From the NCBI GenBank assembly GCA_029834535.1, contig JAQMWT010000206.1:1-64000 (forward strand): a DNA stretch of 64,000 nt, given 5' to 3'. The stretch is from Chrysophaeum taylorii (Eukaryota > Sar > Pelagophyceae > Pelagomonadales > Pelagomonadaceae). The position numbers and the translations under genes were made by a program. Positions 1 through 64,000 of the stretch are shown piece after piece. Every line of letters starts with the position of its first letter. Positions within the stretch are counted from its first letter, which is position 1. The notes beneath the pieces were generated by a model that did not search any database, had not been told where the DNA came from, and worked only from the letters and a program-made list of their open reading frames with translations.

Positions 1-26
1 GAAAAGGCTGGCGAGCATCATTAGAG

Positions 27-1244
27 TTACGCGCGTCGAGCGTTAAACGTGGAAGATGTACCTGGTTGGGACGAAGTGATGAAGGCGACTGTGTTAGCAG
101 TTCGAGTCAGACTTTTGTCCGATGAGTCCAAAGTATGTGTAAGGAGTAACTTTGGCTTTGGTTGAGATGGTAAACCTTCGACATAGGGTTGCCAAGAAAC
201 AGGGCGTTCTAAGCGTCTTTTGTTCGACCCATTTGATACTACATTATATAAGTCTAATGCGTATTCTAAAATGTAGCTAGGCTTGGTAGGGTGACACAAT
301 CGCTCAGCTTCTGGCACAGGCCGAGATGAAGATCGGGTTTCATACATATAACACCAATCTACCCAACCACGATCGCAACGATTGTTGCTGGTATTATCGG
401 CATAATGCCGATGTATCTCTTCATAAATTTTTATACAAAGAGCACCAAAGTCGAATTGAAGGTCAGTCTCTTCCTGGTTAAGTTGGTAAGAGATTTGCCT
501 AAATGCTAGGACAGCTTCGATAAATACATGGACATACCAGTTAGGATTATGAACAACAGAGTTAAACTGCTGTTTCAAATAGGACACATCAGTAGTCGTA
601 ACAGACTCGTAGTGACTAACGGCGATGAGAATAATGGCTCGAGCCTTGTTGGGTAAATAACTTTTGTTATATACCTCATTGATGACGGGCCAGGCCGCAA
701 GTGCTGGTTTTCCAACACTTTCGAGATTGAAGTAAGTATGCAAGAATGTAGCATACGTGTTCTGCCAGTCAGCAGCAGTTAACGAAAACATTGTAACAGG
801 GGCACGAACACGGGTGTCGAAAGCTAATGCTTTCGGATGCGCGCGATGTAAGATTCGTTCCTCTTGTAAGAAACGGGCATTGATTTCAGGACGTAATGCC
901 TTGACTTCATAGTCGTAACAGACAGTAGCTAGCTGAGCTACTTCTGCATCAGGTAAGTTGGGGAAAGCTTCGTTGGTGAAATGCCATTCCTGATACTCAG
1001 GGGGCAATTCATCAACAGCTAGACGGAGATCAGCAGCCCTATCGGTCTTCCATTCCAGGAAAACGCGATCGAGAATTCCGGAGGATTTCGTAGTCCTTGC
1101 ATGACCGAGTATGTGCTTCGTACGAGTCGTACTCGAGGAAGGCATCGGCATGACTGGACCGTAACAATTGCTTAATATGCTTGATTTGCAAGAATACTTT
1201 GCGAGTCTGAAGCTGAAATCGATTTCCATCGTTAAGAAACTCAA
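27..1244 (-). CDS. gag-like protein of copia-like element B1
   Basis: A 405-residue open frame without a standard domain that I recognise. It is assigned as gag because it follows the LTR and leader and matches the gag frames of B2 (32528-33388) and A2 (49594-52029). Shared blocks include YLPNKARA-like and NPNWYVHVF segments and a WVDWCYMYETRSS stretch near residue 290. The first 45 or so residues do not match the relatives; a second overlapping frame (1039-1365, minus) carries the family-like N-terminal part. No CCHC zinc knuckle is visible. It would form the particle coat if expressed, but this copy is a fossil. Confidence 0.7.
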   Translation of the reverse strand: MSFLTMEIDFSFRLAKYSCKSSILSNCYGPVMPMPSSSTTRTKHILGHARTTKSSGILDRVFLEWKTDRAADLRLAVDELPPEYQEWHFTNEAFPNLPDAEVAQLATVCYDYEVKALRPEINARFLQEERILHRAHPKALAFDTRVRAPVTMFSLTAADWQNTYATFLHTYFNLESVGKPALAAWPVINEVYNKSYLPNKARAIILIAVSHYESVTTTDVSYLKQQFNSVVHNPNWYVHVFIEAVLAFRQISYQLNQEETDLQFDFGALCIKIYEEIHRHYADNTSNNRCDRGWVDWCYMYETRSSSRPVPEAERLCHPTKPSYILEYALDLYNVVSNGSNKRRLERPVSWQPYVEGLPSQPKPKLLLTHTLDSSDKSLTRTANTVAFITSSQPGTSSTFNARRA

Positions 1245-1365
1245 CTACAGGAGCTTCGAGCTTCAACATATCCGCACCTGTGATCGCCTTGGGTGCGGCT
1301 CGTGCTGCGTGTTCTGCCATAGCAGTTGACGGGGAACCTGTGGGTTCGGTCACTGCAGTTGACAC

Positions 1366-1827
1366 TGTATAGACATTATAAGAGGGTCTGTCTATCGGTG
1401 TCTATGTACACTCATCGTTTTCGATGGAAAGATGTCTATTTGACGACTGTGTAAGCTGTGAGTCCAGAGTAGTGTCGCTAAGCGTAGTCACTCAGGCAAC
1501 TGGTTACTTTTGGTGCTCTCGAGGAGCTTGTTAAGTGCATTGCCATGGAATGTGCGAGTGGACGTACCCAAAATATTCCATAACACGTGTGCAAGAGTAC
1601 AGGTTAGCCAACTACACACACATCAACATTGACATGACAATACGATACTATGAACAGGTGCACACAAGGTTACACGGTCGCGTGTGCAAAATATGTTATA
1701 TACAGCCCAATGGTAATGGCGTTATATTCACAAGCGTGTTTACGTGGCGAGGCTGAACCGGCGCGGTAACAGTCCAAAACCCATAGGTTGCGTGCGCGTT
1801 TTAACACCTGGTTTCTCAGGGACCCGC
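1366..1827 (-). other. Untranslated leader of B1
   Basis: About 460 bp between primer binding site and gag with no supported gene. It aligns with the leader of B2 (31784-32280), sharing for example a TATGGAATATTTTGGGTA block, so it is element sequence. The small open frames inside it are chance. Confidence 0.65.
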
Positions 1828-1841
1828 CTGGGCCCATAACC
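1828..1841 (-). other. Primer binding site of B1, half-tRNA type
   Basis: On the minus strand the bases after the LTR read GGTTATGGGCCCAG. This is the complement of the conserved anticodon-arm sequence of eukaryotic initiator tRNA-Met (CTGGGCCCATAACC). Drosophila copia is known to prime from a cleaved half of this tRNA at the same internal region, so the same mode is inferred here. Confidence 0.8.
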
Positions 1842-2156
1842 TGCAGAGCATTTAGCAAGCAGTGGTAAGTCACCTGGGAAACCATCCCGTTTCATCATGA
1901 ACGTCTGGACGTATTTAATTCGGGGAATGAAAAGGTATGTTCCCTATATCCTCAGAACACGACAGGCGGCATCTAGAACTGCACGAGAAAGGTAAAGTGT
2001 ATAGTGCTACATACCTCGGGACGCGCTAAACCACGATGATGAGCTTAAGCACAAATCATAGGACTATTTGATTGTGTAGAAAGGAAGAAGAAGGGTAAGG
2101 AAGAGACCGCGTTCTCAACGGATGGATAAGGGTAAGAGGCAGCAGATTTCTCTGCA
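1842..2156 (-). repeat. 5' LTR of B1
   Basis: The 315-bp LTR aligns along its length with the 312-bp LTR of B2 (31458-31769). Both begin TGCAGAGA and end CTCTGCA, a short terminal inverted repeat. The inner end is followed directly by the primer binding site. Confidence 0.85.
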
Positions 2157-4331
2157 AATTGTGTATGACTCATCTCTAACTAACATATCCTATACAGGTC
2201 TCTCTAATGCCGATTGGACCAAACATTGTGAAACTTACGCCGGTTTCCTGTACACGTTCTTCAATCTAGAATCGCAAGAACGCCCTGCCCTCGCCATGTG
2301 GCCTCAATTAAAGAAGATTTGTGCACTTACTGCACATCCTAATAAACTACGTGCAGTAATGCTGTTAGCTTACCATTACTGTGAGTCAGTGTCATGTACA
2401 GATGTCACTGAGCTTAAATCCCAGTTTAATCGAATGTCCTTAAATGTTAATTGGTATGCTCATGTATTTGTCGAACAACTCCTTGCATTCCAAACTCAGG
2501 CAAAGCAATTAAATTGTGACGAAGCATCAATCAAATTTAATGATTCCACAATCACACTCAAAGTTCACGAGGAGATCTATCGTTTATATGCTAGTCCCTC
2601 TGATCACGAGCGCTACTCTCAGTCTTTATTATAATGGTATAAACTCTACGAGACACGCTCTGGGAACAACTCGACTCACGATCCTGAAGTTTTAAAGCTA
2701 GTTGATCCTAACGACGTTCGTCCGTTATTGGAGTTCTTGTTAAAGACTAACTAACTAACTTCAGACCTCTCCCGAGCATGGGAGCCAGGCCGGACCGACA
2801 GGTGCCAGTCCGGAATCACGGGCCTGTAGACGAGGAGCGCCGAAAGGTCGGTCGGCGGAGAGTGACCATCAAGCTTGTCGCCATGCGACGAGGAGACCGC
2901 GATGTGACTGACAACCAACTCGTCGATAACCTTCCGTCTTCGCCCCCCGGCCATACCCCGTCCCACTGCGAACGTTCCGGCTGCCAACCGGCCCGCCCGG
3001 GAGGCGAATAGGTGCCAACCTACGCCGGGAGGGCGGATGCCCTCGCAAGATATATAATGAAACAAAATTTTCATCTAACCGGCGCTTGGATAAACCCGCA
3101 TCCTGGATTCCATACATCCCTGGTACTACCGCTACCAAGCCACCTAAGGCATTATTGATGGATACTATTCATCAATCCCACGACTCTCTAAGCAATGCTT
3201 ACTCATTGTTGGCTACTGTGGCTGGACAGTCTGGCTTTAACGCTCGTAAGCTTCGTAATGCAAAAGACAAAGCATCGACAATTTTACCTCGTGATACGTC
3301 TTACTATCGTCCACCTTCAAATTATAACGTTAAAGGCACCAGTTTCGACAATCCTGTCTACTCACACTCCTCTAACCGCAACTCACGCTCTAACATATCT
3401 CTTATGGACCGGGCTACTTATCAAGTTGATCGTCTTCGCCACCTGTTTGGCAAATTACAGGAATCGAATCCCAATCCTCCCACCGATTCTAAAATGGTAC
3501 AGGAGGAAATGAAGAGCTTACTTAGTACCCTTTGGACAACCGCCTCTCAAGCTTCGACACAGTCTTTAGATCCTGACGAAGGTACTCAAGTTCATCTATA
3601 CTTATATCGAGCTGATACCATGTCCAATACCACATCGAACCTCTTAGAAGCCGATAAAGAATCTCAGGTTATAGAAGAAAAGTATCAAGCTGAAACTTCT
3701 GCTCCTGAAGCGTCCCCCAGTGATACGGAGCAGAGGTGGACCGCTGAAACAGAAAAAAGTGTTTCATACGTTCCTATCGATCAAAGATGATGAAATCGAT
3801 AACACTCCTCAGCCGCTACTGCAGCACATAAACGCCAAAGCCCAGAATGATATTGTTCGTCGTCAAGCTCGGGAAACTTCATCGCACTCCGAGCTCCCTA
3901 ACAATCAACCCAACGAATATAATGAGGATGGTACAGATCCCCCTGTGTTACTACCAAAATTAAACAATGGTTTTACACTCGTCGTTGTGCCTTCCGAACA
4001 AACGCAAAGTTTCATGACACAGTACGTGTTTGGCCAAAGCTCGACACATGCCTGTTATGCAACAATGCTTAAACTGTACAATGAGTACAATTTTCCGCTA
4101 ATGACCACACCAGGATATGCTGACACGTGTGCCTCTCAACATGTAATTAATTTTAAACGTTACGCTGATCCAATACATATCGTTAAACTACCCGAGTCCT
4201 TGTCACCCGCTATCCAGACTGCTACGGATACTCAGAGTATCACACATGCCATGATTATAAGAACCGTTATTCCCGCTCTCCCAAAGCATCCGAACGTGGG
4301 ATATGTAAAGCTAGATGTTGCGCTTTTCTGA
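2157..4331 (+). pseudogene. gag and protease-like region of A1
   Basis: The region aligns with the intact 811-residue gag-protease frame of A2 from about residue 160 onward. It has the same YNVKGTSFD and QSFMTQYVFGQ blocks and an aspartic-protease-like motif (YADTCASQH) near 4110. It lacks the N-terminal third and contains the GC-rich retroposon at 2747-3046. It is a fossil; the function (particle protein and polyprotein cleavage) is inferred from element order. Confidence 0.75.
2747..3046 (-). mobile_element. TTAG-tailed GC-rich retroposon, copy 1
   Basis: About 300 bp, tail first on the plus strand as (CTAA)n. The 5' end is shortened by about 60 bp relative to the full unit at 53609-53972. 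The corresponding empty site is seen in A2 near 50650-50670. The possible target duplication is only 4 bp (AAGA at 2743-2746 and 3047-3050). Confidence 0.85.
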
Positions 4332-4796
4332 CCCAAGCAAAACGACCATAACGATCCCGATCTGCACATCATCAGCATGTTTCAATGGGGAGAAGATAAA
4401 CTTGGTATACATCTTTGTGGGGTTGAATTTAAAGGACAATCATCTATCCAGAGTAAAATTGGCGACAACGTCAAGATCACTTTGTTTAGATTAAACAATT
4501 TGTTGCCTACTCTCCCAATTTATTCGCTACAACAAGCAAAGGCTCGAAACATGGAACTTCGCTCGTTACAGTACAGACTAAGTGCTTTTAACGAACAACG
4601 CGAAATGCTTAAGCTATATTCCGACCTTCTTGAACGCGCAATTTACGTACCATGGCTCAAAACCATCTTGGAGTCAACGCATTCGCAGCTGCCTTACATA
4701 CGCTAGCACTTCGCACCTCCTGTATGACGCAAGGTTACCACACGCTTACTCCATGCAGTAACTACTTCTCCAAGTTCACGAACACCTACTGTAACA

Positions 4797-6520
4797 CTAC
4801 TTTGTTATGGGATGTCCACTCCTGCCTTCTTGGCTTGCGCTTCTAATGACTTGCAACTCAACATCAACGTTAAAGTTCTTGTTGAGAGCGACGAAAATCT
4901 TACGCACATGCTACGAAGACGTTTTGGTAATTCCATCGAAGTTTTCCCATCACTACCCAAGTTTCTCACGTATCTACATCGCGCATCGGACACCGAACGT
5001 GCAAGATATTACACGGATATAGTGGAACTGACATCCCCATGCACAAATCGCAACATAATCAATGGGCGATCCATTTCAACTTCCGAGCGTGATATGGACG
5101 ACTCCTTGTTTCCAGGTGCTCTAAGTGTACTTGAGCTTTTAAAGCCGATTGTTCTTTTATGGAAATGACGCCACCACACTCCGCATCTTATGAAGACCAT
5201 ATACGAGTTGCTAATCTCATCTTCTCTACGATGCACTATACGGTGGATATATGTGACCGATTTCCATGCTATCTGTGCGGAGATCATCAAGCCAGAGAAA
5301 GATGGATCCTCGTTGCACGCAAATATAACACCGGCCATATAGATTTACTTTCCTGGCCTAACAAACGAGTCACTTCCTTCCTGGATGTTGCAGATCACGC
5401 TAACTCCATCAGTCGCAAGCTAATAGTCGACGAACCTTGGACGCAGGTCTTTCCTGGCATGCCATTCGTGTCTACACCCAATACTTATAATAGCTTCAGT
5501 CGCACAGGATCCGTTCGCTTAACAGTTACTGAGCTCGAAACTTTAACCATGTTGTTTCTTCGTCTACACTCAAACAAAACAGTCGAACATCCAAGTCAAG
5601 ATGACATGGAGGGCATTTCTAACTTCCGCTTAGGATTCTTAACTAATGCCAGAAAGCCCCTTGCTTGTATGAGATCTCCTATTAAACTCAAAGCTTTTGT
5701 GCTCCTTTAATATTATGGGACGCTTATTCCCAAAATCCATCACATGACCTGTGTCCTTTCGTATTACAACTGTCGAATCTAACCAACCATCTCACAGGTT
5801 ATTCTTAAATAAATCGTCTACTTCCTCCATCATTTATATCACCGGTGGAAGACACACAGGTGGAGACATTGCAGTTTCTAACTCCTCTTCTAAATACCAG
5901 GCACATATAAATGCATTTGGTGAAACCTATACCTTCCTCACACATGACACCGGAATCGATAAGACTGCTTCTCTCGAACCTGTTACTGGGCTTCTTTGGC
6001 TTTGTCAAGCATACCATCATAATAATGACAATCAAGACACGCGTCGCCTAGTACAAACACTGTTTTCCTATACTTCACCTGTACTTCACGATTCTTTCGT
6101 TTTCTACCCTCAGGAAAATCGTCTCGAATTTATCGATAAAACTCTTGCTCTAAGTAACATGCATCTGTCTCAAAGCAGATACCTTGGCTTCATCACATCC
6201 AGTGATAGGAAGATGGGCGCCAAAGTTCATTCTATATACACGCCCATTCCGACTATTCGTGGGTTTGCCAACATGATCTTGTACGATCCACGACTCTATC
6301 GCATTCAACATTACTCAACTCGTGAATTGGCACGCGCCAATATTTTCACAGCGCACCAAATCAATTTTCGCTTGTCTTTGTCCCCGGACCTATGCTGTGA
6401 CATAATCGCTAATGCTATTCCGGCTGGAACATATCATGTAATTTATAAACATTTGTGTCCGATTGTCTATGACTTGCGTAAATTAACGTTATCACCATCC
6501 TTTGACCCTGATCATGCTTC
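4797..6520 (+). pseudogene. C5 DNA methyltransferase domain of A1
   Basis: This is a cytosine-C5 DNA methyltransferase-like domain in the pol region of a copia-like element. Visible motifs are motif I-like (MSTPAFLACAS, SAM binding), motif IV (ELTSPCTNRN, catalytic Cys codon at 5040), motif VI-like (MEMTPP), motif VIII (GDHQARERWILVARKY), then a long target-recognition stretch and motif X-like (IANAIPAGTYHV) near 6410. It is collinear with A2 and B2. The enzyme family is established knowledge. The role, such as methylating the element's own DNA, is inference. This copy is broken. Confidence 0.8.
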
Positions 6521-6879
6521 ACTAACCAAAAATTACAGGTCGACCTTTTCACTACTTTATTTCCTATAGACACATCCTCAATTTTACACCAGAGTTCCAT
6601 TACCATGTTATACATTTACAATAAAATCTTATCATGTTGTGACAATCTTACCTCTAATCCCAAACATCTACCTTTTCATCTCGATTCGGTAGCTCACGTC
6701 TTCCTCTCTAACACTTCATCCGCAGATACATCATCTCCCACTAAAGTGAGAAACACTCCTCTCATAACTCCAAGACAGGTCCATGAGAAGCATGCACCCT
6801 TTGATAGAAAAGTTCATGCCAGGGGCACCCTCGCATTTTGAGATGCGCAACAGCGTGCTACCAATTTTTACAACATCCA

Positions 6880-7538
6880 CCATTCTAGCGATTCTCAAGC
6901 TATAATAGCTGTTCAGGTTATTGCCAGTCCGGGACATCATCCTTCTGATGTACCCTACCGTAAGTTCTGCGTGGATTGTACGATCCATAAAAACGCTTTC
7001 CTCATCCACACCATCTTACCAAGCAACCATCATTCGAAAAAATTTTTCAACCTGGTGAAGCCTGGGCATGTGACGGTGGTTGCGTATCTGTTCTCTCGAA
7101 TGGGGATCCTTTCGCCATATCATTGTCTTTAAGTGTCTCGTTTCTACATTTTTGTTAGTGTACTTTTGTCGTAGCACTAATTCTAGCGAATTTCGTAACG
7201 CCCTCGAGTTTGTCCGCATTTTTTTTTCTACTTTTGTTCATGTACAACTAAAACAAATTTATTGTGATTCGATTAAACCTTACTTATCACAACATGTTAC
7301 CACTCCCTTTCGTGTTGAACACGGTATTAATATGTCTGCCTTTCCCCCTTGCTTGCATGTTTTTAATCATGAACTAGAAGCCGCTGTTGGTCATATTGCA
7401 ACTGCGTCTACACGACTGCGGCATATGCTTAATGTATCCTATAAAGGTCACCCCCTAACAGATCCGGCACCACACTACCCATGGGCTGTTATACATGCTG
7501 TCCAGTCATATAATCTCCTTCCTAACGTTTCCCTCTAA
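6880..7538 (+). pseudogene. Integrase zinc-binding and core region of A1
   Basis: Homologous to the A2 integrase. A His/Cys-rich zinc-binding part lies near 6880-7010 and the catalytic core follows. The core shows an Asp in the CDGG context near 7070, a second Asp in YCDS near 7262, and a Glu in HELEAAVGH near 7375. In Ty1/copia elements this enzyme inserts the cDNA. It sits upstream of reverse transcriptase, the diagnostic Ty1/copia order. Fossil copy. Confidence 0.75.
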
Positions 7539-7577
7539 CGTATTTATAATAAAGTCCTAAGCCCCCAACAAGCTTGG

Positions 7578-9971
7578 TTGGATCAATGTAATGTCCCCCA
7601 ACAGGACTACCTCAAACCATTTGGTTCTGTTTGCTATTTGCATTTGGAACCCACCGAATTTCGTAAATATGAGCCTCGATGTCGTCCTTACATCCACTTA
7701 TGTGGTGCTAATGTCACAAGCCCATTAATAAAACCCCATGTTCATCATTTAGCCGATGTTGTCCTTAATCCGGAAAACGGCCAAGTCCGCGTCTCCTCTA
7801 AACTTGCCTTTCCTCATCTCATTTCTAAAACTCCTCCTGATTATGAACAACATCCACCTCCCGCACCTCCGCCTGACATTCCATTCTCTGTTCACAGCGC
7901 CCCCAATGATGCGGCGCAGAGGGGGAATGCTATTTCCACCGACACTGAACACGAGAGGGGGATTACTTATTCTTCTATCCATGCTCCCTCTCCCGTTTCC
8001 GCATGTGCTCCAGCTGCTTCTGCACCCGCTGCTCCCGCCACCACACCTCCATCTGAAGTGTCCTCCAACACTTTGCCCCTTCTACCATCTTATCGGTCTC
8101 TCTATTCCCAGGGTGTTCTCCGTCTCGCCCGTGGTCCTCATCACCCTCAACCTCGTCGCAAGACTAATCTAAAGGACGTTCTTACTCGTATTGCTTCGCC
8201 AACTGTTGCCGCTTATAAACAAGCTGGTGGTACGCTTGCCGACTTCAAGTATGACCTCTCCAAGCAGTATATAACTTTCTGCGACCCCACCCTCCACTCC
8301 CTTCATCTTGCTCATGGCATCCACTGGATGGCTATACCTCCAGAGGGGGAATTCACACAATCCCTTCATCATCACGTTCACCAAGCGCTTTCTCAATCTT
8401 CTTCCGCTCTGTGTCATGGGAGCCTTAGCCATCCACTGCCGGATGTCACTCCTGTTCATCTCTTCGACGACTTCAGCCTTACAGACTTTCACCTTCCTCG
8501 TGCTCTCGTTCATCTCATTTCCGAACATGCTCACGCTTTTCTAGTTCCTCCCGCTCAATATGCTTATGCTTTGCTCACACTCCATTCCATTTTGGATCAT
8601 AATGACGCTTCTTATGGTGCCTCTGAGCCTCACCTCTCCGCCATCGAAGACTACATCATCGTGCAATCTTATTTCATCGAGGCCCACTTTGGCGATGCTC
8701 CTCTACTAATTGTTCAACTTGTCGAAGACCCCGATTATGCTCACACTACTGATCATGTCGCCTCTTGCGCAATTACTCATCTTACGACGACTCACGACCC
8801 CAGCACTGTTGGTCCGGACGAATGTAAAATTCAATCCAAAGATATCAAAAATGATGAATGCGAGTTGAACTGCCTCAAAGGTCTCTCAGACGCTGATCGT
8901 AAAGCTTATATCTCCGCTATCTCCAAAGATATTTTTGATATTGTTAAGTTTGGCTGCTTTAGACTCGCGTTGCCAATGGTCAACTCAAAGCCTATTGACA
9001 CCCCCCTCGTCCTACGCATAAAAACCAATGCTGCCGGTCAATATCTCAAGCACAAAGCACGCCTGGTCCTACGAGGCTTCTTAGCTTCTCTGGGCACCGA
9101 TTTTTTCAACACATTCAGCCCTATGGCACAGCTTACTGGCATCCGTCGTGTTCTGGCGCTAGCAGCCCATCTGCGACTTCCCGTCTACCACGTCGACGTA
9201 CCTAACGCTTTTGTTCAAGCTCCCATAGACTCCCATGTCTATGTTAAACTGCCACAAGGTATTTACCTTCTCGATCCTGAAGATACCAAATATCAAGGCC
9301 GCCGTCTCCCAAAACTACTTAAATCTCTTTATGGATTACGACAAAGTCCTGCCCTTTGGAATCAAACGACAAATAGCTTCTTTGATTCTTTAGGCTATAC
9401 ACGCTTCCGAACAGATACGTGCATTTACGCTAAAGTCCAAGCTGACGCTACATTTTTAATTTGCACGCTCTCAGTGGACGACGTTGTTATCACTTGCACT
9501 TCGGAAACTCTACGTCGTGAATTCCAGCAAGCCCTGAAAAAGGAATACTCAGTCGACACCTTTGAAGAAGTTCATACTCTCTTAGGCATGCGCATCACGC
9601 GTACTACTGACGGTTCCATCTCCCTGGACTGTCAAGCTAAACTTGATGCATTGTTCGAAGAGTACCCCATTTTAATGCAGCTACGTCCCACTTCTACACC
9701 GATGTCACCATCTACCACTTATAAAACTGGAGAGCCATCTTCTGATATGGACAAGTTTATTCTTCACACCTTCTCCACCTTACTTGGCAAGCTCACTTTT
9801 GTACAGTTGGCCTGTCGCCCTGATTTATCACAAAGCCTTAGTCGTTGTTCCCGAGGAATGCATAATCCAGCATTTCTGCATGTTCAAGTACTAACAGGAA
9901 CTCTCCGCTATTTGCGTAAGCCCGAAATCGCAATCTTCGACTCTGGTACTACTCTGGCTCTTCCGCACTAA
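7578..9971 (+). CDS. Integrase C-terminus and reverse transcriptase of A1
   Basis: A 797-residue open frame. The start is integrase C-terminal sequence (KPFGSVCYLHLEP) and continues into a proline- and serine-rich linker. The Ty1/copia reverse transcriptase follows from about residue 430: HKARLVLRGF, YHVDVPNAFVQAP (first catalytic Asp), LYGLRQSPALWN and the active site SVDDVVI near 9475. The canonical family form is YVDD, so SVDD is a family variant shared with A2. It is one of the longest uninterrupted frames in A1, but the copy as a whole is broken. Confidence 0.85.
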   Translation: MDQCNVPQQDYLKPFGSVCYLHLEPTEFRKYEPRCRPYIHLCGANVTSPLIKPHVHHLADVVLNPENGQVRVSSKLAFPHLISKTPPDYEQHPPPAPPPDIPFSVHSAPNDAAQRGNAISTDTEHERGITYSSIHAPSPVSACAPAASAPAAPATTPPSEVSSNTLPLLPSYRSLYSQGVLRLARGPHHPQPRRKTNLKDVLTRIASPTVAAYKQAGGTLADFKYDLSKQYITFCDPTLHSLHLAHGIHWMAIPPEGEFTQSLHHHVHQALSQSSSALCHGSLSHPLPDVTPVHLFDDFSLTDFHLPRALVHLISEHAHAFLVPPAQYAYALLTLHSILDHNDASYGASEPHLSAIEDYIIVQSYFIEAHFGDAPLLIVQLVEDPDYAHTTDHVASCAITHLTTTHDPSTVGPDECKIQSKDIKNDECELNCLKGLSDADRKAYISAISKDIFDIVKFGCFRLALPMVNSKPIDTPLVLRIKTNAAGQYLKHKARLVLRGFLASLGTDFFNTFSPMAQLTGIRRVLALAAHLRLPVYHVDVPNAFVQAPIDSHVYVKLPQGIYLLDPEDTKYQGRRLPKLLKSLYGLRQSPALWNQTTNSFFDSLGYTRFRTDTCIYAKVQADATFLICTLSVDDVVITCTSETLRREFQQALKKEYSVDTFEEVHTLLGMRITRTTDGSISLDCQAKLDALFEEYPILMQLRPTSTPMSPSTTYKTGEPSSDMDKFILHTFSTLLGKLTFVQLACRPDLSQSLSRCSRGMHNPAFLHVQVLTGTLRYLRKPEIAIFDSGTTLALPH

Positions 9972-10648
9972 TGGACCATCTTAGACTTCTCATCGGCAAT
10001 CGCACTGATATGGCAACCATGTTGGATTACACTAAAGAACAAGTCAATTCAGGTAACTTTGATCCATTGGTCGCGTTCGTTGATGCCGATAACGCACCCT
10101 CTTATGAACAAGACCGCAAGTCTACAACCGGCTACGCCACATTTTTGTTCGGTTCTCTCTTCACTTGGAAGTCTAAACTACAGCCTATCACCGCTACTTC
10201 CACGCATGAGAGTGAACTCATCGCCCTTAATATGTGTGCCGATGATGTGGTCTGGTTACGCAAATTGTTAACGGAAATGGCATTCGCTATAAACCCTCAA
10301 TACTATATTCGTCAACCTTCAGGGGAAGATCTGTTACTAGATTATGATGCTCACGACAGCCCGCTCCCATCCGACACGTCGTTCATACGTAACAGTCCTA
10401 TACTCGGGGATTCAGCTTCTGCTATCCATCTATCAAATAATCCCGACAGTGCGACTAAGGCCAAAGCTATCAGTACACGCTGGTTCCGTATTCGTGACTA
10501 CGTACAGTTAAAACGTATACGTCTACATCATGTTTCCGGGACTCAAAACATCGCTGACGGATTTACTAAACCCTTCGGAGCTCCGCTCTTCAGCAGGTTC
10601 CGCACGTTACTTGGCGTACAACAACCCATAGCTCAGCAAGATGGTTGA
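9971..10648 (+). CDS. RNase H domain of A1
   Basis: A 225-residue frame immediately following the reverse transcriptase. It carries FVDADNAPSYEQDRKSTTGY, a THESELIALNMCADD block, a GDSASAIHLSNNP block and FTKPFG near the end. These are the standard Ty1/copia RNase H landmarks, with acidic residues in DAD, ESE and GDS. It degrades the RNA strand of the hybrid during cDNA synthesis. Fossil copy. Confidence 0.82.
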   Translation: MDHLRLLIGNRTDMATMLDYTKEQVNSGNFDPLVAFVDADNAPSYEQDRKSTTGYATFLFGSLFTWKSKLQPITATSTHESELIALNMCADDVVWLRKLLTEMAFAINPQYYIRQPSGEDLLLDYDAHDSPLPSDTSFIRNSPILGDSASAIHLSNNPDSATKAKAISTRWFRIRDYVQLKRIRLHHVSGTQNIADGFTKPFGAPLFSRFRTLLGVQQPIAQQDG

Positions 10649-10763
10649 CCCTTACCCTTCACCATGTCCGAAGTGACGTTAAACTAACCCTCATATACTA
10701 CGGAACCAAGGCTCGCTAAAATGTGAAACGAAATGAAATGCGCAATGCGAGGATCTCTCTAAG

Positions 10764-12754
10764 ATGAACCCAACAAAGAACAAGGATGCTGCGAGCCGAC
10801 GTTATTCGGTACTGAACCGTGGCCGCGGTGGCGTGTCATCATTATCTTCCCCTTTCAATGCGTTAAATCCAGGCGTTGCTCCAACCAGTTCTCCTAATCG
10901 GAGACACCAGACATACCTTTCGGTTGCTCAAGGAAATCAGGCCACGCCCGTGACGCCTAAGTCATCAACTGTCCAACAACAAACTAAACCGCAAGCAGCA
11001 ACGTCCGAGTACTTCCTGCTCAAGCACTGTAAATTCGATTTGATGGCGATGATGTCAGGGAACGTCATGTCACTTGGTACCCAGCCACCGAACTTCCTAC
11101 TATCACCACCTAAAGATCCTCAATGTTGGCATCAGTCCATTCAACAGCTGCTTACGGAAGCCCAACAAACAAATTTTGTGGGCAATATCCAGTTCTTGAG
11201 TTCATTACTATGTGTAAAGGCAAAGCGCATCCGGAACGCCCCTAATATATCGCCCAATGAATGTATTCGCTTCCATCGCTACCCACCCATTAAAGGGGAT
11301 GTCAAAGTACATGTGGCGTGCACCAGGTGCTATAATAAAACCATTACGCCGGGTACACCCCTTGTACTCGTTATATGCACGGAAGATGAGCTTAAAACGG
11401 ACAAAACCGCTAAAATTATCGAAGATCATCTCGCGTCTGAACAACACGCCGCGCACTGTTTTGACGTACCGCGTCCCTTCTTTCTGTTGATTTGTGTCAT
11501 GTGCAACTCATCACAACATGGGACAGCGTTAATTCGCAATAACCAACAGTCTTCTCATCTTCCATGTTAGAATGATCCTGCTGCACACATGAGAGCTATC
11601 ATTCTCCGCCTTGGAAAGTCCATTGCTATCTACGAGCTGCTCAAAGAGGCGCTCATGATAGTATGGCGAGTCGTAACGTTGATGCCTCTAAAATCATCAT
11701 CAACCCTGACGACAATGCTCCTCTCTTGTTACAGCTTCCTTATATCTCGAATGTCAATCTTGAGATCATTGTAGCGGCTTGGTCATAACTTCAATCGGTT
11801 GAGGATAAAACCTGTGTAGTGACCAACCCTGATGAGCTACTTAATGTGCTCATTGAACGCTTCGTTAATGACGTCTCTCACCAACTTAACGCGACTTCTT
11901 CCGAGACGGTACCGCCAATGCTTAAATACTTCCGCCAACTTCCACCGGAACACCAATCCTCTTTTAAAAACGTGCTAGTCCAGGTTGGCTAACCCTCCGC
12001 TATAATCGATGCCATTTCAGATAATACATTATCTGAAGGTGTAACACCAGCATCAGTCGAAACTCCATCCGCCGAGTCCACGCCAGACACATCTAATGAT
12101 AACATGGTTGAATCTTTACACCAGTTAAAAGAAGAGATTCAGTCGTTATCCTCACGTCGCACTAACAGTGAACAGCCATTGATGGCAAAAGATCAACCGC
12201 TATCGGTTGCGCTAAAGAACTTAACCCAGGTACAAGAAGCTTACGACAATCTACACACTCAAGTAACCGAGAACATTAAGCACGTCGCGCTCTTGGATAA
12301 CATACTATCAAGCCCCCAGATGCATCAAGATAGCGTGATACCCACCTTAGCTGTCTTTGTCCACATAATTTCAGGCTAGCTTATTTCGCCTATTGGACAG
12401 TTTCCTCCAAATACATATGACGAGGCACAACAAGCTCTAATCGACGATGCAGCCCATAATTTACATGCAGCTATGTCTGATGCACAGGATCATGTTAGTC
12501 CGGCATTGGACCTACATATGTTAACACGGGATGCAGCTATGTCCTTCCTCTCGTCTGTTATGGCACCCCTGGTCACCTTAAGTGATGCTATGACTACGAA
12601 CAATACATTTAACGACCAATCCTCCGAAGATCAGGATTCTTCCTCTCCAGAGTTAAAGGAACTGGAAGATAATAGCGAGGATGAATTGGACCACACATCT
12701 GATGTTGTGGATACCGCTTCTTTACGTAATATCACAACACGCCCGACCTCTTAA
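10764..12754 (+). pseudogene. Extra ORF3 of family A (A1 copy)
   Basis: Downstream of RNase H lies homology to the 622-residue ORF3 of A2. The first 268 residues (10764-11570) are open: a basic, Ser/Gly-rich N-terminus, a VHVACTRCYNKT segment and an LLICVMCNSSQH segment with paired cysteines. The rest contains a coiled-coil-like part (12104-12379) and an acidic tail (ELEDNSEDELDH). I do not recognise the family. It lies between RNase H and the 3' LTR, where some LTR elements carry env or other accessory genes. This copy is broken. Confidence 0.6.
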
Positions 12755-12886
12755 ATTAAACTGTCATGTTAACTTCCCATGTCTTGTTGTTGTTTGTTCA
12801 CCTGTTCGCTGCTCCTATGTACATTACCCAAGTTCCGCCCTCCAGAACGTCTGAAATGTATACACCACTTTCACACGTCGAGGGGG

Positions 12887-13008
12887 TCCAAAGAGCTACA
12901 CTACTATGTGTACGACACTGGAACTTCTCCCTCCTTTCACACCTATCTCCACAAGAGGGTTTTCTCTCCGTCAGACGGCTTTCCCTCTTTCCTTCCTTAC
13001 CCGCCCGA
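12887..13008 (+). repeat. 3' LTR of A1, left segment
   Basis: The first 122 bp of an A-family LTR, starting TCCAAAGAG just after the polypurine tract CGAGGGGG. It matches the LTRs of A2 and stops where G1 begins. The second segment is at 22718-23000. Confidence 0.88.
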
Positions 13009-13332
13009 TGTGGCAGTAACGCCCATTTCCCCACTTGCCTGCCTGCCACCTGACTTACCCTGATTGTTGCCCTGGTATTGACCTTAGGGGGGGGTGTCAT
13101 CTTGACACCCTCACCTGCGCTTCCACCGAACCCAATGTACCAGGCATTTGTATTGCCTTCTTGCTGTCTTCTTGATATTACCCTCATTTGATTGTCCGAT
13201 TTCGTGATGGCGTGAGGTATTACGCTGAGATCGGGCGTGTGGTGGTTTCACACGCGGTTCGGGTTGGGAGAAAGGGTTGTTGAGGCCCCTGGTCCGGCCA
13301 GGAGGGGGCGGGTATCTGAGAAGCCCACTACT
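13009..13332 (+). repeat. 5' LTR of G1
   Basis: 324 bp, TGTGGCAG at the start and CCACTACT at the end. Nearly identical to 22387-22717. It contains a perfect 8-bp hairpin, GGGTGTCA-TCT-TGACACCC, near 13095-13113. Confidence 0.9.
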
Positions 13333-13333
13333 A

Positions 13334-13347
13334 TGGTCTCAGAAACG
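13334..13347 (+). other. Candidate primer binding site of G1
   Basis: Starting one base after the LTR the sequence reads TGGTCTCAGAAAC. The leading TGG and overall form resemble a site for the 3' end of a tRNA, possibly a Met tRNA (often TGGTATCAGAG in other genomes). The exact tRNA is not identified. Confidence 0.5.
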
Positions 13348-13998
13348 GGAAATCGATAGTCCAACTCTCGGACTATCGATCTCCTGTTTCTCGGCGGCGA
13401 GTCGGTTCGTAACGGTCGAGTGAGTGCGAAGCCGACGCATTTGTGGGTGAAGATCCAGAGGATCACGGGTACCGCCGCGGGGTTCATTTTGCGTGATTCG
13501 GATCGAACGGGGAGCGGAGTCACTACGACCTATTGAGGCAAACATCGTAAGACCAACGAGGCAAAGACAGAGTAAGGCCTAACTTAGCTCGCGCGAGGCA
13601 GACCACCTCCCTGACGGCGAGCGACAGCACCGGGAAGGCCGTCCATAGTCTTCACGCGCAAGGCCAATACTCCCGTAAGTCCAGCGCACCGGTACAGCGC
13701 GCAGTCAGACGGCTGCCGGCAATTGTCGTCTGACGAAAAGAATACAACTAGTGAGTTGTGAGCGTCCGGATTAAGCCTATTATCCGGGCAAAGCGCGGTC
13801 ATGGCAGAGAGGCCAATGACAGAACGACCGCAGTGGTTTCAGGTCGCACAGGTGCGTCTGCAACGATTCAGTGCAGGGACTCCATTTGCGTCTATTGGGA
13901 GAACACCATTCAGTACGCCCTTTTAACGGCCGGAAGCCGAGGAAAGTGGCATCGGAAGAGAGGCAAGATCATCTGATAGCCTCGACAGCCCCCCAAGT
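13348..13998 (+). other. Leader of G1
   Basis: About 650 bp between LTR and gag. Small open frames on both strands have no recognisable content. I see no gene here. Confidence 0.55.
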
Positions 13999-16025
13999 GT
14001 GGTCATCCTTCCGGATCCACGCGCCGGCGAAGGGGGAGCTACGGTTGCGCCAGACGCAACTTCAAGACCGGGTGAGCCGACGTTCCCGTACGCACGACCC
14101 TACGAACGTGCGATGAATACTACGGAGTCATCTCGAGCGGAACCCGGACCGTTTACAGCGATGCGTGGACCAGAGGAGAGTGCACCTCCTAGGCCACCAT
14201 CCGCGAATACGAGAGCGACAGATTTTCGCGTGGATGTCGACCCCGAGGTTCTGCAGACCATCAACGAACGATTCGAGATGTACCAGTCGCAGATGGAGCA
14301 AATCAGACGTGAACTTGAGAACACCCGCCGCGACGCTCAACAACCACGCTCAGAAGTGGAGCGACAGCGGATCGACAACGATCGACTTCGGCGAATGGTG
14401 GAGGAATCCATGCAGGCGCATGCTCGAGAGGCACGACCAACCTCTCCGAATGCTACGCGTGTTACGCCCGACGACGATAATGACGCTGTATCGGCACTGA
14501 CCGACGATCAGCCACCGCGAAGTCGACCGGAGCCTACCCCGCACCATCATACTGACCCCGGTTCGGCGCGTCCTCGTGACGAAGAAGAGATACTCCATGT
14601 CGAGAAGGGAGCTGCTGGTATGACACGTATCACGTTTTCGAATCTCGCTGGGCAAATTACTAAGGACCGTTATGAGGTGGACGCGTGGTGGATGCAGTTG
14701 CGGCGTATGATGGAAGGCAAGATTGATGAACCCTCAATAGCGATGAATGTGATTGGAGGCGAGTATCAACTCGCCCCTATGGAAGCTTATCACAAATGGG
14801 AAGTGAACGGCCGCAGATGTGGAAACAATACAAGGATGGGACCATCACACTGAGAGAGTTGCGCCAGTATGATGAGGACTGTCTGGATGCTATGTAAGAG
14901 GCGACGAAGCTCCCTTGTCCACCTCGGGCTACGGTTGAGGAGCTTGAACGTGAATGGTTCAATTTACGGCAAGGGAATTTGTCATTGAATAAGTATATCG
15001 CGCGATGGGTGCAGAAATTCGGCCAGTGGAGAGCAATGTCAGGTCGTGATACTGATCCGGCTGCGTTCCGTTCGCACTTCATTGCTGGGCTCAATTCTGA
15101 GCGCTTACGGACGAGCGTCGAACTTGCTCAGGCATCACCGCATATGAAAGCATATACTCTCACCCTCAACGATGTCATTCAATTGACCATCCAGATTTCC
15201 AAGATTCTGGAAGCCAACCCTACTGCCAACATCGAAGAGGCGATTAAGAAGGAGAAGGGAAAGGAGCGCGCAACACGGATGAGGAGAGAGCAGCAGCAGC
15301 AGAGGCAGCAGTTGCAGCCAGTCCAACGAGTTGGTTATGTTACTGACTCGGGAGTTGGAACCTGGCTACCACAGGGGATAGATAACCATACGCGTCAAGC
15401 AATTACGACGCGCCTCAGTTGCGGCCGGCATGGTAGTTTTAACCACGACAACGGTGTGTGTCCTGTGCCGGACAATCCCTCGAGGAAGAGGCGTGCTGCT
15501 CAGACGTTGACGAATGCGGGTTTTCCAGCAACGCCAGAGGGACAGGAGCAATACCGACGGACGCTTTTAGCTGCAGCAGGACAGGCTTCAGTGACGCAGC
15601 TAGCGCCGCGCGTTGTGCAACAGCCACAGGTGGTCTACACAGCAGCACAGGTGCCAGGTGCAGGTCAACAGCAGCTGGTTGCAGACACTCAACAGCGTTT
15701 GGTTGCAGGCACTCAACAGCAGGTGGTCCGAAGGCAGCCCGCAGTGCAGCGGACCGCTCAGACCTCGGTGCGCCTGGAGGATCTGACTACGGCTCTCAAC
15801 ACGATGAACTTGATTCGTCAGGCACAGCAGACGGCTCCGCCGGTTAGAGGGCAACAGTCTCAGAGAGCGAACCCTAGCCAGCGCAATGATGGTGTCGCCG
15901 CTCGATGGCTTGAAGTGCTTGGCGAAGATCAGGATGACACTAAGCGAGCGGACTACTGCACTGTGCAGTATTCTGAGCTCATGGAGGGCAACGTGTATAA
16001 CGATGACGATGTTGGGGGGCGATGA
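13999..16025 (+). pseudogene. gag region of G1
   Basis: Two long frames (13999-14853 and 14979-16025) encode a gag-like protein. The N-terminal part is charged, with a coiled-coil-like stretch (INERFEMYQSQMEQIRREL). A capsid-like middle follows, and the C-terminal part is very rich in Gln (VTQLAPRVVQQPQVV). A Cys/His cluster (SCGRHGSFNHDNGVC) may replace the usual zinc knuckle. Position after the LTR supports gag. Fossil, broken. Confidence 0.65.
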
Positions 16026-16632
16026 TGATAGCTTCTCTGCAGAAGGCTATTCCCCTGGTGACCTCATGGAACCTCCTTCCTTTTTGGTCATCACTGAAGA
16101 CGCATGGGTGGAGGAGCAGGAGCAAAGTACCGAAGTGACTGGAGTTGCATCTAGAGTTCCCTCGGAAGACGAAGATAATCGTGGCGAATTGGGGTATACG
16201 ATTGTTCGTGTGGGACAAGATACCTTGGTCGCTATGGATATAGTGCCACCGAGGGACGACTGCGCCGAGCGTTATGCCGCTCACCCTTCCATCTCTTCGG
16301 ATTTCGAGAGTTTCTGCCCTCAGACTGCGTTGAATACCACTCAGGATCCCGACCATCGTGAAAATAAAGCCGCAAGGTACGATGGCACGAGATCCGCCTC
16401 TTTGACGTATGTGCCTGTGGCTGTCTCTTCGCTATATGGTTCGAAATATTCCATCATCGCTGCCGGGTTGGATGGCATGGCTGATCCCCCCTACATCGAT
16501 CACCGCTCGTATCGCAAACTTGATCGTGACGGCAAAATCATCTATCGTCAGCCACTCCCTACGATTCGCACTCTAAATGGGCCAGGAGGTTCGGGAGCTG
16601 CTATTCGATAATGGGTCATTCTCCGGATCTCC

Positions 16633-17715
16633 TTGGTGCCGACGACATCCATGCTGCTCATGTTCTTCGTTGGTCAAACGAATGGGCAGTTACTATTAGG
16701 AGCACGAGAATTACGACTCTTGGGTACGATTTTGGATTATGCGACAGAGAGAGCTATTTTTCGGCGTTCTGAAGTGACCATTGGAGTTCTCAAGAATCGG
16801 ACTTCCGCCTCGCCACAAGACCAGCATGGAATTGTCCTTTACAATGATGCATTCGATGCGACTCCGCAGGTAGTGCAGATGTTCCCGACAGCTAAGCTTG
16901 CTGTGCAATACGGAAATATCCAAACTTGGACGCCAGTTGGTAAACCGTGGAGTTATGACAGTCTACAGCGCTCTATTCGTAACAGAGCGAGTCACCATCA
17001 CGTTCCTCCCGGTGATCAGACTGCTGGAAAAGCGGAAGACCAACTTAAATGCCCTGCAGACCAGGCAGATATCATCCCTCATTTCGCGTACGCGACGAGT
17101 ACTCGATTTCTTCTTCCAAGCCAACCGTACTTCTTGGAGATGGAGTGCGATGTGCCGCTGGAAAAGGGTCACGTATTCCGACCTCATCGGTCACTCCTCC
17201 AAGATCGCCGCCTTGTACCTGGTTCCTATTCATCGTATTGTGCTGATGAGCCCAACGAAGTTCATGTGGCTGTGGAGCACATTGGTGACGAACCCATTGG
17301 TATCGACCCCGAAGTCCCGGTGGTCGAAGGCGAGATCATGTCGCATGAAGGATGTGTCAACATGCAGCTAGGAGCCACTGATGACGTGTGTCATGCAACT
17401 CTTACGGCGGCTGTTGACGACGATGAAGTCGAGGAGGATGTCTCGAGTGACAGACCTACTCCTCAGCCACCTCCAGATGAAGAAGTGAAAAAAACACCAG
17501 AAACGGAGATGGAGGCGACCACGAAGGAGCTGCTATCTAAGCACGCCTCCTTGGTAAGGATGCCCATCACCTACTCGTCTACTTTGCTGGCGCTGGAGGA
17601 TCAACGTCGGGTGTCCGGCGATGCAATGAGCTATATGGCAGTTCATTTCGCATTGTCCTGGCTTTGGATGCTTGTCCTCAAGCCCGAGCCACCTTTGAGC
17701 TCAATTGTCCGATGA
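16633..17715 (+). CDS. Protease-adjacent acidic region of G1
   Basis: A 360-residue frame between gag and the methyltransferase. Retroviral-type protease would be expected about here, and a DNGS-containing stretch near 16600 just upstream is a possible active-site motif. The C-terminal half is strongly acidic with Pro/Glu runs (PTPQPPPDEEVKK) and reads as a linker. I cannot assign it more firmly. It overlaps the start of the methyltransferase frame. Confidence 0.45.
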   Translation: MVPTTSMLLMFFVGQTNGQLLLGARELRLLGTILDYATERAIFRRSEVTIGVLKNRTSASPQDQHGIVLYNDAFDATPQVVQMFPTAKLAVQYGNIQTWTPVGKPWSYDSLQRSIRNRASHHHVPPGDQTAGKAEDQLKCPADQADIIPHFAYATSTRFLLPSQPYFLEMECDVPLEKGHVFRPHRSLLQDRRLVPGSYSSYCADEPNEVHVAVEHIGDEPIGIDPEVPVVEGEIMSHEGCVNMQLGATDDVCHATLTAAVDDDEVEEDVSSDRPTPQPPPDEEVKKTPETEMEATTKELLSKHASLVRMPITYSSTLLALEDQRRVSGDAMSYMAVHFALSWLWMLVLKPEPPLSSIVR

Positions 17716-18560
17716 TTCCCTATGTTTTGCATGAGTTGGGGGAATCTCATCGTCGTACATGCGACTTGGTGTTGTCGTATTTACATTCAGATTTTTGGAA
17801 GCATTCTTATTTTCATGCCAGTCCGCCGTGTATCTATGGGTCGACTGCCAATTTGCACTACAGGGACGCACGCAGGGGCGCTACTATCACTTCTTGGGTC
17901 CTGCGTCATTTCCGCAACGCACCTTATGGGATTGGACGATGGACGCTCGAGCAGGAACCATCAGTGATCCCTTTTGTGCATCACCAATTTTATGTGCCGC
18001 GTATTGTCGATTTCTATAGTATCACACCAGAGTTGCTGTGCTCGCGCACGCGCCTACTTGCGTGCAATGTTCGCTTGAACCTGCCGTTATTATCGCGTGT
18101 ACCACCGAATTTAAGGGACCGTTTTGGGCCAGCGTTGGGATTTACAGGTGGTCACCCGCTCATTATAGTGAACAGTTTCTCATCTACGCGCCCGGCTATC
18201 GGCCCTGCCTTCACGGTGACGCGCAATAAGCTCCACCTAGGACCTCATTTCTCGAACACCCGTCCACTCACGTTGCAGATGCACCAGGAATTTATGACCG
18301 TTCCTTCTACGTGGCAATGGGGTGCGACAGTTTCAGAGACAGCAGCTATGAAGCTGCTTGGCAGTATGGTGCCACCCGCGACTATGACGCGGATTGCGCT
18401 AGCAGTGCACAATTCGTTTGACCCTTCACTTCGAAATTCGGGTAAGTTGCGGAATCTTGCGACGACTACGCTAGCCCAACCTGATCACCATATTCTATGG
18501 TTTTCACCTTTGCTGTATAGTCGCGCATTCCATCGCTCGACCCTGCCACTCGAAGTGTGT
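17541..18560 (+). CDS. C5 DNA methyltransferase domain of G1
   Basis: One open frame carries nearly the full motif set of cytosine-C5 DNA methyltransferases in order. Motif I is VYFAGAGGSTSGV (17577-17615, SAM binding), followed by a VLALDACPQARATFELN block (motif II/III-like). Motif IV is HASPPCIYGS with the catalytic Cys codon at 17829. Motif VI is WTLEQEP (Glu kept, normally ENV or ENP). Motif VIII-like SRTRLLACN lies near 18040, motif IX-like LTLQMHQEF near 18270 and motif X LLGSMVPPATM near 18354-18389. About 290 residues suffice for a minimal catalytic domain. It lies between the protease/linker and reverse transcriptase. Self-methylation or modulation of silencing is inference. The frame itself stays open to 18845; the part after about 18560 is probably chance overlap with the next region. 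Confidence 0.87.
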
Positions 18561-19741
18561 CATGGCTTGCGCCCGATGAACTCTATTCTCCTGCGAGTCC
18601 TGCACCATCAGCTGCTGCCCCCACCACCCCGCCACCACCTTCAGTTCCATCGCCTGGGACGGCTTCGTCTTTTGCAGGGGGCACCGTCGCCACTGCGGTT
18701 ATGCAGAGCAACCAAGTCGACAACCAGCCCTCCGCAACTGCTGAAGAAGAAGGCACCGCGAAAGAGCGACCAGCGTATTTCAATAAGTACGACGTTCCGT
18801 GGGCGGACGCACCTCGCGACGAACATGGTCAACCTGTACCGGTGATGCCTCCTCACTTAGCGGGTCAGGAGAGCATGCAGGTCATCCCTCCGACCGTCGC
18901 GCAGGTCGAAGAGGTGATGACTGAATTAGGCATCACAGAGCATCCTGCTTTAGATGATGACGAGAAGCTGATGATGAAGCATTTAATCTCGTATTCGTGG
19001 GCATTTTTCGATGATGTGATGAGACCTGTTGATTCACCTGAAGTGACGCTCCGGTTCAAAGAAGAGAACCCGACTCCCGTCAAACTCTCGCCATATCGGT
19101 TGTCGAAAGAAAAGATTGAATGTTTGCGGATGCAGATTGAAGCGTGGACCCGAGACGGAGTTATTCGTCCCGCGAATTCTCCATGGGGGTTCCCTATTTT
19201 GATGTTGCCTAAGAAAGGTGCTGAGCCTGGCACTTCCAATGCTTACAGGGCAGCTGTCGACCTACGGCGCCTCAATGCATTGCTCAAGGATGATAGCTGG
19301 CCGAGTGTGAGCATGGCTGACGCGTTGATGTTTCTCATCGACAAGTTTTGTCGTTCCAGTTTGGATATTCGTTGGGGCTATCACAATTTACGATTGTCGC
19401 TAGATGCACAAGATGTGGTCACCTTCACTAGTCCTCTGGGAGCGTACAGCTACATGCGTCTACCTTTGGGAGTCAAACCAGCCGGAAGTTTGTTTTGCAA
19501 GCAGTTGAACACTGACTTGTCGCAATGGCTATATCGTGATCTTGTGGCATATATCGACGATATTCTCGCCGGTCACGCAGATACAAAGAATCACTTGCAG
19601 TGCCTTGTGCAAGTTATTCCCCATCTCGCCTTGAAGGGTACAGCGCCAAGATCAAGAAGATTCATTTTATGCAAGAAGTCATTGAGTTTTTGGGTCATTT
19701 ATCTACCCCGAACGGACTTCTTCCATCACCAAGGTCTTTAG
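18557..19741 (+). CDS. Reverse transcriptase of G1
   Basis: A 394-residue frame with a Pro/Ala-rich linker (first 60 residues) and then a Ty3/gypsy reverse transcriptase. It shows PYRLSKEKIECLRMQIE, SPWGFPILMLPKK, YRAAVDLRRLN, FTSPLGAYSYMRLPLGVKPA and the active site YIDDILAGH near 19555. It copies the element RNA into cDNA. A fossil element, though this domain reads clearly. Confidence 0.88.
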   Translation: MSWLAPDELYSPASPAPSAAAPTTPPPPSVPSPGTASSFAGGTVATAVMQSNQVDNQPSATAEEEGTAKERPAYFNKYDVPWADAPRDEHGQPVPVMPPHLAGQESMQVIPPTVAQVEEVMTELGITEHPALDDDEKLMMKHLISYSWAFFDDVMRPVDSPEVTLRFKEENPTPVKLSPYRLSKEKIECLRMQIEAWTRDGVIRPANSPWGFPILMLPKKGAEPGTSNAYRAAVDLRRLNALLKDDSWPSVSMADALMFLIDKFCRSSLDIRWGYHNLRLSLDAQDVVTFTSPLGAYSYMRLPLGVKPAGSLFCKQLNTDLSQWLYRDLVAYIDDILAGHADTKNHLQCLVQVIPHLALKGTAPRSRRFILCKKSLSFWVIYLPRTDFFHHQGL

Positions 19742-20451
19742 AAGCCATCAGACACATGCCAATTCCTGGCACTTTGTCGGATGCTGACCCTAAGAAGCAA
19801 GTGCGATCTTTCCTTGGAATGGGGAGTTTTCGCCGGCATTATGTAAGGAATTTTGCGAAAGTTGCAGAGCCATTAAGACAACTGACGTTGCCGGACGTGA
19901 AATTCAAGTGGACGAAAGAGTGTCAGGAAGCTTGGGATGCCATCATCGAGGCTATTGTCACTTCGAAGGGCGTCTATCATCCTGATTACTCGTTACCTTT
20001 TTACATTCGAACTGATGCTTCCGCGCATGGGTTGGGTGCTTACCTATTTCAAAAAGTACCAGTCGTTGACGACGATGGAAGAGAAAGAATCGAAGAGAGA
20101 GTTATCGAGTACTGGAGTCGAACCGTGCCTAAGTCGATGAGGAAGTACGATCCTCGGCGCTTGGAACTCCTCGCAGTACTCTCTGCTCTCGAAAATTTCC
20201 GATTTTATATCGAAGGTCATCAGACGAAGTTAGAGACGGATCATCGTAATTTAACGTTTCTGCGGGATTCGAATCATACGTCTGGACAGTTAGCACGATG
20301 GGCTATGCGGCTTGCTGCGTTCGACCGGGAGCTCGGATACAAGCCTGGAAGCTCCCCTGGCATGCGTATTCCGGATTGTCTGTCGCGCAACCCTATCGAC
20401 AAATTGATCGAGAAAGATGAAGACGGGGAACCGATCAATGAAGCTTTTTGA
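19600..20451 (+). CDS. RT connection and RNase H of G1
   Basis: A 283-residue frame overlapping the previous one. It holds the thumb/connection part (VIEFLGHLSTPNGLLPSP, FLGMGSFRRHYVRNFAKVAEPL) and a Ty3-type RNase H: FYIRTDASAHGLGAYLFQ, RRLELLAVLSALENFRFYI, LETDHRNLTFL and RIPDCLSRNP at the end. Confidence 0.85.
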   Translation: MPCASYSPSRLEGYSAKIKKIHFMQEVIEFLGHLSTPNGLLPSPRSLEAIRHMPIPGTLSDADPKKQVRSFLGMGSFRRHYVRNFAKVAEPLRQLTLPDVKFKWTKECQEAWDAIIEAIVTSKGVYHPDYSLPFYIRTDASAHGLGAYLFQKVPVVDDDGRERIEERVIEYWSRTVPKSMRKYDPRRLELLAVLSALENFRFYIEGHQTKLETDHRNLTFLRDSNHTSGQLARWAMRLAAFDRELGYKPGSSPGMRIPDCLSRNPIDKLIEKDEDGEPINEAF

Positions 20452-21506
20452 TTTTCCAAGAAATCCCCACCGATGTCCCTGGCACAGCTTGCTTCACCTT
20501 CTCTTCGGTGACGATGCCTATGCTGACGGACAGCGGACCCACCGCAGCTATGGTAGCAGTTAGTACGCGACAGAACGTACAACCGCCTCAATTCTCGTAC
20601 GAGTCTGAGCCAGTTGACTCCGTCGAACGTCTCCCTTTTGCGGATCAAGCGGAGGATGAGATTACTCTCGATGAGATAGCGAAAGAACAAGCTGAGGATG
20701 AAACATGCAAGCGCATCAGACGAAAGCTCGACTCTGAACAGAAAGATCAAGACGAGCAGTCATCCGTACCATATGAGGTTGATGACAACGTGTTGTATAA
20801 GGTCGATGATTCAGATTCTCAACGTCTTATTGTGGTCCCTCAGTCTATGCGAAAGCGTGTGATCGCCATGCATCACCGAGGATTGTTCGGAGGCCATGTA
20901 GGACGAGACTCCACAGCGAATCAAATCTTAGAACGGTATTGGTGGCCAAACGTCTCATCATCAGTTAATGAGTTCGTCAATGCCTGCATTATTTGCCAGA
21001 AGATTCGATCCACCATGCCTAGGCGTCATGGCTTGCTCTGTCAACCGAATCGCGTCGGAGATTGCTATGTCCTAGGTATGGATTTGATTGGACCTCTGCG
21101 AGGCGCTGACCTGTACACGTACATACTCGCAATGTACGATGCAGCATCGCATTTCTTGAAATTAGCTCTGATCAACACAAAACATGACTATTCGATTTTG
21201 AACGCGTTTGTGGACAAGATTTTACTTGAGGGATGTCTCCCACGGTGCATAGTCACGGATAATGGAAATGAGTTCGCGAACAGGTTATTTCGCACGTTTG
21301 TTCGTCAATTCAACGTACGTTATCGTACTACCCTTCCGTATCACCCTCAGAGTAATCATACTGAGCGTGTCAATCGATTCATCAAAGCCTTCTTGCGAGC
21401 TGCGATCGATGAACAGCGTCAGCCAGATTGGTCGACTTCCTCCCATATGTGTCATTCGCGTACAATAGGATGTACATTCCGGGAACGAAGATTTCACCTT
21501 TCATGA
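20448..21506 (+). CDS. Integrase of G1
   Basis: A 352-residue frame. The His-His-Cys-Cys zinc-binding part is HHRGLFGGHVGRD...CIICQKIR (about residues 140-185). The catalytic core follows: first Asp in VLGMDLIGPL, second Asp in CIVTDNGNEFANRLF, and the Glu in PYHPQSNHTERVNRFIKAF. This is standard Ty3/gypsy integrase. The sequence continues into short frames to about 21860 that hold the C-terminal part. Confidence 0.85.
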   Translation: MIFQEIPTDVPGTACFTFSSVTMPMLTDSGPTAAMVAVSTRQNVQPPQFSYESEPVDSVERLPFADQAEDEITLDEIAKEQAEDETCKRIRRKLDSEQKDQDEQSSVPYEVDDNVLYKVDDSDSQRLIVVPQSMRKRVIAMHHRGLFGGHVGRDSTANQILERYWWPNVSSSVNEFVNACIICQKIRSTMPRRHGLLCQPNRVGDCYVLGMDLIGPLRGADLYTYILAMYDAASHFLKLALINTKHDYSILNAFVDKILLEGCLPRCIVTDNGNEFANRLFRTFVRQFNVRYRTTLPYHPQSNHTERVNRFIKAFLRAAIDEQRQPDWSTSSHMCHSRTIGCTFRERRFHLS

Positions 21507-21736
21507 TGCGTACTGGCAAGCAACCCCTGTTACCACCCGATTACAATCTTTTGAGTGAACAGCGTGATCTACCGCAATCACGTCATCAGATTTTGGTGGA
21601 CTTTAAGATCAAGTTTGAATTTTATAGTCGACTCGTTACACGAGCTCACCAGAAAGCACAGGAGAGTCAAAAACTCAACTATGAGGCCCACCAAATTGAC
21701 ATCTAGTTTCCCCCAGGTGATTATGTTCTGCGTTTC

Positions 21737-22351
21737 GTGCCTAAGACACGCCACAAGCTACGGCCCATTTGGCGCGGACCTTACATGGTTACTAGAAAGA
21801 TCTCACCCGTCGTTTATGAAATTCGAGACGTCAACGACGATGATGCTGAATCGGTTGTAGTATCTGTACAACAGATTGTGCCTTTGAAAGTGCCAACCAT
21901 CGGCACTTCTTCCGCCCCTCTGCATTTACCATCGGACAGCGACCGGTTCAAACATGGTAAGTTCGCGATTTTCAGGGTGAAAGGACGATCCAACGCGTGG
22001 AAGAAGCGCATATATGTTGCCGAAGTCTACGAAGAATATGACCACGACAATGATACAGTTGCGCTTCATTACTATACCGATTTGGGACCGCGCGATGATC
22101 CTCGCGTCTTTGATCCTACTAAGCCGCTGGCTGAGCGACGCTTAAGACCAGAATACAAAGATGCGGACGGAGGTAGCTTCACACGCTTACGACCAAACAT
22201 GGAGGGCTGTGAACCCTGTGTGACTGATTTTCGCCCGGATGAAATCGATGTTCTCGTCACTAACTTCGGTCTCCACAGCAACAAAGTTCCTGCTGATGTA
22301 GCTGAACGAGATTATCGTACCATTCGTGAGCGTGACCTTCGTCACCCTTGA
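21737..22351 (+). CDS. Integrase C-terminal extension of G1
   Basis: A 204-residue frame. The first part (RHKLRPIWRGPYMVTRKISP) is the usual GPY-type module of gypsy integrases. A conserved segment of about 110 residues follows (KFAIFRVKGRSNAWKKRIYV, LRPEYKDADGGSFTRL, CVTDFRPDEIDVLV). The same segment occurs in G2 (63012-63743, minus), so it is a family trait. It may bind chromatin or DNA, as chromodomains do in related elements, but I do not recognise the fold. Confidence 0.65.
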   Translation: MPKTRHKLRPIWRGPYMVTRKISPVVYEIRDVNDDDAESVVVSVQQIVPLKVPTIGTSSAPLHLPSDSDRFKHGKFAIFRVKGRSNAWKKRIYVAEVYEEYDHDNDTVALHYYTDLGPRDDPRVFDPTKPLAERRLRPEYKDADGGSFTRLRPNMEGCEPCVTDFRPDEIDVLVTNFGLHSNKVPADVAERDYRTIRERDLRHP

Positions 22352-22386
22352 AGTCGAGGACGACTTCATCTCAAGTAGGGGGCTCC

Positions 22387-22717
22387 TGTGGCAGTAACGC
22401 CCATTTCCCCCACTTGCCTGCCTGCCACCTGACTTACCCTGATTGTTGCCCTGGTATTGACCTTGCACTTAGGGGGGGGTGTCATCTTGACACCCTCACC
22501 TGCGCTTCCACCGAGCCCAATGTACCAGGCATTTGTATTGCTTTCTTGCTGTCTTCTTGATATTACCCTCATTTGATTGTCCGATTTCGTGATGGCGTGA
22601 GGTATTACGCTGAGATCGGGCGTGTGGTGGTTTCACCCGCGGTTCGGGTTGGGAGAAAGGGTTGTTGAGGCCCCTGGTGCGGCCAGGAGGGGGCGGGTAT
22701 CTGAGAAAACCACTACA
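22387..22717 (+). repeat. 3' LTR of G1
   Basis: 331 bp, from TGTGGCAG to CCACTACA, preceded by a short purine-rich stretch (AAGTAGGGGG) that likely primes plus-strand synthesis. A 56-bp scrap of the same LTR type lies at 46007-46062. Confidence 0.9.
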
Positions 22718-23000
22718 CCGCCCTTATATCTCAGATTATGAAGAATTAGATATGCAGTTCACTTCCAACAAGGAGTAGACCTCCAGGTGCGTACCGTCAG
22801 GTATGGAGTTGTCTGTTTAATTAATGGAGGCTTCATTCCTCATTGTCAGTGTGAGCGCTTCTACGGGACCTAATGTCCTTAAGAAGTTAGGGCCTAAATC
22901 CCTACCTTGTGTAGTAACATGTGGCAAGCGGAATGGTCTGTACACGCCTAAGACTGCACGCAGTCTCTACCATGTACCCGGAGAGGGTCAAATCTCTCCA
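22718..23000 (+). repeat. 3' LTR of A1, right segment
   Basis: The rest of the A1 LTR, ending AAATCTCTCCA. With 12887-13008 the total is about 405 bp, against 399 bp for the A2 LTRs. This shows that the intervening block is a later insertion. Confidence 0.88.
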
Positions 23001-23004
23001 GCTT

Positions 23005-23200
23005 GCTCCCTGCGGCGGCCCCGGCCGTCCCGGAGTGAGACGGTGCCTGCTCGCCTCCCGGGGTGGCCGGTTAGCACCCGGAAAGTCCGCGCTGGGATGG
23101 GGTTCGCTCGGTTGGGCAGAACGCGACGGACAGGCCGATTGTTCGTGGACCAACACGTCCCGGCGGAGGCAGAGAGGCCATTGATTAGTGTCCGGTGTCC
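23005..23200 (+). repeat. Diverged GC-rich retroposon relative
   Basis: Directly after the A1 LTR. The block CGCCTCCCGGGGTGGCCGG and the following GGATGGGGT region resemble the 5' half of the TTAG-tailed retroposon (CGCCTCCCGGGCGGGCCGG, GGACGGGGT). The 3' part is only weakly similar and no TTAG tail remains. It is likely an old or sister family member. Confidence 0.45.
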
Positions 23201-23947
23201 TCATATACAGAATCATATACTGAAAAGTACTCAAAACGGACGCCGAAACGGACATTGTTGTTAGTAAGAATACAAAATTTCGGGATGTTTGTGCGCGCTA
23301 CAGGCGGGTCCTTACTACTATTTGGCAGATGTTTGTCTGTCTGTCTTTAAAGGTCGACTGCTAAGAGGGGGGTGTGTGGGTGGTGCATGAAGGATGTGGG
23401 TGGTTTTGTGGGGTAGGAGGGATGTGCCTGACGGGCGTAGATAGGTATGCGGGACCTAGTCGGGGTCATCGCCGAGTCGTGGGGCATGCGAAGAAGTGTG
23501 AGTGGTGCATGAAGGATGCGGGTGGTTTTGTGGGGTAGGTCGACTCTCCCCCGAATCAGGGTAAGGCTCAGGGGCGCGCGAGCCAAACATTGATCCTCCA
23601 AGCCGTCAACGGCGACCTCGCGGACTATTTCCACGGCCCGCGTCGGGTCTTTCAGCGCGCCATTCACACTCGACGCGAAGCGGCGGCCCTCACGTTCGCA
23701 CTCTTCCCCCACCGTGGTCTTTAAACCTGTTTGTGCTTGAACGTTTTGGTGCGTTGTGTCGCGTGTGAGGATGTGCCAGAAGGGCGTAGCAGACATCTCA
23801 TAAAAAAAGAACATGATATCATAAAAAAGCAGATGTATGGGTACTGGAAAAAAAAATAAAGTCTGAGATTCTCAACTCGTCATAAAAAACCGCCTTATCA
23901 GATTAGCATCGCTGTTGCCGTATCCGTTGACCATTTAACGCAGAACG
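23201..23947 (+). promoter_or_regulatory. Upstream region of IFT172
   Basis: This is noncoding as far as I can see. It contains an interspersed direct repeat of about 40 bp (GGTGCATGAAGGATG then GGGTGGTTTTGTGGGGTAGG) at about 23380-23419 and 23501-23540. An A-rich stretch lies near 23800-23860, before the start codon at 23948. The promoter of IFT172 should lie here, but no element is specific enough to name. Confidence 0.4.
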
Positions 23948-26900
23948 ATGCAACTCCGTCATGCTTGTACACTGCTTCCAGCAAGTAGACCTGGCACTTA
24001 TTCTTGCGACGCGAAGATAACCGCCATCTGCTTTTCGCCAAACAATCGTAAACTGGCTGTTTGCGCCATGGATCGGGTGGTGCGATTGTTCAATGATGAA
24101 GGTGATGCTATGGATAAGTTTTCCACGAAGTCGGCTGATAAGGGTCCCAGGACGTTTGTGGTTCGCTCAATGATATTTTCGCCTGACTCTATTAAGTTGG
24201 CTGTGGGACAAAGTGACAACGTTGTTTTTGTGTACAAGATTGGATTGGAATGGGGGAAAAAGAAATCCATTTGTAACAAGTTCCTCCAGGCTTCACCAGT
24301 AACTTGCTTGACGTGGCCATCAGCGCATGTGCATGAAATCGTGTGAGTCGGATCGTCACCGTTACCTGGTCACAGTAAGCGATACCTGTCGGTAGCTATG
24401 GACTTGCCGAAGGCCAAGTGAAAATTGGTCAGATTCGATCAAACAAAGCTGCGACGTTGTATGCAACTAACTCATATGTCTGTGCTATTGCGTCCTCAAC
24501 GAATGGTCGCGGGGTTTGCTCATCCCATGTTGACGGGTCCATTCATTGCGTGCTTGTTCATGAGGTAGGATTGCTGGCAACAGAAGAAGCATCATGTTTG
24601 CTTAGGCCAATCGGACCATTTCCAACACGAAGATAGTCAAACACTCGTCAAATTCGGTGTCGTCTTGGATGAGTGTCATTTTCGGTCTTGTCTTGAATAT
24701 TGAAAGGGTACAATTTGATGCTCATAGGTGCACCCCTTACGCTATCGCTTGGGGTCATTCGTTGGTTGTTGGGGGAATTGATGGTTCCGTTGTATTTTAT
24801 GACCCCAGCGGAATCGTTCAGCAGCGATTCGACTGTAAGCAAGAAAGTGATGATGCTTCTAAGAACGATTCCAATCTAACCGTCAACGAATTTACTCTTG
24901 CGGCATTCAACGCAACTGGGGAGACAGTCGTGTTGGGTAATTGGGACCACTTCGTTGTATACACGTACAGACTGCATTATGCGACTTGGGAAGAAATTCC
25001 TTCTAAGAAGATCGACCGATTGTATGCTGTCACTGCGATGAGCTGGAAAAATGACGGTACCCGCCTAGCGACTGGATCTCTCTTTGGCGCTCTTGATGTT
25101 TATGACGCATGTGTTAGGCGTTTTCGCTACAAAGGAAAGTTTGAATTCACATATGCATCACTCTCTCAGGTCATTGTCAAGCGTGTGGACACAGGGTTGC
25201 GAATTGTCTTAAAGTCCGTTCATGCGTGTGAAATAATGAGGATAAATATATTCCATGACCGATATGTGGTTGCGAATACCCTCGATAGCAAGAGCAACAC
25301 CGAAACACTGTTACTAGGCGACCTGGTCACCTACAAACTTTCCGAAATTCAGTGGTCAAATGGAGGCTTTGAGAAATTTGTGTTTGACAATCCGCGTTTT
25401 TGCATGGTATATCAGGCTGGTGAACTCATACTGATTGAGTATGGCTGTAATGAAACAATGGGCTCAGTTACGACCGACTTCTTTTCTGGTCACGTTCTCT
25501 CGTTTCGGACAGAGTTTTATTGTGGCACTGCCGAGGGAGGCTTGTGTCCCCGCTACAGGAAAATTGCGTACTTAATGGATTCGCAGACGATTGGCCTGAA
25601 AGATCTTGTGTCCGGGAGCTTGACATCAATATTCCACGACTGTACCGTCGATTGGCTTGAACTCAACGGCCGCGCAAGTTGGTTGCTTTATCGAGATCGA
25701 CGTCACAAGCTGAACCTGTATAATGTTGACGCCCAGTCTCGTGTTACGCTCATAGATTATTGTACATATGTACAGTGGGTCCCAGACTCCAATGTCGTCG
25801 TTGCGCAGAGTCGACATAATCTATGTGTCTGGTACAATATCCATGTTCCTGACCAAGTAACTATTCACTCCATTCAAGGTGATATAGAAGATGTTGAGTG
25901 CATCGACGGCATTACCGAAGTTATTGTTCGTGAGCAGCTTTCCAGAGCGTCATATTTGCTTGATGAAACTCTGATAGAATTTGGCAAGGCTGTAGACAAC
26001 CACTCTTTTAACCCTGCAGCAGAGATTCTAGAGACGCTCGAGCTCTCGCTGGAGGCTGTGGGCATGTGGGCGAAGCTTGAACAGTTGGCGTCGTCCAACC
26101 AAGACTTTCATAACTCTGGGCGTTGTGCTGCGGCGTTGGGGAATGTTGCACGTGCGCGCTATCTGCACAAGTTAAGCAAAGTGTTATCTGATCGGGATTC
26201 AGATGTTCAAAGTTACGGAGAACGGGCAAAATACGCATTGATGTGCAAGGATCTCAATAATGCTGAGAATGTGTTCTTTTCCCTGGGGCGTTTCCACGAT
26301 GCTGTGAAAATGCACCAGAACTTTCACAACTTCGACCGAGCCGTGGTGATTGCAGAAGAAAAAGCTCATCCTGCTGCCTCAAACATGCGGCGAGCGTATC
26401 TACATTACTTGGTCGCGTCAAAACAAGAGTTGAGAGCGGCCCAACTGAAGGAGTCAGAAGGTGCCGTTCTGCGTGCAATTGAGCTGTATCTACTTGTGGG
26501 ACTGGCCTCGCGTGCTGCTAAGCTGGTAAAGCGTTACGACATAAAGAACCCTCTTACCTTACTGGAGCGGATATCTCAGGCACTTACTTCAATGAAATTG
26601 TACGAGCTGGCCGGAGACATTTATGAACGTGCAGGCCAACTGGAACATGCACTAGAGAGCTACATCCAAGGCTCAATTTTCTGTAAATCAGTCGAGCTTG
26701 CGCGTGCTCGGTTTCCAGCGCGTGTTGTAGAACTGCAGGAAGCGTGGGGTGATTTCTTATACGAAAACGATCTCGCTGAGATGGCCGTTAATCATTACAT
26801 CGAGGCCTCTCTTGGTAACAAAGCGATCAAAGCATCAATAGCCTCACGGCAGTGGATGAGAGCGTCTCAGATGCTCGATAGTATTCCTCTCGAGGTTGCA

Positions 26901-29396
26901 AAACCTTACTTGACTCAGCTGGCAAAACACTACGATGCTTCTGGGGATTTGAGCTGTGCCAAGAAGTTTTACGTAGCTGCCGGGACGTATGTAGATGGTG
27001 TGGATATGTACATGCGCTTCAACCAGTGGGAGGAAGCACACAAGATGGCATCGTCTCACCTTACCTCTGATGAGATGAAGGTCCTTTACGTAGCTCGCGC
27101 TCAAGAACTTGAAGGGCTTGGGAAGCTGAAAGAAGCGGAGCGGCTGTATGTTCTTGTCGGTGAGTATAACTTGGCCATCAACATGTACAAAAAGCATCAT
27201 CAATATGATGCTACGATTAAGTTAGTAGAGCGATACCGCAAAGACCTCCTAAATGAAACTCACCAGTATGTTGGACAGCAGCTTGAAGCTAAAGGCAGCC
27301 TTCGCGATGCTGAACAACACTATTGCCAATCTGGCGAGTGGTTGTCTGCTGTCAACATGTTTCGCACCAATGACATGTGGCCGGAGGCGCTGCGCGTGGC
27401 TAGGCTTCACGGTGGTGTGAATGCATGCAAGCGCGTTGCTTACGCGTGGGCCTTGTCACTTGGTGGCGATGCTGGTGCGCACCTATCACAACAGGGTTTG
27501 ATCGAACCTGCTATTGATTACGCGATTGAATTGGGAGCATTCAAACATGCGTTTGAACTCGCTCATGGTGGTTGTCCAGCCAAACTTTTTGAGGTACACT
27601 TAAAGCATGCATTGCACTTAGAAGACGAAGAAAGATACAAAGAGGCAGAAACCGAATTTATCAAAGCAAACAAGCCTCGCGAAGCAATTGACATGTATAT
27701 CCATCAGCATGCATGGAATGATGCGCTATCAGTTGCAGCTACTCACGATCCATCTGCATCGGCACATGTGTACATAGCGCATGCGCGTGTTGAGGCAGAT
27801 GTAGGCCAATACCAGCGTGCGGAAGATCTTTACCTGTTAGCAGCAAAGCCAGAACAGGCGCTCGCTATGTATCGCGAAGCAGGCTTGTGGGACGAAGCGC
27901 TCAAAGTGGCAGAGCGCCACTTGCCTCACCAGATGGTGGAAATTTCTCGTGCATGTGCGAAGGTCAATGAAAATGAGTGTTCAACGAAAGAAGACTTCCT
28001 CGCGGCTGGGCAGCGATGGGAAGCCAAACAGGAGTGGGAAAAAGCTGTCTCAGCGTATCTCATGGTACATCCCAGCGGGTTTGTTCATGCTGACAATGTT
28101 GAAGAAGTTCTGTATGCAGCAGTCAATGTTGCTCAAAACCATTTGCCACTACTACGTCGCGAGTGCGTAATCACAGATGTTATTCGCAGGCTCAGAGCAT
28201 TAAAAAGATATGAAGTCGCGGCTGAATTATTGCGTGAGTCGTCCAAGATAGAAGAGGCAGTTTCGTGCGCAATAGAGGGCGAGTGCTGGACTAAAGCTCG
28301 CGAGCTCGCGACTGGCATTTCAGCAATGGAAGCACAGGTTGATAGTGCATACAGGGCAGCTTTGCGTGAATCCAATGACAGCGATGGTCTTTTTCGACTT
28401 GGAGATAGCGGTTTAGCTTTAGACGTATTGGCTGATCAAAATGAGTGGGATAAACTTTGGCGTCTGGTAGATCAAAAACGCGTGGACTCTATCACTGTCG
28501 CCAAATATGCAGCTTGTCAGGCCATGCAAAGTCTGACTGAGCAGGGAAATCGCGGCGTTGATGCTGCATTGACCGTGTTGCGTAAACGAGCTGCACCCTC
28601 ACCGTTCTTATACACCGATCTGTATCAGAAATTAGCGATACTATTGATTGGGCAGGATAGTACACATGACCGCGAAGACCCTGTAGCTTGTAAAGCAAAC
28701 GCTTCTTTATTTCGAGATCTTCTTCATCATCTTGGTACCTCAGATGGCAGCACGGCGAATAAAATTCTGCAGTGTCAGCACCAACATGCGTTCTATCGAG
28801 TGCTGATGGCCGTCCACTACTTCACCATCTACTTGACGACTGTATGGTGTGGGCTGAAGACCATCGCGTTAAAAGCATCAATCACTTTGCTACGTTATCC
28901 CGATATTGTCCCCTTAGACAAGGCGTTTTACCAGGCTGGTGTACTTGCTCGTGACCTGGGCCACATGCAGCTTGCTTTCTTTTTTCTAAATCGTTACATC
29001 GACGTCACAGATGCCATCGAAAATCCAAGCTTAACGAGAATCGATAAAGCAGATTTTCCCGCTGCCACCAGCATACCATGCTCGTTTGACGTGCCTTGTA
29101 GACAGTATATCGTAAATAGCGACGAGCGTGAAGAGATTCGAGATTGGGTTCTCTCCCTTTGCATCGACAAATCCATCGATCGAGAGTTGCCTGCATCAAA
29201 TGATGCGATAGGGACCGTGTATGGTGGATTATATTTATGCGATCATGCCCAATGCATTGTAACTGGCAATCCCATCAAGCCCTCGGAAACGCTTTCCGTG
29301 AATGGCTACGCTGCTAGCAAGTCTGATTGGAACTCATATGTTCGTGCTGAAAAGAAGTGCCCTTGGACAAATGAACCCCAAGGTCCATTGTATTGA
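23948..29396 (+). CDS. IFT172: Intraflagellar transport protein IFT172
   Basis: IFT172 is a peripheral subunit of the IFT-B complex that moves cargo along cilia and flagella and helps turn trains at the tip. Exon 1 encodes the N-terminal WD40 repeats (MQLRHACTLLPA, KITAICFSPNNRKLAVC). Exon 2 (from 24396) gives YGLAEGQVKIG. The long last exon runs from about 24709 and holds further WD40 sequence (HRCTPYAIAWGHSLVVGG, MQWVPD-like YVQWVPDSNVVVAQ, LCVWYNIH). About 800 residues of TPR-like helical repeats follow (ALESY, AERLYVLVGEYNLAINMYKK, DEERYKEAETEF). The conserved C-terminus contains VPLDKAFYQAG, EEIRDWVLSLCID and VTGNPI. About 1750 residues match the usual family length. Intron 1 is clear. 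A second intron between about 24560 and 24710 is needed but its ends are not certain. The only confident host gene here; it implies a flagellated organism. Confidence 0.95.
24343..24395 (+). other. IFT172: Intron 1 of IFT172
   Basis: 53 bp, starting GTGAGT and ending GGTAG. Splicing joins HEIV to YGLAEGQV in frame, matching the order of conserved residues in animal IFT172. Very short introns are common in compact protist and fungal genomes. Confidence 0.8.
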
Positions 29397-30134
29397 GTGA
29401 CTCGTACTTCCGCATGGCTTAGTTTTGCACCTATGAAAAGATACCCGGGCTTACTGAATTGTAGATCACCCTGTGCTATGAGACGAACAACACACGGTAT
29501 TGTATCATTACAAGCATCGCCCGTGCCCTTCCTGTGACTTTCCGATATGGGCTAACGACAACAGGGTCGAGGATCCCACAGTGGTGCAAACCTGCGGTGC
29601 AAAATATCTGCCTCAATGGCACAGCCTCACTGTGCCAATCTCGATTTGGGTTATGCCGTGTTTGTCTTCCCCAGAATGAAATTTCAGTCGCCTTAGCGAA
29701 TGCTCACGGACCTTCCGCTCCATTTGGCTAATGTATGAACATACCGAACTAGGCCCAGTTCACCTAGCGTTTCAACTCGATTCATGAGGAGATACTCGGC
29801 GTCAACATTGTCCCACATGCTTCTAGCTTCAGACTGAGACTGGACAGTCGCACAATCTCGAATCTTAAACATGCTAGGTTGCGGGTCTTTACTAGGGGCC
29901 CAGTAGCTTGTGTTCGCACCAGTTCTAGGAGCTACGTTCCAAAACGACTGTAGTATGGGGAGTAACATGTGGGGAAGAGCAGAAATAGCGTGGGCTAGCT
30001 CGACCCCCCCCCCCCCACATTGAAATGGGCTCGATGGATCCGGTGAACATTATAACTTGAAGCTGACTCATAACCTTGTGCGGAGTGGGTTCACAAACTT
30101 TCACCGATGCCCGTCGCAGGAGCTGTCGAGATGA
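29397..30134 (+). other. Intergenic region after IFT172
   Basis: There is no firm gene. A 65-codon frame at 29534-29731 is Cys-rich (CLNGTASLCQSRFGLCRVC) and could be a stray exon or remnant, but I recognise no family. A run of about 14-15 C lies at 30003-30017. Frames on the minus strand (29693-29968, 29925-30311) have no recognisable content. Confidence 0.4.
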
Positions 30135-30391
30135 AGGGTCGGATAAGAAAACGAGACTAGCCCGCGCCGCAACGACGGGTCCTACAACGCGTGGGCTTTT
30201 TCCTTTTTTTGCGTGAGGGGACGAAAGGATGCCGACTTCACTATGGGGACTAGTTCCATCGCGACGATCTCGCGGCGTGGCGGCACATACTGCTTGAGTA
30301 CAAATGAACATAGCTCAGCGATCCGTTGAGTATGTCTTAGTACAAACTGAAACATAGTTAACGGCTCGTACGAACTTTCTTATCCGACCCT
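30135..30391. mobile_element. MITE-like non-autonomous DNA transposon
   Basis: A 257-bp unit bounded by a perfect 16-bp terminal inverted repeat (AGGGTCGGATAAGAAA at 30135-30150, its complement at 30376-30391). It is flanked by a 5-bp direct repeat GATGA (30130-30134 and 30392-30396). No coding capacity. The superfamily is not assigned: a 5-bp duplication is not typical of hAT (8 bp), although the GGGTCGG end is hAT-like. Confidence 0.65.
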
Positions 30392-30392
30392 G

Positions 30393-31091
30393 ATGAAGGA
30401 GGCGGGCGTGGAGCAGCAATTAGGTCGAGCCGCTCGGCTGCGGTGGAGGCAACGTGGAAGCTGCGCGAGGGTGGGAACATCGACGAATCCATGCTCGTGC
30501 CGCCAGCGACGCGCACGAAGACACCGCAGACGGTCGCAGGTGGCCCGACCGCGAAAAAGGCCAGGAAGCCCGTCGAAGCGAAAATTAGAATTCGGAAGGG
30601 CTACCTCTTCTTTGACGCGACGCCGCGGCCGGGGCAGCACTTCGTCGTGTTTCGTCGAGAAGAGAGGGTCCAGGAGTAGGACGACGACGGGAAAGTTGGA
30701 CGGTGCGACGGTGCCTGGTATCATGAACCTGGAGTTGTGGTCGACGAGGACGAGATCGAAGCGACCTGCGAGTGGTCCGGCAATGAAGAAATCATTACGT
30801 GGCGTCGAGCTGCGCTTCACGGCGATGGATTCACGTGGATTCACGGCGCACTTTGATCTGTTTGCAAGTACGAGGGCCGAGCGCTTCATGATTCATCCTT
30901 TGGTCTTGGAGAGCATCGACGAAGGCTTCTGGCAGTCGCTGGTGAGCGGTGACTCGGATGACGACGTCGTGGCTCGAGCGACGAGACGGGCGCTATCGGC
31001 GCACCAACTCTTCAAGTCCAACCTAAATGGCACCAATGTTGTGAGGGAGGTCGCCTCGGTGAACTTTGCTGGCTCTAGTCGGCGTAAGTGA
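30393..31091 (+). CDS. Unidentified GC-rich ORF
   Basis: A 232-codon frame beginning next to the MITE and ending where a TTAG-tailed retroposon inserted. The first 110 residues are low-complexity Arg/Ser-rich and may be an artefact. An alternative frame (30443-30679) has more natural composition there (KIRIRKGYLFFDATPRPGQ). From about 30700 the main frame looks protein-like (LRGVELRFTAMDSRGFTAHF, ESIDEGFWQSLVSGDSDDD). I recognise no family. It could be a host gene or an element gag interrupted by the retroposon (31090) and by B2 (31458). If the shift between the two frames is real, this is a decayed gene. Confidence 0.35.
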   Translation: MKEAGVEQQLGRAARLRWRQRGSCARVGTSTNPCSCRQRRARRHRRRSQVARPRKRPGSPSKRKLEFGRATSSLTRRRGRGSTSSCFVEKRGSRSRTTTGKLDGATVPGIMNLELWSTRTRSKRPASGPAMKKSLRGVELRFTAMDSRGFTAHFDLFASTRAERFMIHPLVLESIDEGFWQSLVSGDSDDDVVARATRRALSAHQLFKSNLNGTNVVREVASVNFAGSSRRK

Positions 31092-31398
31092 GCCTTGCGA
31101 GGGCATCCGCCCTCCCGGCGTAGGTTGGCACCTAGTCGCCTCCCGGGCGGGCCGGTTGGCAGCCGGAACGTTCGCAGTGGGACGGGGTATGGCCGGGGGG
31201 CGAAGACGGAAGGTTATCGACGAGTTGGTTGTCAGTCACATCGCGGTCTCCTCGTCGCATGGCGACAAGCTTGATGGTCACTCTCCGCCGACCGACCTTT
31301 CGGCGCTCCTCGTTTACAGGCCCGTGATTCCGGACTGGCTCCTGTCGGTCCGGCCTGGCTCCCATGCTCGGGAGAGGTCTGAAGTTAGTTAGTTAGTT
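31090..31398 (+). mobile_element. TTAG-tailed GC-rich retroposon, copy 2
   Basis: 309 bp, sense orientation with the TTAG tail at the right. It is shortened at the 5' end, starting GAGCCTTGCG. The 13-bp target duplication AGTCGGCGTAAGT is perfect (31077-31089 and 31399-31411). It inserted in the unidentified ORF, making it the only copy not inside a recognisable LTR element. Confidence 0.93.
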
Positions 31399-31457
31399 AG
31401 TCGGCGTAAGTCGCCATTAGAAGCCAGAAGCTGCTGGTTTGAGAACTTGGATTTGTT

Positions 31458-31769
31458 TGCAGAGAAACCTGCTCACTCCTACCTTACTCCGTCCGTTGAG
31501 AGCGCGATCTCTTCCTTACCCTTTTTTCCCCCTTTTCACCAAATCAATAGTCCTCTGATTTGTGCTCACGCTCATCTTCATGGATTAGCGCGTCCCGTAG
31601 GTATGTAGGATCACATGTTAACCTAGGTGTGTTTCTATGTATCGTCTGTCGTGTGCTGAGGCTAGGGGAACCTATCCTTGTTCCCCGAACTCTACCCTGC
31701 CAGACTCAGTCGGTGAGACGGGATGGTCCTTCAGTGACTTAATACCACTGCCTTGCAGAATACTCTGCA
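31458..31769 (+). repeat. 5' LTR of B2
   Basis: 312 bp, TGCAGAGA to CTCTGCA. Homologous to the B1 LTR with obvious divergence, so B1 and B2 are not recent sisters. Confidence 0.85.
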
Positions 31770-31783
31770 GGTTATGGGCCCAG
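31770..31783 (+). other. Primer binding site of B2, half-tRNA type
   Basis: GGTTATGGGCCCAG directly after the LTR complements the anticodon arm of initiator tRNA-Met, as in B1 and C. The next base, C, continues the match. Confidence 0.82.
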
Positions 31784-32290
31784 CGGGGTCCTGAGGGATC
31801 ATGTGTTGCATGCACGTACCATATTGGGTTTTGGACCGTTACCGCGCCGGTCTAGCCTCGCCATGCAACACGCTTGTTTATATACGCTTAACATGGGTTG
31901 TACATAGCTACACCGCACACGTTAAGACTGCGCACCCCCTGTGTGCTTGTTTATAGTCATCGTATTGTCGTGAAAGTGTTGGTGTGTGTGTAGTCCGGCT
32001 AACCTGGATTGGTTCTGATTCCACGCGCGCTATGGAATATTTTGGGTATGTCTACCTGGACACTCCACGATAGTACACTTAGCCGCTCGCTGAGCACCAC
32101 CCCACAAACAACTGCCTGTCAGTGCATAACCTTCACACTGACAGGAACTACAGTTTGTACAGTTGCCATATAGGCACCTTCCATTGTCTACCTGATGAGT
32201 GAACATAGGCACCGCTAGACAGACCCCCTTAGAATGTCTATAGCTGTAGTCAACTGCTCTGACTGAACCATAGGCTCACGTCACCGTTCT
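31784..32290 (+). other. Leader of B2
   Basis: About 500 bp without a gene, homologous to the B1 leader on the opposite strand (1366-1827). Confidence 0.6.
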
Positions 32291-34131
32291 CATCGCAGAA
32301 CGAGCAGCAAGAGCCGCGCCCAAGCCAGTCACTGGCGCGGACATCCTCAAGCTCGAAGCCCCTGTTGTTGAGTTTCTCAACGATGGGAATCGGTTTCAGC
32401 TTCAAAGCCGGAAAGTCTCACTCCAAGTGAGACAGATCAGGAAGTTACTGCGTTTTCATCACGCAGGTGCCCTCTTCGAGTTCGACTCGCATGAGGCTTA
32501 CACCAGACCTGCCCTGACTATGAAGTCATGCGCAATAGGATTTTGGACCAGGTTTCCCTGGATTGGCAAAACTCCAGAGTGGGAGAACTCAACCTCGAAG
32601 ATGTTGAATATTTGCCTCCTGAATATCAGAGCTGGCACTTCGCAGCTGAGTTATTCCCCCACCTACCAGACCTCGAAGTTGCACAGTTGGCCACTGTCTG
32701 CTACGATAATGAGGTCAGGGCTCTTCGGTCCGAGACAAACAATCGCTTTATAGATGCTGAGCGGGAGCTCAATCGCACTTACCCCCGTGAGCTCGCCTTT
32801 GATGGTAGAATTAACGCACCAGTGTCTACATTCGCCTTTTCACATGCCGATTGGCAAGCTTATCAAAGTACCTATGCCACATTCTTGTATACTTTCATTA
32901 ACCACGAGAGTGTGAACAAACCTGCTGTCGCGGCCTGGCCAGCCATTACTGAGGTATACAATCGGCATTATCACCCTAACAAAACCCGAGCCATCATGCT
33001 CATAGCCTTTAACTTTTACGAGACGGTTTCTTCCAATGACGTTTCGTATTTGAAACAGCAATTTAACGCTGTTGTGTATAATCCTAACTGGTATGTACAT
33101 GTTCTCATTGAATGCGTGCAGTCCTTCAGGCCCCTCTCTTTTCAGCTTATTCAGGAAGAGAGCAATCTTCAGTTCGACGAATCTACGCTTTGTCGTAAGA
33201 TCTACGAAGAGTTTTATAAGCACTTTGCTGACAATACCAGCAATAATCGCTATGACAGGAGTTGGGTCGACTGGTGTATCCTTTATGAAACCAGATCATC
33301 TCCTAGAGCACGGCCTGACACTGACAGACTATGTCACCCGTCTGACTCGTCTCCCATCTTGGAGTTTGCCTTGGGCCTCTACAATTAGATTCCAACAATG
33401 CAAACGACAAGATACGCCTCGAACCCCCAGTCTCTTGGATCCCTTATGCGGAATGACTTTCTACTCACCAGAAACCAAAACTACTTTTGACTCAGCTGCT
33501 GGACAACACGGACTCTGAGCTGGATTACACAGCTCATGTTTTCGCGTCGCTTACCACCCCAGCACATGGACAACAGTCGAAACCCGCTTTTAACGCACGA
33601 CGTCTTCGTAACTCAAAAGACGCTAGTCAGCCATTCTCACCCAATGATCTCAGATACTATCGGTCTGGCGACTCTTATGTCACCAGAGAACGCAGCCCTG
33701 GTCAATCTAACGACCGACCTGTGTATGCGCGCACTTTCAATAGACCTGCCCGATCTGATATGCAATTGTTGGATCGCACAAAGCACACGATGCATGCCCT
33801 TAAAGATCAAATTCGAGAGCTGTCTAAACATACCTCTCAAAGTGCGACTACGTCACAATTGCAAGGCAAAATTAACAAGTTGTTTGAGACTCTATTACAA
33901 TCTGCTGATATAATTGCAACCACAACTTCGGGCGATAACACCGACTTCCTTCGCCTTAACGATCAAGTTTCTTATGCCGAAGATATGGTACGGAACATTG
34001 ATATACATCTGCTTTCGACCGAAACGTCGTTAAACTATGGGTCCGACCAATCTCATGCGTCTGAACCCAACTCCGCTACTTCACCGAGTACCAATGACAA
34101 TAGCTCATCAAACGCGATTTCCTCCTCTACA
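32290..34131 (+). pseudogene. gag region of B2
   Basis: The longest frame (32528-33388, 286 residues) matches B1 and A2 gag: YLPPEYQSWHF, HPNKTRAIMLIAF, NPNWYVHVL, WVDWCILYETRSS. The part after 33487 (218 codons) matches the middle of A2 gag (NARRLRNSKDASQ, RYYRSGDSYVTRE). No zinc knuckle seen. Fossil copy. Confidence 0.7.
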
Positions 34132-34493
34132 CTAACTAACTAACTTCAGACCTCTCCCGAGCATGGGAGCCAGGCCGGACCGACAGGTGCCAGTCCGGAA
34201 TCACGGGCCTGTAGACGAGGAGCGTCGAAAGGTCGGTCGGCGGAGAGTGACCATCAAGCTTGTCGCCATGCGACGAGGAGACCGCGATGTGACTGACAAC
34301 CAACTCGTCGATAACCTTCCGTCTTCGCCCCCCGGCCATACCCCGTCCCACTGCGAAGGTTCCGGCTGCCAACCGGCCCGCCCGGGAGGCGAATAGGTGC
34401 CAACCTACGCCGGGAGGGCGGATGCCCTCGCAAGGCTCAGGATTCATGAGGCACCGTCCTCCATCGCAACCGCAGTCGGCGATCAGGGTAAGG
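34132..34493 (-). mobile_element. TTAG-tailed GC-rich retroposon, copy 3
   Basis: A full-length copy of about 362 bp, (CTAA)n at the left, complement of the 5' end (GATCAGGGTAAGG) at the right. The possible target duplication is only 4 bp (TACA). Confidence 0.88.
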
Positions 34494-35477
34494 TACAGAG
34501 TCAGTCAATCTTACTGCAGATGCTATTGCTCATTTATCACCAGAGCGGCTGAATGTCCTTTCTTCTCATGTTACTGCAGCCTGTGTCGCAAGAGCTCTGC
34601 CCAATCCACATCTCAACCAACTAGCCCATCACCGACCACGACGCAAAATGCTCTCTCGCCATTCGACATTAACAGTGGTTTAGGAGCTGACAACGGTGAA
34701 ACAACTGCGCCTGTCGTCCCTATTACATTTTCCCAAGTGGCTGTCACTTCCAAGCTCCTTAACCAGCCCAATCTATTTGCTACAAGTATCCCTTCTACCA
34801 GTGTGCCTTGCGAGAATGCTTTTCTTACCAAGTATAGGAGGGATCATAATCTCCCCCTTCATTTCCAATTCCTCTAGCTAGACAGCAGTGCTTCCGTTTC
34901 TCTGGCGACTACCTTTGATTTCGCTCTACCGAATCACATCGTACCGATTGATCCAAAATGCGCCCCTGTTGTCCCAACTGCCATATGTCAACAACAGGTA
35001 TCACATATCATGCTAACGAAAAACATTGTGTCTCCACTACCCAATCAACCTGACATCGGATGTGTGAAATTGGACTATACTTTGTTTCTCAAGCCGGTGC
35101 AAGGTCGACACCTATTTATTCTGAGTGCACCCGAGTGGAACAAGGCTCAGTTGACTGTCACCTTGAACGACAGTGAACAACCCAATATGTCCCACTTGAC
35201 CAGTCTGACTGACAAAGACGTGAAAGTACCCATCCACTTCGTGGATCACGACTTACCCTCATTACCTTGTCTGCCATACGCTCTTGCACGCGACAGGAAC
35301 ATCGAATTACGTTCGCTGGCATTTCCTCAGAAGAGGTACAACGAAAATCGTGACTTATGTCACTATTACAACTATCTAGTCAAGAAGCTCCCTACGCGCC
35401 CTTGGCTTCGTACCCTCCTACTTAACCTCCGGAAACAAAACGAGTACGTTAGGCAAAATACCGCTCCGCTTACTTGA
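34494..35477 (+). pseudogene. Protease-like and linker region of B2
   Basis: This matches the A2 region between gag and methyltransferase. An aspartic-protease-like motif (LDSSASVSL) lies near 34880, parallel to DTCAS in family A. Frame 35010-35477 carries YALARDRNIELRSLAF-like sequence shared with A1 (SLQQAKARNMELRSLQ). Fossil copy. Confidence 0.6.
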
Positions 35478-36603
35478 CTACACTCCCGACCAGTGTTCTT
35501 ATCGACCACACATAGCAACCCTCGCAAACCATCTGTCATGCTACTATGTTCTGGGCTATCTACACCTGCGTTTCTGTCACAATCCAATGATGAGTTGGTC
35601 TTGAACATCAATGTCAGAGTTGTTGTCGAGTCTGATGATACTCGTGTACGCATGTTACGTAAGCGATTCCCTGATGTTGTCATTTTTCAATCCCGCCCCT
35701 CTTTCATCAGCCACCTTCATGCTATATCGGAAGAAGAAAGACCGGCTCTATATTGTGACATTATAGAGATTACACCTCCTTGTACAAATCGGAATCTGCT
35801 CAAGAGCACCAAAACATCCGATTTGGTTAGTCTACTCGATGACGCTCTTTTCGACAGTATGCTCTCTGTCATCAATTTACTGAACCTCTGGCTCTGATAG
35901 CGGAGATGACGCCTCCGCACAAGCAGGTCCACAGGGATCACATCTCAGTGGCTAAACTCATTCACGCCACACTACAACATACAGTTGGTGTGGTCGACCG
36001 CTTTCCTACCTACCTTTGTGGCGACTACCAGTCCCGGGAACGATGGATCTGCGTTGCTCGCAGGTACAACACAGGTTCCATTGATATGCTGTCCTGGCCG
36101 AATCAACATCCCAAGCGCTTCCTGGACATTGCAGACGACATCAATTCCATTTCTAAAACGCTCTGGCTGCCTAAGGCCTTAGCCAAAGATTGGATTCGCG
36201 TTTATTCCGATCCTCCACTCGTCCACTCACCAAAGACCTTTCCTTTATACTCGCGTACAGGTTCCGTTCGGCTAAGCCTCTATGAGCTTGAGAGCTTGAA
36301 TCTTCTGTTTCTCAGGCTTCATTCACAGCAAGCTCTCGAACAAACTACTCACAAATCTCAATCTGAATGCACTTATCACCACCTGGGCTTTAAGAGATCC
36401 TCCAATCAACCGTTATCGGGATCTTCTAATCCCATTCGCCTCAAGGCATTCGTTACTTTGTACAATCTGTTCGCCAAAATTTCACCGAACACACCCACAC
36501 CTGTGTCCTATTATGTTACGATTTTCGAAACTAACCAACCCGCACCTAGGTTGTTTCTTGCAAATTCCTCATCTACATTCAACATTCACCTTCTCACTGG
36601 TGG

Positions 36604-36693
36604 ACACCACTCCGAAGGCAACCTACTCGTTGAAAACAAGGCTAGCAACTACCAAGCTTCCATTGATGCTTTGGATCTACTTACACGCTCACT
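36604..36693 (+). repeat. Left copy of a 90-bp target duplication
   Basis: The 90-bp block ACACCACTCCG...CGCTCACT is repeated at 36873-36962 with one visible mismatch. The two copies bracket a 5'-truncated TTAG-tailed retroposon. Confidence 0.88.
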
Positions 36694-36872
36694 AACTAAC
36701 TAACTAACTTCAGACCTCTCCCGAGCATGGGAGCCAGGCCGGACCGACAGGTGCCAGTCCGGAATCACGGGCCTGTAGACGAGGAGCGCCGAAAGGTCGG
36801 TCGGCGGAGAGTGACCATCAAGCTTGTCGCCATGCGACGAGGAGACCGCGATGTGACTGACAACCAACTCGT
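36694..36872 (-). mobile_element. TTAG-tailed GC-rich retroposon, copy 4 (5'-truncated)
   Basis: 179 bp containing only the 3' half and tail of the unit. It is flanked by the unusually long 90-bp duplication of the element B2 sequence. 5' truncation with a duplicated target is the signature of target-primed reverse transcription. Confidence 0.9.
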
Positions 36873-36962
36873 ACACCACTCCGAAGGCAACCTACTCGTT
36901 GAAAACAAGGCTAGCAACTACCAAGCTTCTATTGATGCTTTGGATCTACTTACACGCTCACT
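36873..36962 (+). repeat. Right copy of a 90-bp target duplication
   Basis: See 36604-36693. The next retroposon inserted 11 bp further on, so both events happened at practically the same spot. Confidence 0.88.
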
Positions 36963-36973
36963 GCCTGCGATAA

Positions 36974-37326
36974 CTAACTAACTAACTAACTAACTTCAGA
37001 CCTCTCCCGAGCATGGGAGCCAGGCCAGACCGACAGGTGCCAGTCCGGAATCACGGGCCTGTAGACGAGGAGCGCCGAAAGGTCGGTCGGCGGAGAGTGA
37101 CCATCAAGCTTGTCGCCATGCGACGAGGAGACCGCGATGTGACTGACAACCAACTCGTCGATAACCTTCCGTCTTCGCCCCCCGGCCATACCCCGTCCCA
37201 CTGCGAACGTTCCGGCTGCCAACCGGCCCGCCCGGGAGGCGAATAGGTGCCAACCTACGCCGGGAGGGCGGATGCCCTCGCAAGGCTCAGGATTCATGAG
37301 GCACCGTCCTCCATCGCAACCGCAGT
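36974..37326 (-). mobile_element. TTAG-tailed GC-rich retroposon, copy 5
   Basis: 353 bp, nearly full length (about 10 bp short at the 5' end). Perfect 13-bp target duplication CTGCCTGCGATAA at 36961-36973 and 37327-37339. Confidence 0.93.
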
Positions 37327-38179
37327 CTGCCTGCGATAATCCCACCGATAAAACACTCCATCTCGATTCGTTCCAAGGTTATCTCTGGCTCGTGCAAGCC
37401 TACCTTCCGGTTGACACAGCTCACGGCACTCTTCCTGCCATTCACAATCTACAGAAACAGTGCGCCCTTATCATGCCCAACTGTGTCACTTACGACCAAT
37501 CTTGCGACCGACTTTCCTTTAAAGACAAGTACTTTGCTCTGGAGGACCATCATCTTTCTCACAGTCGGTATCTTGGCTACTTACGCGGCAGCGACCGCAA
37601 ACTCGGATCTAAAATTCACTCCATGCTTGCGCCTCTGCCCACCATGCGTGGATATGCCAACATTATCTTACTAGATCCGCGCAATGGCAAGCTTCGCTAC
37701 CCAACTCGCTCTGAGCTCATTAGAGCTAACAACCATACTCGCCCTCAGGCAACCTTCTTACTCTCACTGAAGAAGGACCTGTGCTGTGATCTTCTCAGCA
37801 ATGCCCTGCCTGCGGGCACTTACCATACACTCTATACGCATATTTGCCGCATAGTTGTCGACATGAAGTCTCTCATGTTGGACCCTACCTTTCAACATGA
37901 CATTGCCACCTTGAAGAAGACCTATGTATCTACCTTTCTCACTCGTGAACTGTCTCCCTCCAGTCACAGCTCAGACACTATTTCTCAAGCTGATGCATTC
38001 ATGAGTTACATAGCCAACCGCAGCTGGACCGAAATGTCGTTAAACTACCGCTCCTCAGGAACTGCACCTGAAGAAGCACTTTCGACAGCCGCAGCTGCCA
38101 ATACACACACTGATGGTGACTCCACCGACGACACCAACGCTCCCTCCTTAGACTCGTCCACGGAACTCAAGTTCAGTGT

Positions 38180-38740
38180 TCGTAGGAAACGACATATCCC
38201 TGTCAAGTCGATTCCCCGCAAATCACTCTCTCATGGCACAGTCGAATACCAGAATGCAAAGGAACGGGCCAACCGCTTGCACAGGGTACATCATTGCACT
38301 GACAATGTAGCAGCCAAAGCTCCTGACGTCATTGCGCGTCCTGGCTTCTCGGCATTTGATATCCCATACCGTGACCTGTGCATCGACTGCATCTGCCACA
38401 ATAAGCGTCATCCCCACGATCACGAATACCAGACCAAGTCCAATTTTGAACTGACTCACAAACCGGGTGAAGTCTGGGTCTGCGATGGTGGTTACGTCAC
38501 CATCCCTTCAGAATGGGGTGGCTTCACCCACATCATTGTCTTTAAGGAACTGCTGTCGAAATTCTTGTTGGCCTACTTCACTCGCACTACCAACGCGACC
38601 GAATTTACACAAGCCCTTGACTACCTTTATGCATTTTGTAGAACTCAACTCAATGTACATCTACGCACTGTTTATTCCGACGCCTTTCGTCCGTACTTCA
38701 GCCAACATATCACCACACCCTATCTGGTGGATAAAGGCAA
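38180..38740 (+). pseudogene. Integrase (partial) of B2
   Basis: Part of the open frame 37272-38819. It shows the zinc-binding part (RLHRVHHC...LCIDCICHNKRHPH) and the start of the catalytic core, with Asp in VWVCDGGYVTIP and the second Asp in TVYSDAFRPYF. The homology to A-family integrase ends near 38740, where element C sequence begins, so the frame's last 25-30 residues are not integrase. Confidence 0.78.
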
Positions 38741-39297
38741 AACGTGGCGCAAGCCGTGGATTGCTCCTGCTGGTATTTCCAGTTGTGACCATACTCTGAA
38801 GCGATATTGCGTCTGGTGAAGAGTTTTCCATCGTCAACACGTTTCACGATATAGAGTTGATCCTTAGGGATGCGAAATCCGCGCTCGTCCTTGAGATCTG
38901 CCTTGAGTTTGACGCTTTGGTTGCGATGCACGAAAACTGGGGTAAAACCTGAATCGTCGAGAACAACCTCTAATCGGTCGTTTCGTTTGGGCATCGGAAT
39001 GCTACCATCCGGCGGGGGTGGCCGGTTGAGGAACGAAAAATCCTGTTCAGGTGTCTCGTCGCTGACGGGACTTGGATCAGAATCGGGAGTTGGATCCAGT
39101 TCTTTGTGCTCGTCGTCATCTTCAGGTTTATCATCATGGTCGTCATCTTGAGTCTCGCCCTCATCTGTCGATTCCTGTCTAGCTTCCGGCATTTGCTGTT
39201 CGCTTATAGCTGGGAGCGGGTCCTCTTGTCGTGCCTCTGTTGGGATCTGTGCGAGTGCTTTGATCCGTTCGATCTCCTTGTTGCGGTTGACTGGCAT
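38741..39297 (-). pseudogene. Integrase C-terminal and linker region of C
   Basis: Open frame 38710-39297 (195 codons): KALAQIPTEARQE, a long acidic Asp/Glu-rich linker, FSFLNRPPPPDGSIPMPKRN and DERGFRIPKDQLYIVKRVDD. The acidic linker and position after the integrase core suggest the C-terminal tail of integrase before reverse transcriptase. The last residues overlap B2 sequence. Confidence 0.5.
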
Positions 39298-39689
39298 GTC
39301 TGCGTCAACGTGAAAGTCGTTAGAGGTGACGATTTTTCCATATCGCCCCTGATGTACAAGCAGTAGGGAGCTATGGACATCACGGATAAATCGGTCCGTG
39401 CCGGGGAGGTTGGGGACGTAATTGTTGCTTGTGAGATAGGAGGCGGAGACGAGGCGGAGACGCTGGGGGGTTCCAGCTTGTGACTTTGAGGGTAAACAAA
39501 GGTGACAGGTTCACCAAAGGGAAGGAGCTACAAGAGCGGTGCCATGGGTGACATGATGCGCCGGGGAACGGTGCATACCATGTTTGTGCGCGAGGGCAGT
39601 CCATGAGAGCGCTGGTTGTCGGCTTGGATCTTGTGCAGTAGAGCAAATGGGTGATAATACTCGGCGGCAATAGACATTCCTTCGATGCG

Positions 39690-40430
39690 TACACTGCGAA
39701 GGTTGAGGAGGCGAACTACAGTGCCTCGGGTGTTTTCCTTGATGATGTTTGCCGCAAAATTCCGCTGGTGGAAGTGGCGACCAAGGAGGTAAGAATGGTG
39801 TGGAGGACGGCGTTGGTTTCAAAGTGGGAGTTGCGGATGTCAGCGTGGGCGTTCCTTGATGATGTTTGCCGCAAAATTCCGCTGGTGGAGGTGGCGACCA
39901 AGGATTAGAAACTGGATGCCAAGTTGCACCTTGAGCGGGTGGAAAGCTTCGGAGCGGAAAGTTGAGAATGCATCAGACGAGATGATTTTCACATTGACAT
40001 CGAATTCGACCTTAATCACATTGACCACGTAGAGGATGCCGGCCAGAACGTCCTGTGCGTCTAGTTTCCGCAGGAAATAGACCCACTTGTGTGCTGAGAT
40101 AATACACACGAAATGCATGATGGAACGAAATCAATCATGGCATTTGCTGGTGCTCGGGTATGAGACATCCATGTGGAGGTGTTGGCCAGGATCATAGGCC
40201 AGTTCATCCTGTGACCAGGAATTGTTCTTGTGACTGAAGCCTACATGCGATTGGCAGCGCTTGCATTCACTGCAGTCTTGCAGATACCGATCATCACCGG
40301 GGCGGAGATTCGATACATTGGCGGCAATCGTGCGGCGAAGAATCTCTTGTTGCTGGTGATGTGTGCGGTGCCAGCGAGTGACCAAAAGCGCTCTTTTGGC
40401 GTGCTGAATGGTGCCGGGCTTGTGCAAGGG
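39690..40430 (-). pseudogene. Integrase zinc-binding and core region of C
   Basis: The frame at 40131-40427 shows a His/Cys pattern (RWHRTHHQQQ...CSECKRCQSHVGF) and core start YDPGQHLHMDVSYP. The frame at 39840-40118 continues with VKIISSDAFSTFRSEAF (second Asp). These match the positions of the A and B integrase landmarks. Fossil. Confidence 0.7.
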
Positions 40431-40759
40431 AGGCAGAGCGGCAGTCGAAGCGCTGGGGGGGGGCTGGGTCGCTTGTCGACTCGGATTTTAGCAACGGTTG
40501 CCTCCGCAAGAAGCGTCTCTAGATTTTCCGATTTGCTTGGTTTGCGGATCGCATCATAGTGAGCATCTGCTATGGCATTGAAGAGGGAGGTGAGAGTGAG
40601 GTCCTCCTCTGCCAATAGACGGCGGGAGATGCTCATGAAGAAGTCTGCAACCTGGGTGGTGTCTCCTGGGCTGGGGATGCCACTGCGTATTGTTGCCCAT
40701 TCGATGTGAAAGTTCACGTGGTGGTGCGATTCGTGGAGTGCGAGAACAGCGCTGTACTT

Positions 40760-42330
40760 TGCCTGCAGCATGTGGTGCGGGACGGCGTTGGCCAGTGCCT
40801 TAAACGCGAAGTACGGCGGTTGCTGTTGGAACAGACGGAGCAGTTCCGGGTCCGAGTGGTGTCCAAACTTTGCGATTTCGTTGAGGGTCGCATAGCGGAT
40901 GTGGTCTGGAGAGATCAGCAGCAAGGCGTTTGAGTAGCTCGTGTTGGTTGGGTACGAGCCAGTGACCGAGTAACACTTTGTGCTTTTCTGAAGCGTGTCT
41001 CCGATGTGGCCGACATAGTCCGCGTAAGTGGGACGTACTTTGGACATAATGAGTCCCTTGGCGTCATCGAGAGTAATTCGCCCTCGTGAGTCGATCGCGG
41101 CAAAGCCAGGATGGGAACGATTCATATAGTGGACCCAAGTGGACGGGCGCGAGCATCTGTGAGCGGCGGCCAAGGAGGTGGTGTAGGCGACGACCAGAAA
41201 GGCGGCACCCTTGGGAACATCCAGGGAAAAGGCGTGCGTTGGGGAGAAGACTGCGGGTTGATGGGGACAGTCCAATATCTGAGGGGGCCTGGAATGTAGG
41301 GTGAGGGAGGCGCGCGGGAAGTAGCCACATGCGACGGCAGTAGCGGCGGTGCCGGTGATGGCTCCATCCAAATGGTAAGCACATTGAGACTCTGAGGCAT
41401 GAAAACAGCGGATGGTGTTCCAAGCGGCGAGAGTGGGGTGTTGCGACAAATGGCTGTGCAGTAATGTGAAAACCAGGAGGTGGGAAATGGGCGCCATGGT
41501 GGCGTAGGGGGTGCCGTCGGCATCTAGACCGAGGTCCGTGAAGGGCTTGGTGAAGCGTGCGAGCATTTGGCAGATGCGTGCATTTTCGGAAATCGAGGGT
41601 TTAGCGGCGTTGGCGGGCGCGTAGGAAAAAGTGGCCTTGTGTTGGTAGTAGGTCAAGGTGGAGCGGGGCACGGTGCCACGAAGGGCGGGGTTGGCGATCC
41701 ATAGATCGTCGGGGATATTTGCTGGGGTCCAGAAGGGGGACCATGAGGAGATGTTAACCATGGAGAAGCGTTTTTCTCGAGGTTGTACTCGGTGAGCGGG
41801 TGTCGGGCATAGACAGCGAGGTAGCGGGTCTTGCTGATGACGTCACCAAAAGCGGAGGCGTTGTAGACACCGGAGTGTCGGAAGTAGCCTAAGCGCTGAT
41901 AGCATTTGGCGAGTTGGGTGTACTCGTGATGAGTTCGGGGGTTTGGAGGGACGTTCTCGACAATGGCGTAGGTCGGGAGCGTGCAGCGAACAAAGCGGAA
42001 TTGTTCTGTGACGAAAAGGCCGGCGGTCACCGGAGTGGCGTAGCCGTCATATTCTTTCATTACACTCAAATGTTGACATGGCAGTGTGAAAACCGCTAAG
42101 TCGAAATGGGGTAGTCGAATTTTGCCGGTTTGCAGAGCGGCATTTAGTTTTCTGAGGTCCGCATAATGCTGAGCATGCGGGAAGATTTGTTACGCGCGAG
42201 CGCGCATAATAGGGTGAATTTCGCAGGTGACCACGACAGTAATACGGTTGTCGAAGCGTTTGCGAAAAGAGGTGAAACCTTCTTGGTGAAGTCCACCTGC
42301 GATAATAGCTGTTTTAAGCGGAGGGGGGGG
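40760..42330 (-). pseudogene. C5 DNA methyltransferase domain of C
   Basis: This has the most canonical motifs of the copia-borne set. Motif I-like TAIIAGGLHQEGFTSF with the following CEIHP lies at about 42200-42325. Motif IV FDLAVFTLPCQHLS (catalytic PCQ) lies near 42060-42110. Motif VI TYAIVENVPP is near 41960. Motif VIII NASAFGDVISKTRYLAVYAR is near 41820-41870. Motif IX-like IRYATLNEIAKFG is near 40865-40900. Motif X ALANAVPHHML is near 40770-40800. A long variable target-recognition part separates VIII and IX. Several frames are used; the copy is broken. Assignment to the cytosine-C5 family is firm. Confidence 0.87.
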
Positions 42331-43197
42331 TGCTTGCACAGATAGATCCGCTGTGGTAGTAAACGCGTATTGGACGACGGGACGCGGGAGGCGAATGAGT
42401 TCAGATAAAAATATGGAGTGATGCTGGAGCTTTGCAAAATCTAACATGTGAGATTGCGAGCGTGTCTTTGCAACATGCTGTGTGATGTTTGCGAGTTCAT
42501 CCTTGAGTGACATTCGTGTTCCAGTGTGGAAACTAACCACAGCGCGGAATGTTTGCTTTGGATGAGACTGCAGGGACAAGAGGCCATTGGTTTGGCGATT
42601 GGCGAGAACTATGGCTGTTTTTCCTAGAAGCGTCTTGTAATCGTGTGGATCAGCCGTCGACGTGTTCATTAGCTCATACAGGTATGGTTCATGTGGCAAT
42701 GGAGGGTCTGTTGCTTGTACATTCAGAGCTTTGAGCTGAGATGTCGCGATAACCTGTAGACCTTTGCGGAATTGCGGGACGACCAGAAATACAAGGTATA
42801 ATGCGCAACCAGTTGACTGTTTGATATCCTTGGGGGAGAGACCTGCGGCCTGTAAGTACAACGGTTTGACACCGATGAAATGGCTGGTCAAGGTGCCTCT
42901 TCCCATGCGTATGGTGTGTTCGGGAATCCGGCGTATGGACTCGGGAACAAAGTGTTGAATTGTGCGTGTGAAGCAGAAGGATGCGCCACCGTCAATTAAC
43001 GAAGTTTCAGCGCCGGGTCCATTGCATCCGTGCAGCGAGTAAGCCTTCTTTGATGTCTTTCCTGGAGTGCAAGTGGCACAAAGAAAATCTACGACCCTGG
43101 GTGAGATGTTTGATGATGTCGGGAAATTTGTCATCGTGACGCTTGGTGCCTGATTGAGTAAGATGTGGTTGGCGGCACAGGCGTCGTCGGCAACCAT
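42331..43197 (-). pseudogene. Protease-like region of C
   Basis: Part of a 335-codon frame (42190-43197). An aspartic-protease-like motif, ETSLIDGGASFCF, lies near residue 70, where family A has DTCAS. A segment GCALYLVFLVVPQFRKGL follows. The C-terminus of the frame enters methyltransferase motif I, so protease and methyltransferase appear to belong to one polyprotein, as in A and B. Confidence 0.6.
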
Positions 43198-43424
43198 CAG
43201 CGAAAAAGCTGACTCTGGTGGAGAGCACGCATGTAGTCACTGTGACGTTGTGCGTAATCTTCGGCGGAATCATCTTCATCGTGGACTTCGGGGATGGTGT
43301 CGTCGTAGAGGCCTAGGTGTCCGTGGTCATCATAGAAACCGAGATGGCAGTGGTCATCTTTTTCGTCAGTTTCGCCCTCATCAGGTGGATCTTCCGGAGG
43401 ATCGGACGATAGCATCTGAAGAAA

Positions 43425-44925
43425 TTATGCGGCATCGTTATCGGCTTCGGAGAGAAGTATCTCGTCGGAGATGGTGGTGATGAGGTTGATTAGCTTGCTC
43501 ATGCGCTCGGAGCTGGACGTGTGTTGGCGACCGGCTTGGCTTAGATTGCGTATAGTTTGGAGCTTGCGACGGACTTCACGAAGGGGGACCTTGAATCGCT
43601 GGTCAGGAGTAGATGGTTTAGGTGGATGAGGTTGAGTTGGAAAGTTGACATTGCGAAGATGCGGTTGCTCGCGTTTGTCGGGGGTGACAGGAGCAGCACG
43701 GGGATTGTGCTTGTTCTTCGTTGGGGTGACAGGGGTGGCTTTGGGCTTTGGACTGTCATTGATGTCATAGTACGACGGAGAGCGCGGATTGTGAGGCTTT
43801 TTTGGGGGGGGGCTTCTTGGGATGTCGTGTAGCCTGCTTCTTTCTATAGGCGTGTAGATGTGGATGAGATCGTTGTCGTCATCTTGATCGAGGTCGGCCT
43901 CAGTGAGAAAAACAGCAACAGGGTCGGTGTCTTCAGTGGGGTCCGGAGGGATTTCATCTTCAGAGGGAGAGGTGTCATCATCGTCTTCGGCTAGGTGGAG
44001 ACCAGGACGGCGGGAGCGAAAACGTGGATTGTCTTCGTCTTTAGTCGGCAGACGACCAAAGTCAGTGACGAAGCGCAAAGGCTTGAAGTTGAGAGTTGGG
44101 TGAGGCTTGAGGTGAGCCCAAAAGCTGCCCTCAAAAGTGGAGATGACTGTGATGCGAGCGATGAGCTTGGGAAGGTGGTTGATGGCTTCTTTGTCTTCGT
44201 CGAGTAACAGCGAGTCGTTTGGAGTACGCAGACAGCTGGCAAGACGCGCGAAGCCCTTGATGTGTGTTGGGGCGCGGGAGTCAAGCAAACTTGGAGGGTA
44301 CTTAAAGCGAAGCAGTTGGTGGATTTCCTCGAGAATCTTGTCGTCGGAAAGTTGGAGAGAAGCATCGTTTGTAATCTGGCGCAGTTGCTGCTGGACATGG
44401 CGCATATATTCAATATAGTGCGCGGGCTCGTGGATCTCCGGGTTGAACGGCGTGTCCAGGAAGGCACTATAGACATAATGCGCATGGTGGACGTGGTTCT
44501 GGCCCGTGTGCTTGTCGAGTGCTAGGCGAACTTGAAGCACAAACTCGAGTCCTATCGGATGGGAAGATCCGAGTGCATCGATTTCGTCGTATGCTGGGTG
44601 CTTGACGGAGTCGCTACCGGCATGTAGGAAACGGCGAAATAGGGGGCGCACGGTCTCGCGGAGGTACACGATGAAGTCGGCTTCTTTTCCTTGGAGATGA
44701 GGTTGGGTGATCGGATACAACTTGTCTTTTGTCATATCGGTCGGGTCTTTGTCTTGATCTTTAAGTTCTTGAGGCTTTGGCTCGTAGACGTTCTCCAAGA
44801 AGTGTTTGCCGAACTTGCGGTGTACGCCTTTGTAGTAGACGCAACGGCCTTGGAAATCTTGCGTGTTCCCGGGGGTAGAGTGGGTGTCGGGATCTTTATC
44901 GTATTCTTTGATGCAGTGGCTGAGA
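43425..44925 (-). CDS. gag-like protein of C
   Basis: About 500 codons, open from the retroposon boundary to 43425. Landmarks: YKGVHRKFGKHFLENVYEPK, HHAHYVYSAFLDTPFNPEIH and an ARITVISTFEGSFWAHLKPH segment. A charged, acidic and then proline-rich C-terminal tail follows. Only distantly like A/B gag. No zinc knuckle seen. The first 30 codons of the open frame (to 45017) are retroposon, not gag. Confidence 0.65.
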
Positions 44926-45282
44926 CACTGATCGCCGACTGCGGTTGCGATGGAGGACGGTGCCTCATGAATCCTGAGCCTTGCGAGGGCATCCGCCCTC
45001 CCGGCGTAGGTTGGCACCTATTCGCCCCGGGCGGGCCGGTTGGCAGCCGGAACGTTCGCAGTGGGACGGGGTATGGCCGGGGGGCGAAGACGGAAGGTTA
45101 TCGACGAGTTGGTTGTCAGTCACATCGCGGTCTCCTCGTCGCATGGCGACAAGCTTGATGGTCACTCTCCGCCGAACGACCTTTCGGCGCTCCTCGACTA
45201 CAGGCCCGTGATTCCGGACTGGCTCCTGTCAGTCCGGCCTGGCTCCCATGCTCGGGAGAGGTATGAAGTTAGTTAGTTCGTT
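44926..45282 (+). mobile_element. TTAG-tailed GC-rich retroposon, copy 6
   Basis: A full-length copy of 357 bp, sense on plus, starting CACTGATCGCC. Perfect 11-bp target duplication AGTGGCTGAGA (44915-44925 and 45283-45293). It lies in the gag of C. Confidence 0.93.
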
Positions 45283-45293
45283 AGTGGCTGAGA

Positions 45294-45794
45294 AGAGCGT
45301 CAGCGAGATCGTTAGATCCGCGCAAGACGGATTCCCACGTGTAGAAGCCCTGCAAAAAGTATTGGGTTATGCCTGTTTCCGGCATCAGATGTTCAATGAA
45401 CAACTGCATGACACGAAACAAAGCATTTGGGGCGTGACTTGTGCGGAGTCCATGGACTTAAGGACGGCGCTGGGGGGGGTCAGTAAAGGTGTTAGCCTTG
45501 GTCTTGGGGTCTTGTTGAGCTGGAGGGGGGGGTGGAGCCGCAGCAGCGACGGCAGGTGGTGGTGTCCCTTGCGTAGCTTGCAGTTGCGTCAGTATATCGC
45601 GAAGGTCTTGAATCTCTTGGCGATGCCGAGCTTCGTACGCTTGAGCTTGTTGTTGCATGTCTCTTTTGAAACGAGCTTATTGTTCGTTTATCTCCTTTTG
45701 GAGTTCTTGGTTGGTTGGCATTTTGCTTGGGTTCAGGAACGTCAGGGAGCGGTTGGAATCTTCTGGAAATCCTGAGGCTCTGCTGATACCGGGA
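45294..45794 (-). pseudogene. 5' gag or leader part of C
   Basis: A minus-strand frame (45458-45658) encodes a coiled-coil-like Gln/Glu/Arg-rich segment (QAYEARHRQEIQDL) followed by an Ala/Pro run. It lies between primer site and main gag frame and is probably the gag N-terminus or leader. Confidence 0.45.
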
Positions 45795-45808
45795 CTGGGC
45801 CCATAACC
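45795..45808 (-). other. Primer binding site of C, half-tRNA type
   Basis: The minus strand reads GGTTATGGGCCCAG directly inside the LTR, identical to the B-family site. Confidence 0.82.
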
Positions 45809-46006
45809 TAGAGAACAGTAATTTCAACTGTGTTGCCCTTCAGCAGAGCGTGATAACATTGGTAGTCTGCTCTCGAATCTGTCTCCTAAAACTTGGCAGG
45901 CGGTGTGAATAACACAGCGTTTTCTTAAATCAAAGGGTGCTAAAGTTAAGGGAACTAACCCTAGAATAGGGGGTACTAGCCCTAATTCGGATTTTCTATC
46001 TCTAGT
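45809..46006 (-). repeat. 5' LTR of C
   Basis: 198 bp, bounded by TAGAGATA and TCTCTA, an inverted repeat. It matches the plus-strand LTR at 47540-47736 (197 bp) in opposite orientation with obvious divergence. Confidence 0.85.
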
Positions 46007-46062
46007 TGCCCTGGTACTGACCTTGCAATTACGGGGGGGTGTCATCTTGACACCCTCACCTG
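46007..46062 (+). repeat. Scrap of a G1-type LTR
   Basis: About 56 bp matching the G1 LTR block from TTGCCCTGGTA to CACCCTCACCTGC, including the GGGTGTCA hairpin. It sits between the C LTR and the A3 fragment. Confidence 0.8.
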
Positions 46063-46937
46063 CCCGGCATATCAGTTTTATTGTAGCACTTTGTACACGT
46101 CACATGTACTTTGAAAACCCCTTTAATGGGTGGGAAGCAATGAAGACGTATTCCCTCGTTAGGAGATATAGCGGGGGCGTTTCGAATACGCTTAGTTTTG
46201 ACACACAGCAATCAACTGACATATTGTACATTATCTATAAACTCTGTCTGTTGTGCTTCCGTAAGCAGCTGCTGCAAAGACTTAAGCCAGCACTGCGGGT
46301 CCTTGTGTTGCGGAATAAGAAAGTTGGGTGGCGATGAACCAAGAGCAGTAACGTTCCCGGACATCATCGCTAATACGTCAAACTTAGAGTGTTTGAGCAG
46401 GAAATACTCAGACTTTGCTGCTTGCGATTTAGACTGTTGTTGGGCAGTTGCCTTGGGCGCCTTGGGCGTCACGGGCGTAGATTGATGTCCTTGCGCCACA
46501 GACAAATAGGTTTGATGTTTCCGATTAGGGGAACTAGTCGGTGCAGCGCCTGGAGTTAGAGCATTAAATGGTGGGGACAGTGACAGTATACCACCACCGC
46601 GACCACGGTTCATGGTAGAGTGGCGTCGGCTCGCAGCATCTTTGTTTTTAGTGGGATTCATCATGAGAGGAATCTCCACATCACATTTTTTGTAGCATTT
46701 CACATTTTAGCAAGCCAGTATCCTGTGCATAGCAGGGTTAGTTTAAAGTCATTTCGGACATAATGGAGGGTAATGATTAACCATCTTGTTGAGCTATGGG
46801 TTGTTGTAAGCCGAGTAACGTGCGAACTCTGCTGAAGAGTGGAGCTCCAAAGGGTTTGGTAAATCCATCGGCGATATTATGGGTACCGGAAACATGATGT
46901 AGGCGTATTCGTTTTAACTGTACGTAGTCGCGTATAC
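46063..46937 (-). mobile_element. Fragment A3 of family A
   Basis: Minus-strand sequence covering the end of RNase H (FTKPFGAPLFSRV, LLGLQQPIAQQDG), the spacer and the first 160 or so codons of ORF3 (46212-46703). It is very close to A2 in the same region, so it derives from a recent relative. Confidence 0.85.
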
Positions 46938-47736
46938 CCGTTCTGACCCTCGCTTACGATCTCATCCTGGTGCATGTATGTTCGTATTTGGCAATCTCGT
47001 ATTCTGGTATAGCAAACGCCAAACTCTTACTGCCAAAAGCACCATGGAAGCCGAACTCAACGCCGCTAGCGCAGCCGCTGATGAATGTCAATAGTTTCAC
47101 AATATCTTCTCTTCTCACCCTTATCTGTTTTCATGTGATCAAGCTCACGCTAGTCCACTGCTGATTGACAACGCTAGCGCATTACATGTCGCTAATCACC
47201 CTAAAGTCAGTGCTCCCTCTCGTCATATCAATCACGAGAATTTCGCATTCGTGACTACCAGGCCAACTCGGTCATTCGTCCTCTCTGGTGCCCTACTCAC
47301 TACCAGATTGCCGATCGTTTTTCCAAGCTTCTTCCCCGCGCTATATTCCACAAGTTCAAAACTCCTACGGTGTTCGCTCTACATCTTCTTCCCCACCATC
47401 TAATCAAGTTACTCTTGCTGCTACTCTTCCACCGTAAAACTCCGTCCAGAACACTCTCTACATTCTTGTCGATGGCAAGTCACTTCCTGCTTAGTTTTTT
47501 GATCCAGATTTCGCTCACCGAGTTCAATCTGTGAGGGCGTAGAGATACAAAATTTGAATTATGGTTAGTACCCCCCCTATCCTAGGGTTAGCTCTCTCAC
47601 TTTAGCACCTTTTAATTTAAGAAAACGCTGTGTTATTCACACCGTGCTGTCCTCGTTGCTAGAGTACAGAACGAGGGCAGACTACCACTGCTCTCACTTT
47701 GCTGAAGGGTAGCACAGTTGAAATTACTGCTCTCTA
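46938..47736 (+). mobile_element. 3' end of a C-type element (C2)
   Basis: Plus-strand remnant: Ty1/copia RNase H (FVFGNLVFWYSKRQTLTAKS, MEAELNAASAAADE, LIDNASALHVANHP), then a purine-rich tract GTGAGGGCG and an LTR of the C family (47540-47736). No primer site follows, so this is a 3' LTR. Broken, several breaks. Confidence 0.75.
47540..47736 (+). repeat. 3' LTR of C2
   Basis: 197 bp, TAGAGATA to TCTCTA. Inverted relative to 45809-46006. Confidence 0.82.
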
Positions 47737-47787
47737 CTACCATTATGCCACCGCTCAGTACACTGTTTGAGTTTCACGTTGGAAATG

Positions 47788-47990
47788 CGAAGACGGAAGG
47801 TTATCGACGAGTTGGTTGTCAGTCACATCGCGGTCTCCTCGTCGCATGGCGACAAGCTTGATGGTCACTCTCCGCCGACCGACCTTTCGGCGCTCCTCGT
47901 CTACAGGCCCGTGATTCCGGACTGGCACCTGTCGGTCCGGCCTGGCTCCCATGCTCGGGAGAGGTCTGAAGTTAGTTAGTTAGTTGGTTA
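47788..47990 (+). mobile_element. TTAG-tailed GC-rich retroposon, copy 7 (5'-truncated)
   Basis: 203 bp containing the 3' part of the unit (from CGAAGACGG) and a TTAG-rich tail. Perfect 10-bp target duplication GTTGGAAATG (47778-47787 and 47991-48000). Confidence 0.93.
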
Positions 47991-48208
47991 GTTGGAAATG
48001 CTGATAACACTGATGATGATAAATCTCCTCAAATTGCAACTAATCTGCAACTAGATGACACTGCTGATGACGGACAGCAAACTGGAAGAAGATGATGATG
48101 AAGACGAACTGGATTTCAGTTCATCCGCAAATGTATGCCAAACGGCTTAGCGTAATATAACCACGCGCAATTCCAGCTCGCCATAAGCGTTCTAATCCTT
48201 GTCCCCTT

Positions 48209-48290
48209 TTGTCTATTTGTTTGTTTTGCATTGTTTTGTTTTGCATTGTCTTGTTTTGCATTGTTTTGTTTTGCTTTGTTTTGTTTACAT
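48209..48290 (+). repeat. TTTTG/CATTG simple repeat
   Basis: A low-complexity stretch of about 80 bp made of repeated TTTTGCATTG and TTTTGT units, just upstream of the old LTR. Confidence 0.8.
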
Positions 48291-48379
48291 AATTGTTCGA
48301 CGTTTCACGTCTGATGTACGTTTTGTGCACTCTCAAGACCGTCTGGCATGTCTAAAACATATCCCACGCGTTGAGGGGG

Positions 48380-48709
48380 TCCAGAGAGTTGACTCATAAC
48401 AAGCACGACGCTCTGGAGCTCTTCGCACCACACACCATACCTCTGTCTCTCATGAGGATTTTCTCTCCGAATGAATGCGGCTTTCCCTCATCCTTGCCCT
48501 TTCCCTTCCGCTTTCAACTTACCTAGACACGATGAGAACTCGTCTAGTGTTTTCTTCCTGACAGGAGAAATCCACCCTTGCGTGCCGTAAGGTCCAGAGT
48601 CTGTTGCTTAAATAGCAGTAGCTCGGTGCCTCGTTGTCAGTGTGAAAGCTCCTACGGGACTTAATGTCCCTGGGGAAGTGAGGAGCTGATTCCTGCCTTG
48701 TGTAGTAAC
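48380..48709 (+). repeat. Old A-family LTR, left segment
   Basis: Diverged A-family LTR starting TCCAGAGAG. It runs to TGTAGTAAC, where A2 starts. The last 82 bp of the same LTR lie at 61638-61719. Total 412 bp, against 399-405 for other A LTRs. Confidence 0.85.
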
Positions 48710-49108
48710 TCCAGAGAGCTACACTATTATGTGTGCGACACTGGAACATTTTCACACCTATCTCTACACGAGGGTTTTCTCTCCGTAATACGGCTTTCCC
48801 TCTTTCATTCCTTCCTTACCCTTCCGCCCTTTTTATTTCATGACTATGAAGAACCCAGTCTGAAGCTCTTTTCCAACATGGAGTAGGCCTCCAGGTGCGT
48901 ACCGTCGGGTACGGGGCTTTCTGTTTAATTAACAGAGACTTCGTTCCCCGTTGTCAGTGTAAACGCTTCTATGGGACCTAATGTCCTTAAGGAGTTAGGG
49001 CGTAAATACCTACCTTGTGTAGTAGCATGTGACAAGCGGAATGGTCTGTACACGCCTAAGACTGCACGCAGTCTCTACCATGTACCCGGAGAGGGTCAAA
49101 TCTCTCCA
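48710..49108 (+). repeat. 5' LTR of A2
   Basis: 399 bp from TCCAGAGAG to CTCTCCA. The ends form an imperfect inverted repeat rather than TG...CA. Confidence 0.9.
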
Positions 49109-49122
49109 GGTTCTGGGCCCAG
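49109..49122 (+). other. Primer binding site of A2, half-tRNA type
   Basis: GGTTCTGGGCCCAG directly after the LTR. It differs by one base from the B and C sites and from the complement of the initiator tRNA-Met anticodon arm. Confidence 0.75.
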
Positions 49123-49593
49123 ATGCGTAGGTGTGTCAGCCCAACTGTGTTGTACGTCTAAATCGAATGATCAATTTGCGCCTGATCACGAGTACAACGC
49201 GACAATGTGTTTGGCGGTGGTCTACTCTACATATTTGTTGTGTGACGGTATGTGCCCACCAGTTAATTTGGTTTGTGACCGAGTTGGGTCGGTCACTGGT
49301 CACATGCACTCGCATAACCGATAAAATTAAAAGTTTTCCTATACAAGCCGCGGAAACTTGTACGGGTCTTTCCTTCCATTCCCCAACAAAAGACTGACTG
49401 CTCGAGAACTAATCCATTCTTCAGTCTCAAGTCACCCTGTTTTTTAATAGCATGTTGATTTGTTTGGTCTTGTCAATAAGCCCACGTTTAAAATAGCGTA
49501 CTGTACATAGAACCCGCATTTGAGAAACCCTTCTTTCTTATGTGTCGAATCTGTCTATCAATCCTCCAATCTATCTCTTAATAGGTCACAATC
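49123..49593 (+). other. Leader of A2
   Basis: About 470 bp between primer site and gag start codon. No supported gene. Confidence 0.6.
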
Positions 49594-52029
49594 ATGTCAA
49601 AACAAAAAACAATATCCACCACGGATATCCACAAACAAGAACAAATCCTCGTTGATAAAATTAACGCAGGATTGCGTTTCCAAGATAACTCAACCAAGGT
49701 GAGCTTGCAAATTGAGGCGCTTCGTAGGCATATGACAAGTCCATATGTGGACGCGTTATTCTGCTTCGATTCATATGAAGCTTACACCCGGAATGCTCCG
49801 GAATATAATCAACTTCTTGAACAAGAAGTTGATATCATCTTCGCTCAATGGAAAGCTGAACGAATTAATGATTTAAACTTACCTGATGAAGATGCCCTGC
49901 CCGAACATTTAAAGACTTGGCACGTCAACTCTTCCCATCAACTAACAGTTGATGCCCGTAATAATATTGAACGACTTTACTACCAAGAGTCGTATAACCT
50001 TGTCCGTCCTGAATTAAATAAGGATGTCAAACATGTCCTCACTTTATTAGATACCCGATTCCCTAAATCAATTGTGTATGATTCATCTTTAACTAACATA
50101 TCCTTTACAGGTCTCTCTAATGCCGATTGGATCAAACACTGCGAAACTGATGCTGGTTTCTTGTACACATTCTTTAACCTTGAGTCCCAGGAAAAGCCCG
50201 CTCTCGCTATGTGGCCTCAACTAAAGAAAATTTATGCAATTACTGCACATCCCAATAAATTACGTGCTGTAATGCTTTTAGCCTATCACTACTATGAGAC
50301 AGTGTCTAGTACAGATGTAACTGAGCTTAAATCTCAGTTTAATCGAATGTCTCTAAATGTTAATTGGTATGCCCATGTATTTGTCGAACAACTCCTTGCC
50401 TTTCAATCTCAGGCAAAGCAATTAAATAATGATGAAGCATCAATCCAATTTAATAACTCCATAATCACTCTTAAAGCTCACGAGGAGATCTACCGTCTAT
50501 ATGCTAATCCCTCGGATCACGAGCGCTATTCTCAATCTTTTTTGGAGTGGTGTAAACTCTACGAGACACGCTCTAGTAACAACTCGAGTCACGATCCCGA
50601 ATTGTTAAAGCTAGTTGATCCTAACGACGTTCGTCCACTATTGGGATTCTTGTTAAAGATATACAATGAGAAAAATTTTTCTTCTAACCGACGCTTGGAT
50701 AAACCCGCTTCCTGGATCCCTTACATCCCTGGTACTACCGCTACCAAGCCACCTAAGGTATTATTGATGGATACTATTCATCAATCCCACGACTCTCTAA
50801 ACAACGCTTACTCGTTGTTAGCCACTGTAGCTGGACAGTCTGGCTTCAACGCTCGTAAGCTTCGTAATGCAAAAGATAAAGCATCGACAATCTCACCCCG
50901 TGACACGTCGTACTATCGTTCACCCTCAAATTATAACGTCAAAGGTACCAGCTTCGATCGTCCTGTCTACTCATCTTCCTCTAACCGTAATGCACGCTCT
51001 AATATGTCTCTTATGGACCGGGCTACTTATCAAGTTGATTGTCTTCGCCACCTGTTTGGTAAATTGCAGGAGGCGAATCCCAATCCTTCCACCGACTCTA
51101 AAATGGTACAGGAGGAAATGAAAAGCTCATTGAGTACCCTCTGGACAACCGCTTCTCAATCTTCGACACAGTCCTTAGATCCTGATGAAGCCACCCAAGT
51201 TCATCTCTACTTATCTCGAGTTGATACTATGTCCAATACCATATCGAACCTCTTAGAAGTTTCAGAAGAAAAGTATCAAACTGAAACATCTGCTCCTGAA
51301 GCGTCCCCCAGTGATGCGGAGCAGAGGGGGGCTGCTGATACAGAGAAAATGTTCCACACTTTCCTGCCCATTAAAGATGATGAAATCGATAACATCCCTC
51401 AGCCGCTATTGCAGCACATAAATGCTAAAGCTCAGGATGCTATTGTTCGTCGTCAAGCTCGGGAAACTTCCTCGCACTCTGAGCTCCCCAGTCATCTAAC
51501 CCATGAAGATAATGAAGGTGGTACAGATCCCCCTGTGTTGCTACCAAAATTAAATACTGGTTCTACACTCGTCGTTGTGCCTTCCGAACAAACGCAAAGT
51601 TTCATGACACAGTACGTGTTTGGTCAAAGCTCAACACATGCCTGTTATGCAACAATGCTTAAACTGTACAACGAGTGCAATTTGCCGCTAATGACTACGC
51701 CAGGATATGCTGACACATGTGCTTCTCAACATGTAATTAACTTTAAACGTTATGCTGATCCTATCCACATCGTAAAGCTACCCGAGTCTTTATCACCTGC
51801 TATCCAGACTGCTACGGATACGCAGAGAATCACACATGCTATGATTATAAGGACCGTCATTCCCGCTCTCCCAAAGCATCCAAATGTGGGATATGTAAAG
51901 CTAGACGTTGCACCTTTTCTACCCAAGCAAAACGACCATAACGATCCCGATCTGCACATCATTAGTATGACTCAATGGGGAGAAGATAAACTTGGTATAC
52001 ACCTTTATGGAGTTGAATTTAAAGGATAA
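49594..52029 (+). CDS. gag-protease protein of A2
   Basis: An 811-residue frame beginning MSKQKTISTTDIHKQ. The N-terminal 350 residues are the conserved gag block shared with B1 and B2 (HPNKLRAVMLLAYHYYE, NVNWYAHVFVEQLLAF, LEWCKLYETRSS). A Ser/Asn-rich middle follows (YYRSPSNYNVKGTSF), then an acidic stretch and an aspartic-protease-like part near residue 705 (PGYADTCASQHVINF). No zinc knuckle is visible. The start codon is the first ATG after the leader, with an A-rich context. This frame is long and open, but the element as a whole is broken. Confidence 0.75.
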   Translation: MSKQKTISTTDIHKQEQILVDKINAGLRFQDNSTKVSLQIEALRRHMTSPYVDALFCFDSYEAYTRNAPEYNQLLEQEVDIIFAQWKAERINDLNLPDEDALPEHLKTWHVNSSHQLTVDARNNIERLYYQESYNLVRPELNKDVKHVLTLLDTRFPKSIVYDSSLTNISFTGLSNADWIKHCETDAGFLYTFFNLESQEKPALAMWPQLKKIYAITAHPNKLRAVMLLAYHYYETVSSTDVTELKSQFNRMSLNVNWYAHVFVEQLLAFQSQAKQLNNDEASIQFNNSIITLKAHEEIYRLYANPSDHERYSQSFLEWCKLYETRSSNNSSHDPELLKLVDPNDVRPLLGFLLKIYNEKNFSSNRRLDKPASWIPYIPGTTATKPPKVLLMDTIHQSHDSLNNAYSLLATVAGQSGFNARKLRNAKDKASTISPRDTSYYRSPSNYNVKGTSFDRPVYSSSSNRNARSNMSLMDRATYQVDCLRHLFGKLQEANPNPSTDSKMVQEEMKSSLSTLWTTASQSSTQSLDPDEATQVHLYLSRVDTMSNTISNLLEVSEEKYQTETSAPEASPSDAEQRGAADTEKMFHTFLPIKDDEIDNIPQPLLQHINAKAQDAIVRRQARETSSHSELPSHLTHEDNEGGTDPPVLLPKLNTGSTLVVVPSEQTQSFMTQYVFGQSSTHACYATMLKLYNECNLPLMTTPGYADTCASQHVINFKRYADPIHIVKLPESLSPAIQTATDTQRITHAMIIRTVIPALPKHPNVGYVKLDVAPFLPKQNDHNDPDLHIISMTQWGEDKLGIHLYGVEFKG

Positions 52030-53608
52030 TCATCTATCCAGAGTAAAATTGATGATAATGTCAAGATTACTTTGTTTAGACTCAGTAACCTGTTGCCAAC
52101 TCTACCAGTTTACTCGCTACAACAAGCAAAAGCGCGTAAAATGGAACTTCGCTCACTACAGTTCAGACTATGTGCTTTTAATGAACAACGCGAAATGCTC
52201 AAACTATATTCCACCCTCATGGAACGAGTAATTTACGTCCCATGGCTTAAAACCATCCTGGAGTCAATGCATTCGCAGCTGCCTTACATACGCAAGCATT
52301 TCCCACCTCCTGTATGACGCAAGGTTACAACACGTTTGCTCCATACAGTAACTTCATCTCCTAGCCCACGAATACCTACAGTAACTTTACTTTGCTCTGG
52401 GATGTCCACTCCTGCATTCTTGGCTTGCGCTTCTAATGACTTGCAAATCAACATCAACGTTAAAGTTCTTGTTGAGAGCGACGACAATATCACGCACATG
52501 CTACGAAGACGTTTTGGTAATTCCATCGAAGTTTTCCCATCCTTACCTAAGTTTTTGACATATCTCCATCGAGCATCGGACGTTGAACGTGCACGATATT
52601 ACACTGACATAGTGGAATTGACATCACCATGCACAAATCGCAACATAATCAATGGGAGATCCATTTCCACCTTCGAGCGCGATATGGATGATTCCTTGTT
52701 CCCAAGTGCTCTAAGTGTACTTGAGCTTTTAAAGCCGCTTGTTCTCTTCATGGAAATGACTCCACCACACTCCGCATCGTACGAAGATCATATACGAGTT
52801 GCTAATCTCATCTTCTCAACGATGCACTATACGGTGGACATATGTGGCCGATTTCCATGCTATTTATGTGGAGATTATCAAGCCAGAGAAAGATGGATCC
52901 TCGTCGCACGCAAATATAACACCGGCCCTCTTGATCTGCTTTCATGGCCTAATAAACGAGACACTTCCTTTCTGAATATTGCAGACCACACTAATTCCAT
53001 CAGTCGCAAGTTAATTGTCGACGAACCTTGGACGCAGGTCTTTCCTGACATACCATTTGGGTCCACACCTAAAACCTACAATATTTTCAGTCGTACAGGA
53101 TCCATGCGCTTAACCGTGACTGAGCTTGAAACCTTAACTATGCTGTTCCTTCGTCTGCACTCTAATAAAACAGTCGAACATCCCAGTCAAGATGAAATGG
53201 AGGGTATTTCTAACTTTCGCCTGGGATTCTTGACTAATTCAAGAAAACCACTTGCTTGCATGAGATCCCCTATTGTACTCAAAGCTTTTGTGCTCCTCTA
53301 TAATATTATGGGACGATTATTCCCTAAATCCATCACATTACCTGTGTCCTTTCGTATTACAACTATCGAATCTAACCAACCATCTCACAGGTTATTCTGA
53401 AATAAATCCTCTACTTCATCCATCATTTACATCACTGGTGGAAAACATACAGGCGGAGACATAACAGTTTCTAACTCTTCTTCTAAATACCAGGCACACA
53501 TAAATGCTTTTGGCGAAACCTACGCCCTTTTAACACACGATGCCGGAATCGATAAGACTGCTTCTCTCGAACCAGTTACCGGTTTTCTTTGGCTTTGTCA
53601 AGCATACC

Positions 53609-53972
53609 TTACCCTGATCGCCGACTCCGGTTGCGATGGAGGACGGTGCCTCATGAATCCTGAGCCTTGCGAGGGCATCCGCCCTCCCGGCGTAGGTTGG
53701 CACCTATTCGCCTCCCGGGCGGGCCGGTTGGCAGCCGGAACGTTCGCAGTGGGACGGGGTATGGCCGGGGGGCGAAGACGGAAGGTTATCGACGAGTTGG
53801 TTGTCAGTCGCATCGCGGTCTCCTCGTCGCATGGCGACAAGCTTGATGGTCACTCTCCGCCGACCGACCTTTCGGCGCTCCTCGTCTACAGGCCCGTGAT
53901 TCCGGACTGGCTCCTGTCGGTCCGGCCTGGCTCCCATGCTCGGGAGAGGTCTGAAGTTAGTTAGTTAGTTAG
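53609..53972 (+). mobile_element. TTAG-tailed GC-rich retroposon, copy 8
   Basis: Full-length reference copy, 364 bp, from TTACCCTGATCGCC to the TTAG tail. Perfect 13-bp target duplication TGTCAAGCATACC (53596-53608, 53973-53985). The empty site is present in A1 near 6004-6025. The unit is about 60% GC in an AT-richer host element. Confidence 0.96.
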
Positions 53973-54403
53973 TGTCAAGCATACCATAATAATAATGAAA
54001 ATCAAGACACGCGTCGTCTAGTACAAGCACTGGTTTCCTATACCTCTCCTGTATTTCACGATTCTTTTGTCTTCTACCCTCAGGAAAATCGTCTTGAATT
54101 TATCGACAAAATATTTGCTTTAAGTGACGTGCATTTGTCCCAAGGCAGATATTTGGGCTTTATAACATCAAGCGATAGGAAGATGGGTGCCAAAGTTCAC
54201 TCTTTTTACACTCCCACTCCTACCATTCGTGGATTTGCTAATATGCTGGTGTACGATCCACGACTCGATCGCATTCGACACTACTCAACTCGCGAATTGG
54301 CACGCGCCAATAACTTCACAGCGTACCAAATCAATTTTCTTTTGTCTTTGTCCCCGGACCTGTGCTGTGACATATTCGCAAATGCTATTCCAGCTGGAAC
54401 ATA

Positions 54404-54761
54404 ACTAAACTAACTAACTTCAGACCTCTCCCGAGCATGGGAGCCAGGCCGGACCGACAGGAGCCAGTCCGGAATCACGGGCCTGTAGACGAGGAGCGCC
54501 GAAAGGTCGGTCGGCGGAGAGTGACCATCAAGCTTGTCGCCATGCGACGAGGAGACCGCGATGCGACTGACAACCAACTCGTCGATAACCTTCCGTCTTC
54601 GCCCCCCGGCCATACCCCGTCCCACTGCGAACGTTCCGGCTGCCAACCGGCCCGCCCGGGAGGCGAATAGGTGCCAACCTACGCCGGGAGGGCGGATGCC
54701 CTCGCAAGGCTCAGGATTCATGAGGCACCGTCCTCCATCGCAACCATGCGGTCGGCGATCA
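54404..54761 (-). mobile_element. TTAG-tailed GC-rich retroposon, copy 9
   Basis: Full-length copy, about 358 bp, reverse orientation. 8-bp target duplication GGAACATA (54396-54403, 54762-54769). The empty site is present in A1 near 6426-6433. It lies at methyltransferase motif X. Confidence 0.94.
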
Positions 54762-55149
54762 GGAACATATCATACAATTTATAAACATTTGTGTCAGCTT
54801 GTTTATGACTTGCGTATATTAACACTATCACCATCGTTTGACCCTGATCACGCTCCTCTAACCAAAAACTGTACGTCAGCCTTCTTCACAAATATATTCC
54901 CAACAGATACATCCTTAACATTACACCAGAGCTCCATTACTATGTTCTACATCTCCAATAAAAAACTCTTATGTTGTGATACTATCACTTCTAACCACGA
55001 ACTTCCTTCTTTTCATACTGGTTCAGTAGCTCATGCTTTCCTCTCTAACATCTTATCCGCAGATATATCATCTCATACTAAAGAAAAACAAATACCCCTT
55101 ATAACGCCAAGACAGCTCCATGAGAAGCATGCACCCTTCGATAAGAAAG

Positions 55150-56400
55150 TCCATGCCAGGGGCACCCTTGCATTTCGAGATGCGCAACAACGAGCTACCA
55201 ATTTTCACAACATTCACCATTCCAGTGATTCTCAAGCCATAAAAGCTGTTCAGGTTATTGCCAGTCCTGGACACCACCCATCTGACGTACCCTACCGTAA
55301 GTTCAGTGTGGATTGTACGATTCACAAAAAACGCTTTCCTCATCCACGCCACCTTATCAAGCAACCATCATTCGAAAAAAATTTTTCAACCTGGTGAAGC
55401 TTGGGCATGTGACGGTGGTTACGTTTCTTTGCTCTCGGAATGGGGATCCTTTCGACATATCATTGTTTTGAAGTGTCTCATTTCTAAATTTCTGTTAGTG
55501 TACTTTTGTCGTAGCACTAACTCCAGCGAATTTTGTAACGCCCTTGAGTTTGTCCGTAATTTTTGTTCTACTTATGTTCATGTACAACTAAAACAAATTT
55601 ATTGTGATTCCTTTAAACCCTATTTATCCCAGCATGCTACAACCCCCTTCCGTGTGGAACATGGTATTAATATGTCCGCGTCCCCCCCTTACTTACATGT
55701 CTTTAATCCTGAAGTCGAAGCCGCTGTTGGTCACATAGCCACTGCCGCGTCTACACGACTCAGGCATATGCTTAATGTATCCTATAAAGGTCACCCCCTA
55801 ACAGATCCGGCACCACACTACCCGTGGGCTGTTATACATGCTATCCAATCATATAATCTCCTCCCTAACGTTTCCCTCGAACGTATTTACAATAAAGTCC
55901 TAAGCCCCCAACAAGTTTTGTTAGACCAATGTAATGTTCCCCAACAAGACTACCTCAAACCTTTTGGTTCTGTTTGTTATCTGCATTTGGAACCTAACGA
56001 ATTTCATAAATATGAACCCCGATGCCGTCCCTACATCTACTTATGCGGTGCTAACGTTATAAACCCTTTAATAACACCCCATGTTAATCATTTAGACGAT
56101 GTTGTCCTTAACCCTGAAAACGGTCAAGTCCGTGTTTCCTCTAAACTGACTTTTTCTCATCTTAGTTCTAAATCTCCTCCTGATTATGAACAACATCCAC
56201 CTCCCGCACCTTCACCCGACATTCCCTTCTCTGTTCACAGCCCCCCCAATGATGCGGCGCAGAGGGGGAATGCTATGCCTACCGACACTGACCATGAGAG
56301 GGGACTCCTTCTTCTCATCTCCATGCTCCCTCTCCCGCTCCCGCATGTGCTCCAGCTGCTTCTGCACCCGCTACTTCCGCCACCACACCTACATCTGAAG
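55150..56400 (+). pseudogene. Integrase of A2
   Basis: The zinc-binding part (FHNIHHSSDSQ, VDCTIHKKRFPH) lies at about 55200-55350. The core shows Asp in ACDGGYVSLL near 55407, Asp in YCDSFKPYL near 55605 and Glu in PEVEAAVGHIA near 55710. The C-terminal part (KPFGSVCYLHLEP, YEPRCRPYIYLCGAN) reaches about 56100 and passes into a proline-rich linker. Ty1/copia integrase by order and motifs. Confidence 0.8.
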
Positions 56401-58553
56401 TGTCTTCCAACACTTTGCCACTTTTACCATCTTGTCGGTCTCTCTATTCCCAGGATGTCCTCTGTCTCACCCGTGGTCCTCATCACCCTCAGCCTCGTCG
56501 CAAAACCAATCTCAAGGATGTTCTTACTCGTATTGCTTCGCCTACTGTTGCCGCTTATAAACAGGCCGGTGGTACGCTTGCCGACTTCAAGTATGACCTC
56601 TCCAAGCAGTACATAACACTCTGCGACCCCACCCTCCACTCCCTTCATATCGCTCATGGCATCCACTGGACGGCTATACCTCCAGAGGGGGAATTTACAC
56701 CATCCCTTCATCACCATGTGCACCAAGCGATTTCACAGTCCTCTTCAGCTATGTGTCATAGGAGCCATAGCCACCCATCGCCTGATACTCCTCATGTTCA
56801 CTTCTGCGACGACGTTAACCTTGCAGACTTTCACCTTCCTCAGGCTCTCGTTCATTTAATTTCTGAACATGCTCACGCCTTTCAAGTTCCTCCCGCTCAA
56901 TATGTTTATGCTTTGTTCACGCCCCACTCCATTTTGGATCATAATGACGCTTCTTATGGTGCTTCCGAGCCTCATCTCTCCGCCATCGAAGACTATATCA
57001 CCGTGCAATCGCATTACATTGAAGCCCACCTTGGTGATGCTCCTCTACTAGTCGTTCAACTCGTCGAAGATCCCGATCACGCTCATCTGCTCGATAATGT
57101 CGCTTCCTACGCAATTACTCATCTGACGACGACTCATGACCCCAGCACGGTTGGTTCGGACGAATACAAGATTCAAGCCAAAGATATCAAAATTGATGAA
57201 TATGAGTTGACCTGCCTCAAAGGTCTCTCAGACGCTGATCGCAAAGCTTATGTTGCTGCCATCTCCAAAGAGATTTTTGACATTGTTAAGTTTGGCTGCT
57301 TTAAACTAGCGCTGCCAATGGTCAACTCAAAGCCTATTGACACCCGTCTCGTCCTACGTATAAAAACCAACGCTGCTGGTCAGTACATTAAACATAAAGC
57401 ACGCCTGGTACTACGAGGATTCTTAGCCTCTCTGGGCACCGATTTCTTCAACACATTCAGCCCTATGGCACAGCTTACCGGCATCCGTTGTGTTTTGGCG
57501 CTAGCAGCTCATCTGCGACTTCCCGTCTATCATGTCGACGTCCCTAACGCTTTTGTTCAAGCTCCCATCGATTCGCATGTCTATGTTAAACTGCCACAAG
57601 GCATTTACCTTCTCGATCCCGAAGATACTAAATACCAAGGCCGCCGTCTCCCAAAGCTACTTAAATCTCTCTATGGATTGCGTCAGAGCCCTGCCCTTTG
57701 GAATCAAACCATAAACAGCTTCTTTGATTCATTAGGCTACACACGATTTCGAACAGACACATGCATTTACGCTAAAGTCCAAGCTGACGCTACATTTCTA
57801 ATTTGCACGCTCTCAGTAGACGACGTCGTCATTACTTGTACTTCGGAAACTCTACGTCGTGAGTTCCAGCAAGCCCTGAAAAAGGAATACTCAGTCGACA
57901 CCTTCGAGGAAGTCCATACTCTCCTAGGCATGCGCATAACGCGTACAACAGATGGCTCTATATCACTGGACTGTCAGGCTAAACTTGACGCATTGTTCGA
58001 AGAGTACCCCATTTTAATGCAGTTACGCCCCACTTCTACACCGATGTCACCATCAACCACGTATAAAACTGGAGAGCCATCTTCTGATATGGACAACTTT
58101 ATTCTTCATACCTTCTCTACTTTACTTGGCAAACTTACTTTTGTCCAATTAGCTTGTCGCCCTGATTTATCCCAAAGCCTTAGTCGTTGCTCTCGAGGAA
58201 TGCATAATCCAGCATTTCTGCATGTTCAAGTACTAACAGGAACGCTCCGCTACTTGCGCAAGCCCGAAAATCGCAATCTTCGCCTCTGGTACTACTCTGG
58301 TTCTTCCGCTCTAATGGACCATCTTCGACTTCTTATCGGTAATCGTATTGACATGGCCACCATGTTAGACTACACTAAAGAACAAGTTAATTCAGGTAAT
58401 TTTGATCCACTTGTCGCATTCGTTGATGCCGATAATGCACCCTCTTATGAACAAGACCGCAAGTCTACAACCGGCTACGCTATCTTTTTGTTTGGTTCTC
58501 TCATCACTTGGAAGTCTAAGCTACAACCTATTACAAATTACTTCTACGCATGA
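56400..58553 (+). CDS. Reverse transcriptase and start of RNase H of A2
   Basis: A 717-residue frame. The N-terminal 300 residues are a linker (TRIASPTVAAYKQAGGTLAD). The reverse transcriptase follows: HKARLVLRGFLASLG (57391-57435), YHVDVPNAFVQAP, LYGLRQSPALWN (near 57670) and active site SVDDVVITC (57815-57841). The RNase H start is FVDADNAPSYEQDRKSTTGY (near 58420). SVDD replaces the usual YVDD and is shared by A1, so it is a family trait. Confidence 0.87.
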   Translation: MSSNTLPLLPSCRSLYSQDVLCLTRGPHHPQPRRKTNLKDVLTRIASPTVAAYKQAGGTLADFKYDLSKQYITLCDPTLHSLHIAHGIHWTAIPPEGEFTPSLHHHVHQAISQSSSAMCHRSHSHPSPDTPHVHFCDDVNLADFHLPQALVHLISEHAHAFQVPPAQYVYALFTPHSILDHNDASYGASEPHLSAIEDYITVQSHYIEAHLGDAPLLVVQLVEDPDHAHLLDNVASYAITHLTTTHDPSTVGSDEYKIQAKDIKIDEYELTCLKGLSDADRKAYVAAISKEIFDIVKFGCFKLALPMVNSKPIDTRLVLRIKTNAAGQYIKHKARLVLRGFLASLGTDFFNTFSPMAQLTGIRCVLALAAHLRLPVYHVDVPNAFVQAPIDSHVYVKLPQGIYLLDPEDTKYQGRRLPKLLKSLYGLRQSPALWNQTINSFFDSLGYTRFRTDTCIYAKVQADATFLICTLSVDDVVITCTSETLRREFQQALKKEYSVDTFEEVHTLLGMRITRTTDGSISLDCQAKLDALFEEYPILMQLRPTSTPMSPSTTYKTGEPSSDMDNFILHTFSTLLGKLTFVQLACRPDLSQSLSRCSRGMHNPAFLHVQVLTGTLRYLRKPENRNLRLWYYSGSSALMDHLRLLIGNRIDMATMLDYTKEQVNSGNFDPLVAFVDADNAPSYEQDRKSTTGYAIFLFGSLITWKSKLQPITNYFYA

Positions 58554-58992
58554 GAGTGAGCTTATCGCCCTCAATATGTGTGCCGATGATGTGGTTTGGT
58601 TACGCAAATTGCTAACGGAAATGGCATTCGTTATAAATCCTCACTTCTATCTCCGCCAACCTTCAGGGAAAGATCTTCTACTAGATTATGATGCTCACGA
58701 CAATCCCCTCCCATCGGACATGTCGTTCATACGTAACAGTCCTATACTTGGAGATTCGGCCTCTGCTATTCATCTATCAAATAACCCCGACAGCGCGACT
58801 AAGGCTAAAGCTATCAGCACACGCCGGTTCCGTATACGCGACTACGTACAGTTAAAACGAATACGCCTACATCATGTTCCCAGTACCCATAATATCGCCG
58901 ATGGATTTACCAAACCCTTTGGAGCTCCACTCTTCAGCAGATTTCGCACGTTACTCGGCTTACAACAACCCATAGCTCAACAAGATGGTTAA
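58554..58992 (+). CDS. RNase H C-terminal part of A2
   Basis: It carries THESELIALNMCADDVVW, GDSASAIHLSNNP and HNIADGFTKPFG, ending LQQPIAQQDG. Same landmarks as in A1 (9971-10648) and fragment A3. The listed open frame begins at 58402, but its first part overlaps the previous frame. Confidence 0.82.
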
Positions 58993-59065
58993 TCATTACC
59001 CTCCATTATGTCCGAAATGACTTTAAACTAACCCTGCTATGCACAGGATACTGGCTTGCTAAAAT

Positions 59066-60934
59066 GTGAAATGCCACAAAAAATGTGATGCGGAGATTCC
59101 TCTCATGATAAATCCCACCAAAAACAAAGATGCTGCGAGCCGACGCCACTCTACCACGAACCGTGGTCGCGGTGGTGGTATACTGTCACTGTCTCCACCT
59201 TTTAATGCTCGAACTCCAAGCGCTGCACCGACTAGTTCCCCTAATCGGAAACATCAAACCTATTTGTCGGTGGCGCAAGGACATCAATCTACGCCCGTGA
59301 CGCCCAAGGCGCCCAAGGCAACTGCCCAACAACAGTCTAAATCGCAAGCAGCAAAGTCTGAGTATTTCCTGTTCAAACACTCTAAGTTTGACGTATTAGC
59401 GATGATGTCCGGGGACGTTATTGCTCTTGGTTCATCGCCACCCAACTTTCTCATTCCGCAACACAAGGACCCCCAGTGCTGGCTTAAGTCTTTGCAGCAG
59501 CTGCTTACGGAAGCACAACAAACACAGTTTGTAGACAATGTACAATATCTCAGTTCATTGCGGTGCGTCAAAACAAAGCGTATTCGAAACGCCCCCGCTA
59601 TATCTCCTAACGAGGGAATACGTCTTCATCGCTTCCCACCCATTAAAGGGGTTGTCAAAGTACATGTGGCGTGTACAAAGTGCTACAATAAAACTGATAT
59701 GCCGGGCACACCAGTCGTGCTCATCATCTGTAATGAAGATGAACTTAAAACTGACAGGATTCGCCAAATTATTGAGGATCATCTCGCGTCTGAGCAACAC
59801 GCATCGCACTGCTTTGACGTACCGCGCCCTTTCTTTTTGTTGATTTGTGCGCTGTGCGATCGGTCACACCATGGGATAGCTTTAATTCGCAACAGTCAGC
59901 AGCCATTCCAACTGTCTTGTTTTGATGATCCGGCTGCTCACACTAGAGCTATAACCCTCCGCCTTGGAAAGTCAATTGCTATTAATAAGCAGCTCAAAGA
60001 GGCAATCATGCAGACTGCGACATCCCTTAAAGTTGATGCCTCTAAAATCATTGTTAACCTTGACGATAGCACCATGCTTTTACTTCAGCTGCCCTTTATC
60101 TCGAGTGTAAATCTTGAGATTCTTGTAGCAGCTTGGTCTTTGTTACATTCTGTTGAAGATAAAGTATGTGTAGTAACCAACCCGGATGAGCTACTTAACG
60201 TGCTTGTCGAACGCTTCGTTAATGATGTTTCCCACCAATTTAACGCAATCTCCTCCGAGACGTTACCGCCAATGCTTAATTATTTTCGTCAACTATCACC
60301 TGTACAGCAAACTGCCTTTAAAAATGTGCTAATCCAGGTTGGCTACCCTTCGGACATAATTGATGTCTTTTCAGATGATACTTCTTCTGAAGATGTTTCA
60401 CCAGCGCCGACCGACAATCCACCCGCTGAACCCACGCCAGATAAAGCTAACGACAATATGGCTGAATCTTCACATCAATTAAAGGAAGAGGTTCGGTCTT
60501 TATCCTTACGTCTAACTAATACCGAACAGCAGTTGATGGCGCGAGATCAACAACTATCGCTTGCATTAACATCTCTCACACAGATGCAAGAGACTTACGA
60601 AAATTTAAACACTCAAGTGATTGAGAACATCAAGCATGTGTCTCTATTAGACAACATCTTGTCAAGTCTTCAAATGCATCAGGACACCATAATCCCGTCC
60701 TCTGCTGTATTTGTCCATATCATTTATCGGTCGCTTATCTCATCTATTGGACAGCTCCTCCAGATACGTATAATGAGGCACAGCAAGTTCAAATCGACGC
60801 AGCAGCTCATCACCTCCACACAGCTATGTGTCATGCAAATGATCGTGTTATTCCTGCATTGGATCTACACGCTCTTACACCCGATGCTGCTATGTCTTTC
60901 CTTTCGTCTGTCATATCACCCTTGGTCACCTTGA
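59066..60934 (+). CDS. Extra ORF3 of A2, unknown function
   Basis: A 622-residue frame 74 bp after RNase H, with family sequence continuing to 61116. N-terminus basic and Ser/Pro-rich (NRGRGGGILSLSPPF). The middle has a VHVACTKCYNKTD segment and, about 70 residues on, LLICALCDRSHHG; two CxxC pairs and nearby His could bind a metal. Residues about 455-545 look like a coiled coil (SSHQLKEEVRSLSLRL, TNTEQQLMARDQQLSLAL). The tail is acidic (ELDDNSEDELDHTSD). No signal peptide or clear membrane span, so it is not an obvious envelope. Present also in A1 and fragment A3. I do not recognise the family; an accessory protein of the element is the best description. Confidence 0.65.
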   Translation: MKCHKKCDAEIPLMINPTKNKDAASRRHSTTNRGRGGGILSLSPPFNARTPSAAPTSSPNRKHQTYLSVAQGHQSTPVTPKAPKATAQQQSKSQAAKSEYFLFKHSKFDVLAMMSGDVIALGSSPPNFLIPQHKDPQCWLKSLQQLLTEAQQTQFVDNVQYLSSLRCVKTKRIRNAPAISPNEGIRLHRFPPIKGVVKVHVACTKCYNKTDMPGTPVVLIICNEDELKTDRIRQIIEDHLASEQHASHCFDVPRPFFLLICALCDRSHHGIALIRNSQQPFQLSCFDDPAAHTRAITLRLGKSIAINKQLKEAIMQTATSLKVDASKIIVNLDDSTMLLLQLPFISSVNLEILVAAWSLLHSVEDKVCVVTNPDELLNVLVERFVNDVSHQFNAISSETLPPMLNYFRQLSPVQQTAFKNVLIQVGYPSDIIDVFSDDTSSEDVSPAPTDNPPAEPTPDKANDNMAESSHQLKEEVRSLSLRLTNTEQQLMARDQQLSLALTSLTQMQETYENLNTQVIENIKHVSLLDNILSSLQMHQDTIIPSSAVFVHIIYRSLISSIGQLLQIRIMRHSKFKSTQQLITSTQLCVMQMIVLFLHWIYTLLHPMLLCLSFRLSYHPWSP

Positions 60935-61233
60935 GTGATGCAATGACGACGCACAATACTAACACTACTAACGACCTACCCTCTGATGTTCATAATTCGT
61001 CTTCTCCAGAGTTAAAGGAACTGGACGATAATAGCGAAGATGAATTGGACCATACATCTGATGTGGATACTGATACAGCTTCTTTGCGTAACATTACAAC
61101 ACGCTCGACATCATAATTAATTTGTCCTGTTCTGTTGTTGTTTGTTCCATTGTCCACTGTTTTCATGTATATTGCACAAGTTCCGCCTCAAGAACGTCTG
61201 AAATGCAGAAACCGTTTCCACACGTTGAGGGGG

Positions 61234-61632
61234 TCCAGAGAGCCACACTATTATGTGTGCGACACTGGAACATTTTCACACCTATCTCTACACGAGGGTT
61301 TTCTCTCCGTAATACGGCTTTCCCTCTTTCTTTCCTTCCTTACCCTTCCGCCCATTTTATTTCATGACTATGAAGAACCCAGTCTGAAGCTCTTTTCCAA
61401 CATGGAGTAGGCCTCCAGGTGCGTACCGTCGGGTACGGGGTTTTCTGTTTAATTAACAGAGACTTCGTTCCCCGTTGTCAGTGTAAACGCTTCTATGGGA
61501 CCTAATGTCCTTAAGGAGTTAGGGCCTAAATCCCTACCTTGTGTAGTAGCATGTGACAAGCGGAATGGTATGTACACGCCTAAGACTGCACGCAGTCTCT
61601 ACCATGTCCCCGGAGAGGGTCAAATCTCTCCT
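61234..61632 (+). repeat. 3' LTR of A2
   Basis: 399 bp, the same length as the 5' LTR, preceded by TTGAGGGGG. Confidence 0.9.
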
Positions 61633-61637
61633 GCAAC

Positions 61638-61719
61638 ACGTGACATGCGGCATGGTCTAGTCGCACCTAAAACCGCACGCGGTCTCTACCGTACACCCGG
61701 TGAGGGTTAAATCTCTCCA
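61638..61719 (+). repeat. Old A-family LTR, right segment
   Basis: 82 bp (ACGTGACATGCGG to AAATCTCTCCA) completing the LTR begun at 48380-48709. Confidence 0.85.
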
Positions 61720-62700
61720 GAACCAGACAACGATCTACAAATGGATCACATTGCGCGTTGCGTTGGCCGATAAAGCTACGGCAAGGGGATATAAATAACT
61801 GGGGTGGGGACGTCCGTGGGAAGCCAAAAACACGTGATATATCAATAAGCGATACTTCTTTGAAACCCTAGTTGCGCTTATCTGCGCGCTGATTGCCCAC
61901 TCCGGCGGCGGTGGAGTCGGCGCACCCGGGTCGACGGAGGCCACGGGCGACCGGGATGTCTCGAACGATCCCCCGGCCTTCCTCGACAACTTGTTTGGCG
62001 ACGCTACGACGCGGGAATGGTGAGTTAACCGTCGCGGCGTCGAACGGTGCCTTTTTTGTAGATGCTAGTATTGGGTCGCGGGCCGCGAGAAATGGGTGAA
62101 AAGTGGGTCACAGTCCATCTCTCACTCGTCCATGGCGTGCCCGAGGGCCTCACCAGCTCCGACCCTGTTTTTGATGCCCACCTCGCCCGATGCCGGCCCC
62201 ATCTGGTCGACGGAGGCATCGTGTGTCGAGCCGCAGTGATCTCGGGCCACATATGCGGTCCAAGGTGCTTGTTCGGGCTTACCTACGGCTCGCCGAGCTC
62301 TTCCGCGTCGTCCGTGGCCCTGTCGTCGGTCGAGACTTCGTGGTCGCTCGCTCGTTGTCCAACGTGTCATGTTCCGTCGGCAACTTCCAATCGCCGATTC
62401 CCATGTTATCACCGTGTGACTGGTGGCATTTCAACGAGCTCTCCAAGTCGATCATCCAGGAGCTGATGCACCGCGGCATCACCGCACACAGCATCGAGCA
62501 TATGGCCGCACCAAAGGTGTCTACGACTAGAAGACTATGTACTACGTCACCACCGTCGGCAACATGACCTACGCGTTCCAACCGCGGCACCAGTATAAGG
62601 TCGAGCGCCTGATCGTCGACCACTGGGAGTTGATCCTCGCGATGCTCGTGGCGCATTTCAACGCGGGTGCCACCAGTATGGCGGCACAGAAAACCACTCC
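61720..62700 (+). other. Unassigned GC-rich region
   Basis: It holds several short open frames with protein-like stretches in different frames: VSNDPPAFLDNLFGD (near 61955), GEKWVTVHLSLVHGVPEG (from 62090), WWHFNELSKSIIQELMH (near 62420) and FQPRHQYKVERLIVDHWELI (near 62577). A 43-bp candidate intron (GTGAGT at 62019 to TTTTTTGTAG) is visible, but splicing it does not give a clear reading frame. It is most likely a decayed gene or element fragment. No family recognised. Confidence 0.35.
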
Positions 62701-64000
62701 CGACCCCCGGGTGACAAAGGGGGCACTCACCGACTCGTCCTAGACCTCACTGAACGAGGAAAACACGGAGTCGGATATGCTCGCCACACACCTTGCTCAC
62801 GCTCACCAGCCCTCTCAACAAGATGGAGAGATGGTATATGATAGCAAGAATGCTACAAGAGTGCATCTCACAAGAGGGAGGTATGATGTCACTAGGAAGG
62901 TAGGGAAAGGCGTCCCGTTGAACGGGTATTAAGCCTCGAGAAAGGGAGGGTAAGCCTTAGCGGTCAGGAGTTGCCGCCACAGGACTCCCCTGGTGAGAAC
63001 ACGAGCTGCCCTCAGCGAGTCCGGCGAGAAGCACGAGCCTTGGCTGAATGAGCGTCTCGGGAACGAATCTTCTTGTATACACGTTCAACGACAGGTTCGG
63101 GAACGCGTCCACTACGCAAAGTGAACTTGGGAATCAACACATCGATCTCATGCGGGGCGAAGTCGGTGACACAAGGAGTGGTACTGTTGTTGACCTTGGT
63201 CTTGTCGGTGAAACCGTGACCGTCCGCGTCCTTGTATTCCGGCTTAAGCTTGCGAGTAGAGAGATGTGAGGTAGGCTTGTAATAAGAAACCTTGTCATGG
63301 GGACCAAGATCAGCGTAGAAATGCAGAGCGACTCGATCATTCACAAAATCATAGGGTTCATAAACTTCAGCGACGTAAATCTTCTTTCGCCAATCGGACC
63401 GTTTGTTATCCGGAATCCGAAAGATAACCAACCTCCCATGCTTGTAATCATCCCGAAAGGTATCCTTGGGCTCGGGCACAGCTCGATCGACCACTGGAGA
63501 AACCATCACAGGGGTGATCTGGCTAACATGAACACCACGGCGTTCAGGAGGAGAATCAAGAGACTCAATCCTGTTAAGTGACCGGGGACAAGCGTTCCAA
63601 AATAACGAATGGACCACGCCATTCCGGTCGAAGCTTGTTATGAAGAAAAGGGATTTAGAGCAGAACATGTGAGCCTTCTTCATACTCCACATCGACATGG
63701 TCCGCACTGTAGGCGAGACGTTGTTTACGAAGAGCCTTCTCACGAGCTTCGTTCACCGTAGCGGTATAGAACTTCAGCCTCTCGCGAGTCTCTGCCACAA
63801 CATCGGAGCGAGTTTTCGGCAGGCGGCGGACATCAAGATCCACGATCGTATAATCTGTTGGCACTAGAGGCTGCCGGTTGAGACGAAGCATGAAAGGTAA
63901 AATCCGAGTTCCCGGAATAAACTTGCGATTTTAGCAAAAAGCAATGTACTCCGCGAATTCGGGCCATTCGGTGATCTAGCGGTTTTGAAGGCACGCACGG
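62700..64000 (-). mobile_element. Ty3/gypsy-like element G2 (3' end)
   Basis: Minus-strand end of a Ty3/gypsy element running off the right edge. The integrase C-terminal region (63012-63891) matches G1. A probable 3' LTR starts at 62981 going left (TGTGGCGGCAACTCC on the minus strand, comparable to TGTGGCAG in G1). Its far end is not determined; 62700 is a guess. It is related to G1 but clearly diverged. Broken, a few breaks in the visible part. Confidence 0.7.
63012..63743 (-). CDS. Integrase C-terminal extension of G2
   Basis: A 243-residue frame. The conserved part reads KHGRLVIFRIPDN, SDWRKKIYVAEVYEPYD, KLKPEYKDADGHGFTD and CVTDFAPHEIDVLIPKF. It matches the end of G1 (21737-22351), including spacing. 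The next frame (63655-63891) holds the upstream integrase part (TRERLKFYTATVNEAREKAL). The function of the shared domain is unknown. Confidence 0.68.
   Translation of the reverse strand: MRRLFVNNVSPTVRTMSMWSMKKAHMFCSKSLFFITSFDRNGVVHSLFWNACPRSLNRIESLDSPPERRGVHVSQITPVMVSPVVDRAVPEPKDTFRDDYKHGRLVIFRIPDNKRSDWRKKIYVAEVYEPYDFVNDRVALHFYADLGPHDKVSYYKPTSHLSTRKLKPEYKDADGHGFTDKTKVNNSTTPCVTDFAPHEIDVLIPKFTLRSGRVPEPVVERVYKKIRSRDAHSAKARASRRTR

Follow-up and report, generated by a model that had tools for sequence, protein, structure and literature searches.

A predicted C5 cytosine methyltransferase as a conserved polyprotein domain of Ty3/gypsy-type retrotransposons in the pelagophyte alga Chrysophaeum taylorii

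Retrotransposons that encode their own C5 cytosine methyltransferases (MTases) have been described in dinoflagellates and streptophyte algae. The accessible part of the report by de Mendoza et al. (2018, PMC5890265) describes KnitGypsy-Dnmt3 of Klebsormidium nitens, a gypsy-type LTR element present in several copies that encodes a C5 MTase in its Pol frame under purifying selection. The same source presents SymbioDIRS-Dnmt3 and SymbioLINE-Dnmt of Symbiodinium as high-copy retrotransposons that likewise encode C5 MTases; SymbioDIRS enzymes show de novo CG methylation activity in yeast, and the authors suggested self-methylation of retrotranscribed DNA for their elements. Morozov et al. (2019, PMC6338049), in the portion available to us, include stramenopiles in a general way with the hosts of methylase-bearing Ty3/Gypsy and DIRS elements, and the available portion of a 2025 survey (PMC12344493) reports DNMT3 in LTR Copia and DIRS elements. 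Among titles and abstract openings of the open literature, with subscription journals and preprints outside this scope, no pelagophyte case of a retrotransposon MTase was found. The words "transposon", "transposable" and "gypsy" are absent from the available text of the Chrysophaeum taylorii genome paper (71 Mbp, 702 contigs; PMC10366177).

The C. taylorii element described here shares with KnitGypsy-Dnmt3 the presence of a C5 MTase within a gypsy-type polyprotein, and differs from it in three respects. Its LTRs are ordinary, whereas the terminal repeats of the Klebsormidium element are described as DIRS-like; its MTase shows no Dnmt3 similarity among PDB chains (E up to 1), whereas the Klebsormidium enzyme is a Dnmt3 (PMC5890265); and its host is a stramenopile (pelagophyte) rather than a charophyte. 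The Symbiodinium carriers are DIRS and LINE elements instead of Ty3/gypsy, and CG depletion, discussed for SymbioLINE-Dnmt in the same source, is not seen in the C. taylorii copies. C. taylorii is apparently a separate, third case beside the two algal lineages already known, dinoflagellates and streptophyte algae.

The window, that is, the whole stretch of DNA analyzed (64,000 nucleotides; positions 1 to 64,000 of contig JAQMWT010000206.1, assembly GCA_029834535.1), contains a 9.7-kb LTR element whose pieces match Pfam domains in the order reverse transcriptase (RT), RNase H, integrase. Since RNase H precedes integrase, this is the Ty3/gypsy order, and Pfam found the same order in the 2114-2115-aa frame of another copy, L046. 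The element comprises the following features:

13009-13331, + strand: 5' LTR (TGTGGC...CACTAC), 96.1% identical to the 3' LTR
13334-13350, + strand: candidate primer-binding site (TGG...), directly 3' of the 5' LTR; a similar sequence follows the 5' LTR in copy L041
13927-14850, + strand: Gag region, piece 1, an open frame; 92-94% identity in L041 and L043 at the equivalent position
14898-16022, + strand: Gag region, piece 2; weak Retrotrans_gag match below cut-off (E 0.0081); 94-97% identity in L041-L043
15814-17712, + strand: protease-like region, one frame split in two by a stop at 16609-16611; likeness to retropepsins by eye
17571-18515, + strand: predicted C5 cytosine methyltransferase domain, within frame 17541-18845; PF00145 and an alignment with 12 relatives
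18521-19738, + strand: reverse transcriptase; RVT_1, E 4.4e-9
19540-20448, + strand: RNase H; RT_RNaseH, E 1.7e-26
20442-21503, + strand: integrase zinc finger and core; Integrase_H2C2, E 1.8e-18, and rve, E 1e-7
21707-22348, + strand: integrase C-terminal part; Integrase_p58_C, E 2.6e-6
22387-22716, + strand: 3' LTR, with purine-rich AAGTAGGGGGCTCC just before it

The paired LTRs align over 330 positions with six mismatches and seven gap positions. The primer-binding role of the TGG... site, which has a single match in the window at up to two mismatches, is suggested by its position. The window copy has decayed, with its pieces in shifting frames and the MTase frame bounded by frame breaks at both ends. 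Other copies hold gag, protease-like region, MTase and RT in one frame, as in L041 (1815 aa, gag into RT) and L045 (2129 aa, gag through RT), and in L046 the single open frame runs from protease to integrase. No clear target site duplication was seen around the window copy; candidate 4-bp duplications were noted by eye in L047 (TACG) and L041 (CACA).

Elsewhere in the window, an IFT172 gene lies 2 kb downstream of the element (24606-29396, + strand), mostly as one 1596-codon open frame whose best PDB chain, 8bd7_S, is matched from chain residue 198 onward. What is left of a different gypsy element lies at 63012-63752 (- strand) and shares about 49% identity, across 160 aa, with the final piece of the present one; long frames at 56298-58992 (+ strand) resemble, by eye, a Ty1/copia RT-RNase H polyprotein.

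The region upstream of the MTase is called protease-like only, because the D[ST]G active site of retropepsins was not found in it and no Pfam protease matched within 16612-17712 or in the L046 frame. Where retropepsins have D[ST]GA, it carries DGMAD (LDGMAD at 16468-16485 in the window). With the two residues that follow the Asp left free, a pattern search matched 37 of 47 records, some of which are overlapping loci of one copy, and all 37, from the families designated A, B and C below, read DGMAD. Judged by these residues, the protease would be either unusual or inactive.

The first-pass annotation, made from the letters of the window, had proposed a compact C5 MTase lying before RT in a Ty3/gypsy element. 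All the motifs that it quoted (FAGAGGSTSGV, SPPC, WTLEQEP, SRTRL and LGSMVPPA) do occur in one open frame, 17541-18845 (+ strand, stop to stop, 434 aa). They are listed here under the numbering and definitions that we take to apply to this frame, together with their conservation in two alignments, A1 (13 sequences, families A-D) and A3 (30 rows, with 20 relatives of the host DNMT2 added):

17583-17615, + strand: motif I, FAGAGGSTSGV (SAM binding); F and GAGG invariant in 13/13
17820-17831, + strand: motif IV, SPPC (catalytic Cys); Cys invariant in 13/13 of A1 and 30/30 rows of A3
17946-17957, + strand: motif VI, LEQE within WTLEQEP (17940-17960); E134, Q135 and E136 invariant in 13/13
18042-18056, + strand: motif VIII, SRTRL (RxR); R166 and R168 invariant in 13/13 of A1 and 30/30 of A3
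18357-18380, + strand: motif X, LGSMVPPA; VPP invariant in 13/13

Motifs I, IV (PPC), VI, VIII (RxR) and X of C5 MTases follow one another in the expected order, and the catalytic residues are invariant though the MTases of families A and C are only about 40% identical. Two departures were recorded: the second Pro of SPPC is Leu in L066, and motif VI retains its Glu, yet reads EQE instead of ENV in all 13 members. The homologous part is 17571-18515, and within it the distance from motif I to motif X is about 266 residues, rather than the roughly 290 first estimated. Nor is the enzyme unusually compact, since the domain measures 322 aa in copy L010 and 327 aa in M.HhaI. As the annotation had observed, no start codon precedes motif I, the first Met being residue 58, beyond that motif; this is explained by a polyprotein domain whose frame, in the window copy, is broken shortly before motif I, and not by a hidden separate gene.

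The profile comparison that the annotation had suggested bore out the assignment. PF00145 (DNA_methylase) matched the window frame with E 1.9e-6 and 28 bits, above the Pfam cut-off of 22, and all 13 members of A1 (E up to 1), with a best E of 2.6e-10; L010 scored 38.6 bits. A chance match is ruled out by this result in the window and in 13/13 relatives, together with at least 125 matches in the genome. A search of NCBIfam with the window frame gave no match, and phmmer against PDB sequences with the same query returned two weak, unrelated matches. An AlphaFold2 model built from A3, whose input includes the 20 DNMT2 relatives, reached pTM 0.73 and a mean pLDDT of 64.9, and as far as motif VI its strands alternate with helices; A1 by itself gave a poor model (pLDDT 38.3). 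At the level of its residues, the domain carries the motif set of an active C5 cytosine methyltransferase.

The C. taylorii genome (70.8 Mb, 697 contigs as searched) contains many such domains, which were grouped into families named A to D in this analysis. With the window MTase, of family A, as query, at least 125 matches were obtained (119 of 901 candidates scored), most full-length ones at 85-94% identity. A family B query gave at least 134, overlapping the A-query set, and a family C query at least 136 (136 of 1002 candidates scored); the latter are a set separate from A and B, because each is at least 80% identical to C. All these counts include a few cases in which one copy is matched in two pieces. 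Relative to A, family B is 77-79% identical in the MTase and 35-47% in gag, and family C about 40% in the MTase; family D is 80-84% identical to C. No internal stop interrupts 115 of the 136 C/D matches, and one copy lies within a 3067-codon open frame. A drop to 57% identity in one copy (L048, contig C95) had suggested a swapped target-recognition part; this was rejected, as DNA identity is 92% across 1104 positions and frameshift noise accounts for the drop. In the MTase region of L055 (contig C543), a family A remnant adjoins a piece of family C with the opposite orientation.

Among 135 RT matches, 105 at 75% identity or more were kept (29 at 59-61% and one short fragment were excluded), and 75 of these have an MTase match no more than 5 kb upstream in the same orientation, with a modal gap of 352 bp. 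Eight of the remaining 30 have MTase remains, four detected by the family B query and four by reading L052-L055; six are without most or all of the MTase, and 16, some at contig ends, were left unassigned. A family C copy from the excluded 59-61% group, L049, has the MTase in the equivalent place, and in the family D copy on contig C235 an RT match lies just downstream of it. The MTase occupies an identical position in families A, B and C, and its presence in families A-D shows that it is old within the clade.

Selection on the domain was evaluated from pairwise dN/dS (Nei-Gojobori). Between families A and B the MTase gave dN 0.115, dS 1.34 and dN/dS 0.085 (90 pairs), compared with 0.070 for RT (48 pairs) and 0.246 for the protease linker (60 pairs); between C and D it gave 0.066 (28 pairs), at a dS of 1.78 that is near saturation. 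Median values within family A were 0.25 for the MTase (411 of 435 pairs), 0.36 for RT and 0.44 for the protease linker, and these lean towards intact copies because the A copies were the best-scoring ones, a bias that affects the between-family values far less. The MTase ratio was 0.136 within C (21 pairs among seven entries, L049 and L056 representing one and the same copy), 0.137 within D (6 pairs) and about 1.0 within B, where only three very young pairs were available. Between families, purifying selection constrains the MTase to about the same degree as RT. Retention in families A-D together with low between-family dN/dS makes the MTase a core, selected part of the element, and both its identity as a C5 MTase and the selection acting on it can be regarded as very nearly certain. 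The interpretation of the annotation, a C5 MTase located before RT inside a Ty3/gypsy element, is supported by Pfam, by more than 100 genome matches and by this between-family constraint.

The annotation had named related copies without the segment as a refutation of its claim, and some such copies do exist. L050 and L051 have no MTase, and both of their flanks are 98-99% identical to L045 and L046, family B copies that carry the MTase. The deletion corresponds to positions 4616-5723 of L046, and its junction reads through in L051, in one 699-aa frame, and does not in L050. A 120-base junction probe gave 42 genome matches, with the whole junction present at 97-100% in four places, on contigs C248, C394 (C394:33324), C209 (C209:18513) and C335, two of which were read. 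In two further copies (C311:80112 and C51:6668) the flanks lie 126 bases apart around unread sequence, while ten copies have about 1.1 kb between the flanks and two have 0.84 and 1.0 kb. Most or all of the MTase is lost in 6 of these 18 family B copies with both flanks, a count that excludes nine one-flank matches and a diverged junction-spanning match at C299:20771 (83%), possibly another copy without the MTase.

These copies are best read as secondary losses and not as the state before capture, because the MTase is present in families C and D, which are more distant. The four junction copies represent four separate insertions, since their 3' flanking DNA diverges immediately beyond the LTR. 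The simplest reading is a single deletion in a copy that then transposed; spread of the junction by gene conversion is possible. A deletion derivative at four separate insertion sites implies that the MTase is not essential in cis, and the derivative would perhaps be helped in trans.

Concerning the origin of the enzyme, the best-matching models are those of bacterial type II, DruM and DrmMII C5 MTases, although these describe bacterial defence proteins. The PADLOC models PDLC03378 and PDLC00033 match all 13 members (best E 8.6e-13 and 2.1e-12), the best stretches in L010 being limited to motifs I-IV or to the C-terminal portion; phrog_116 also matches 13/13, and TIGR00675 (dcm) does so far below the cut-off of that model. 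By profile score, the closest models look to be bacterial type II MTases, in libraries that contain few eukaryotic DNMT profiles. A search of a protein database with a single MTase (E up to 10) or the alignment (E up to 0.01) found no relatives among proteins of 0.55-1.75 times the query length, a range that places long polyproteins beyond its reach, and none of 29 pattern matches in viral_contigs was confirmed.

The host genome encodes two C5 MTases outside the elements. A DNMT5 (L002) matches chain 7r76_A with E 3e-143; this chain is deposited as "DNA repair protein Rad8" and we take it to be Cryptococcus DNMT5. A DNMT2 (L001, contig C634) is identical over 360 aa to CTAYLR_008533 of C. taylorii; its gene overlaps an opposite-strand frame with light-harvesting protein sequence (L001 1498-2577 and 691-2316). 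A Perkinsus origin of the genome was considered and rejected: its cytochrome c1 scores better against chains that we take to be fungal and animal than against that of Toxoplasma. The window itself contains a second retroelement-like stretch (38710-45017, - strand) with a C5 MTase at 41791-42234 (PF00145 profile 25-166, one TAA), whose relatives L003-L005 have ENV and TLPCQ motifs. No similarity was detectable between this MTase and the gypsy one (hhalign E 0.29), and Pfam did not confirm the Copia identity that the annotation had assigned to the stretch.

It can be proposed, tentatively, that a prokaryote-type C5 MTase, restriction-modification or DruM-like and not a host DNMT, was captured long ago by an LTR retrotransposon and turned into a core polyprotein enzyme under selection, that at least one lineage lost it and yet inserted at new sites, and that the same genome harbours a second group of C5 MTase retroelements whose enzyme has no detectable sequence relationship to the first. 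Equally tentative is the capture of one of the host's own DNMT genes, as described for Dnmt3-bearing elements, and its divergence beyond recognition. The known precedents are of host-derived Dnmt3 type, according to the accessible part of de Mendoza et al. (PMC5890265), and hhalign aligned the element MTase with the host DNMT2 with collinear motifs, at a remote E of 2e-4 and a probability of 48%. Host capture is countered by the absence of similarity to the host DNMT5 (E 0.48), by a PDB-chain profile search (E up to 1) whose single match was 8yf3, a "Cytosine-specific methyltransferase" with E 0.086, and which contained no DNMT3, and by the better match of bacterial type II models, the eukaryotic DNMT profiles compared being those of Pfam and the PDB chains.

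As regards function, we give a probability of roughly 60% to the reading that the C5 MTase is a built-in Gag-Pol domain between the protease-like region and RT in this Ty3/gypsy-type clade, kept by selection, made with RT and marking the element's own cDNA or its insertion site. Produced as part of the RT polyprotein, the enzyme would be packaged with RT in the particle where the cDNA forms. Its substrate during transposition would be this cDNA or the insertion site, and a new copy would thereby already carry the mark on entry into the genome. Such a mark could mask or protect the new copy, or tune its silencing by the host DNMT5 system. Action on the cDNA specifically, suggested by the position of the domain, falls a little short of an even chance. 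The findings that count against the overall reading are the EQE in place of ENV, the 6 of 18 family B losses, the B-B dN/dS near 1.0, the lack of an NCBIfam match and the dcm score below cut-off. Lasting CpG marking is disfavoured, because the copies show no CpG depletion (observed/expected 1.03-1.07 in A/B stretches and 1.27-1.28 in C) and no CpG excess of transitions over transversions. Relative to other C/G sites, transitions at CpG are 1.6-fold higher and transversions 2-fold higher, and since the transversion excess is the larger, there is no deamination footprint. The marks could instead be transient, non-CpG or repaired.

The enzyme might instead be conserved for other targets, modifying host chromatin and thereby the host epigenome, or acting in defence against competing invaders such as other elements or DNA viruses. 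A retained, selected MTase is compatible with any DNA target, bacterial defence models match all 13 members, and an antiviral role for retrotransposon methylases was proposed in the available part of Morozov et al. (2019, PMC6338049); nevertheless, this appears unlikely, given that the MTase sits in the polyprotein next to RT, which favours action in the particle. It is improbable that the MTase is no longer a working enzyme and is retained as a structural or nucleic-acid-binding spacer: the altered motif VI and the loss tolerated in one lineage would fit such a role, whereas the catalytic Cys, the motif VI Glu, RxR, the motif I glycines and VPP are invariant in 13/13 members from families about 40% identical, and the A-B dN/dS is nearly as low as that of RT. 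That an MTase gene entered a single gypsy copy by chance or as a nested insertion, which the window copy seen alone might suggest, is refuted by the at least 125 A-query and at least 136 C-query matches and by the equivalent position in families A, B and C, with 75 of 105 RT matches preceded by an MTase at a modal gap of 352 bp, and it retains a negligible probability.

A pelagophyte element whose enzyme looks different from those already described would imply that retrotransposons have captured MTases repeatedly, and from more than one source. Four MTase-bearing families and MTase-less sister copies coexist in one 71-Mb genome of a cultured alga, forming a natural comparison set in which new insertions with and without the MTase may be directly compared for methylation and expression. 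This opens to testing the question of whether a retrotransposon gains by methylating DNA itself.
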